Positions 1 to 35,249 of a stretch of DNA of 35,249 nucleotides are shown one piece after another. The translations under genes were made by a program, and so were the position numbers. Under the pieces are notes generated by a model. That model had not been told where the DNA came from. It saw nothing but the letters and a program-made list of their open reading frames with translations, and did no database searches. The stretch comes from a virus. Within the stretch, counting starts at the first letter, position 1. Each line of letters opens with the position of its first letter. The stretch lies in IMG/VR virus record IMGVR_UViG_3300005265_000083, positions 1 through 35,249 of that record, one strand, 5' to 3'.

Positions 1-158
1 CATAACCCTAAATAGTTCTGGTTGTATATTGCAACTGCGCCAATTACCGCTGGCACTCCGTAGCGTCTGAAAGCTTTGCTGTATCCTGACTGTCCTCCAA
101 GACGATAGAGAATGGCTGACGATATTACTGCCAAACTTTTAATTATTAGGGGTATCAT
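1..158 (-). CDS. Small membrane protein, 3' end cut by window edge
   Basis: An open frame from the ATG at 158 runs off the left edge after 52 residues. It begins MIPLIIKSLAVISSAILYRL, followed by GGQ, a basic stretch (KAFRRYG) and a second hydrophobic segment (VPAVIGAVAIY). This reads as a small inner-membrane protein with two short membrane segments. Small phage proteins with an LYRL-GG segment after a first helix are common, but I know of no established function. AAAGGAAC lies about 8 bases before the ATG. The gene follows the 149-residue gene after a 33-base gap. If the window is a closed circle the frame would stop 6 codons past the junction. A lysis role is possible but unproven. Confidence 0.55.
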   Translation of the reverse strand, partial: MIPLIIKSLAVISSAILYRLGGQSGYSKAFRRYGVPAVIGAVAIYNQNYLGL

Positions 159-191
159 TTTATTTGTTCCTTTAACTTTTTTTGTATTCTT

Positions 192-641
192 TCACAACCT
201 CTGCGCATGCAATTTCTTCGCCAATGCTTTTGTCACCGCATCTGCTTTGCTGTAATCATCGCCAGGCATTATCCAGCTTCGGTGATATTTCTTTGACACC
301 TCAACCCCGTTATCAAATGTCCTGATTATCTTCCTGACTGCTATCTTCCCGTCTTCTTCAATTACTCTGTCGTGTGTGATTATTTCCTCAATCCCTTTTC
401 CTTTCTTTACCTGCTTCTCCCCCTCAAATTCCACTCTGGCTTCTGGAGCAGTGATAGTGGCAACTATTTCTTTTGACCTGTTATCAAAACCCTCCATTTT
501 TTTAACATCTTTGGGAGTATAAGGGGCGCCATATTTTACACTTTTGACTTCTTCGTCTTCCACATATTTTATAACTTGTCTCACTTGTATATTCCCAAGT
601 TCCGTTACCGAATGATGAAGTGATAGTTGTTTTTTTAACAT
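192..641 (-). CDS. Hypothetical protein, 149 aa
   Basis: I do not recognise this protein. It is highly charged, with many Lys and Glu, and has no membrane segment or signal peptide. It starts MLKKQLSLHHSVTELGNIQV and has a central lysine-rich stretch (EKQVKKGKGIEE) and a C-terminal region ending AVTKALAKKLHAQRL. The start is well supported: AAGGAGG lies 7 bases upstream of the ATG. It sits between the fibre-like gene and the small membrane protein in one leftward operon, so an accessory virion or assembly role is plausible from position only. Confidence 0.7.
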   Translation of the reverse strand: MLKKQLSLHHSVTELGNIQVRQVIKYVEDEEVKSVKYGAPYTPKDVKKMEGFDNRSKEIVATITAPEARVEFEGEKQVKKGKGIEEIITHDRVIEEDGKIAVRKIIRTFDNGVEVSKKYHRSWIMPGDDYSKADAVTKALAKKLHAQRL

Positions 642-668
642 TAATTTCCTCCTTTTTCTCTTTTTTTT

Positions 669-1256
669 TTAGTGTTTATACACACCGCTAATATATAACC
701 TTGAAGTATCTATAAAGTCCGCATTTGTAATAGCAGTAGTTTCCCCTGCATTGGTTACTTCACTAAGTGTAACTGCTGCATTATTCTCCAGCGTGTGTCC
801 AGTTATAATATCTGCGAAACTAATAAAGCGAGGAATAACTGTCCACGCCACACGACAATTTATATCGTTTCTAACGCTGAAAGGTAATCCTGTAACCACA
901 GCATCGCCTGTATCAGTTCCCTTCGAAGAGAGATAGAACCAGAGATTAACCGATACCAAATCTCCAATTTTAACATAAGAACCTTTTTGGAAAGAGTAAG
1001 TTATGCCTGTTGACCCTCCTCCGAAAGTTAATACTGGCGTAAATGTTCCTTCCTCGTAATCGTCAAGCGTATTCGGGTCTGCGCTTGGAACTGCTGTGGA
1101 GGGAAAGGCAATACCTGCTTTAATGCCTATAACATTATCTGAATCCACTGCAATACTTTGCACATCTGCTGCGGGGTCACACGCTATTATCCTGTGCATT
1201 AACGAATGGTCTGGATTGCTGAGCTTATCAGTCGAAAGTGGTTGCGATATAGCCAT
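669..1256 (-). CDS. Tail-fibre / receptor-binding-like virion protein
   Basis: This 195-residue protein has an N-terminal segment with PDHSLMHRII and then the motif DDYEEGTFTPVLTFGGG followed by YSFQKGSYVKIGDLV. That pattern is typical of the C-terminal beta-rich head domains of phage tail fibres and other receptor-binding proteins, where the EEGTFTPV strand opens a jelly-roll-like fold. It ends DFIDTSRLYISGVYKH, also a usual closing strand. A strong AAGGAGG lies 5 bases before the ATG and overlaps the stop of the preceding gene. It is short for a whole fibre, so it may be a head subunit or adaptor. T7-like phages often place the fibre after the ejection genes; here it follows a truncated gp12-like gene, which hints at rearrangement. 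Confidence 0.7.
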   Translation of the reverse strand: MAISQPLSTDKLSNPDHSLMHRIIACDPAADVQSIAVDSDNVIGIKAGIAFPSTAVPSADPNTLDDYEEGTFTPVLTFGGGSTGITYSFQKGSYVKIGDLVSVNLWFYLSSKGTDTGDAVVTGLPFSVRNDINCRVAWTVIPRFISFADIITGHTLENNAAVTLSEVTNAGETTAITNADFIDTSRLYISGVYKH

Positions 1257-1266
1257 TTAAACCTCC

Positions 1267-1905
1267 TTAGAATGTTTTGGTTAATGTATCGTTCAAGCTA
1301 TCCGTTTGAGCCGCTACCACCTTTAGCGAATACGAACCTTGTTGTTTGATAGTCCCTTCGGAATAGCATTGAAGATTTGACGGGTCATCGCTTATGTGAG
1401 CTGCTTGTGCCGCTTCATCGGTGGCATATTCCATATAGTCAAGCTCTAAATCACTTTTTAATTTAAGGCTGCCATCCCCGAATTTCTTTACGCTTGTATC
1501 CCTTGCGGCGTCTCCGTGTTTAGTGATAGTTTTTCCCAGCTCATCAGTAAGACCATCGTCATTCATATGCAACATCAATTTGGTATAATTATCCCAACTA
1601 TCGGCAACTTCTATCTGCGCGCCGTTAGCGTAGAATCTGGCGTAATAATCGCCTAATTCTATAACATAGGTCTGTGTTGTAGAGAATTCAAAAGGAAGGA
1701 GACGGATTTTCTTCCCTGAGGTTTTTTCAGTGGCGATATACTCTAAACCAGGACGGTTAGATATGCCACCTGTAGGATGGATGATAAAATTGCGAAGTTT
1801 TCTTGCACCTATGGAATATTTAGCTAAATCGACGCGCGAGTATAAAGACGGGGAAAATTCGCCGCCTGCAAAACTCGCTTTCACCCCAGTCAAAATACCA
1901 CTCAT
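1267..1905 (-). CDS. gp12-like tail (nozzle) protein, N-terminal part only
   Basis: The first about 105 residues (ASFAGGEFSPSLYSRVDLAK, then KLRNFIIHPTGGISNRPG and LLPFEFSTTQTYVIELGD) are the usual N-terminus of large podovirus tail proteins of the T7 gp12 (tail tube B) type, which form the tail nozzle. Residues 106-160 look like the start of a LamG/concanavalin-like insert (KLMLHMNDDG, KFGDGSLKLKS). The last 45 look like part of another beta-sandwich insert (YSEGTIKQQGSYSLKVV). The frame stops at 212 residues, whereas relatives are usually several hundred residues or more. The missing C-terminal half is represented at 33861-35249. The start overlaps the previous gene by ATGA. I read this as a truncated or rearranged gene. 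Confidence 0.75.
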   Translation of the reverse strand: MSGILTGVKASFAGGEFSPSLYSRVDLAKYSIGARKLRNFIIHPTGGISNRPGLEYIATEKTSGKKIRLLPFEFSTTQTYVIELGDYYARFYANGAQIEVADSWDNYTKLMLHMNDDGLTDELGKTITKHGDAARDTSVKKFGDGSLKLKSDLELDYMEYATDEAAQAAHISDDPSNLQCYSEGTIKQQGSYSLKVVAAQTDSLNDTLTKTF

Positions 1906-2084
1906 TTGACAAAACCTCCACAGTATTTTATACTTATATTGCTTGCAGGAAGCGGATTTTTTATATCCAATACGGCTGTTAGTAGGTGTAGAGACCTAAC
2001 CGTTTCTTGTAAGCAGCCGAAAGCGGCCTTTTTGATGGACGAAAACTTTTTCACAGTTAGACCTGTTAGAATGCTACTTGCCAT
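1902..2084 (-). CDS. Small hypothetical protein between gp11- and gp12-like genes
   Basis: A 60-residue protein (MASSILTGLTVKKFSSIKKA start, ISIKYCGGFVK end) with no recognised domain. The start is supported by GAGGGA six bases before the ATG. The ATG directly follows the TAA of the 29-residue gene, and the stop overlaps the next start (ATGA), so it is translationally coupled on both sides. Its location between the two tail-tube-type genes suggests a small tail-assembly protein. No function is assigned. It could be a shortened version of a longer protein, given other truncations nearby. Confidence 0.6.
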   Translation of the reverse strand: MASSILTGLTVKKFSSIKKAAFGCLQETVRSLHLLTAVLDIKNPLPASNISIKYCGGFVK

Positions 2085-2174
2085 TTATAATCCCTCTATA
2101 CTTCGGCCAATTTGAGTCGATGGAGACACAGGGCTATCATACAACTCCTTTTCTGTCCTGCCTAAATCTTTCAT
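2085..2174 (-). CDS. Tiny ORF, 29 aa, coupled to the next gene
   Basis: From the ATG at 2174 the frame reads MKDLGRTEKELYDSPVSPST and ends SIEGL before a TAA that abuts the next ATG (TAAATG). GGAGGGG lies only 2-3 bases upstream, a short but usable spacing. The gene fills the gap between the gp11-like stop and the 60-residue gene, and its last codons contain the ribosome site of the next gene. It may therefore be a real peptide or mainly a coupling leader. Function unknown. Confidence 0.45.
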   Translation of the reverse strand: MKDLGRTEKELYDSPVSPSTQIGRSIEGL

Positions 2175-2188
2175 ATCCCCTCCATTTG

Positions 2189-2803
2189 CTACCCGCGGGC
2201 TTCAACAAAATTAGATTTCGTGTTTCCGTCGTGGGATTCGTGCTTATTGGTGGAATCAAGTCTTTTAGCTTCACCGATTGCATTATTTGCCAAGCTTGTT
2301 AAAAAGTCCGCCTTTTTATCGTCACCAGTCAACGGAACAGCCAATTCAGCTGCCAATCTAAGAGCAAAGGCAATAACAAATACGCTATCAAATAATGCAG
2401 GATTGTCAAGATTGTAGGTGTATTCTATGTAAGCGTCTTCTATGTCAGTGACTATCCGTTTTTTTTCATTGGCAGAATCATACATAACTTCGTATTTCTC
2501 GCTTATTGCTTTGTCAATCTCTGTTTGAACGTTTATTTTTCTTATTGCGACGCAATTTGCAGGGTAAACATAAGCATAGGTATATACAGCAGGGTCATAA
2601 TCAGTTGTTTCCACCAATGCCTCTTGCACTTTAGCAAAACCCCAATTATACCCACGAAGAGTTTCGCTAAGAGCGAACTCCCATACCCTGAGAGCCGCCT
2701 CTACCTGTACGTTGCCTGTTTCAGCGTCAAGCTGCGCTTGCGTAATAGGCGGCTGAGCTATGTGCGATAATCCCAAGTTGATTATTTCGAGTTTGCTTGC
2801 CAT
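2189..2803 (-). CDS. gp11-like tail tubular (adaptor) protein
   Basis: This 204-residue protein matches the pattern of T7 gp11 / tail tubular protein A, the ring adaptor between portal and nozzle. It shows SKLEIINLGLSHIAQPPIT at the N-terminus, then ALRVWEFALSETLRGYNWGFA, then YTYAYVYPANCVAIRKINV, and an alanine-rich helix (FVIAFALRLAAELA). Two ATGs are available: the one at 2809 is only 1 base from AAGGAG, while the one at 2803 is 7 bases from AGGAG, so 2803 is preferred. Its 5' end overlaps the 3' end of the O-antigen ligase-like gene by 77 bases. It precedes the gp12-like gene, as in T7. Confidence 0.85.
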   Translation of the reverse strand: MASKLEIINLGLSHIAQPPITQAQLDAETGNVQVEAALRVWEFALSETLRGYNWGFAKVQEALVETTDYDPAVYTYAYVYPANCVAIRKINVQTEIDKAISEKYEVMYDSANEKKRIVTDIEDAYIEYTYNLDNPALFDSVFVIAFALRLAAELAVPLTGDDKKADFLTSLANNAIGEAKRLDSTNKHESHDGNTKSNFVEARG

Positions 2804-3860
2804 AACCATTCTCCTTGATTTTATAATTGCAATACGCCAAAAACGCTATAATTATTGGCGCAATTTGTAAACAGCGCATAGGGAAATGGACTTGCATATC
2901 TGCTACTACCATTATTAATCCCGCTAAACATAAATATTCCTTTGCCTTGAGCAACGAAAAAAATAACCATCCAAAAAAGCTAATCATCACAATTAATCCA
3001 GGATAACCAAGCTCAAATAAAATTTGAAGAAAATCATTGTGTGCTGTTTTCCAGGGCATTGTCTTCATCTTGCTCAACGGGTGGAAAATGTGTTTATAAG
3101 TCCCAGCGCCCCAACCTGTAAGCGGTTTTTGATTAGCCAATCTGATTGTTCTTTTCCATACTCCAAGCCTCCCCGAATCAGAGAGGTCACCTAACTTGCC
3201 TCGTTTAACAACGAGAACAGAAAAGATTGAAATTGCAGAAATTAATATAACCAGAGCAATTTTTTTATTTTTGGTTAACAAATAAGCAAAAGCCCCTGCT
3301 GCGGAACAAAATAAGCTCCATATGGAGTTAGCGCAAATTCCGATTAAAAAAGGCAGAGCGAAAATTAACGGATTAAGAGACACAAGAAATGCTGATAGAA
3401 TAACACTGAGGCTACCCATTTGCATATTTTGTCCCATTGTCCCTGTTAGTATAGTCCTATGAAGTCCAAAGCTAAGCAAGGTATCCTTCCCGATTGCTTG
3501 CATAAAGATAAGAAAAGCATTTATCGAAAGGACTATCAATAAAGCTTTAAATATCGGTCCCCACTGCTCAACCTTTGTGCATAGAATATAAAAATAACAG
3601 CAAGAAACTATAGAGATGTAAGCAGTGAAAGAGACATACGGGGCTGAGCTAAAAAAACAATTTATAAAAGAACCGATTGCGATTATTTTCACAAAAATAT
3701 TAGTCTTTAAAAATAGAGTGTAGAGCCCCAGAGCCCCAGCTATCAAGACGTACCAAAACCAAACGTCTTTTGTAGGCATTGGTATGGCAAGTTTGATAGC
3801 TGGGACTAAAGACAGTAAGACCACTGGCGTTAAAACTAAATAAGAATAAAATTTTCGCAT
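2727..3860 (-). CDS. O-antigen ligase / polymerase-like membrane protein
   Basis: A 377-residue polytopic membrane protein with about ten hydrophobic segments. It carries the signature of the O-antigen ligase/polymerase (Wzy_C, WaaL-like) family: RLGVWKRTIRLANQKPLTGW, GWGAGTY and, about 30 residues later, KTAHNDFLQILFELGYPGLI. The R..W, GxG and HN.FLQ..E.G elements form the periplasmic loop of the family, whose members transfer or polymerise lipid-linked O-antigen. The start at 3860 (MRKFYSYLVLTPVVLLSLVP) is preferred because the preceding gene stops at 3871; no good ribosome site is visible, so translation may be coupled. It lies inside the head-tail gene block, which is odd for a host-surface enzyme and suggests a superinfection-exclusion or serotype-change gene. 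Confidence 0.8.
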   Translation of the reverse strand: MRKFYSYLVLTPVVLLSLVPAIKLAIPMPTKDVWFWYVLIAGALGLYTLFLKTNIFVKIIAIGSFINCFFSSAPYVSFTAYISIVSCCYFYILCTKVEQWGPIFKALLIVLSINAFLIFMQAIGKDTLLSFGLHRTILTGTMGQNMQMGSLSVILSAFLVSLNPLIFALPFLIGICANSIWSLFCSAAGAFAYLLTKNKKIALVILISAISIFSVLVVKRGKLGDLSDSGRLGVWKRTIRLANQKPLTGWGAGTYKHIFHPLSKMKTMPWKTAHNDFLQILFELGYPGLIVMISFFGWLFFSLLKAKEYLCLAGLIMVVADMQVHFPMRCLQIAPIIIAFLAYCNYKIKENGYGKQTRNNQLGIIAHSSAAYYASAA

Positions 3861-3870
3861 TATGGAATTT

Positions 3871-4335
3871 TTACTGCACCGTAACGCTTGTACTTGAAAG
3901 CAGCACCCAACCAGTTGTGTCATCAATGTATAATAAGGTCGCCTGGTCTTTTGCGGCGTCAAAGGTTAAGGAAGTAAAGCCAGTAGTTGTAGTCGGGGTA
4001 ACAACAAAATTCTTTCCTCCGCTATTCTCAGTAATAAAAATAGTCAACAGTTGCCCTTTAGTGCCGTTTTCCAACGTGCCTGCTAAATAGTTATCGTCAT
4101 TTGCCACTGCTTTTTGTACATAACAATAGCTAACAGGGATAGCAACTTGAGTGGAAGTTAAAGATGTAGCTGGGGCAATAGCCGTCCCTGTAGATTGCAA
4201 ATAGCCAGGCATAACCTTGCCAAGCAGTCTATTGGTGTCTGTTCGCCCCCAAGCGTTTGTCGAGCAATACCCGACTGACGCTATGCCAAGAGCTAAGAAT
4301 GCTGCTAAAAATACGCTTAAAAAGATTTTCTTCAT
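3871..4335 (-). CDS. Secreted virion-type beta protein with signal peptide
   Basis: A 154-residue protein. Residues 1-24 form a Sec signal peptide (MKKIFLSVFLAAFLALGIAS, then VGYC); a cleavage near YC-ST is likely. The Cys is preceded by Tyr, so it does not fit a lipobox. The mature part has GQLLTIFITENSGGKNFVV and LTFDAAKDQATLLYIDDTTG followed by WVLLSS. This beta pattern appears in phage proteins located next to capsid genes. AACGGAGG lies before the ATG. A signal peptide on such a protein would send it to the periplasm or cell surface. Together with the O-antigen ligase directly downstream it may form a small cell-envelope-modification pair inside the morphogenesis operon (inference). Confidence 0.7.
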   Translation of the reverse strand: MKKIFLSVFLAAFLALGIASVGYCSTNAWGRTDTNRLLGKVMPGYLQSTGTAIAPATSLTSTQVAIPVSYCYVQKAVANDDNYLAGTLENGTKGQLLTIFITENSGGKNFVVTPTTTTGFTSLTFDAAKDQATLLYIDDTTGWVLLSSTSVTVQ

Positions 4336-4397
4336 TATTTTCCTCCGTTAGAGGGGGCTAAGAGCCATACATCTGCTCCAAGCCCCCTTAAATTAGT

Positions 4398-4808
4398 TTA
4401 GAGATTTTTGTCCATTGTCTTTGCTGTATCAACCACAATGCGAGAATCGATTTTCCCTGCGGTGAAAGTTCCAGTGCCTACGGCATAATATGTCTGCAAA
4501 TATCTTTCAACTCCAAAGGGAATTTGGATATCGATAACATTGTCGCCAGCAGCGTCAATAGACGTTACTGCCAAAGTTGCGCTTGCGCATAAGGTCGTTG
4601 CGTTGTTAAAGCTGGAATTGTCGGCTGTTTGCAAGGAAACAGTTAATGTTGCGTCGTCATCGGTGGTAAACGGAGTATTAACTTGAACTTTTAGCCTTGC
4701 ACCTGGCGCAACAGCGTCTCCAGCAGCAAGAGTATCAATATACGATGACGCAACAGATGAAGTTATAGCCTGTGCGTCACTCATTACTAAGTTTTTGTCA
4801 ATAATCAT
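4398..4808 (-). CDS. Bbp16-like capsid stabilising / decoration protein
   Basis: This 136-residue protein begins MIIDKNLVMSDAQAITSSVA, continues PGARLKVQVNTPFTTDD and LTVSLQTADNSSFNNATTL, and ends RIVVDTAKTMDKNL. It resembles the small beta-rich protein (Bbp16 of phage BPP-1) encoded immediately next to the major capsid protein, which stabilises the shell. A longer frame begins at 4835, but CAGGAGGTG lies 4-5 bases before the ATG at 4808, which decides the start. It follows the capsid gene after a 36-base gap, the usual order in this family. Confidence 0.75.
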   Translation of the reverse strand: MIIDKNLVMSDAQAITSSVASSYIDTLAAGDAVAPGARLKVQVNTPFTTDDDATLTVSLQTADNSSFNNATTLCASATLAVTSIDAAGDNVIDIQIPFGVERYLQTYYAVGTGTFTAGKIDSRIVVDTAKTMDKNL

Positions 4809-4844
4809 TAAACACCTCCTGTTCGATAAAAACAATTGCTAAAA

Positions 4845-5864
4845 TTAGGTTAAAGCCGCTTCTGTATTGGTAATTTCGTCAATGCGGCGAATCGGGATAC
4901 CCATAAAACTTAGGGTAGGTCTCTTCAATCCAGCCACAGGAGATTGCAAATCTTCAAGAGTTATGTAAGTGTTGGATTTGTTCAAGAATTTTACCCGAAT
5001 CATAGCCCGAACTCTGTTGTTGCAATAAAAAACAGGACGAACCATTCCGCTTGGCGGTAACTTGTCCATAGCTTGCGACATATATTTTAAAATGCTTGCG
5101 GAGCTATCGCTGGTGTCGCCTGCCGTCTCAAGGTCGGAAATGTCAATATTAGCAATACGAACAACATATCTCCAATCCTTCACGGCAATGCCGCATTTCC
5201 ACTGGAAGTGGGTTCTGTAAGCCTGAAAAGGATTACTATTACTGTCTAAAACAGTCTGTTCGCCCAAATCGGTTACTTGCAAGCCAGACTTTGAGCCTTT
5301 AGGGAATATTCCCATAACAGTTGACGGAGCCCAGCCTACCAGCCATATTGAGGTATTGTCATCCCCTGTTCCGCCTGCGTCAATTACATTCCCGTAAGTT
5401 GTCCCGCTCGAAATTGAGTAATAACGAGGTGCAAGACCAACAAATTTCTCTGGGTCTATCGAGGTGTCACCATATATCAGCGCAGTAACAAACTCTCGGT
5501 TCATTGCTTCAATATGGGCTATATCCTCAGAAAAACGAAACTCTGGAGTGTTGCCGTTTAACATAGCCGCATCCTTATCAATCTCGGAGTATGCCTCCAT
5601 CATCCCGCAAGTTTCAGTAATCTGGTTAGTGGTTGATTTTGTGCGAACAACCCCTTGATTTAAAAGCCTCCAAGTTGGCGTAGGCAATGAAGCCCTAACA
5701 GTTATCTTGTGTCCTGTTGGTAAATTGCCCTCTGTAAAAACAATATCGTCTAAAATTTCATTATAGTGGTTCAGCACTTCTATGACTGAGGCAATTTTCC
5801 CGTCTGGATCTAATCTCCGTGCCCAATCAAGAAGCGTTATGTGAGTACTTGCCAATGCTCCCAT
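4845..5864 (-). CDS. Major capsid protein (Bbp17-like)
   Basis: This 339-residue protein has the N-terminus MGALASTHITLLDWARRLDP and conserved blocks VIEVLNHYNEILDDIVFTEG, NLPTGHKITVRASLPTPTWR, LLNQGV and RFSEDIAHIEAMNREFVTAL, followed by IYGDTSIDPEKFVGLAPRY. These match the major capsid proteins of the BPP-1 type (HK97 fold). The C-terminal segment has FYCNNRVRAMIR and MGIPIRRIDEI. Length is normal and the frame is intact, with a good ribosome site (AAGGAGG) 6-7 bases before the ATG. Scaffold is upstream and the decoration protein downstream. Confidence 0.9.
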   Translation of the reverse strand: MGALASTHITLLDWARRLDPDGKIASVIEVLNHYNEILDDIVFTEGNLPTGHKITVRASLPTPTWRLLNQGVVRTKSTTNQITETCGMMEAYSEIDKDAAMLNGNTPEFRFSEDIAHIEAMNREFVTALIYGDTSIDPEKFVGLAPRYYSISSGTTYGNVIDAGGTGDDNTSIWLVGWAPSTVMGIFPKGSKSGLQVTDLGEQTVLDSNSNPFQAYRTHFQWKCGIAVKDWRYVVRIANIDISDLETAGDTSDSSASILKYMSQAMDKLPPSGMVRPVFYCNNRVRAMIRVKFLNKSNTYITLEDLQSPVAGLKRPTLSFMGIPIRRIDEITNTEAALT

Positions 5865-5879
5865 AGTTTCCTCCTTTGG

Positions 5880-6419
5880 TTAATTAAAATTATGTTTTTC
5901 CTTGCTGTGGATATAACAGTTCAGCGGTGCGCTTACAGTTTCCTTGTAGGAGTCTTGTAGGAACTGTTGAAAAGCCGCAGACTGGGCGTCAGAAACGGCT
6001 TTAACGTGCTCGCTGTAAATATCAACAAGTTTCTGAGCGTCCTCCTGAGGAATTTTCATTTCTTTAAAGATAGGGCTGATTTTATCTGCTAACGCTTTGT
6101 CTAAAACCATCCCCTCTGGGAGTTTAAATTCATACTTTTCGGGTACTTCTTTATTTTTTGCGTCTATCTCTTTCTTTTTTATCAGCTCAGCTTTTTTAAG
6201 CTTGCCCTCTTCGGACAAGTCTTCATCCTCTGTTTCCAGCAATCGTTTTTCTTCTTCAAGTTCCGCTTGCTGGTCTTCACCCCCAGCTTCACCTAAAAGC
6301 GTAGGTTCGCCATTAGCTTCACCTAAAAGCGTAGGGTCGCCATCAGTCTCGTTTCCTTGTAAGCCAGGTTCTTGTTCACCCGCTGTTTTTGGATCGGTAG
6401 CGGTTGTTTCATCTCCCAT
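5880..6419 (-). pseudogene. Head scaffolding protein, frameshifted and shortened at the C-terminus
   Basis: This 179-residue frame begins with an acidic low-complexity region (residues 1-70, Glu-rich, with a 10-residue tandem repeat PTLLGEA). It continues VPEKYEFKLPEGMVLDKALA, FKEMKIPQEDAQKLVDIYSE and DAQSAAFQQFLQDSYKETVS, the conserved core of phage scaffold/assembly proteins next to Bbp17-like capsids. The usual continuation is absent: after SAPLN the frame reads a non-conserved tail (CYIHSKEKHNFN). Another frame of the same bases gives RTAELLYPQQGKT and a TAA at 5890-5892, which looks like the normal scaffold ending (LYP near the end). I infer an internal deletion with a frame change near 5925-5940. 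The ribosome site AAGGAGG is strong. Confidence 0.65.
6286..6345. repeat. 30-base tandem repeat in the scaffold gene (2 copies)
   Basis: Two adjacent 30-base units, 6286-6315 and 6316-6345, differ at only two positions. On the minus strand each encodes ten residues with the core EPTLLGEA or DPTLLGEA. They lie in the acidic N-terminal region of the scaffold, where length variation is probably tolerated. Confidence 0.8.
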
Positions 6420-6744
6420 TTCGTGCCTCCTTTTTTGATTTTAACGAGCTAATGTGTTCATTTTGCAAACGGGCAAAAGCTGAAACGTCGGCATTGTTAA
6501 CATCGGCGAGTATTTCTTGCCCTACGCTCATCCTTCCCGCATTAAATGCAGATTGATTCGCATTAGCTGTAAACGGGTTTCTAAATATCCCACAGACGCT
6601 CCATAATCGCCAAATAAAGCGTCGTCCTTCAGGGATTTTCAACACTTTACGTATATCATTTATCTCTCTAAGTCGAATGCGCTTTTGTTCGGCATTCAAT
6701 TTTTTATTACGAGCTTCCAGTTCAAAGACATTTAATTCAGGCAT
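6409..6744 (-). CDS. Bbp19-like phage protein
   Basis: This 111-residue protein has the core VLKIPEGRRFIWRLWSVCGI and FNAGRMSVGQEILADV. It matches the small conserved protein (Bbp19-like) found between portal and scaffold genes in BPP-1-type phages; its function is unknown. It starts at 6744, inside the end of the preceding 46-residue gene (8-base overlap), and its own end overlaps the scaffold start by 11 bases, so translation is coupled. The C-terminal lysine-rich tail (LKSKKEARNGR) contains the ribosome site of the scaffold gene. Confidence 0.75.
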   Translation of the reverse strand: MPELNVFELEARNKKLNAEQKRIRLREINDIRKVLKIPEGRRFIWRLWSVCGIFRNPFTANANQSAFNAGRMSVGQEILADVNNADVSAFARLQNEHISSLKSKKEARNGR

Positions 6745-6877
6745 TTTTACCTTTGTTTTTGAAAAATTCTATTTCCCTTAATCTTTGCTCAGCGGCTTTC
6801 CGTGATTTATAAACTCGGCTTAACTTCTTGCCGCTTTCGCTTGTCACTATAAAGCCGCCTTTAACCGTTTTAATCAT
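6737..6877 (-). CDS. Small conserved phage protein, 46 aa
   Basis: From the ATG at 6877 the frame reads MIKTVKGGFIVTSESGKKLS, then RVYKSRKAAEQRLREIEFFK and NKGKNA. Small proteins of the form V-K-GGY/F-x-V-x-SE-x-GK followed by a helix with AEKRL-x-x-IEFFK are common near phage structural genes and look like tiny beta-hairpin plus helix proteins of unknown function. The start overlaps the stop of the gene above (ATGATTAA) and the stop overlaps the Bbp19-like start, so both ends are coupled. It has no overlapping alternative on this strand. Confidence 0.7.
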   Translation of the reverse strand: MIKTVKGGFIVTSESGKKLSRVYKSRKAAEQRLREIEFFKNKGKNA

Positions 6878-7079
6878 CGTTCTCGTCCTTGCAAATTTGC
6901 GGACGTTCTATTTTTCCTGTATCCTTACCCTCTTTTTTTCTAATAGCCCACGATACATCATCCAGAGGGAGCATATTCAGCTTGTAAATAACGCATTGTT
7001 TATGCCCACCAAGAGTGTTTAGCTCTTTCAGGTGTGGGCAACCGTCACAAGAATTTGGATTTTTTAGATTTAATTTCAT
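6870..7079 (-). CDS. Small cysteine-containing protein, 69 aa
   Basis: This protein begins MKLNLKNPNSCDGCPHLKEL and has further cysteines in HKQCVIYKL and RPQICKDENDD. The CxxC pair plus two later Cys could bind zinc or a cluster; this is only a pattern. The start overlaps the stop of the portal C-terminal fragment (ATGA), and the stop overlaps the start of the 46-residue gene. I do not recognise a family with a known function. Confidence 0.6.
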   Translation of the reverse strand: MKLNLKNPNSCDGCPHLKELNTLGGHKQCVIYKLNMLPLDDVSWAIRKKEGKDTGKIERPQICKDENDD

Positions 7080-7303
7080 CGGTTCATTTCAGCGGCTATA
7101 TTTAGAGTTCTGTCTAAAGCACTATCCTCGCCCATTTTTGCCTCAGACATATCCTTAACCGCTTTCCCTGCTTTGCTTGCCCCGTCAGCTAAAGCCATCG
7201 CCCGTTCAGCTGCTTTGGCTCTTGCCAAATCCTCAGCTTTCTGTTTTCTTATTTCAGCCATATCGGCGATTGAGCGAATTAACTTTGGAGGCACACCAAG
7301 CAT
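7076..7303 (-). CDS. Portal protein, C-terminal piece (third frame)
   Basis: The open frame runs 7417-7076. The first Met is at 7303, but the conserved protein begins earlier, at VYLQAIDAWVAGVLQDTGVN, then PDSLDIINFDEKNRYKAEML, then GVPPKLIRSIADMAEIRKQK. The usual C-terminal ends of podovirus head-tail connector (portal) proteins have this pattern: a NFDE segment, GVPPKLIRS, and an alanine-rich helix. A TGA closes the frame just before 7417. It is therefore the last third of a portal gene whose earlier parts lie in two other frames upstream. No ribosome site fits the Met at 7303, so this is probably not an independent gene. Confidence 0.6.
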   Translation of the reverse strand: MLGVPPKLIRSIADMAEIRKQKAEDLARAKAAERAMALADGASKAGKAVKDMSEAKMGEDSALDRTLNIAAEMNR

Positions 7304-7398
7304 TTCTGCCTTATAGCGATTCTTTTCATCAAAGTTTATAATATCAAGCGAATCGGGATTTACCCCTGTGTCCTGGAGGACGCCAGCAACCCAAGCGT

Positions 7399-7593
7399 CT
7401 ATAGCTTGTAGATAAACTCATCACCTTGCCATAGCTCTAATACTGGCGCTATCTTTGATACCCTTTCGCTTTGGCGTTCAGCAACTTCTGTAGCAGTAAT
7501 TGGACTGCCCATTCGTTCTGCCTCTATCATCATTAAAAATAAATCAGCAAAAAAGAATTTCTTGATTTTCTGCCTGGTTTTCTCTATCGATTC
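7399..7593 (-). pseudogene. Portal protein, middle piece (second frame)
   Basis: In the second frame, 7593 down to a TAG at 7399-7401 reads ESIEKTRQKIKKFFFADLFL, then MMIEAERMGSPITATEVAER, then QSERVSKIAPVLELW. The segments FF.DLFLM, TATEVAERQ.E and PVLEL are hallmark portal/connector motifs, so this 65-codon stretch is coding sequence of the same ancestral gene. It has no start of its own. The join to the first piece falls in a near-tandem 11-base repeat (TGCAAAAGAAC / TGCAAAAGAAT, 7591-7611). About 50 residues expected between the pieces appear missing. The join to the last piece lacks roughly 70 more. Confidence 0.7.
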
Positions 7594-8519
7594 TTTTGCA
7601 GTTCTTTTGCACTGCCAAGTGCTTTCCAGCCTGGCCCCTTGCCGTATATATCGGCACTGGTAGTCGTTTCAAATCTTGGTGCTAATATCGGGAATTCTTC
7701 ATAGCCGCCAATCCGCAAGTAATCATTGCCTGCTCCGTCTTGCCAATAAACGCTACGATATGGCATATTCTTGTAATCCTTTAAGAATGGAATGCGGTCG
7801 TCATTTTCTTCTATCAGATGGTTTACAATGAAATAAGCGTCTGGATTATTACGTTGGTAAGCTATTTTCACTGCATCGTTAACATTCCCAATTCCAAAAT
7901 CATTAACCATTTCGCCAGCGCTTTTCCAGAACCTGCGATAGAAGGCATTAGCACGCCCGTGACTGTCTCTACCTAAAAAATACTCACCAATTGTATAATT
8001 CGTAAGGTGTATAACCGTGTTATAATCTTCCTCTATTATCGCACAAGCCGTCCCAAATGCCGCAAGCTCTGCATACATTGAAGTTATTACACTATAAGCA
8101 TTTGACTTTTGATATACGTTATACATTACCTCTTGTGCGTCTTGAAGCCACCGTTTTACGTCCTCTGACTCCATTAACCTTTTTTCTTCAAAATAGAGAC
8201 GAAACCACGCTCTTGACGGTGATGTAAATCCACTTGTCATCCCTGACTTAAATGTATCAATATCAAAAGTGGCTTCTTCGTCAAGCAATGTTTTATGGTC
8301 TATCGTCAACCCACTGTTTGGTGTAGTGGTATCAAAGAAACCTTTAGTGGGATAGAGATATGTCTGTAGGTCTCTCCAAGCGGGCTTCCATTTTTCCCCC
8401 TCCGCTTTAAGTGTACTAGCCCGTTTGGCAAGAAGTTGTTTATCTAATTTGGCGTTTTGGAATTCTCCTGGTGGAAATTGCTTGCTCTGGGCGTCTTTAT
8501 TTATAAGCTCTTTTGACAT
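7584..8519 (-). CDS. Portal (head-tail connector) protein, N-terminal piece
   Basis: This 311-residue frame carries the N-terminal two thirds of a podovirus portal protein, the twelve-subunit ring at the packaging vertex. Conserved blocks include WRDLQTYLYPTKGFFDTTTP, LDEEATFDIDTFKSGMTSGF, TSPSRAWFRLYF, MYAELAAFGTACAIIEED and EFPILAPRFETTTSADIYGK. The frame ends abruptly at LGSAKELQKNR, whereas relatives continue for another 200 residues or so. The continuation exists downstream in two other frames (7399-7593 and 7076-7417). GGAGG sits 4 bases before the ATG. As it stands the portal would not be functional, unless the joins are assembly errors. Confidence 0.85.
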   Translation of the reverse strand: MSKELINKDAQSKQFPPGEFQNAKLDKQLLAKRASTLKAEGEKWKPAWRDLQTYLYPTKGFFDTTTPNSGLTIDHKTLLDEEATFDIDTFKSGMTSGFTSPSRAWFRLYFEEKRLMESEDVKRWLQDAQEVMYNVYQKSNAYSVITSMYAELAAFGTACAIIEEDYNTVIHLTNYTIGEYFLGRDSHGRANAFYRRFWKSAGEMVNDFGIGNVNDAVKIAYQRNNPDAYFIVNHLIEENDDRIPFLKDYKNMPYRSVYWQDGAGNDYLRIGGYEEFPILAPRFETTTSADIYGKGPGWKALGSAKELQKNR

Positions 8520-8529
8520 TTTCCTCCTT

Positions 8530-8613
8530 CTACTTCCTACGTAAAGCTCTCATCCTGCGCCTTTCTTCTATGCGCCATTCTAATTCTGGCTGAACCTCCT
8601 CTACCGAAATCAT
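8530..8613 (-). CDS. Tiny basic ORF, 27 aa
   Basis: From the ATG at 8613 the frame reads MISVEEVQPELEWRIEERRR and ends MRALRRK. It fits exactly between the preceding gene (stop 8615) and the portal ribosome site, has no competing frame and is strongly basic at its end. Only a weak GGGG-like ribosome site is present, so translation would depend on coupling. Function unknown. Confidence 0.4.
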   Translation of the reverse strand: MISVEEVQPELEWRIEERRRMRALRRK

Positions 8614-8614
8614 C

Positions 8615-8944
8615 TCAAGCCCCCAGTTTAGTTTTCCCTGCGCTCGAACCTAAAACTTCTCCTCCTTTAAAAACGCCCATAGGTGACGTTCTTATCGTAG
8701 ACCGTATCCCGTATCGTAACATTCTTTTTTTGCGGCGCCTATCCGCAGCTACCACAATAGGGCTTTGTGGCGTTGGTTCTGCAGCTGCGGCTTTCTGGGC
8801 TGAACCATCGGCTTTTGCAGCCAACTCAGGCTCTGGCGCTTTTGCACTGGAGACTGCTTCCTCCTTTTTTATATCTTTTTCTGACTTGCCTTGTAGTAAG
8901 TGCCCTATTTTTCTAATCGTTGAAGACCCTCCGCCGCTGCACAT
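8615..8944 (-). CDS. Small phage protein with MC-x-GG start (paralogue 1)
   Basis: This 109-residue protein begins MCSGGGSSTIRKIG, has an alanine/proline-rich low-complexity middle, then ADRRRKKRMLRYGIRSTIRT and a tail GKTKLGA. Phages with this type of portal often have a small gene beside it with an MC-x-GG start, a proline-rich stretch and a basic R-RYG-STI-T end; the function is unknown. A second copy of the type is at 10028-10291. The ribosome site AAAGGAGG is strong. The paired paralogues in one operon suggest related minor virion roles. Confidence 0.65.
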   Translation of the reverse strand: MCSGGGSSTIRKIGHLLQGKSEKDIKKEEAVSSAKAPEPELAAKADGSAQKAAAAEPTPQSPIVVAADRRRKKRMLRYGIRSTIRTSPMGVFKGGEVLGSSAGKTKLGA

Positions 8945-8956
8945 AATTGCCTCCTT

Positions 8957-9310
8957 TTAATATCCATATAAATACTTTGTATTTTGCCACCTTTCTGTTA
9001 TTTCTTTATCGCTCAATGCTGAACCTTTCACCCACGCCTCCACCGTAATCTCATCAGTAATATCCAAACTCTCATCATTTCCCATATCGCAATAATCATC
9101 TATGCCATCAAAGCTCAAAACGCTATTCCCTAATGGTGTATTAACATAAGTTGCCCCATAAATCGTTCCGTTGTTTCCTTTTTTGCTTAAATCAGCCAAA
9201 ACAGAACCTTTCCTGCGGCTCAATTGCCCCCGTACCCAAAGAACAAGAGAATCGTCCGTTGGACGTGTTATGCCTGGCGATGAAAATTCTTTTGGTAATA
9301 TTGTTCCCAT
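8957..9310 (-). CDS. LamG-like lectin-fold protein, apparently missing its middle
   Basis: This 117-residue protein has the first half of a LamG/concanavalin-like domain: DLSKKGNNGTIYGA, LSFDGIDDYCDMGNDESLDI and TDEITVEAWVK. It then passes directly into the closing segment ALSDKEITERWQNTKYLYGY. Such domains usually need 150 or more residues, with several strands between EAWVK and LSD.E. I therefore infer an in-frame loss of about 80-100 residues. No clear ribosome site precedes the ATG at 9310. Intact versions bind glycans or decorate virions; this copy may be non-functional. Confidence 0.6.
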   Translation of the reverse strand: MGTILPKEFSSPGITRPTDDSLVLWVRGQLSRRKGSVLADLSKKGNNGTIYGATYVNTPLGNSVLSFDGIDDYCDMGNDESLDITDEITVEAWVKGSALSDKEITERWQNTKYLYGY

Positions 9311-9338
9311 AATTTATCAATGCTACGAACGGCTTTGG

Positions 9339-9566
9339 TTATAACGGAGTAATCTCGCAAGGCTGGTTTTTGCTTGCGTCCTCAAAATGCCGCTGCGTCA
9401 ACATTCGTTTAACATAGTCCAACCCCTCAAAGGCTGGCTCATATTCTGGTAATTTGTCTCTTGCGTCTGATAACCCTGTAACTTCTATCCGAACTATTTG
9501 AGGCTGTTTTGCCAACATTTCTTCTTCTGTTAAAGTTTCAATTATCTCAAGGTACTTTTTTATCAT
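9339..9566 (-). CDS. Hypothetical protein, 75 aa
   Basis: A small acidic soluble protein (MIKKYLEIIETLTEEEMLAK start, HFEDASKNQPCEITPL end) with no recognised domain or membrane segment. TAGGAG stands upstream of the ATG. It lies among small virion-associated genes between terminase and portal, so a minor structural or assembly role is possible only by position. Confidence 0.65.
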   Translation of the reverse strand: MIKKYLEIIETLTEEEMLAKQPQIVRIEVTGLSDARDKLPEYEPAFEGLDYVKRMLTQRHFEDASKNQPCEITPL

Positions 9567-9585
9567 TTGTTTCTCCTAATGTTGA

Positions 9586-10011
9586 TTAAAGTCTGTAAAG
9601 CCTGTATGCCACAGTTATGGCAGAACTATCAGCAGCAAATGCCGCCCCGATTTTTACCTTCTCTTCCCCTATAAACAGTCCCTGTATAATAAAATCCCTA
9701 TAGGTTGCACTGTCTGTAATCTTCTCTACGGTGTGTGTAGAATGAAGAACGTCTCTTGCATTGGTCTCGTCTATCTTGATAACGTTGTAAACATAAATAG
9801 TTAGGTTGCCAGCAGTGTTTTCAATTGGTTTTTCTATGGAAAGCAAAAAAAGGTTATCAACTGGTGCAATAATGCTGCCCAGAGTAATATCGTCTGTTTT
9901 CTTTTCAGATGTTAAGTCATCGCCTTCCGAAAAAACAATAGACCCTGCGGAAATCGCAGACCCTTGCATTGTAAAATTCGAATTTATATTTTCCCTTACT
10001 TTTAACGCCAT
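9586..10011 (-). CDS. Beta-rich hypothetical virion-associated protein, 141 aa
   Basis: This protein begins MALKVRENINSNFTMQGSAI and continues with alternating hydrophobic strands (LFLLSIEKPIENTAGNLTIY, ending AVTVAYRLYRL-like SAITVAYRLYRL). It has no signal peptide or membrane segment. The pattern suggests an all-beta fold such as those in decoration or tail accessory proteins, but I do not recognise a family. The ribosome site AAAGGAGGGG is strong. It is flanked by other small genes of the packaging-portal region. Confidence 0.65.
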   Translation of the reverse strand: MALKVRENINSNFTMQGSAISAGSIVFSEGDDLTSEKKTDDITLGSIIAPVDNLFLLSIEKPIENTAGNLTIYVYNVIKIDETNARDVLHSTHTVEKITDSATYRDFIIQGLFIGEEKVKIGAAFAADSSAITVAYRLYRL

Positions 10012-10027
10012 AACCCCTCCTTTGGTC

Positions 10028-10291
10028 TTAATAGACCTTCGGTTTGTAAGAACCGCCAGAATAACCTAATGCCCTTTCTTCTTCACCACGTTGCCCCAAT
10101 GTAGTTTTAATGGTGGACATCATACCGTAACGCATTTTTTCTTTCTTTTTCCTACGCTTATCCGCCTCAATCGCAGCCGCTTGCGGAAAACTCTCAGTAG
10201 GGACTGGTGCAGGCAATGGGTCTGGCTTAGGCGGCGCCTCTACTTTAGGCGGTGGTGGCGGGGAATACGATGGACTGCCTCCAAAACACAT
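10028..10291 (-). CDS. Small phage protein with MC-x-GG start (paralogue 2)
   Basis: This 87-residue protein begins MCFGGSPSYSPPPPPKVEAP, then a proline-rich stretch, then EADKRRKKKEKMRYGMMSTI followed by KTTLGQRG. It shares the start, the proline/alanine-rich middle and the basic RYG..STI.T motif with the protein at 8615-8944. These small proteins recur near terminase and portal genes in podoviruses and have no assigned function. TAGGAGG lies 4-5 bases before the ATG. It directly follows the large terminase gene. Confidence 0.65.
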   Translation of the reverse strand: MCFGGSPSYSPPPPPKVEAPPKPDPLPAPVPTESFPQAAAIEADKRRKKKEKMRYGMMSTIKTTLGQRGEEERALGYSGGSYKPKVY

Positions 10292-10299
10292 ATTTCCTC

Positions 10300-12495
10300 C
10301 TATCTTGTTAATGGATTGTAATTTGTTCCAATGGCAAAAGCTCTTTCTTTTTTCAATCCTGTTAAATCTTCATACATCTGTTTATCAGATAACGCTGTTG
10401 GCGTAAACACATTAACGGCGATATACTCAGCGGCGTTGATGCAATTATGAACCATAACCCCGTTCGCAGGAAAATTATGGTATTTCTCTACTTCTAAATT
10501 GTAGGTATCCCCGTAACCATAAAAACTAACAGAAACTACTTTATGGTTAACCAATTCTTTTCGGAGTTGCTCCTCTTTTTGTTCATAAGGCATTAACTCA
10601 TCATTAGGTTTTAAATCTTTTAGTTGCCGATAAGAACCATCACGAAGCATAATTAAATGGTCTGGTGTAGCAACTAACTCACCTTTATCAAACTCCAACT
10701 TCCATAATTCAACATTTTCTTGCGTCAATCTACAATCTTTAGCTCCCGCAGGTATCAAGCGCTTGTTAAAACTATCATAAGCATAGGTTATAAATTCTTT
10801 TCCTACTAAATCTTTTATCTTGTGCCAACCGTCCAATGTGCGAATTTTCGTATCCCCTGAAAGACAATGCTCATAGAACCCATCCTTAAATGGAAGCTCA
10901 AACCTGCCTTCAAACTGCTGCGTATCTTTTCTCACAGGGTAATGATACCCGCCAGCAAAGCCGTCAATGCATATTTCGCAATGCCGTTTATCTAACATTA
11001 ACATTGGCTTATCACCAGCTAATTTAGCCAGTCTGCCTTCTATTATCTCTTTGCGTTGGCGGTATGAAGACCAGCGAGTTATTAGGTCTATTCCTTTGCT
11101 TTTTAGTATTTGAGCGGAGGTCATTTCAGATTTATCACCTACCTGGTTAGCCGCAGGGTCGCCAAAATGTATTTTACGACAACCAGGATAGAATATATTC
11201 AACTGCGAAATTATATAATCGGCGAATTTGTCTATAAGTATGTCCCTTCCTAAAAACTCCCGCAACCATATCCAGCGGTCTTTTAAGTCAAGTTGTGTCA
11301 CAACAATTGCGGGATGGCGATAGCCGAAGTCCCAACCAACCAAAAGCTCTTTGCCTTTAATCGCCTCAAATATCCCCGTATGGAGATTATTTTTGAAACC
11401 TTGATAGAAAGGCTTTCCAGATACAGAAAAGCCAGTTTTACCAAGCAAATACTTTCTTTTGGCAGCTTCTGGCATTGACTCCAGACTGCCACGATAAGCA
11501 GGTATATCGGCAAGAAAATGGGATTGATTTGGCGGCTCAGATTCCATCAGAATCATACACGGGACATCTGCCTGTCGGCATCTTCGCTTTAATACACGAT
11601 AGGTCTGCTCTGTAATTTCGTGGGCTTCTGTAATTATTATAACTGCGAATTCCTGACTACCCAATCCTGTAAGGTCTGATAGCCCATTAAAATATATCCT
11701 GGAAGTCCCTCTCTCGGCATAAATGTCATAATAGTGATACGTTTCATTCTTGTTGGCAATTAAATCAGAAGGCAATACCTCAAAGAACTTGTCCATCACC
11801 GAAAGTTTCAAATCTTTAAAATCGGCTCTGCCCCATAGCATCCTTATCTTTGGTATTTGAGTTAGCATTTCTATCACAGGCGCCATAAGTGCACGAGTTT
11901 TGCCAGAGTTATGCACAACAAAGCCATTAACTATAAAATTATGAGAACCTTCAACCTCTAAATCATAAACAGAACATTCGCCAATACAATTTTCAGACAC
12001 CAAACTTGCAGAGCAAAGACCTTTTTCCCCAAAAGAAGCAATCTGGCTTTTGCCATAACAATCATCTACCGCTTCGTTGATTGGCTTCCACCTGTTTTTT
12101 TCCCCAAGATGAATAACTTTATGGTCTGGCGTACATCTTATTTTCCTGTTATTTGTATCGGCGTATTCATAACACATCTTTATACCGCTATGTATCTGTT
12201 TTAACACCTTTTTTGACGTGTATTTCTCGCCATTCCAAGAAACAACGCTATGTCCTTTCTTTATCTTTTCAATTTCCAGCCAACGGCCATCAGACAACAA
12301 AACCTTTTCGCCTTGAGCAATGCAACCATTACCGCCCTGTAAATACAATACTGGAATATGTTCAAAGTCTTTTATAGGAGTTGCTCTAACTTTATCAACC
12401 CAATCAAGAACTTTCTGCTGAGTTGGATTCGGGGTGTGAACCTTGTCTTGTGTCTGCCCGTATGGCGCTATTGTTAGGTTTGTCTCGGTAAGCAT
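10300..12495 (-). CDS. terL: Terminase large subunit with two in-frame mini-inteins
   Basis: The gene encodes the DNA-packaging motor ATPase and headful nuclease. From the ATG at 12495 it is 731 residues, and about 451 after removal of two inteins. Removing intein 1 rebuilds a perfect Walker A (GGNG + SGKT). A Walker B-like strand follows (EFAVIIITEAHEI). The RNase H-like nuclease shows WDFGYRHPAIVV and HFGDPAAN. Removing intein 2 joins DGFYEH to CINAAEYIAV, the third nuclease motif; Asn stands where Asp is usual in H-x-x-D-A. A TTG at 12525 would add ten residues; neither start has a clear ribosome site. The 5' end overlaps terS by about 90 bases. If splicing works, terminase is active only after splicing. 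Confidence 0.88.
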   Translation of the reverse strand: MLTETNLTIAPYGQTQDKVHTPNPTQQKVLDWVDKVRATPIKDFEHIPVLYLQGGNGCIAQGEKVLLSDGRWLEIEKIKKGHSVVSWNGEKYTSKKVLKQIHSGIKMCYEYADTNNRKIRCTPDHKVIHLGEKNRWKPINEAVDDCYGKSQIASFGEKGLCSASLVSENCIGECSVYDLEVEGSHNFIVNGFVVHNSGKTRALMAPVIEMLTQIPKIRMLWGRADFKDLKLSVMDKFFEVLPSDLIANKNETYHYYDIYAERGTSRIYFNGLSDLTGLGSQEFAVIIITEAHEITEQTYRVLKRRCRQADVPCMILMESEPPNQSHFLADIPAYRGSLESMPEAAKRKYLLGKTGFSVSGKPFYQGFKNNLHTGIFEAIKGKELLVGWDFGYRHPAIVVTQLDLKDRWIWLREFLGRDILIDKFADYIISQLNIFYPGCRKIHFGDPAANQVGDKSEMTSAQILKSKGIDLITRWSSYRQRKEIIEGRLAKLAGDKPMLMLDKRHCEICIDGFAGGYHYPVRKDTQQFEGRFELPFKDGFYEHCLSGDTKIRTLDGWHKIKDLVGKEFITYAYDSFNKRLIPAGAKDCRLTQENVELWKLEFDKGELVATPDHLIMLRDGSYRQLKDLKPNDELMPYEQKEEQLRKELVNHKVVSVSFYGYGDTYNLEVEKYHNFPANGVMVHNCINAAEYIAVNVFTPTALSDKQMYEDLTGLKKERAFAIGTNYNPLTR
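10444..10866 (-). other. Mini-intein 2 in the terminase nuclease motif III
   Basis: 141 residues, beginning CLSGDTKIRTLDGWHKI (splicing block A with N-terminal Cys). Block B is LVATPDHLIM. The C-terminal blocks are YNLEVEKYHNF and NGVMVHN, and the following extein residue is Cys. There is no LAGLIDADG or HNH endonuclease block, so this is a mini-intein. It interrupts terminase between EH and CINAAEY, at the third acidic motif of the nuclease. It has all residues needed for splicing (Cys1, TxxH, terminal His-Asn, Cys+1). Confidence 0.9.
11908..12324 (-). other. Mini-intein 1 inside the terminase Walker A motif
   Basis: 139 residues, beginning CIAQGEKVLLSDGRWLEI (block A, Cys1). Block B is IRCTPDHKVI. 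The C-terminal blocks are VYDLEVEGSHNF and NGFVVHN, followed by extein Ser. No homing endonuclease domain is present. The insertion splits GGNG from SGKT, so the ATP-binding loop exists only in the spliced protein. It shares the LEVE..HNF..NG..VHN ending with intein 2; the bodies differ, so they look related but not recently duplicated. Confidence 0.92.
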
Positions 12496-12940
12496 AAGAA
12501 ATGTGGAGATGCTTGGATTGGTCAATCAATGATTTATTCTCAATTAAATTTTTAAGCTTAAAAGTCAATTCCAACGCCTTTAATTGTACGGCATTGTCAT
12601 CAACCTCTATAAAGTCATTAGAAACGGCTTCATCTGCGCTGGCTTTTTCTATCTGCCCGTCTTTATCTTTTTTGTATTGATGAAGATACCCAACAACTTT
12701 TTTTGCACTGCGTAAACGCTTTAAATCGTTTATATCTTCTTCAATAGATAAGCCCATCTTGTCTAACAAGGCAGGCATTGATATGCCAAGCTTTGACACA
12801 TTCTCAGAGGCTATGTTCCTCGCAGATAACCTGTCTTTACAATTATAAGCTCGCATTGCGGCTTCGGTAGGACTTAATGTCTTTACAAGCTCTTTTAAGA
12901 ATTTCCTCTGTTTAAGTGTTAATCCTTTCGTTTTTGGCAT
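12404..12940 (-). CDS. terS: Terminase small subunit
   Basis: This 178-residue protein begins MPKTKGLTLKQRKFLKELVK, then TLSPTEAAMRAYNCKD and NIASENVSKLGISMPALLDK. The N-terminal helix-turn-helix with L..KQ..F...... TEAA..AY is the pattern of phage small terminase subunits, which bind the packaging site and stimulate the large subunit. A lysine/aspartate-rich middle and an oligomerisation-type helix (NAVQLKALELTFKLKNLIE) follow. An upstream TTG at 12946 is possible, but AGGGGGG lies about 8 bases before the ATG at 12940. Its 3' end overlaps the start of the large subunit, the classic arrangement. Confidence 0.82.
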   Translation of the reverse strand: MPKTKGLTLKQRKFLKELVKTLSPTEAAMRAYNCKDRLSARNIASENVSKLGISMPALLDKMGLSIEEDINDLKRLRSAKKVVGYLHQYKKDKDGQIEKASADEAVSNDFIEVDDNAVQLKALELTFKLKNLIENKSLIDQSKHLHISYAYRDKPNNSAIRADTRQGSHPESNSAESS

Positions 12941-13044
12941 TTTCAAAGCACCCCCCTCTCATAAATAACGCAGAAATTCCCCAAAAAAGCTACTTAAAAA
13001 AACACATTGGCGGGAGGGTTGTTAAGACAAGCAAAAAAAAGTAA

Positions 13045-13296
13045 CTACTTCTTTCGTTCAACGCCAGGATTTTTTTTAAAGCCTAAGTCTTTCTTTTTCC
13101 TGTATACCTCTCCTTTTGAAACCTGCATTACTTCTGCAGTCTCTTCTTCTGTCGCCCCAAGAGTAAACAATATCCAATATGCCTTTTCACGAGAAGTTTC
13201 TCCTGGAACGTCTCTAAACCTATTTTCTTTTTTTCTTCTGGGGCGGTATATTCTAAGCCCCTGCTGTTTAGCCGATTGCCAAGTGATACGTTCCAT
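13045..13296 (-). CDS. Small helix-turn-helix protein, 83 aa
   Basis: This basic protein begins MERITWQSAKQQGLRIYRPR and contains GATEEETAEVMQVSKGEVYR followed by KKKDLG, a plausible helix-turn-helix (E-x-x-A-E-x-M-x-V-S-K-x-x-V-Y-R). It could be a DNA-binding regulator or an accessory packaging protein, given its place just before terS. An in-frame TGA 9 bases upstream fixes the earliest start. AAGGAGG is about 22 bases away, too far for normal use, so translation may need RNA folding or a different start. Confidence 0.55.
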   Translation of the reverse strand: MERITWQSAKQQGLRIYRPRRKKENRFRDVPGETSREKAYWILFTLGATEEETAEVMQVSKGEVYRKKKDLGFKKNPGVERKK

Positions 13297-13339
13297 AAAA
13301 ATTCAGGCTATTAACCTACCTCCTTAGCGTGGCAAAGCG

Positions 13340-13684
13340 TCAATCTTGTATTACCTCCGCCTCATAGATTCTTCCAACCATTTCGGCGTCGTCAGGAGCA
13401 AATCCGCTGAAATTATCAAAACACGCTTTTACCGTATTGTAATCTGCCTCATTTAAAATCACAAAATCCTCTTTTGCGTTCTTTATCTTTTCAGCTATTT
13501 TGGCAACAGTATAAAATTTAAAACCTTTATGCGCTTGGTTTGGGTGCAAAATAACCATAGAAATAACACGGCGGACGTCATAATCCACACAATTAATTTT
13601 TTGCTCCCTTTGAGGACGAGTCATACCATTTGGCAAGGCTTTTATTTTATAATTCCTTAAATCAATTCGATAATTTTTCTGCAT
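13340..13684 (-). CDS. Conserved phage protein of unknown function, 114 aa
   Basis: It begins MQKNYRIDLRNYKIKALPNG and includes YDVRRVISMVILHPNQAHKG, KIAEKIKNAKEDFVILNEAD and YNTVKACFDNFSGF, ending VGRIYEAEVIQD. I recall small phage proteins with this layout (a yD.R..L..iL.hP segment, then A.KI..A.E..vL.E.dY..l), without a known activity. A GTG at 13690 would add two residues, but AAGGAGG sits 5 bases before the ATG at 13684. It overlaps or abuts the RusA-like gene (stop 13687). Confidence 0.65.
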   Translation of the reverse strand: MQKNYRIDLRNYKIKALPNGMTRPQREQKINCVDYDVRRVISMVILHPNQAHKGFKFYTVAKIAEKIKNAKEDFVILNEADYNTVKACFDNFSGFAPDDAEMVGRIYEAEVIQD

Positions 13685-13686
13685 TT

Positions 13687-14334
13687 TCACCTCCTTTTCT
13701 CTATTTTTCTTTTTTTCCTTTTACTTGCACAACACTCTTTACACGCCCTTCCCACTCCTAATATATTAGATTTATCTTTTGTGAACGCTGTTAATGGCAA
13801 AATCCGTCCGCAATGCGAACAAATCTGTTTATCTTCGTCTTCTTCTTGCCCTATTTCTACAATCAGCTGAGGATTTTTTTTAACAATTTGCCAATCTAAC
13901 CGTTTGATACAAAACCACCTATCATCTATCTTTATTGCTTTTTTAACTCCATCGCAAACCGTATCCACCACATTAACCGCGTCCCCCTTATGGTTAGGTT
14001 TCTGAGCCAAAATATCTAACCACACTTTATTTTGCTTCCATTTATGCCCCTTGCTTGCCGCTCTAATTTCCCACGCAAGAGATTTTTTTATACTATTAGC
14101 TTCTTTCCTCAAATAAATACGCCCTTTCCCACTCTTCCGCACACTATAAATTGCATTTTTAGAAAAAGAATAAGAAAAAGGCACTTTTACCCGCACCGAA
14201 AACTTCAATGTCGGCGTATCTTCCACGTCACATCTTACCGCTTTCTTTTCTTTCTTTTCCCGTCCTGCCGAATTCGCCCCTGCCAGTTGGATAATTCTCT
14301 CTCTGGCGGATACACGTCTAATACCTTCATTCAT
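13687..14334 (-). CDS. RusA-like Holliday junction resolvase with C-terminal zinc motif
   Basis: This 215-residue protein contains KVPFSYSFSKNAIYSVRKSG followed by NHKGDAVNVVDTVCDGVKKA and IKIDDRWFCIKRLDWQIVKK. That is the RusA pattern: a conserved Asp with N and D in D-x-x-N-x-x-D-x-x-x-D, then DD in the catalytic cluster. RusA enzymes cut four-way junctions and can resolve branched phage DNA before packaging. Residues about 170-205 add a zinc-binding tail, ICSHCGRILPLTAF with RACKECC, not part of classic RusA. GGAGGG lies 4 bases before the ATG at 14334. A promoter in the 57-base repeat at 14411-14467 is about 90 bases upstream. Confidence 0.75.
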   Translation of the reverse strand: MNEGIRRVSARERIIQLAGANSAGREKKEKKAVRCDVEDTPTLKFSVRVKVPFSYSFSKNAIYSVRKSGKGRIYLRKEANSIKKSLAWEIRAASKGHKWKQNKVWLDILAQKPNHKGDAVNVVDTVCDGVKKAIKIDDRWFCIKRLDWQIVKKNPQLIVEIGQEEDEDKQICSHCGRILPLTAFTKDKSNILGVGRACKECCASKRKKRKIEKRR

Positions 14335-14410
14335 TCTTCCCTCCTTTTTTTTCACTTTTAGAATTTAAAATAATTTTGCAATAATCGTTTTTTGGCAATC
14401 TTAATATATT

Positions 14411-14467
14411 CTAAAGTCGCATATCTCACTACATATCACGCTTTCTTACGTTTGTCAAGAAAAAATC
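14411..14467 (-). promoter_or_regulatory. Promoter in 57-base repeat, copy 1
   Basis: On the minus strand this segment has TTGACA (14453-14458), a 17-base spacer and TATGTA (14430-14435) with an extended TGA before the -10: a strong sigma70-type promoter. Transcription would start near 14423 and read the RusA-like gene and probably the packaging genes. The whole 57 bases are identical to 16492-16548, so the two promoters are exact copies on either side of the methyltransferase gene. Confidence 0.8.
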
Positions 14468-14479
14468 TTGTGGAGGTTG

Positions 14480-16480
14480 TCAAATATCTTTAATTTCAAC
14501 TTTATGGAACAATGTCCCAACTTCTCTTTCTACCCTTTTTTTACCCATCTCGCAATAATCCTTATTTATCTCTATCCCTATGTAATCTCGGCCTAATTTA
14601 AGCGCTACTAACCCTGTTGTAGAAACTCCACAAAACGGGTCCAAAACTATTCCTGGCTTCCAACCAGCATTGCAACCGCAGTCGGTCCAGCCAGTAGTTT
14701 GATATTCAATCTTCATATCTCTTGGTTTCCCACACTTCTTACAAATCCATCTCGGACATCCAAACTTAATCGGGATTTCCAAAAGAGCCTGAGGGAAAGC
14801 AGCAAAGTGCTCGGTATCCACTCCTAACTCCTTACTAAAATTATGTGGTTCAGGATTAATCTGCCACTGGTTTGTTGTCCAATTTTCTTCTATCTGCCAT
14901 ATTGTTGGAGGAGACTTGCCTAATCCACCATCATCACCATATTTTTTTTTATGCCAATTCTTAACTCCATAATTTTTTTCTGTTTTAGCATCTTCGCCTC
15001 TCCCATCTGCTGGAGCATATTTATATTTCTGCATATTTGCAGCGGCACATTCGCTATTTCTCTGCATTCTTGCTCTCGGGCTATTAAACATTTCAGCATC
15101 TTTTCTGCCAGCAAATTTGCCTTGATATCCCTTTATTTCTTTCTTTGTTGCTCTAAATTGTGGCTGTTCTTTTTTTCTTATAGCATCTCTAACTCGGTAG
15201 TTAAATCTTTGTCCCGATTGTTTATTCATTGACGAATAATCTTGCAAGAATTTAGAATTATACTGATATTCTCTACTGCGAGTAAATCCGTCTGGTCTAT
15301 TTTCAAAAGTTTGAGGTGGCAATCTCACCGCATCCAAATCACTCCAATAACGCTCACAACCACTGCTTTTATTCAAATTCGGTTCTGGCAATCCAGATAT
15401 TTTAACTTCTCTTTGATTTATTTTTTTAGATAATTCCCAAAGTTGAACCTTCTGTTGGTATTCTTTTTCAGATATTGGCTTTGGGCCAAAATTTTCTCCT
15501 TTATTATTCCCTCTGTATTTGTTCGTCTTCTGTAGGGCAATAGCCACTTTTGCTTGTTCTCTTTTTTGAATAAGATAAGGATAAATCTCTCCTATAATAG
15601 CAACGGCAGTATTATGACTCGCTATCCATTTATACATTTGAAAATTAGTTTTTTGTTTCATTTTATAAATTTTCCCAACCCCCGCAATCTTGAAACATTT
15701 ATCTATAATTTCTTTACAAGAATTACAAACAGTCAACATAGCACCAAAGACATCGTGATTTTGTTTTCTCTTACTTCTATGAATATAAATACTTCCTTCA
15801 CCATCAACCATCGCCGCTAACCAAGCTCTGTCAACTTCTTTTAATGGCTTTTCTAACCACTTTTTAATATCACTACTTTTTTCTTTACTCTTACTAAAAA
15901 AATACAGCTCCTCGCCCGACTCATTAAATCTGTCCTTCGCACTTGAGGGCATAGCGCTACCAATTGTTCTGTTTTCTTTCTTAACTAAGATTTTTTTCGC
16001 CCATTTTATTTTATTTCTTAAAATCAGCCCTACTTCATCTATACATCTAATAGCAAAGCGTTCTGGCTGCATTAAGAGACATTTCTGTTTAGTAGCGTGC
16101 TTCAACCTACTATTATTAGATTTCCCACTAAACATTCTTTCATTATCAGTCGCAAAAGCAAAATTTTTTGCCTCGCTAACTGACTTGCCTTCTGCTGGCG
16201 AACCTCCGTAAGAATCTCCAAAATTCACCCAAATCTGCCCCGTTTTCTTAACCACTCTCTTAATTTCCCACATTACCTCAATTATCTTATCGAGAAAATC
16301 CTTAAAGGTTTTTTCTAATCCTATCTGCCCTTCTGTTTGGTAATCTCTTAACCCATGATATGGAGGTGAGGTAATAACCATATCAATGCTTTCATCTGGT
16401 ATTTTTTTTAACGCCAACAGCGTATCTCCCTGCAAAATCTTGTTTCTAATCTCCTCTATCTGATACATTTTCTTTCCCAT
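14480..16480 (-). CDS. DNA methyltransferase (beta class) with inserted LAGLIDADG domain
   Basis: A 666-residue protein. The N-terminal catalytic motif IV is DMVITSPPYHGLRDY (SPPY), followed by FKDFLDKIIEVMWEIKRVVK. The AdoMet site is at the C-terminal end, IVLDPFCGVSTTGLVALKLG, then RDYIGIEINKDYC. This order is typical of beta-class N4-cytosine or N6-adenine methyltransferases. A four-cysteine segment (CPRWICKKCG, DCGC) precedes the AdoMet site. Residues about 199-376 are a LAGLIDADG-type insert. The likely role is protection of phage DNA from restriction. The upstream ATG at 16510 lies inside the promoter; the ATG at 16480 follows AGGGTGG by 6 bases and is preferred. The gene sits between two identical 57-base promoter repeats. 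Confidence 0.82.
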   Translation of the reverse strand: MGKKMYQIEEIRNKILQGDTLLALKKIPDESIDMVITSPPYHGLRDYQTEGQIGLEKTFKDFLDKIIEVMWEIKRVVKKTGQIWVNFGDSYGGSPAEGKSVSEAKNFAFATDNERMFSGKSNNSRLKHATKQKCLLMQPERFAIRCIDEVGLILRNKIKWAKKILVKKENRTIGSAMPSSAKDRFNESGEELYFFSKSKEKSSDIKKWLEKPLKEVDRAWLAAMVDGEGSIYIHRSKRKQNHDVFGAMLTVCNSCKEIIDKCFKIAGVGKIYKMKQKTNFQMYKWIASHNTAVAIIGEIYPYLIQKREQAKVAIALQKTNKYRGNNKGENFGPKPISEKEYQQKVQLWELSKKINQREVKISGLPEPNLNKSSGCERYWSDLDAVRLPPQTFENRPDGFTRSREYQYNSKFLQDYSSMNKQSGQRFNYRVRDAIRKKEQPQFRATKKEIKGYQGKFAGRKDAEMFNSPRARMQRNSECAAANMQKYKYAPADGRGEDAKTEKNYGVKNWHKKKYGDDGGLGKSPPTIWQIEENWTTNQWQINPEPHNFSKELGVDTEHFAAFPQALLEIPIKFGCPRWICKKCGKPRDMKIEYQTTGWTDCGCNAGWKPGIVLDPFCGVSTTGLVALKLGRDYIGIEINKDYCEMGKKRVEREVGTLFHKVEIKDI
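15353..15886 (-). other. LAGLIDADG endonuclease-like domain inserted in the methyltransferase
   Basis: About 178 residues in frame between FFSKSK and RYWSDLDAVRLPP, two segments normally adjacent in such methyltransferases. It shows DRAWLAAMVDGEGSIYI (the LAGLIDADG helix with catalytic Asp), LTVCNSCKEIIDKC, VGKIY and EIYPYLIQKREQAKVAI, the order of a single-motif homing endonuclease. No intein splicing blocks are visible (no Cys1/TxxH/His-Asn), so it would stay in the mature protein. I recall the same kind of domain at this place in other phage methyltransferases. Confidence 0.75.
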
Positions 16481-16491
16481 ATTAGCCCACC

Positions 16492-16548
16492 CTAAAGTCG
16501 CATATCTCACTACATATCACGCTTTCTTACGTTTGTCAAGAAAAAATC
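16492..16548 (-). promoter_or_regulatory. Promoter in 57-base repeat, copy 2
   Basis: Identical to 14411-14467. Minus-strand TTGACA is at 16534-16539, with a 17-base spacer and extended -10 TGA-TATGTA (16511-16516). The start of transcription would be near 16504, leaving a leader of about 24 bases before the methyltransferase ATG at 16480. The left part of this copy also provides the last codons and the stop of the truncated beta-propeller gene. Confidence 0.82.
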
Positions 16549-17191
16549 CAGACAGCACAGCAGTCCAGGTAGTCCCACCGTCATAGCGGTAGACCTTGCC
16601 TAAGTCGTATGCCCCACCATAAAGCTTGCCGTCGTATACCGCTAAGGAACCCACACAAGCGCTTGAGCCCAATCTTCCAACATCTGTCCAGGTAGTTCCA
16701 CCGTCATAGCAGTAAACCTTGCCAGAATCCCCAGTCCCGCCATAAAGCTTACCGTCATATACTGCTAAGGAAAAAACATAAGTATTTGAACCTAATTGCC
16801 CTACATCAGTCCAAGTAGTTCCACCATCGTAGCGATAGACACTGCCAAAATACGCAGCCCCGCCGTAGAGCTTACCGTCATATACTGCTAAGGAGGGCAC
16901 AAAACTATTCAACCCTAATCGCCCTACATCAGTCCAAGTAGCTTCGCCATCGTAGCGGTAAACCTTGCCAGAAAAACCTGTCCCGCCGTATAACTTACCC
17001 TCGTATACTGATAAGGAAGCCACACAAACATTCGAGCCCAATCTCCCTACATAAGTCCAGGTAGTCCCACCGTCATAGCGGTAGACCTTGCCTGAATCCC
17101 GAGTCCCGCCATAAAGCTTGCCCTTGTATACTGCTAAGGAAAAAACATTAGCGTCTAAACCTGGCAAAATTTTACCTCTTTCCTTTCCCAT
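16517..17191 (-). CDS. Beta-propeller repeat protein, truncated (five blades)
   Basis: This 224-residue protein begins MGKERGKILPGLDANVFSLA and then has five repeats of about 41 residues with the core SLAVYDGKLYGG and VYRYDGGTTWTDVG. The three sister genes have seven blades. After the fifth blade (GGTTWTAVLSG) the last residues, FFLDKRKKA, are encoded by the 57-base promoter repeat, so the gene was cut by that element. ATG at 17191 follows AAGGAGG by 4 bases. Its N-terminus differs from the MSII leader of the sisters. Five blades cannot close a seven-bladed ring, so it is probably a remnant or partner. Confidence 0.75.
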   Translation of the reverse strand: MGKERGKILPGLDANVFSLAVYKGKLYGGTRDSGKVYRYDGGTTWTYVGRLGSNVCVASLSVYEGKLYGGTGFSGKVYRYDGEATWTDVGRLGLNSFVPSLAVYDGKLYGGAAYFGSVYRYDGGTTWTDVGQLGSNTYVFSLAVYDGKLYGGTGDSGKVYCYDGGTTWTDVGRLGSSACVGSLAVYDGKLYGGAYDLGKVYRYDGGTTWTAVLSGFFLDKRKKA

Positions 17192-17214
17192 ATCGCCTCC
17201 TTTTCGCATTCTTC

Positions 17215-18099
17215 TTATCCAATTGAATATACCCTGCCTAAAGGCTCAGTCCCACCATAAAGCTTGCCGTCATATACTGCTAAGGAATTCACATGAGTAT
17301 TCGAGTCTAATCGCCCAACATCTGTCCAAGTAATCCCACCGTCATAGCGGTAGACCTTGCCTAAGTCGTATGCCCCGCCATAAAGTTTGCCGTCATATAC
17401 TGCTAAGGAAGAGACCCAATAATTCGAACCTAATTGCCCAACATCTGTCCAGGTAGTTCCGCCGTCATAGCGGTAAACCTTGCCAGACTTCCCAGTCCCG
17501 CCGTAGAGCTTGCCGTCGTACACAGCTAAGGAGGGCACATAACAATTCAAGCCCAATCTTCCAACATCTGTCCAAGTAGTCCCACCATCGTAGCGGTAGA
17601 CACTACCAGAATTGTATGCCCCGCCATAGAGCTTTCCGTCGTATACCGCTAAGGAGGGCACATAACCGTCCGCCCCTAATCGTCCAACATCAGTCCAGGT
17701 AGTCCCACCGTCATAGCGGTAGACTTTGCCAGACTTCCCAGTCCCGCCGTAGAGCTTGCCGTCGTACACAGCTAAGGAAAACACAAGAGTATTCGACCCT
17801 AATTGCCCAACATCTGTCCAGGTAGTTCCGCCGTCATAGCGGTAAACCTTGCCTAAGTCGTATGCCCCGCCATAAAGTTTGCCGTCGTATACCGCTAAGG
17901 AATAGATCCAATAATTCGAGTCTAATCGCCCAACATAAGTCCAAGTAGTTCCGCCGTCGTAGCGATAGACATCGCCAGAAGGGGATGTCCCGCCGTAGAG
18001 TTTACCGTCATACACTGCTAAGGCTTCTACACTGAGTCCCGAGCCTAATTGACCAACATCAACAATTGTTGCCATTTGCTTCTGTGTAATAATACTCAT
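17215..18099 (-). CDS. Seven-bladed beta-propeller repeat protein
   Basis: A 294-residue protein: leader MSIITQKQMATIVDVGQLGS, then seven repeats of 41 residues (core ALAVYDGKLYGGT, VYRYDGGTTWT) and a closing GRVYSIG. The repeat resembles Kelch/tachylectin-like propeller units, and the number fits a seven-bladed ring. Variable residues cluster in two places per blade: after LGS, before the V-x-SLAVY strand, and in the turn after LYGG. These are the loops expected on the ring faces. No signal peptide is present. AAGGAGG is 7 bases before the ATG at 18099. Its start overlaps the end of the next gene by 41 bases. Binding partner unknown. Confidence 0.8.
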   Translation of the reverse strand: MSIITQKQMATIVDVGQLGSGLSVEALAVYDGKLYGGTSPSGDVYRYDGGTTWTYVGRLDSNYWIYSLAVYDGKLYGGAYDLGKVYRYDGGTTWTDVGQLGSNTLVFSLAVYDGKLYGGTGKSGKVYRYDGGTTWTDVGRLGADGYVPSLAVYDGKLYGGAYNSGSVYRYDGGTTWTDVGRLGLNCYVPSLAVYDGKLYGGTGKSGKVYRYDGGTTWTDVGQLGSNYWVSSLAVYDGKLYGGAYDLGKVYRYDGGITWTDVGRLDSNTHVNSLAVYDGKLYGGTEPLGRVYSIG

Positions 18100-18607
18100 C
18101 GTCCGCCTCCTTGCTTTCCATATCGCCTTCCATATCATTTGCGTTTTCTGCTTCTTCCTCTCTCAGCAATAAATCAATTCGTTTTGCGTCTTCTGGGTCT
18201 CGAAAACGTATCTTGTCCACAAATTGAAAAGAACTGCCATTTTTTAAAATGGTCTCGTCCCATCGCACCTTCACCTTTGCGCCTGTCAACTTTTCGATGT
18301 CTAAATCCACTCCAGGACTATACTTCGCCCCGAATAAGGCAACAATATAATTGTTGTATAAGTTGCTTTTTTCGTGCAAAGACAAAGTGTTCCAACGGGA
18401 ATAATGCGGGTATTTGTATCCCTCTAACTCAAACTTAAACCTGCACATATCAACTTCACGGGTTTCCATAAGCCCTGTTTGTTGATTTCGGTATTCCTTT
18501 TTTACCCCTAACTTCGCCTGTACTTCTGCGATTGTACCGTTGATAAAAACATCAATCGCTACCTTTTCATAGTCTGTTGCTTTTTGCCCTTTTGCAATAA
18601 TACTCAT
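18059..18607 (-). CDS. Conserved phage DNA-metabolism-type protein, unknown function
   Basis: This 182-residue protein shares the leader MSIIAKGQK with the propeller genes around it but is not a repeat protein. Its body has VDMCRFKFELEGYKYPHYSR, WNTLSLHEKSNLYNNYIVAL, FGAKYSPGVDLDIEKLTGAK and VKVRWDETILKNG, ending in an acidic tail. I recall similar sequences beside Cas4/RecB-like nuclease genes in viruses, and the PD-(D/E)XK nuclease is indeed nearby, separated here by two propeller genes. A role in single-strand DNA handling or recombination is possible but unproven. ATG-ATG starts at 18610 and 18607 are both open; AGGAGG is 6 bases from the second. Confidence 0.65.
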   Translation of the reverse strand: MSIIAKGQKATDYEKVAIDVFINGTIAEVQAKLGVKKEYRNQQTGLMETREVDMCRFKFELEGYKYPHYSRWNTLSLHEKSNLYNNYIVALFGAKYSPGVDLDIEKLTGAKVKVRWDETILKNGSSFQFVDKIRFRDPEDAKRIDLLLREEEAENANDMEGDMESKEADDEYYYTEANGNNC

Positions 18608-18632
18608 CATCTACCTCCTTTTCGCATTCTTC

Positions 18633-19520
18633 TTACCCAATTGAATATACTTCGCCAAAATACCCAGTCCCTCCATAGAGCTTTCCGTCATACACCGCTA
18701 AGGAAAACACAATAATATTTGAGCCTAATTGCCCGACATCTGTCCAGGTAGTTCCACCGTCATAGCGGTAAACCCTGCCTGAATTACTAGTCCCGCCGTA
18801 GAGTTTACCGTCATACACTGCTAAGGACCACACGGAGCCACTCGACCCTAATCGCCCAACATAAGTCCAAGTAGTTCCACCATCGTAGCGGTAGACACTG
18901 CCTGAATCACTAGTCCCGCCATAGAGTTTGCCGTCGTATACCGCTAAGGACAACGCCTCACTGTTCGGCCCCAATCTCCCTACATAAGTCCAAGTAGTCC
19001 CTCCGTCATAGCGGTAGACTTTGCCAGGTAGCCCTGTCCCGCCATAAAGCTTGCCATTATATACTGCTAAGGAATACACAACACCACTCGAACCTAATCG
19101 CCCAACATAAGTCCAAGTAGCTTCGCCATCGTAGCGGTAGACACTGCCTGAATCACTAGTCCCGCCGTAGAGTTTGCCGTCATACACTGCTAAGGATAAC
19201 ACCTCACTGTTCGACCCTAATTGCCCAACATCAGTCCAAGTAGCTTCGCCATCGTAGCGGTAAACTTTGCCTGAGCCCGCAGTTCCGCCGTAGAGTTTGC
19301 CGTCGTATACCGCTAAGGATAACACATAAGTATTTGACCCTAATTGCCCTACATCAGTCCAAGTAGCTTCGCCATCGTAGCGATATACCCTGCCAGAATT
19401 ATGTGTCCCACCATAGAGCTTTCCGTCGTATACCGCTAAGGAATTGACCCAACTACTCGACCCCAATCTTCCAACATCAACAATATCTATTGTCTTTTGC
19501 TTCTCTGCAATAATACTCAT
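18633..19520 (-). CDS. Seven-bladed beta-propeller repeat protein
   Basis: A 295-residue protein: leader MSIIAEKQKTIDIVDVGRLG, then seven 41-residue blades and the closing EVYSIG. Turn residues after LYGGT vary from blade to blade (HNSG, AGSG, SDSG, GLPG, SDSG, SNSG, GYFG), while the VYRYDG and WT strands are nearly invariant. Three blades use GEATWT instead of GGTTWT, forming a sub-lineage that suggests blade duplication within the gene. AGGAGG is 6 bases before this ATG. No secretion signal. Cytosolic ligand binding is the simplest reading; the ligand is unknown. Confidence 0.8.
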   Translation of the reverse strand: MSIIAEKQKTIDIVDVGRLGSSSWVNSLAVYDGKLYGGTHNSGRVYRYDGEATWTDVGQLGSNTYVLSLAVYDGKLYGGTAGSGKVYRYDGEATWTDVGQLGSNSEVLSLAVYDGKLYGGTSDSGSVYRYDGEATWTYVGRLGSSGVVYSLAVYNGKLYGGTGLPGKVYRYDGGTTWTYVGRLGPNSEALSLAVYDGKLYGGTSDSGSVYRYDGGTTWTYVGRLGSSGSVWSLAVYDGKLYGGTSNSGRVYRYDGGTTWTDVGQLGSNIIVFSLAVYDGKLYGGTGYFGEVYSIG

Positions 19521-19545
19521 CATCTACCTCCTTTTCTCATTCTTC

Positions 19546-20433
19546 TTATCCAATTGAATATACCCTGCCTGAATCGCATGTCCCGCCGTAGAGCTTACCC
19601 TCGTATACTGCTAAGGAGGGCACATAACCATCCGTCCCTAATTGCCCAACATCTGTCCAGGTAGTTCCTCCGTCATAGCGGTAGAGCTTGCCAGAAAAAC
19701 TTGCCCCGCCATAAAGCTTGCCATCATATACTGCTAAGGAGGGCACATAATAATTCGAACCTAATCGTCCAACCTCAGTCCAGGTAGTCCCACCGCCATA
19801 GCGGTAAACCCTGCCAGAAAAACTTGTCCCGCCGTAGAGTTTACCGTCATGCACTGCTAAAGAATCCACATAAGTATTCCAACCTAATTGCCCTACATAA
19901 GTCCAGGTAGTTCCACCATCGTAGCGGTAGACACTGCCTGAATTATATGTCCCGCCATAGAGTTTGCCATTATATACTGCTAAAGAAAAAACGTGGATAT
20001 TCAAGCCTAATCGTCCAACATCAGTCCAAGTAGTCCCTCCGTCATAGCGGTAGACTTTGCCAGGTAGCCCTGTTCCACCATAAAGCTTGCCATCGTATAC
20101 TGCTAAGGCCCACACGGAGCCACTCGACCCTAATCTCCCAACATCTGTCCAAGTAGTTCCTCCGTCATAGCGGTAGACCTTGCCTGAGTCCCGAGTCCCG
20201 CCATAGAGCTTACCGTCATATACTGCTAAGGAATGCACAGCAGTATTCGACCCCAATTGCCCAACATCAGTCCAAGTAGTTCCGCCGTCATAGCGGTAGA
20301 CTTTGCCAGGTAGCCCTGTCCCGCCATAAAGCTTGCCATTATATACTGCTAAGGAATTCACATAAGCATTCGAGCCCAATCTTCCAACATCAACAATATC
20401 TATTGTCTTTTGCTTCTCTGCAATGATGCTCAT
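19546..20433 (-). CDS. Seven-bladed beta-propeller repeat protein (first in the array)
   Basis: A 295-residue protein with the leader MSIIAEKQKTIDIVDVGRLG, identical to the next gene, seven 41-residue blades and the end GRVYSIG. Turns read GLPG, RDSG, GLPG, YNSG, SFSG, SFSG, CDSG. Some blades share exact bases with blades in the neighbouring genes, for example the GLPG blade, which points to recombination between genes. AGGAGG lies 6 bases before the ATG. It directly follows the nuclease gene (12-base gap), so the array is transcribed in the DNA-processing operon rather than with fibres. Confidence 0.8.
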   Translation of the reverse strand: MSIIAEKQKTIDIVDVGRLGSNAYVNSLAVYNGKLYGGTGLPGKVYRYDGGTTWTDVGQLGSNTAVHSLAVYDGKLYGGTRDSGKVYRYDGGTTWTDVGRLGSSGSVWALAVYDGKLYGGTGLPGKVYRYDGGTTWTDVGRLGLNIHVFSLAVYNGKLYGGTYNSGSVYRYDGGTTWTYVGQLGWNTYVDSLAVHDGKLYGGTSFSGRVYRYGGGTTWTEVGRLGSNYYVPSLAVYDGKLYGGASFSGKLYRYDGGTTWTDVGQLGTDGYVPSLAVYEGKLYGGTCDSGRVYSIG

Positions 20434-20447
20434 CATCTACCTCCTTT

Positions 20448-21461
20448 TCATAGAAAACCACGTGCTTTTTTTACAGCAAAATTTATATCAAAACCTGCTT
20501 TTTCTATTTCTGCCAAAATTTCTGCATTTGCGGAAGTTATCTTCTTTTCTTCTGCTTTTCTTTTAATCGCCCTATTCCACTTTCCTGCTACTGGTTTCCA
20601 AACATCGTCAAATTCTTTCTGGTTTTTAAAATTATACAATTTGGTAAGATACTGAGAATACCCAACTTTCCAATTCGTCGTAAATCTCCCGAATTCCTCA
20701 TCAAAGACAATAAACTTTTCTTTAGGGGGAAGTTCTTTTTTGTTGTAATAATAAGTTATTTTTTTTATATCTTCTCTATATGCTTTTTCCACAAAAGAAG
20801 GATTAAATACTCCAAACTCAAGCAATCTTGCGTCATCTTTGCAAATATAAACAATATGCCCTTCTTCAACGGACTTACTTTTTAAATAGTGGAACAATTG
20901 TAATCGATGATTTAAACTTGGAGCTTTTGCTTTTTTATAAAATTCAAACATAAAAGCAGAGCAACTTTTGATTTCCAGAATTAATGTTTTAAGCCCTTTA
21001 GGGTACTTTTCTTCAAGGTACAAAATTATATTTTTGGTAGCGTCGGCAATAAATTCAGGAAACCAGCCAAATTCTTCATCAAGAGCAAGAAGCGCTTTCT
21101 TGTAATCTGGCTTCCCGCCCGCAACAAAATCTAATTTGCCAGATACGGCTAATAATTTCGGATATTGATATTGCAGCCGCTCCTGTCCGCCCAGAAAAAC
21201 TCCAGCTCTTTTAAGAACATAACCAATTATTGCTTCCCAGATGTTCCCTGCTTCAAATTTCCTCAAACTCCTTGCATTCGGAGGATTAGTGGGAATTTCC
21301 CCTATCATTTTCAAATATCTGTCAACCGTTGCTCCACCTAATTCTGAAGCATATATACGATTTCTTGGCGTTAAGGGGCTTTCCTCTCTTTGTTCTAAGC
21401 TTCTATTCCATATTTGAGAAAAAGACCAGCTTAATTCTTTTTCATTATTCGTTTGTTCCAC
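20448..21461 (-). CDS. PD-(D/E)XK family nuclease
   Basis: This 337-residue protein has NARSLRKFEAGNIWEAIIGY (the early Glu motif), then LLAVSGKLDFVAGGKP (motif II Asp), then LKTLILEIKSCSAFMFEF (motif III ExK) and HRLQLFHYLKS (motif IV Gln with YL). This is the fold of Cas4/RecB/lambda-exonuclease-like nucleases used in recombination and DNA end processing. An open frame extends to an ATG at 21524, but AGGAGGG precedes a GTG at 21461 and the 41-residue gene covers the upstream bases, so GTG is preferred. It heads the region containing the propellers, methyltransferase and RusA. Confidence 0.75.
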   Translation of the reverse strand: MEQTNNEKELSWSFSQIWNRSLEQREESPLTPRNRIYASELGGATVDRYLKMIGEIPTNPPNARSLRKFEAGNIWEAIIGYVLKRAGVFLGGQERLQYQYPKLLAVSGKLDFVAGGKPDYKKALLALDEEFGWFPEFIADATKNIILYLEEKYPKGLKTLILEIKSCSAFMFEFYKKAKAPSLNHRLQLFHYLKSKSVEEGHIVYICKDDARLLEFGVFNPSFVEKAYREDIKKITYYYNKKELPPKEKFIVFDEEFGRFTTNWKVGYSQYLTKLYNFKNQKEFDDVWKPVAGKWNRAIKRKAEEKKITSANAEILAEIEKAGFDINFAVKKARGFL

Positions 21462-21570
21462 TTTCCCTCCTATTAAAATCAATCTCGTTTTCTTCCCAAT
21501 CTTTGTAGTAACGGTAGTCGTCAAAATACTTGTTCTCTTCTTCTGTTTGTTTCTCTCTATTTTCTTCCAT
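21445..21570 (-). CDS. Small acidic hypothetical protein, 41 aa
   Basis: From the ATG at 21570 the frame reads MEENREKQTEEENKYFDDYR, then YYKDWEENEIDFNRRESGTN and E before TAA. It is rich in Glu, Asn and Tyr and contains the ribosome site and GTG start of the nuclease gene in its last codons, so the two are coupled. AAGGAGG lies upstream in a tandem 13-base repeat. Function unknown. Confidence 0.55.
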   Translation of the reverse strand: MEENREKQTEEENKYFDDYRYYKDWEENEIDFNRRESGTNE

Positions 21571-21596
21571 CGCCTACCTCCTTCGCCTACCTCCTT
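21571..21596. repeat. Tandem 13-base duplication containing two ribosome sites
   Basis: Two perfect copies, 21571-21583 and 21584-21596, each giving AAGGAGGTAGGCG on the minus strand. The copy next to the ATG at 21570 has proper spacing; the distal copy contains the last codons and TAG stop of the preceding 52-residue gene. Confidence 0.85.
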
Positions 21597-21745
21597 ATTT
21601 TTTCACACACTCTTGCCCAATCCAAAATTTCAAACCTTAAATCGTCCAATGTTTCCTTTTCATTCAGAAGGTCGGCTAATACAGCAATAAGGTAATCAGC
21701 GTTATCACTATATTGCTTAATTTCTGCGAAAGTTATTTCTTCCAT
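21587..21745 (-). CDS. Small hypothetical protein, 52 aa
   Basis: It begins MEEITFAEIKQYSDNADYLI and ends WARVCEKIRR; acidic and predicted helical. A longer frame extends to 21850, but it runs antiparallel to nothing useful and overlaps the gene above. GAGGAGG stands 5 bases before the ATG at 21745, which decides the start. Its stop lies inside the tandem ribosome-site repeat of the next gene. Function unknown. Confidence 0.55.
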   Translation of the reverse strand: MEEITFAEIKQYSDNADYLIAVLADLLNEKETLDDLRFEILDWARVCEKIRR

Positions 21746-21758
21746 TTCACCCTCCTCG

Positions 21759-21953
21759 TTAGCAGAAGTAAGACGCTTTTGACGCCTCCTGCCGTTCTTG
21801 GTCTGTCCGCCGCAGACTGCGGTATGCCTTCCATAGTTCTTGGTATGCATACCATAGCTGTTGGTACGCTTCCCATAATTCCGAAGGCATTTTCTTTAAC
21901 TCTTCTACGGGAACTACGGGAAATACGTGGTCATCAAAACCTTGTTTTTTCAT
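21759..21953 (-). CDS. Short heptad-repeat protein with MKKQG start (paralogue of 22072-22608)
   Basis: This 64-residue protein begins MKKQGFDDHVFPVVPVEELK, then MPSELWEAYQQLWYAYQELW and KAYRSLRR. It shares the MKKQG start and the seven-residue AYQ-x-x-x-x repeat with the longer gene just upstream in the operon, and the DNA around both starts is duplicated. After three repeats it changes to a basic unrelated tail ending ASYFC, so it looks shortened. The repeat predicts a coiled-coil-like helix; function unknown. Its ATG overlaps the stop of the membrane-protein gene (ATGA), with AAGGAGG upstream. Confidence 0.6.
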   Translation of the reverse strand: MKKQGFDDHVFPVVPVEELKKMPSELWEAYQQLWYAYQELWKAYRSLRRTDQERQEASKASYFC

Positions 21954-22008
21954 TTAACACCTCCTTCATCAACCTGTCGTTGTATCATTCGGCGCATATT
22001 CGCAGCCT
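21940..22008. repeat. 69-base direct repeat, copy A
   Basis: Matches 22595-22663 with two mismatches. It spans the last codons of the membrane-protein gene, the ribosome site and the MKKQG start of the next gene, so the duplication carries a complete translation-start module. Confidence 0.85.
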
Positions 22009-22075
22009 CAAAAACTATGCAAAGCAAAATTATCGCCGCTATCAGAAAAACCACCCAACCTAATGTTTTAATCAT
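21950..22075 (-). CDS. Small single-pass membrane protein, 41 aa
   Basis: From the ATG at 22075 the frame reads MIKTLGWVVFLIAAIILLCI followed by VFEAANMRRMIQRQVDEGGV and K. Residues 5-22 form one membrane helix, followed by a basic amphipathic tail. GGAGGTG lies 5 bases before the ATG. Both ends overlap neighbours by ATGA. Its last 20 codons are part of a 69-base segment repeated after the secreted-protein gene at 22595-22663. Holin-like or small regulatory membrane protein are both possible. Confidence 0.65.
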   Translation of the reverse strand: MIKTLGWVVFLIAAIILLCIVFEAANMRRMIQRQVDEGGVK

Positions 22076-22608
22076 TTTTGCACCTCCTCTGTTTGTGTCC
22101 TAAAAACAATCTTTTGCCCGTTCCACTCTAAACATCCACACCACCTCTGGTGGAATTTATCTTTGTCTTTTTGAGGCCATTCTTGATATGCCTCCAACTC
22201 TTCTTGGTATGCACTCAACCGTTCTTGATATGCCTCCTCCCGCTCTTGATATGCCTCCCGCTCTTCTTGACATACATTCTGCCATTTTTGATATGCCTCT
22301 CGCAGTTTTTGGTATACTTCAAGCAGTTTTTGGTATTCCACCTGCTGTTTTTTGTATACCTTCTGCTCTTTTTTGTATGCCTTCTGTTCTTTTTTGCGTG
22401 CTTCCCACCATTTTCGGTTTGCTTTCTGCATTTCTATAGGTATCTCATTCACCGCTTCGTTCGGAAGTATCTTAAACAAGCGTAGGCGGGTTTCCTGCTC
22501 GTGTTTTGGTTTATCCTTTTTGATTGCCTTTGCTCGCTTATCGTAGTCGTAGCACCATTCTACAAGCACCCCGTGATGACAGTGGATTGCCCAGCCTTGT
22601 TTTTTCAT
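22072..22608 (-). CDS. Heptad-repeat coiled-coil-like protein, MKKQG start
   Basis: A 178-residue protein. Residues 1-25 (MKKQGWAIHCHHGVLVEWCY) contain Cys and His that could bind a metal. Residues 65-145 are about eleven seven-residue repeats of the form AYQEERE, AYQKLRE or VYKKQQV, with Tyr and Gln at fixed positions. The end is WCGCLEWNGQKIVFRTQTEE. On DNA the repeats are 21-base units. The fixed heptad with aromatic residues predicts a long helical rod. Function unknown; I recall AYQE-type repeats only in uncharacterised viral and bacterial proteins. AAGGAGG lies before the ATG, in a duplicated segment. Confidence 0.65.
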   Translation of the reverse strand: MKKQGWAIHCHHGVLVEWCYDYDKRAKAIKKDKPKHEQETRLRLFKILPNEAVNEIPIEMQKANRKWWEARKKEQKAYKKEQKVYKKQQVEYQKLLEVYQKLREAYQKWQNVCQEEREAYQEREEAYQERLSAYQEELEAYQEWPQKDKDKFHQRWCGCLEWNGQKIVFRTQTEEVQK

Positions 22609-22663
22609 TTAATACCTCCTTCATCAACCTGCCGTTGTATCATTCGGCGCATATTCGCAGCCT
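22595..22663. repeat. 69-base direct repeat, copy B
   Basis: Second copy of the segment at 21940-22008. Here the membrane-protein codons (AANMRRMIQRQVDEGG) follow directly after the stop of the secreted-protein gene without the hydrophobic part, so they are a remnant; the MKKQG start and its ribosome site remain in use. Confidence 0.85.
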
Positions 22664-23302
22664 TCAAGGCAGCCACTCACTCAACGATTTTGTTAGTTTT
22701 TTCTCAACCTTTGTGAGTTCCTTTGCGGTGCGGTGTATTTCCCTCAGAATACGCCACGCTTTTTTCAGCTCCCCTTGAAAAAGCACTTTCCAGTAATCCT
22801 CCCAAAGAATATCAATCTGTTTGTGAAGAATTCTGTGACGGGTGAGCAATTTATGACATTTCTTCCCTTGCGTTAAAGCTTTTCCTACTTTAACTGCCCC
22901 TGGTGTACTTGTGATTGTTTTAGTAGTAACGCCACCAAGCAAAGGCAAAGTTGCAAGGTCAACTATTTCCAGTGGGGTTGGTTGAGTAATTTTTTCGGGG
23001 AGAAAAAAATCTTTTGCTTTGGCTGTAAGAGGGTCATGCCCTATCCCACAAATACCTGGAGAAATGTTTTTGAAAAGTTGATAACCGCTCTCTATCTGCT
23101 GCACGAGAGGGGCATTTTCATCAACAAACACTATCGGTTCATTGACTTTCTTAGCAGTAGCAACAGCAGCAGAAGTAAGACACTTTTGAGTAATAGTTTG
23201 GTTTACAGAAACATTGGTAATAAGAACATCCTGCGGCGTTTCTGCAAAGGCAAAACAACTTCCTACCAACAGATAAAAAATTATGGCAAAAAATTTTCCC
23301 AT
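22664..23302 (-). CDS. Secreted protein of unknown function
   Basis: A 212-residue protein with a Sec signal peptide, MGKFFAIIFYLLVGSCFAFA, likely cut before ETPQD. The mature part has two central Cys (PGICGIGHDP, GKKCHK), a hydrophobic Gly-rich segment (VDLATLPLLGGVTTKTIT) and a basic helical end (EIHRTAKELTKVEKKLTKSL). It would act in the periplasm or at the inner membrane. An upstream ATG at 23335 is possible, but AGGAGG six bases before 23302 decides the start. The regulatory-type gene before it ends at 23304. It is not a recognised spanin or lysozyme; a cell-envelope or exclusion role is only inference. Confidence 0.65.
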   Translation of the reverse strand: MGKFFAIIFYLLVGSCFAFAETPQDVLITNVSVNQTITQKCLTSAAVATAKKVNEPIVFVDENAPLVQQIESGYQLFKNISPGICGIGHDPLTAKAKDFFLPEKITQPTPLEIVDLATLPLLGGVTTKTITSTPGAVKVGKALTQGKKCHKLLTRHRILHKQIDILWEDYWKVLFQGELKKAWRILREIHRTAKELTKVEKKLTKSLSEWLP

Positions 23303-23303
23303 C

Positions 23304-23657
23304 TTATACCTCCTTCTTTGAGCGTCTACTTTCATCTTGCACCTCCTCTGGGATTGCAGCTCCCAGTCTTACTAAAAGTCTTTCCAATTCTAAAAAACCT
23401 TCTCTCACTTTTTCTATTTCCTCAACAGTAAAAAGACTCATGCTTTCAAAATGGGTTTTCCCCGCAAATAACCTATAATCGCATTTTTCAAAAGAACCAT
23501 CGGAAACTTTAGCCTGTGGGGAACTATAACATTTTCTTATTGCCTGCTCCGTCAATGATTGAAACGATTTATCTGTCTTGCGTTTTGCTTCCAGTAAAAT
23601 CTCCCAGCTTTCACGTGAAAGATTTACCGCCTTTCTTGGTTTTAATTTACCTTTCAT
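23304..23657 (-). CDS. Ribbon-helix-helix-like DNA-binding protein, 117 aa
   Basis: It begins MKGKLKPRKAVNLSRESWEI, then LLEAKRKTDKSFQSLTEQAI. The short strand KAVNLS followed by two helices fits a ribbon-helix-helix DNA-binding domain, as in Arc/CopG-type regulators. The C-terminal half (FTVEEIEKVREGFLELERLL) is a helical extension, perhaps for oligomerisation. The ATG overlaps the stop of the 21-residue gene, and GAGGTAC lies upstream. As second or third gene after the promoter it is likely part of an early regulatory switch. Confidence 0.6.
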   Translation of the reverse strand: MKGKLKPRKAVNLSRESWEILLEAKRKTDKSFQSLTEQAIRKCYSSPQAKVSDGSFEKCDYRLFAGKTHFESMSLFTVEEIEKVREGFLELERLLVRLGAAIPEEVQDESRRSKKEV

Positions 23658-23719
23658 TTTTTGTACCTCTTCGCCACAATATAATTAAAAAACGCTTTTA
23701 ATTCTTCAATTAGGTTCAT
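23654..23719 (-). CDS. Tiny ORF, 21 aa, coupled on both sides
   Basis: From the ATG at 23719 it reads MNLIEELKAFFNYIVAKRYK K and stops at TGA. The start overlaps the stop of the preceding regulator (ATGA) and the stop overlaps the next ATG. GGAGCGG gives a modest ribosome site. It is an amphipathic helix by pattern. It may be a real peptide or just a coupling leader. Confidence 0.4.
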   Translation of the reverse strand: MNLIEELKAFFNYIVAKRYKK

Positions 23720-23847
23720 ATTCCGCTCCGTAGATATTTCTTTATCAATTCTGTTAAAACTTCTTTCATAGTTTTGCCTTTTTTAGAAACTTTCCCCTTG
23801 AATTTGTTTTTGACATTATCATCAATTTCAATGATTAGTTTTCTCAT
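23716..23847 (-). CDS. Ribbon-helix-helix regulator, first gene of the early operon
   Basis: A 43-residue protein: MRKLIIEIDDNVKNKFKGKV, then SKKGKTMKEVLTELIKKYLR and SGI. The strand KLIIEID, the helix with FKGKV, the GKTM turn and the helix EVLTELIKKYL match the compact ribbon-helix-helix fold (Arc/CopG type), a dimeric DNA-binding repressor. A frame exists up to 23904, but it crosses the promoter. GGAGGTG seven bases before the ATG at 23847 gives the start. It lies just downstream of a strong promoter and duplicated sequence motifs, consistent with autoregulation (inference). Confidence 0.75.
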   Translation of the reverse strand: MRKLIIEIDDNVKNKFKGKVSKKGKTMKEVLTELIKKYLRSGI

Positions 23848-23866
23848 TTTTTTCACCTCCATCATA

Positions 23867-23895
23867 AATATACCATTTTCATATATATTTGTCAA
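23867..23895 (-). promoter_or_regulatory. Extended -10 sigma70 promoter for the early operon
   Basis: Minus-strand TTGACA (23890-23895), a 17-base spacer and TATATT (23867-23872) with TGG directly before the -10. Transcription would begin near 23860, 13 bases before the regulator's ATG, and run leftwards through the early genes. The -35 box, spacer length and extended -10 match the promoters at 14411-14467, 16492-16548 and 25529-25557. Confidence 0.85.
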
Positions 23896-23977
23896 GAGGC
23901 TCAAGAAGCCCTTCTATCAAGGGATTTCAGAAGGGGGTATTTTTGACACCTCGCAGAGGCTTGTCTGGCAAGGGATT
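23895..23977. promoter_or_regulatory. Putative operator region: direct and inverted repeats upstream of the early promoter
   Basis: AGAGGCT occurs at 23895-23901 and 23955-23961, and CAAGGGATT at 23918-23926 and 23969-23977, giving two copies of the same pair with gaps of 16 and 7 bases. An inverted repeat (CCCTTCT 23909-23915 / AGAAGGG 23929-23935) lies between. The first copy overlaps the -35 box. These could be binding sites for the ribbon-helix-helix proteins encoded next door (inference). The remaining bases to 24050 are AT-rich with no gene seen. Confidence 0.45.
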
Positions 23978-24051
23978 AGAAAATATATCACTTTGAGAAA
24001 AAAAATAAATTTTTTTTAATTTTTTTTCTTTTTGCTCTTTTTTTTACACTA

Positions 24052-24089
24052 AAAAAAAAGCGAACGGCTTCCCGTCTGCCGCTCGCTTT
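24052..24089 (-). terminator. Strong rho-independent terminator
   Basis: Minus-strand RNA would form a 12-base-pair stem (AAAGCGAGCGGC with GCCGTTCGCTTT, one G-U pair) with a 9-base loop, followed by nine T. It ends the operon from 25400 to 24120 and insulates it from the early promoter at 23867-23895. Confidence 0.9.
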
Positions 24090-24119
24090 CTCCCCGCGCC
24101 AATTCTGTTGTTTTATCTA

Positions 24120-24809
24120 TTATTCGTATTTCACAACAATTTTGCAGTCATATATTTTCTTATGCACTATTCCTTTTTCAGAAGGTATAACAAAAAATGC
24201 CTTTTCCAACTTTTCCCCAGTGTCCATTTCTTTGTCTACCTTTTCTTCTATAATCGTTCTGCCATCAACTTGCAAATATGCCTTTGACAATTTAATTTTT
24301 TTATCAAAGTTGTTTTGCAGGGAATAATTTATTTTTATTTCCCTATCTGTATCCTCTATTTTGTTCGCGGGGGTAATATACACTTCCGCAGGAAAATACA
24401 AACCTACGCCTTTCAGTGCTTCAATAGTTACAGCCCTTTCCAAAACTTTTCCTGGAAGTTGCTGGTCTTTTCCATAAACATATAAAACCGCTTTAAGGTT
24501 TATATTATACGTACCTGCGTCTTTTACCCCAGCTTCAAGCAAAGTAAACGATACGCAGTATGTATCTTTTTTATGCGGTCTTAATGCGTGTGCGCCAGGG
24601 TCTTTGCGTAAAAAAACTTTTCCATTTTTCTCAAGTTGAATTTTCCCTAAAAGAATACTTTTGCTGCTAACTGAGTTGTTTTCTAAGACAAATTTTAGGT
24701 CTATTGGGGTATCTGCGTATTCAACCTGGCTTGGGCATTCTAAATCGTCAATACAGAATTCAACATTCTCTAAGCACTCTAATGTAAACTCTTTTGTTAT
24801 TGCGTTCAT
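24120..24809 (-). CDS. Two-domain beta-sandwich protein, unknown function
   Basis: A 229-residue protein made of two similar halves. In each, a strand with a DTPIDLKFVLENNS-like or REIKINYSLQNNF motif is followed by K-x-L-x-G-K-x-Q-L-type strands and a closing alternating strand (YNINLKAVLYVYG; YDCKIVVKYE). The layout resembles Ig-like/CARDB-type beta-sandwiches that mediate protein contacts. No signal peptide is seen, so it is cytosolic or virion-associated. GAGGTGA lies 4 bases before the ATG. It is the last gene of its operon, just before the terminator. Confidence 0.6.
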   Translation of the reverse strand: MNAITKEFTLECLENVEFCIDDLECPSQVEYADTPIDLKFVLENNSVSSKSILLGKIQLEKNGKVFLRKDPGAHALRPHKKDTYCVSFTLLEAGVKDAGTYNINLKAVLYVYGKDQQLPGKVLERAVTIEALKGVGLYFPAEVYITPANKIEDTDREIKINYSLQNNFDKKIKLSKAYLQVDGRTIIEEKVDKEMDTGEKLEKAFFVIPSEKGIVHKKIYDCKIVVKYE

Positions 24810-24813
24810 CTTC

Positions 24814-24975
24814 TCACCTCTTCAATATTTTTTTTCTACACTTTGCACAGATATATTCTCTGAGTGGCTTATATATTTTTAACTCTTTACTCTCAACAAC
24901 TCTATGGCACTCAGGGCACATATCATAATCACCTGGCATTTTTCTTTCTATTCTTACATTTTCTTCAATGTCCAT
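24814..24975 (-). CDS. Zinc-ribbon small protein, 53 aa
   Basis: It begins MDIEENVRIERKMPGDYDMC and has PECH then YICAKCRKKILKR: two CxxC knuckles about 23 residues apart, a rubredoxin-type zinc ribbon. Such small phage proteins can bind nucleic acid or host RNA polymerase, but no specific target is visible. The frame is open to 25023, yet AAAGGAG precedes the ATG at 24975, which is the likely start. It lies 4 bases before the beta-sandwich gene. Confidence 0.6.
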   Translation of the reverse strand: MDIEENVRIERKMPGDYDMCPECHRVVESKELKIYKPLREYICAKCRKKILKR

Positions 24976-25030
24976 AGCTCTCCTTTTAGCCGCTTGGAAT
25001 ATTGCTCTTTGTAAAATAGACATTATCTTA

Positions 25031-25204
25031 TTAGGCGAAAAGTTCTTTAATTTTCTTAAAAATTTCTTTTATTTTCGCCACAACGGAATCATCCTTAGGG
25101 GTAGGCGTTAAAGACGCAATACTCCCAGCCAATCTTAAAGCCGCTTCAACGCAATTTACCAACTCAGACAAATTGCGCATAATGTAAGCAATAATCTTAT
25201 TCAC
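25031..25204 (-). CDS. Small helical protein with GTG start, 57 aa
   Basis: From GTG at 25204 it reads MNKIIAYIMRNLSELVNCVE, then AALRLAGSIASLTPTPKDDS and VVAKIKEIFKKIKELFA. It has a moderately hydrophobic N-terminal helix, a proline hinge and a basic amphipathic C-terminal helix. AAGGAGG lies 9 bases upstream. It follows the holin-like gene after 19 bases, so a lysis-accessory or membrane-active role is possible; I do not recognise the family. Confidence 0.6.
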   Translation of the reverse strand: MNKIIAYIMRNLSELVNCVEAALRLAGSIASLTPTPKDDSVVAKIKEIFKKIKELFA

Positions 25205-25223
25205 TCTATATCACCTCCTTTTA

Positions 25224-25400
25224 TTATTTTTTTTCTAAAAAGCGCAACATATTCTCTATAGCATTACTTAATCTATCATTTGCCATTGTGGAATGAGTAA
25301 GATGGTTTTTAACAACATTAACAAACAAATGGACAGTATAGATTATCGCACCTATAGAAAAAGTCGCTACTCCATATTGGCTTAATTGAATTATATCCAT
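25224..25400 (-). CDS. Holin-like small membrane protein, 58 aa
   Basis: It begins MDIIQLSQYGVATFSIGAII, then YTVHLFVNVVKNHLTHSTMA and ends NMLRFLEKK. One membrane helix (residues about 9-30) is followed by a hydrophilic amphipathic helix with a basic end, the layout of many small class III holins and BhlA-type phage proteins. ACGGAGG lies 5 bases before the ATG. It is the first gene of a four-gene operon that ends at the terminator. No endolysin is recognisable next to it, so the holin call is tentative. Confidence 0.55.
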   Translation of the reverse strand: MDIIQLSQYGVATFSIGAIIYTVHLFVNVVKNHLTHSTMANDRLSNAIENMLRFLEKK

Positions 25401-25467
25401 TTTACCTCCGTTTTAAAAAAGTTTAAACCTTCGCCACAAGGTCTCAACTTCATTTTACCGTTTTCAA

Positions 25468-25484
25468 CCGCGGAGGGGCCGCGG
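25468..25484. promoter_or_regulatory. GC-rich hairpin between two GTTTAAAC palindromes
   Basis: CCGCGG-AGGGG-CCGCGG forms a six-pair GC stem in a strongly AT-rich gap; a T-run (25492-25499) follows on the plus strand. GTTTAAAC occurs at 25421-25428 and again at 25539-25546, the latter inside the spacer of the plus-strand promoter. This may be a terminator for rightward transcription, an operator, or part of an origin; nothing decides between them. Confidence 0.4.
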
Positions 25485-25528
25485 GCAAATCTTTTTTTTC
25501 GCTCTTAATTTTTTTTTAAAAAAAAGAC

Positions 25529-25557
25529 TTGACAAGCAGTTTAAACTATGCTATTAT
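25529..25557 (+). promoter_or_regulatory. Plus-strand extended -10 promoter for a candidate ncRNA
   Basis: TTGACA (25529-25534), exactly 17 bases, then TATTAT (25552-25557) with TGC before the -10. It has the same design as the minus-strand promoters but points rightwards, against all the genes. Start of transcription would be near 25564. No plus-strand gene with a plausible product follows. Confidence 0.82.
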
Positions 25558-25563
25558 ACAAAC

Positions 25564-25900
25564 ATAAAACCGACTGGGGATTTAAATCTTATGCGGTCGG
25601 TGCACAGAAAAAGCATAAGAGCTAACCCTAAAATTGCCTCCCGATACACTAAGGGCATTTTAGAAAAGTATAATAAAAAACCAGTGGCGAAGCATAAAGA
25701 TTACGCACTATGTCTGCTTCCCTTTCTCAGCAACCGCAGAGTTTTGGAATAGATAGTTAGCTTAAACAAGCCGAGAGAAAACGGGTTCTGCGAAAATCAA
25801 ATTTCGCTCTTGTTGAATATAAAAAACCCACTTCCGCACGGGGATACTAAGCCCTTTTTGTCCCCCCTCAACCTAAGGGCATTTTTAAAAGTATCCTAAA
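25564..25900 (+). ncRNA. Candidate structured non-coding RNA, unknown family
   Basis: A stretch of about 340 bases follows a strong plus-strand promoter, without a credible coding frame but dense in complementary segments. Order: an H-type pseudoknot (ACCGAC 25569 with GTCGGT 25596, and CTTATGC 25588 with GCATAAG 25613); hairpin CTAAAAT/ATTTTAG (25628/25657); hairpin AGTG-CG/CGCACT (25683/25704); a long-range stem CGCAGA/TCTGCG (25735/25787) enclosing GCTT-AAAC-AAGC and CCG/CGG hairpins; hairpin GCGAAA/TTTCGC (25790/25802); and a two-part closing hairpin GGATACT+GCCCTT with AAGGGC+AGTATCC (25842-25896), followed by a weak T-run inside. It does not fit RNase P, 6S or a complete tmRNA. The 3' end is uncertain. 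Confidence 0.6.
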
Positions 25901-25904
25901 AAAG
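25649..25904. repeat. Pair of 32-base imperfect direct repeats in the ncRNA region
   Basis: CTAAGGGCATTTT followed by AAAAGTAT and an A-run occurs at 25649-25680 and 25873-25904 with a few differences. Each copy provides the 3' side of a hairpin. Beyond 25905 the gap up to 26003 is almost pure A/T with no gene or clear structure. Confidence 0.6.
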
Positions 25905-26003
25905 CTTAAAAATTTGGAACTTTTTAAAACAAAAAAAAATAAAAAAAAACATTTTTATAAACGCCACTTTTTTAAAATTTCAAAGAACAATTAACTTAAA
26001 AAC

Positions 26004-29000
26004 TTAATCTTTATATTTGTATCTTTTATTCTTATTTTTGTATCTTTTATCCTCTTTTTCCGTTCCAAATACTGCGTGCTGAAACATTTCAATAGCATTC
26101 CTTTCTATTTTATAATAGTCCATTCCTTTCGCTTTATATCGTTTGTCAAGAGCAGAATGAATTTGTCTTAATGCTGCTCTATCAATAGTTCTGTATCCTG
26201 TTACTGGGGCAATTGACCTAAAAGCCCGTCTTCTTGCTCCTATATCTACTTCTAATTCCTTTCTGGCAGGACGTAGTTTATTGAGATTTTTTATAATGTT
26301 TTGCACATATCCCTTGCGGAAAGTTAGTATATTGCTTAATAGCCTCGCTACATCGCTACCTTGTTCAGCAGGACTTCTTTGTGCCCTTTCATACATAAAA
26401 TGGATATTATTTGTTACCTCTCTGGCAACATATCCTGCCATTGTTTCTTTGCCATCTCTCGCTAATATTTCCAAAGCGTATTTTCTCTGTAAAGGTTCTA
26501 TATCGCCAAAGCCCGCCGCTTTCATCATTTTGGTTAAATCATCGGGATATTCTTTTAATGCTTGTTTAACACGAGATATTTTTAGCTTGAAACACAACAA
26601 TCTGTTCACTTCATCTGTCCAGGGATATTTGCTTATTTTATCAGCGAATTTATTTAGAGTTTTAAATCCTGGCAATCCCCCGAATTCCTCAAATAGATAA
26701 TCTCGTTTAATCCCTTTTAACTGCGAAACATAGGTATAAAAATATTTTAATTCATTTTCGGTTAACGGAGTTTTTAGAGCAAGTTTTAAATCTTCTGGAG
26801 AAGTATAAAAGGCAAGATTTTGGTGTAGGTTTCTTAACCATTTGCGGGGGTCTAAGAACACTGCTTTCATCGCTTGAGAATAAAATATAGAAACCCAATT
26901 GGAGAGTTCATTCGGAATATCTTTTTGCCCTTTTATCTCTCTTAAATTTCTGCTTAAAGCCCCAGCCACTTTCACAGGGTCAGCGAATAAATTGAAATTA
27001 GCGTTAAACAAAGCCATAAAACCATTCATTTCGGGGCGTAATTCTGTGAGATAAATCATTTGTCTTATGTATTTTGCATATCGCTTTAATATGTCTCTAT
27101 CATAACTCTGGAATACTACACCCTGTCTTGTTTTTAGATGTCCCTTACTCATTGTAGTTGCACCATATTGAGATAAAGATATTTTTGGTTTAATTACTTC
27201 TCCTATATCATAACCGCTTCGGATTATCCCCCAACTTCTGCCAGCAAGCCATTTCTTTAATGCTTCGTCCCCTTTGCTTTCTAATATATCAGTTGCTTTA
27301 GTTAATTCTGATTGTGGAGCATTAGGAATAGGTATTTTATAATCTCGCCAGTCATAGAAACGGTTATACCTAACCATTGTCTCAAAACTCTTTAAGGTGC
27401 TTGATATTTCTTTAGCAATTGCTTTTTCAGCAGGAGTAATATTAAGAGGTTTTTTTGGTTTTCCTGTTACGTATTCAGGAAGTTGCGAAGCAACATAATC
27501 ATTTATTCTCTGGACTGCTTGTTTATTTGCGGCAATTCTACCAAAATTCTCTCCGCCTGATTTTTCAAGTTTGTCCATATAATCGTTGATTTTTTTGTTT
27601 AGAGACAGCCGTTTATCGTTTAATCTTCTCCAAACATCTCCAAATGGCTGTCCTGTTTGACTTTCCATGTTTTGCGTATAATATCTCATATCAAGCAAAG
27701 GATTTATACGAGCTTTCTTTAGTGGACTTTTTGCTCTTTCCCTTTTGTAATATCGGTTTATTTTATCAACCTCTGCTTTTATTTTAGGGTTTTTCTCTAA
27801 CGCTTTTTTGGTTGTTTCTCTCGCTTTAATTACGGGAACTTCATCAAGCATTCGTTTAATCAATTCCTTACCTTCGGTTTCAGTAATAAATTTATGTCCT
27901 GCAATGTATCCTTCGGCTTTTAACCCTAAATCTTGTTTCATCCGCTCAAAATCTTTATCAGTCAATTCACCTCTTTTTTTCAGCCCTTCTTTTAATTTAG
28001 CGATTTTGTTTTCGGTCTTTAAGGTAATAACCCGTTTATATCCTATTCGTGATGGGCGTGCTTTTTTTACGGCAGTAATAATATCCTTTAATTGCTGTTC
28101 TGTAATATCTTTATGCATAAGATCCCTGTGGGAAGTTATTTTTTTAACCACATTACTAAATTGTTTTTTAGTCAAACCTCTGCTTGCTGCCCAAGCGTGA
28201 GCGGTACGTCTTAATTTTTGGACTTCTGGGCTAACTATTTTCTCTAACTTTACCCTTCTCGCCTTCTTTGAAATATCCCTACCTGGAACTTTAGAAATAC
28301 TTTCAATCATATCTTTGTTGCGGATTATCACTTCGGCTTCTAATCTTTTTCTTACTCCATCTGTCCTGCTACGCATATCTATTACATCTACCCCTTGCTT
28401 GTCAAGTTCCTTTTCTAATGCTTCGCCAGTACCTAAATTCTTTTTAAGCTCCAAGAACTCATTTGCTTGCATAACCTTTGCTTCTGGTTTTATCGTAATA
28501 GCAAATACTTCACCTGGCTCTTTATAGTCAGGCATTTGCCATCTGCCGTCTTTCCATATTTCACCTTTTACATCGGCTTCGGCAAACCCTTTTGCTACAT
28601 CAAAATTAGAAGAAACAGAAATGCCTTTTGCTTCGGCGAACTTTCCTTTTGCTGGGGCGAGACCTACTTTGCTTATCTTTTTTGCTCCCGCTTTAGTCGT
28701 CCCGTGAAAAAAGGTCTCTCCTGTCTTAAAAACTTTTTTGGCTAATACTACAGGAGCACCTTCTGTTTTGGCTTTAATTTCGGCTTTTTTAGGTATCTCT
28801 GGCTGAATACCTTTCCCTGCTGTTTCTGCCCACCTTTCACGCAGAAAATCCTGCCCTGTCATACTCTCGGCAGGCTTTGCTACAGGAGCAGCAGGTTTTT
28901 GGATGTCAGACGGTTTAGCATTAAGTAGTTTTTCTAATGTTAAATTTCCTATTTGGTTTGTCCCCTTTTCAAAAGGCTTTAAAGCGTTCTTTTTAACGGT

Positions 29001-31016
29001 AACAATAGTTTTAGGCGAAACGCCTTTAGAAATTAAATCTTCTGCCATTTTAGGCATAAGTTTTATCCATTCTTTATTTTGTAATATTTCGTTTGCCGTA
29101 CCTCCCTCAATTTGTACATATCCCGCATTCTCTCCTAAAGGTGCAACATAAGTAAACCGCAAATTTTGGTCATATTCCCAGCCAACAGGGCGCATTTTTT
29201 CTCGCTCGAGTATGCTTATGTGTCCCTCTGGTCTTTTTCTAACAGCTCCTGGTCCGCTCATAGGCTTGTCCCACAAAACTTTACCTTGTGGGGTAACAAG
29301 TGCCTGCAAATGCCTTTGGTAATCTCCGTATCTTTTAAAGAAGTTTTTTTCCACTTCTGGGACAACAGCGGCGGCTTTTGTTTTAGCGCCTTCTTGGACT
29401 GGAATTTGAGCAGGCTTTTCTGCTTCTGCTGGTCTACCCTTAAACTTGCCAGCCTTTATCGCTTTTTCCAGCCTATACATACTTCCTTCTACGAACCTTA
29501 AGAACTTATTTGTCGGTTGTTTGAAGATTTTCCCCCATCCACCAGCCTTGTACGCTTCGCTTGAAAGCCATCTACTTGCAAGCTTTTCGCCCTCAATTTG
29601 AGTTTTGCCTGTTCGACAAGAATATGCTTTGCCTAATGTTTTTTCGAGCTGGTCAATCGCTTGTTTTTTAAGCCGCAAACTTGTTTTTGCTCCTGTTACA
29701 GCTTCTACAACGCCTACAATAACCCCGCCGAGCAAAGCGTCTATGTTAGAGCCTCCTTCTATTTTGCTTCCTACAAAACCAACTCCTGTTGCCGCTAATA
29801 CCCTTCTCGGGAAAGTTGCCATTTCTCCAGCCGCTCCCCAACCAGCGCCAAAGCCAACAGCTTTAGATATTTCTTTGCCTAATTCAACAGGTTTAAATTC
29901 ACCTGCTTGCGCTTGTTTTACCGCTTCGTTTATACCTCTTACCGTACCAAAAGTAGCGCCTCTTGTTATCATAGACGGGATAAATCTGTAAGCATTTGGC
30001 AAATATTTTTTACTTGCGAGTGACAATTTTATCGCTTTTGCCCCTGTTATAGGAGCAAGAGCCGAGCCTGTTATTACAAAGCTACCAATTTGCCCAGCCG
30101 CATTGCCTATTCTATTAAATATTGGGTGCTTTTGCACGACGTTTTCTTCCCATTCGCTTTTTGGCAAAAGCCCGAAACTTAAATCCCGAAAAGCCCCGAA
30201 ACCAAAAGCGGACGCTTTTTCTCCCCGTTTTTTTTCTTCCTGTAATATCTTTTCAACATCTTCTGTCCCGTAAACGCCTTTCCTTTGCGACGGTGGCATT
30301 TCTTCTATCATTTTTTTATTAAAAGACCAGTATGCTTTTGCTATTTTTTGCCCAAAATCAAGCTTTCCTATTTCTTTAGTTGTTTTTTTTAACAATCCTA
30401 CCCCACGCCTGAATAAAGTATTTTCTATGTCACCTGAAGGCATATCTTCGGGGAAACCGATTGTTTTGTTTTCGTCCTTTAAAAAAATCACTCTATCTTT
30501 TTTCTGTCCAGAGGAAGTAGGCGTATTTTCGGTTTCGGCAAATAAATCTCTCGGCTCTCTTCCCAGCTTTTCAGACAATAGGTCTCTCGGTTCTGCCGCG
30601 TAAGCTTCTTTAACAGAAAAAGGATTTAAAAAAACAAGATTTAATTTTTCCCACTCTTTGTATTTTTCGCCCAATTGTTTTTTTAGTGCGTAACGGACAT
30701 TTTTCGCCCAATTTTTATTTAGGTTTTTAGGGTCGTTTTTCGCACCAATCGGCGCCCACCTTTTTTGCATAAAATCTATAAATTTGCCTGGCTTACTTGC
30801 TTTAACCCAACGGACATAATTGTTATAAATAGAATTATTCAAAATCTTGTTAGCAGAAGCAACAGATTTAACGGGCTCGCTCCTAACGCCGAATCTTGTA
30901 GGGTCACCTTCGGCTGTTTTAACCGCTGAGGCAATCGCAGGAATGCGAGATACGATTTCTTTTTCTTGTTCAGCGGTTAATATGCCACGATATTTTTTTG
31001 TTCCGTACTTTGGCAT
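26004..31016 (-). CDS. Giant internal virion / ejection protein (gp16-like, polyvalent)
   Basis: A 1670-residue protein and the last of the three ejection-type genes. Residues 60-115 (SIYNNYVRWVKASKPGKFID, FMQKRWAPIGAKNDPKNLNK, NWAKNV) are a conserved N-terminal module of large phage virion proteins. Residues 300-445 contain several Gly/Ala-rich hydrophobic stretches (GSFVITGSALAPITGA; ALLGGVIVGVVEAVTGA) that could insert in the membrane during ejection. Residues 762-905 are an ADP-ribosyltransferase-like domain. Residues 1340-1600 are helical and typical of polyvalent phage proteins (WLRNLHQNLAFYTSPEDLKL). No lytic transglycosylase motif was found. The start overlaps the stop of the gp15-like gene (TAATG). 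The C-terminus repeats KRYKNKNKRYKYKD. Confidence 0.8.
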   Translation of the reverse strand: MPKYGTKKYRGILTAEQEKEIVSRIPAIASAVKTAEGDPTRFGVRSEPVKSVASANKILNNSIYNNYVRWVKASKPGKFIDFMQKRWAPIGAKNDPKNLNKNWAKNVRYALKKQLGEKYKEWEKLNLVFLNPFSVKEAYAAEPRDLLSEKLGREPRDLFAETENTPTSSGQKKDRVIFLKDENKTIGFPEDMPSGDIENTLFRRGVGLLKKTTKEIGKLDFGQKIAKAYWSFNKKMIEEMPPSQRKGVYGTEDVEKILQEEKKRGEKASAFGFGAFRDLSFGLLPKSEWEENVVQKHPIFNRIGNAAGQIGSFVITGSALAPITGAKAIKLSLASKKYLPNAYRFIPSMITRGATFGTVRGINEAVKQAQAGEFKPVELGKEISKAVGFGAGWGAAGEMATFPRRVLAATGVGFVGSKIEGGSNIDALLGGVIVGVVEAVTGAKTSLRLKKQAIDQLEKTLGKAYSCRTGKTQIEGEKLASRWLSSEAYKAGGWGKIFKQPTNKFLRFVEGSMYRLEKAIKAGKFKGRPAEAEKPAQIPVQEGAKTKAAAVVPEVEKNFFKRYGDYQRHLQALVTPQGKVLWDKPMSGPGAVRKRPEGHISILEREKMRPVGWEYDQNLRFTYVAPLGENAGYVQIEGGTANEILQNKEWIKLMPKMAEDLISKGVSPKTIVTVKKNALKPFEKGTNQIGNLTLEKLLNAKPSDIQKPAAPVAKPAESMTGQDFLRERWAETAGKGIQPEIPKKAEIKAKTEGAPVVLAKKVFKTGETFFHGTTKAGAKKISKVGLAPAKGKFAEAKGISVSSNFDVAKGFAEADVKGEIWKDGRWQMPDYKEPGEVFAITIKPEAKVMQANEFLELKKNLGTGEALEKELDKQGVDVIDMRSRTDGVRKRLEAEVIIRNKDMIESISKVPGRDISKKARRVKLEKIVSPEVQKLRRTAHAWAASRGLTKKQFSNVVKKITSHRDLMHKDITEQQLKDIITAVKKARPSRIGYKRVITLKTENKIAKLKEGLKKRGELTDKDFERMKQDLGLKAEGYIAGHKFITETEGKELIKRMLDEVPVIKARETTKKALEKNPKIKAEVDKINRYYKRERAKSPLKKARINPLLDMRYYTQNMESQTGQPFGDVWRRLNDKRLSLNKKINDYMDKLEKSGGENFGRIAANKQAVQRINDYVASQLPEYVTGKPKKPLNITPAEKAIAKEISSTLKSFETMVRYNRFYDWRDYKIPIPNAPQSELTKATDILESKGDEALKKWLAGRSWGIIRSGYDIGEVIKPKISLSQYGATTMSKGHLKTRQGVVFQSYDRDILKRYAKYIRQMIYLTELRPEMNGFMALFNANFNLFADPVKVAGALSRNLREIKGQKDIPNELSNWVSIFYSQAMKAVFLDPRKWLRNLHQNLAFYTSPEDLKLALKTPLTENELKYFYTYVSQLKGIKRDYLFEEFGGLPGFKTLNKFADKISKYPWTDEVNRLLCFKLKISRVKQALKEYPDDLTKMMKAAGFGDIEPLQRKYALEILARDGKETMAGYVAREVTNNIHFMYERAQRSPAEQGSDVARLLSNILTFRKGYVQNIIKNLNKLRPARKELEVDIGARRRAFRSIAPVTGYRTIDRAALRQIHSALDKRYKAKGMDYYKIERNAIEMFQHAVFGTEKEDKRYKNKNKRYKYKD
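28302..28733 (-). other. ADP-ribosyltransferase-like domain of the ejection protein
   Basis: Residues 762-905 read VFKTGETFFHGTTKAGAKKI, SKVGLAPAKGKFAEAKGISV, SSNFDVAKGFA and, at the end, RLEAEVIIRNKDMI. The order FHGT, then a G-I-S-V-S-S strand with a following AKGFA helix, then a strand with Glu before V, fits the H-x-E/Q type of ART fold (strand 1 His, strand 2 Ser/Tyr, strand 5 Glu). Function would be modification of a host protein or nucleic acid after ejection, as T4 Alt does. Catalytic residues are assigned by pattern only. Confidence 0.5.
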
Positions 31017-32599
31017 TACTCAATCCCCAGTCTTTTTTTTACTTCTTCAACGCTTATTCCGTATTTGTTCGCCGTCCATTCTAAATCTTCTTGCGTGTAA
31101 TCTTCTGTTGTTGGTTCTTCTCTGAATTTATAATCTGGTTTTAGTTCTGTATCCCCCTTATAAACTTCTTTCACCCCTGTATCTTTACTATAAATGTCAT
31201 TCGGGATATCATCTTTCATTAACAAAGAAGGCTCGTCTTTTTTTATTTGTTTTTTTATTTCTTCTTTGGCTATATCGACAACTTGCTCGCCTTCAACCTT
31301 TTTTTCTTGCATTTTTTTTACCGTATTTATTAAAATTCTCGCTGCACCAGAAAGTCCAAAAGACGACATTTTTATAACGTCAAAAACTCTCTTAAAAAAT
31401 CCATTAGTCTCGCCATTTTTCAATTCATCCGCCCTTGCTTTCGCCGTGAATACGAGAACAGCGAGCTTGTCTTTGCTAATATTCTTATTAGACAAGGCGT
31501 CAACAAGAAAATCGCTTATTTTTTCAGCGTCTGGAGACGAAAACATATTTTCAGCCAATTCCATAAAATCCTGGTTTTCTGTTTTAGGCTCATAATCCAC
31601 TCTCTTTACGGCCGCAACCATCGCCTCCGCCAATCTTGTGTCTTTATCTGCGGTATCTCTTATTATCTCAGAAGAGTTTGTCCAGTCAAGCTCACCATTA
31701 GCTATTTTGGATATTAAATCAAACCTGTCAAGTATTCTCTTTTCTTTGCGTATATTCTCTAACTCTGCTTTCATAGATTTATAACCTTTGGCAAGCGTGC
31801 TTTTTATATCATTGTAGGTAGACAAAGAGATTTTATCTTTAGCACTATCCAGAAGAGCTTGCGAAAGAGCTAAATCTCCAGAACTGTTCAAAGCTGATAT
31901 TGCAGTTGTCTCTACCATATCGCTGGCAATTTTCTCGTTCAATACCTTTCTTGTCGCTTCATCGTATTTCTTGTAATAAGGAGCAGCGGCTTCTATCGCT
32001 CCGTCTATAGCGTCGGCGAGTTGTTGTTTGTCTCTAATTAAAGCTGCTTCCTGTCTTCTCAATTCAAGATTTGCATCTGTTTCGTTTTTATTCTTAGCGT
32101 CAAGCTGATTAGCCTCGTGAGCAATCACCTTTCTTTGTACTGTTAAAAAATACCTGTTGATAAAGGGCTCAAGTTTGTTAACCTGATATTGAGACAATCC
32201 ATCAAGAGATGGTTTTAACGTATCTTGATATATCTTGTTTGCTTCTAATGTCGCCCCTTCTGCTGTCTCAAGCTTGCGAAGCAATAGCCCTTTAGGACGA
32301 GTTATTTCTTTGTCGCCAACCACAACCGTTTCTTCTTCTTGGCTGCTTAAGCGGTTTTGCCAATCCCGCATATAGGCAGTTTCACGGCGGCGGACTTCAA
32401 TGTCCTGCCTCTCTCTTTCCATATCTGCCAAATGCTCTGCAATTTTTTCGCCAACTCTGCCTAAGGACTGAGTAGCTCTCGCAACATCCGCTCCAAACGC
32501 TCCTGGAGTAGCTTTAGGCATACTCACTTGCGGCATTCTCGCTGGACGAGTTCTGGCTGTTTCTATTCCAATTTGTTGTTGATATTTAGGAACTTTCAT
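31016..32599 (-). CDS. Internal virion protein, gp15-like
   Basis: A 527-residue mostly helical protein. The N-terminus (MKVPKYQQQIGIETARTRPA, FGADVARATQSLGRVGEKIA) and a long charged helical body (LADMERERQDIEVRRRETAY) resemble the second ejection protein of T7-like phages. The C-terminus has a disordered acidic stretch and a final helix, DLEWTANKYGISVEEVKKRL. These proteins form part of the core stack inside the head and leave with the DNA. AAGGAG lies before the ATG. Order gp13-gp14-gp15-gp16 is preserved. Confidence 0.75.
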   Translation of the reverse strand: MKVPKYQQQIGIETARTRPARMPQVSMPKATPGAFGADVARATQSLGRVGEKIAEHLADMERERQDIEVRRRETAYMRDWQNRLSSQEEETVVVGDKEITRPKGLLLRKLETAEGATLEANKIYQDTLKPSLDGLSQYQVNKLEPFINRYFLTVQRKVIAHEANQLDAKNKNETDANLELRRQEAALIRDKQQLADAIDGAIEAAAPYYKKYDEATRKVLNEKIASDMVETTAISALNSSGDLALSQALLDSAKDKISLSTYNDIKSTLAKGYKSMKAELENIRKEKRILDRFDLISKIANGELDWTNSSEIIRDTADKDTRLAEAMVAAVKRVDYEPKTENQDFMELAENMFSSPDAEKISDFLVDALSNKNISKDKLAVLVFTAKARADELKNGETNGFFKRVFDVIKMSSFGLSGAARILINTVKKMQEKKVEGEQVVDIAKEEIKKQIKKDEPSLLMKDDIPNDIYSKDTGVKEVYKGDTELKPDYKFREEPTTEDYTQEDLEWTANKYGISVEEVKKRLGIE

Positions 32600-32612
32600 A
32601 TTTCTCCTTTCC

Positions 32613-33353
32613 TCACCACCTAAACCTATACCCGCCCTGAAACTGATAAGACCCTCCGCCTGGCGTAGCCCCGCGCGTAGCTGTTGTCGTTGTGCCTGTC
32701 TTTGACATCCCTGCTATATTCGCCACAGAAGCGGCAGTTTCAAGCAATGTAGCCCCCATTTTAATATTAGCAGCTCTTCTCGCCTGTTTACCCGCCACTC
32801 TATATTGCCCAGCCTCTGATTCTAAAGCCCAAGTTTTTTGTTTTACCTCTTCGCCGAGCGTCCATATATCCCTTTTCGCCTGTTCTCTTATTTGCCAACT
32901 CTGGACATTCGCATTGTATCTAATAGCTAACTGGTCTAATCTTGCTTTATCAAAAGTATCTATTGCAATATCTTCTGCTGTTACGCCACCAATACCTAAT
33001 GCCCCGATAGCGGCTTTCTGTTTTCCTGTTAATTGAGATACATCACGCATAAGCCTGGCGGATTCGAGACCAGCAGCTGTTTGTTCAAGAGTAATATTCG
33101 CCACCGCTGCTTCGTTGATAGCCTTTTTTTGTTCTTCGGCATATTTGCGCCTGGTCGCCGCCTCTTGATAATTGAGTGCGGCTTGATAGTTATACATCTG
33201 GGCTGTTGCTTTCCCTTCTTGATACTGTCCGTACATCTGCATACCGCCAGCAGCAGCAGCAGCTGTTGCAGCGATTGTTATTGGCTCGCAATACAGCCTA
33301 TCATAAGAAAACAAAATGTTCGGATAATTATAATAAAAATGAGAATTGTTCAC
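32613..33353 (-). CDS. Internal virion protein, gp14-like (GTG start)
   Basis: A 246-residue protein with an Ala/Gly-rich N-terminal helix (ITIAATAAAAAGGMQMYGQY), then QEGKATAQMYNYQAALNYQE, AATRRKYAEEQKKA and GKQKAAIGALGIGGVTAEDI. This fits the T7 gp14-like ejection protein that forms the outer-membrane pore. The C-terminus is low in complexity (TGTTTTATRGATPGGGSYQF). Start: GTG at 33353 overlaps the TGA of the previous gene (GTGA), with AGGAGA five bases upstream. Confidence 0.8.
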   Translation of the reverse strand: MNNSHFYYNYPNILFSYDRLYCEPITIAATAAAAAGGMQMYGQYQEGKATAQMYNYQAALNYQEAATRRKYAEEQKKAINEAAVANITLEQTAAGLESARLMRDVSQLTGKQKAAIGALGIGGVTAEDIAIDTFDKARLDQLAIRYNANVQSWQIREQAKRDIWTLGEEVKQKTWALESEAGQYRVAGKQARRAANIKMGATLLETAASVANIAGMSKTGTTTTATRGATPGGGSYQFQGGYRFRW

Positions 33354-33832
33354 GGCTCTCTCCTAAAGCAAAAATATCTGAATAATTTCTTTTCCTCGCC
33401 ATAAGGAGCTGGCTTTTCAAAAACCGCTCCCAACCATTTAAGCCATTTTATAGACTGTTCGTTTTCCACATCAACAAAATTTTCAAGACAAGAAAAGTGG
33501 CTTAAAAACAAATCTATGAAATAGTTTGATTGCTTAGCAAAAACTCGCTGGATTTTCATTATTTCGGGACTGCCTAATAGCCAAACAGTTGCGGTCCCTC
33601 CCAATATAGTTTTTGGGACAACACCGAACATCGCAATTGGTCTTTTTTGATATACAACGCTTAGGCAAAAAATAGAATCGTAAAACCCTCGCAACAAAGA
33701 ACCTTGCGGTGTCTGATGATGAGACCGATAAATTTCTTTTTTGTCGTCTTCCCGCAGATTAGGAGCTAATTTGTCTATGTCGGTTTTCTTACTGTCTCTT
33801 ACAGTGGCTAATTCTGATTTATAATATATCAT
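33350..33832 (-). CDS. gp13-like protein with acetyltransferase-type fold (DUF2833)
   Basis: A 160-residue protein: TDIDKLAPNLREDDKKEIYR, then RPIAMFGVVPKTILGGTATV, WLLGSPEI, and FVDVENEQSIKWLKWLGAVF ending LFRYFCFRREP. The pattern (R-E-D-x-x-E, the A-M-F-G-V strand, W-L-L, N-x-x-S-x-x-W-L-x-W-L-G-A) matches T7 gp13/DUF2833 proteins with a GNAT-like fold, needed for assembly rather than known catalysis. It precedes the gp14-like gene and follows gp12, as in T7. Its ribosome site is weak (AGGA). Confidence 0.75.
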   Translation of the reverse strand: MIYYKSELATVRDSKKTDIDKLAPNLREDDKKEIYRSHHQTPQGSLLRGFYDSIFCLSVVYQKRPIAMFGVVPKTILGGTATVWLLGSPEIMKIQRVFAKQSNYFIDLFLSHFSCLENFVDVENEQSIKWLKWLGAVFEKPAPYGEEKKLFRYFCFRREP

Positions 33833-33860
33833 ATTCCTAATTTTGTTTTGCCTCCTTTGT

Positions 33861-35249
33861 TTACCTTACGTTTGTGTATCCACCAACCGAAACTTGTGGG
33901 ATTAATCCTGTTATGGTTACAGGAAGCGGGTCCGATTGTCTGAAAAAGAATCTTCCTCCTTCGGCATAACCGACACCGAGAGATACCGCGTGGTCCCCAG
34001 AGAATAAAGAGGTTGCGTTATAATCGGCACGAGAGGATAAATTCATAGGATATAAACTATCCTCGTTAGCACCGATATAACCGCCCTTAGTGTTAAGGAG
34101 TCTCAGGACCACATTCGGTATGTGCACCTTTCTACCCTGTGCCGTACCGTCCTCGAGGTTAACTTCCACGTTCAGCGTCTCTAAGTCAGACTTATATGCC
34201 AATCCTACTTGGACAGTTGAAGCCGCAGTATCCAGAGTTAATTCACCAGAAGCCGACACTGTTTTTCCGCTAACTACCACCCCGTCTGCAAGAACGGACA
34301 CTGCCTTTGACGCAAGGTGCTCAAGCCCCACAATAGTGGTTGTTTCTTCGCCGTCGTAAGTAGTTCCACAATCGACAAAGAACTGGTCTTCAAGCTCTGT
34401 GGAAGCCATTCGTTTTTTCATCCGTTCAACATAGCGCGTGCCATTTCTATTTACAGAAACCCATACTTCATCATACCCGCTCCCTCTTATTGTGCAAATT
34501 GACTCGAACAAATCGTTGCCGTCATTGGTATCGTGCCAGCCCCACGCTACCACTTCCTGTTCTTGTAGATATGTCATAGACAAAAGAATGCCATCGTCCC
34601 TTACAAACCATACAACTCTGTCAGGGTTCTGCTGATATGCTACTTCCGTAACAGTGTGGTCGGCAAACAAATGGTTTGAGAATATGCTAAGGTCGTTACC
34701 AACAAATGTGTCAGAATATAAATCAAAGCCTAAATCCCTGATGATTGAGCCTGTAGATTGAACATAAATCGCTCTATTTCCGATAATTACTGGTCGAACG
34801 CCATACGAACCTTCCCACCCGTGAATTTTGTTCATCGCCGTTGTTGGCGTAATTGGTCCATCGCTGCCGCTAACACTTACTTCATTAGACAAGGTTAGCA
34901 TTACCATTTCGCCTAATGGGATTAATCCGTTTATGCCGTTTACTTGCCTTGACGGAAGAGGCGAAGATATTCCGTCGTCATCTTGAAGTGGCGAACTTCT
35001 TGAAAAATCGGTATAATTGCCTGTTCTGGTCATCCAGTATGTTTGTGGCTCAGTGTAAGTATTAGCAAAAACAAGCCTATCTTCAGGATGAAATTCAACT
35101 ATCGCAGGCCACCCGCGGTAGTCCCCCCAAGAACCCTCAGCCCAATCGTCCGTAGGGTCTGTAGACCCGCAAGTTCGTATAACATCGGCGGTTGCAGTTT
35201 GCCCGCCCTCTGCTACAGCGGTAATCCAAACTATGCCTTCGTGATAATA
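33861..35249 (-). CDS. gp12-like tail (nozzle) protein, C-terminal part, 5' end off the window
   Basis: An open frame of 463 codons running from the right edge to a stop at 33861. It reads GWPAIVEFHPEDRLVFANTY, then TEPQTYWMTRTGNYTDFSRS, then LADHTVTEVAYQQNPDRVVW and WHDTNDGNDLFESICTIRGS. These are the C-terminal conserved blocks of the gp12-like podovirus tail protein whose N-terminus resembles the gene at 1267-1905. The Met at 35033 is internal; conserved residues continue upstream to the edge. It ends VPLTITGLIP-like (LPVTITGLIPQVSVGGYTNV R). The missing start lies outside the window. Confidence 0.85.
   Translation of the reverse strand, partial: YYHEGIVWITAVAEGGQTATADVIRTCGSTDPTDDWAEGSWGDYRGWPAIVEFHPEDRLVFANTYTEPQTYWMTRTGNYTDFSRSSPLQDDDGISSPLPSRQVNGINGLIPLGEMVMLTLSNEVSVSGSDGPITPTTAMNKIHGWEGSYGVRPVIIGNRAIYVQSTGSIIRDLGFDLYSDTFVGNDLSIFSNHLFADHTVTEVAYQQNPDRVVWFVRDDGILLSMTYLQEQEVVAWGWHDTNDGNDLFESICTIRGSGYDEVWVSVNRNGTRYVERMKKRMASTELEDQFFVDCGTTYDGEETTTIVGLEHLASKAVSVLADGVVVSGKTVSASGELTLDTAASTVQVGLAYKSDLETLNVEVNLEDGTAQGRKVHIPNVVLRLLNTKGGYIGANEDSLYPMNLSSRADYNATSLFSGDHAVSLGVGYAEGGRFFFRQSDPLPVTITGLIPQVSVGGYTNVR

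Follow-up and report, generated by a model that had tools for sequence, protein, structure and literature searches.

A strong promoter opposing the genes of a virus genome precedes a probable structured noncoding RNA

The window analyzed here, a virus record of 35,249 bp, carries credible genes that all point leftward. Within it, a rightward promoter was found at positions 25529 to 25557, followed by a stretch that is probably transcribed into a noncoding, structured RNA of about 323 nt. The reading that we favor, tentatively, is that this stretch is an autonomous noncoding RNA unit (an "RNA moron") with an early-type promoter, which would act in cis to dampen late read-through transcription. 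The features on which the analysis is based are as follows (positions are those of the window).

25031 to 25204, minus strand: 57-aa gene; PHROG 9685 and 402 (unknown function); conserved in the relatives G006 and G003
25224 to 25400, minus strand: 58-aa gene, the first small leftward gene behind the RNA; no profile match
25529 to 25557, plus strand: sigma-70-type promoter TTGACA-17-TGcTATTAT, with 11 of 12 consensus bases and an extended -10 element
25564 to 25886, plus strand: proposed noncoding RNA, about 323 nt, with predicted ends
25569 to 25620, plus strand: predicted 5' H-type pseudoknot, summed stacking -26.8
25591 to 25752, plus strand: 53-codon ATG frame, judged not to be a gene
25619 to 25764, plus strand: predicted closed central domain, 146 nt, with three hairpin arms, z -2.67
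25649 to 25680, plus strand: 32-nt direct repeat CTAAGGGCATTTT..AAAAGTAT..TAAAAAA, second copy at 25873 to 25903, 87.5% identity
25840 to 25880, plus strand: predicted 3' H-type pseudoknot GGGGAUA/UGUCCCC plus GCCCUU/AAGGGC, stacking -27.1
25851 to 25886, plus strand: candidate intrinsic terminator from the sequence GCCCUU, 18-nt loop, AAGGGC, A, UUUUU
26004 to 31016, minus strand: 1,670-aa gene that follows the internal-virion-protein genes; no PHROG or Pfam match

RESULTS

Gene context of the RNA region

Genes for capsid, head-tail adaptor, tail, internal-virion, and terminase proteins matched PHROGs, one of them being of the T7 gp13 family; going by these profile matches, the virion is of the T7-like type. 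No RNA polymerase, DNA polymerase, helicase, primase, or integrase was recognized in the window. A genome scan with an alignment of the capsid protein found relatives at 51 prophage loci (in Reyranella, Syntrophobacteraceae, Anaerovibrio, Bombella, Labrys, and others), and prophages with this virion type are therefore common. Since no polymerase was recognized and the virion type is so common in prophages, the genes of the window are most likely read by the host RNA polymerase.

The RNA lies in a 603-nt gap between the gene ends at 25400 and 26004, opposite intergenic DNA. It points at the 3' end of the 1,670-aa gene, whose product is taken by its position to be a large ejection protein; the internal-virion matches adjoin at 32613 to 33832. 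No other strong leftward promoter was found in the gap (25401 to 26003), so the genes of 58 to 229 aa on its far side would rely on read-through or on weak promoters. The earlier note on this DNA had called these genes a lysis-type operon and had suggested a role for the RNA in lysis timing, packaging, or regulation. None of the four downstream proteins matched a lysis-family profile; we therefore drop the term, and the link to lysis is one of position. Nothing points to packaging, a role made unlikely by a terminase of the ordinary type. Two leftward genes nearby, at 22664 to 23335 and 24120 to 24809, have a signal-peptide-like or beta-rich look; they are 86 to 87% identical in the otherwise largely unrelated G006 and were found nowhere else searched.

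A strong promoter resembling early-type promoters

The TTGACA box, 17-base spacer, and extended -10 element described earlier are present, and the promoter faces rightward, against all credible genes, as had been claimed. It is preceded by the A-tract AAAAAAAAGACTTGACAAG. Sites with 11 of 12 consensus bases and an extended -10 element did not occur at all in 15 dinucleotide shuffles of the whole window, and the only other such site in the window, at 23895, is leftward and precedes a small gene with a ribbon-helix-helix-like sequence. Judged by its sequence, the promoter passes every available test, and we regard it as real.

The stretch AAAAAAAGACTTGACAA upstream of the RNA promoter is found again in the relative G003, at its leftward early-type promoter 28151; a ribbon-helix-helix-like gene follows that promoter too, and the core A7GACTTGACAA is common to both promoters. 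The core AAGACTTGACAAG is shared with the rightward promoter 23818 of G006. With these recurring upstream and core sequences, the RNA promoter resembles the early-type promoters of this phage group.

Two side observations concern this neighborhood. Directly behind the strong promoter at 23895 lie two small ribbon-helix-helix-like genes (23304 to 23904, minus strand), in an arrangement similar to ones in G006 and G003. Just upstream of the RNA promoter, at 25468 to 25499 on the plus strand, a perfect GC palindrome (CCGCGG-AGGGG-CCGCGG) stands in the AT-rich gap, followed by GCAAATC and T8.

Extent, strand, and coding potential of the transcript

The RNA was taken to start 7 nt past the -10 element, near 25564. 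Transcription would probably stop at the U5 tract that follows the AAGGGC arm of a 6-bp stem, and this tract was used as the end; our terminator scan allows loops of 3 to 8 nt, and the 18-nt loop of the candidate falls outside that range. The AT skew of the RNA stretch is +0.17, compared with a genome mean of -0.13, and ranks in the top 2% of genome windows. In most of the genome the skew runs the other way, and this A-richness of the plus strand speaks for it as the strand of the RNA.

On the plus strand of the region, the 53-codon frame is the one open frame worth noting. It lacks a Shine-Dalgarno sequence, whereas the other genes almost all carry one, usually of the AGGAGG class, and a search with its translation found no relatives. 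Its codon score is 0.014 per codon, compared with 0.217 (SD, 0.10) for real gene chunks and -0.11 (SD, 0.13) for off-frame chunks, and lies below 97.6% of the real gene chunks. The region looks noncoding, and the earlier claim that it has no credible frame holds with the qualification that this one frame exists and scores like noncoding sequence. An ARAGORN search found no tRNA or tmRNA gene.

Two predicted pseudoknots flank a closed domain

The 5' pseudoknot proposed in the earlier note was recovered, with its pairs interleaved in the H-type manner. Stem 1 would join ACCGAC(U) (25569 to 25575) with (G)GUCGGU (25595 to 25601), and stem 2 would join UCUUAUGC (25587 to 25594) with GCAUAAGA (25613 to 25620), leaving loops of about 11 nt. 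At the other end, what had been described as a two-part terminal hairpin is better read as a second H-type pseudoknot, with loops of 4, 2, and 9 nt, equaled by 2 of 1,000 shuffles; a GGGAUACU/AGUAUCCU stem is a possible alternative there. Taken together, the two pseudoknots have an energy that no shuffle out of 1,000 matched, nor any of 4,112 windows of 323 nt from both strands of five phage genomes, in a search that scores stacking energy with no loop penalties and by a criterion picked after the sequence had been seen. The minus strand of the region has no such pair.

Between the pseudoknots, the central domain would be closed by pairing of GAGCUAAC (25619 to 25626) with GUUAGCUU (25756 to 25763); 1 of 200 shuffles was as good. 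Nested folding, which is blind to pseudoknots, gave a z of -1.78 for 25560 to 25910 (4 of 100 shuffles as good) and of -0.86 for 25564 to 25886 (192 of 1,000, or 19%); the minus-strand values were -0.33 and -0.30. The claim of a structured RNA is thus borne out by the two pseudoknots and the closed domain, whereas the nested fold as a whole is barely above shuffled sequence. Three lines favor the plus strand for it: the promoter, the A-richness of that strand, and the statistic for both pseudoknots together.

Search for relatives

The Infernal search proposed earlier found no match in Rfam at the gathering threshold, the models including GOLLD, ROOL, and phi29 pRNA, and the best permissive E value was 3 or worse. 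Blastn against phages and plasmids returned only short matches at chance level, and the exact repeat pattern did not occur in viral contigs. The promoter pattern occurred there at 18 sites, many ahead of ordinary genes, and none was judged a counterpart. Neighboring genes were also used as bait. The 1,670-aa gene gave no relatives; the tail protein gave relatives from which the RNA is absent by blastn; the 229-, 223-, and 57-aa genes led to G006 only; and a genome scan with the alignment of the 229- and 223-aa proteins gave none. A covariance model made from the single central-domain sequence matched only itself in 37 sources plus 17 genomes or records. No homologues were thus collected from phages, plasmids, viral contigs, or related prophage genomes, in searches that may miss records nearly identical to the window.

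None of the 16 related prophage regions checked has a comparable opposing promoter with a gap behind the ejection genes, and by this comparison the RNA unit is accessory rather than a conserved part of the virion family. The earlier note had spoken of a new phage RNA family. A family would take relatives with covarying base pairs; no known Rfam family matches, and since no relative was found by any route, the RNA is a credible single candidate and not an established family.

A structured region behind an opposing promoter in a sister phage

G006 (IMGVR_UViG_3300005265_000046) is a mosaic sister that shares the 229-, 223-, and 57-aa genes with the window. The RNA is absent from the corresponding place. 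The sole strong promoter opposing the genes of G006 sits elsewhere and drives a different region, one still more structured than that of the window:

L014:6900-7330, minus strand (G006:23845-24275): structured region behind the opposing promoter, z -3.4

Like the window RNA, this region follows a gene-opposing promoter with the AAGACTTGACAAG core and has interleaved stems near the -10 element, starting about 12 nt behind it. The stems, of 14 and 13 bp and the second followed by U6, are too long for one H-type pseudoknot, so that two alternative hairpins are more likely. Because both strands of the region are strongly structured, the strand of a G006 RNA is less certain. A local alignment of the two regions scored 41, compared with at most 37 in 200 shuffles, the similarity lying mainly at the promoter; the RNA bodies scored 25, the shuffle level. 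The parallel is suggestive, short of homology. It is rather unlikely that the two represent a new kind of mobile, host-promoter-driven double-pseudoknot RNA unit, set against the gene direction, whose G006 counterpart does the same job with an unrelated sequence.

Two further observations were made in G006. Two hairpins of the region have a common loop, ACUUGCGU, on stems CCUCAAA/UUUGAGG and CCUAAAA/UUUUAGG, and the difference between the stem copies is compensatory. The promoters 20815 and 23720 (minus strand) are preceded by about 30 bp that are identical in both.

Possible function of the RNA

According to the reading that we tentatively favor, the unit between the ejection genes and the small downstream operon would be read by the host RNA polymerase to give an RNA with a pseudoknot at each end, the second doubling as the terminator, and a closed multi-arm domain between them. 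Transcribed against the leftward genes, this RNA would be perfectly complementary to the leader before the 58-, 57-, 53-, and 229-aa genes. Its effect early in infection would be to counter and bind late transcripts that read through, keeping the genes of 58 to 229 aa down until late transcription is strong. Action in cis is the likeliest because the RNA is convergent with, and perfectly complementary to, the leader of these last genes. The promoter, with its core shared with the G003 early-type promoter and the G006 opposing promoter, agrees with such a role, as do the A-rich plus strand, the two disjoint pseudoknots, the closed domain, the uniformly leftward genes, and the gap devoid of another strong leftward promoter; precedents exist in the antisense RNAs of PAK_P3, PAK_P4, lambda (aQ), and P22 (sar). 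However, the DNA opposite the proposed RNA is intergenic and includes no start codon, two pseudoknots and a closed domain are more than a simple antisense RNA would need, no homologue was found, and the pseudoknot energies omit loop costs under a post hoc criterion. Moreover, the analogous region of G006 lies past a likely late terminator, opposite no gene. Such an elaborate fold and a G006 counterpart that opposes no gene make it nearly as likely, though still doubtful, that the RNA folds independently and acts in trans, binding a host or phage protein or distant mRNAs, its genomic place being incidental. Its C-rich loops, CCUCCC and CCCCCCUC, would then be the mRNA-binding sites. The double-pseudoknot architecture suits a trans-acting RNA, and the finding of no comparable unit in the 16 prophage regions is as expected of a movable accessory. 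Against it, the RNA bodies of the window and G006 are dissimilar, and a pairing screen of the RNA against the 5' ends of about 40 genes of the window gave nothing significant, the duplex scores, including that for the 57-aa gene (z -2.26), being at expectation for that many genes.

It is improbable that there is no functional RNA product at all, with convergent transcription acting by interference, or a minor antisense transcript being made, and the folds being incidental. Nested folding near the shuffle level, the lack of conservation anywhere, and the noncanonical terminator would fit this, but the pseudoknot pair is extreme compared with both shuffles and genome windows, and the AT skew is reversed in exactly this stretch. 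A DNA-level element of inverted and direct repeats, such as a replication origin or a packaging or regulator-binding site, is very unlikely. The 603-nt gap ahead of the last genes has AT-rich flanks, palindromes, and the 32-nt direct repeats, whose copies are 224 nt apart and both inside the RNA region, and no replication initiator was recognized among the genes of the window; nevertheless, the promoter and the loop geometry of the 3' pseudoknot (L1, 4 nt; L3, 9 nt) suit an RNA, and an origin was rejected on the GC skew, which shows no switch at the region. Least probable of all is that the 53-codon frame encodes a small basic protein: it is an open ATG frame close behind the promoter, with the coding evidence given above against it.

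Comparison with known phage RNAs

In Pseudomonas phage PAK_P3, antisense RNAs to the structural genes are made early (PMC4933390); other precedents are PAK_P4as15, an antisense RNA of PAK_P4 associated with the endolysin, and the antisense regulators aQ of lambda and sar of P22 (PMC12197685). The PAK_P3 RNAs and PAK_P4as15, like the window RNA, are opposite late genes, and an early hold-down or a delay of lysis has been proposed for them (PMC4933390, PMC12197685). They lie nearly all within genes and are defined by RNA-seq, whereas the window RNA is opposite an intergenic leader and is predicted from sequence, with two predicted pseudoknots. P22 sar, lambda OOP, and aQ resemble it in being noncoding and in having their own promoter on the strand opposite an operon (PMC12197685, PMC13397905); these three are antisense to the gene that they regulate, whereas the window RNA overlaps no gene in its proposed extent, 25564 to 25886 being complementary to the leader only. 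GOLLD and ROOL are also structured phage or prophage RNAs with pseudoknots and of unknown function (PMC12286853), but they are larger, conserved, often near tRNA islands, and represented in Rfam, unlike the window RNA. A type III antitoxin RNA of the ToxI type was considered and rejected, the region having a single pair of 32-nt repeats and not tandem short pseudoknot repeats; no toxin-type neighbor was found by PADLOC or Pfam.

Phage genomes have been mined mostly for proteins. If the favored cis-dampening reading is true, the unit would show that "morons" can be RNAs, and an early-type promoter opposing a late operon would be a simple way to delay the last late genes. At present, it is one well-defined candidate transcript.

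Other features of the window

The tail protein is in two pieces, at 1267 to 1905 and 33861 to 35033 (minus strand), one near each end of the record and separated by other genes; in G003 and G001, the same protein is a single frame of 974 to 1,057 aa. The record may be a near-complete circle. A DNA methyltransferase gene (14480 to 16510, minus strand) has its conserved parts separated by about 390 residues, with an HNH-endonuclease match at residues 225 to 364 in the insert, which is intein- or insertion-like. Next to it, at 16517 to 20436 (minus strand), are at least four tandem paralogous genes with repeats that are 71 to 82% identical and weak Kelch/FG-GAP-like matches.
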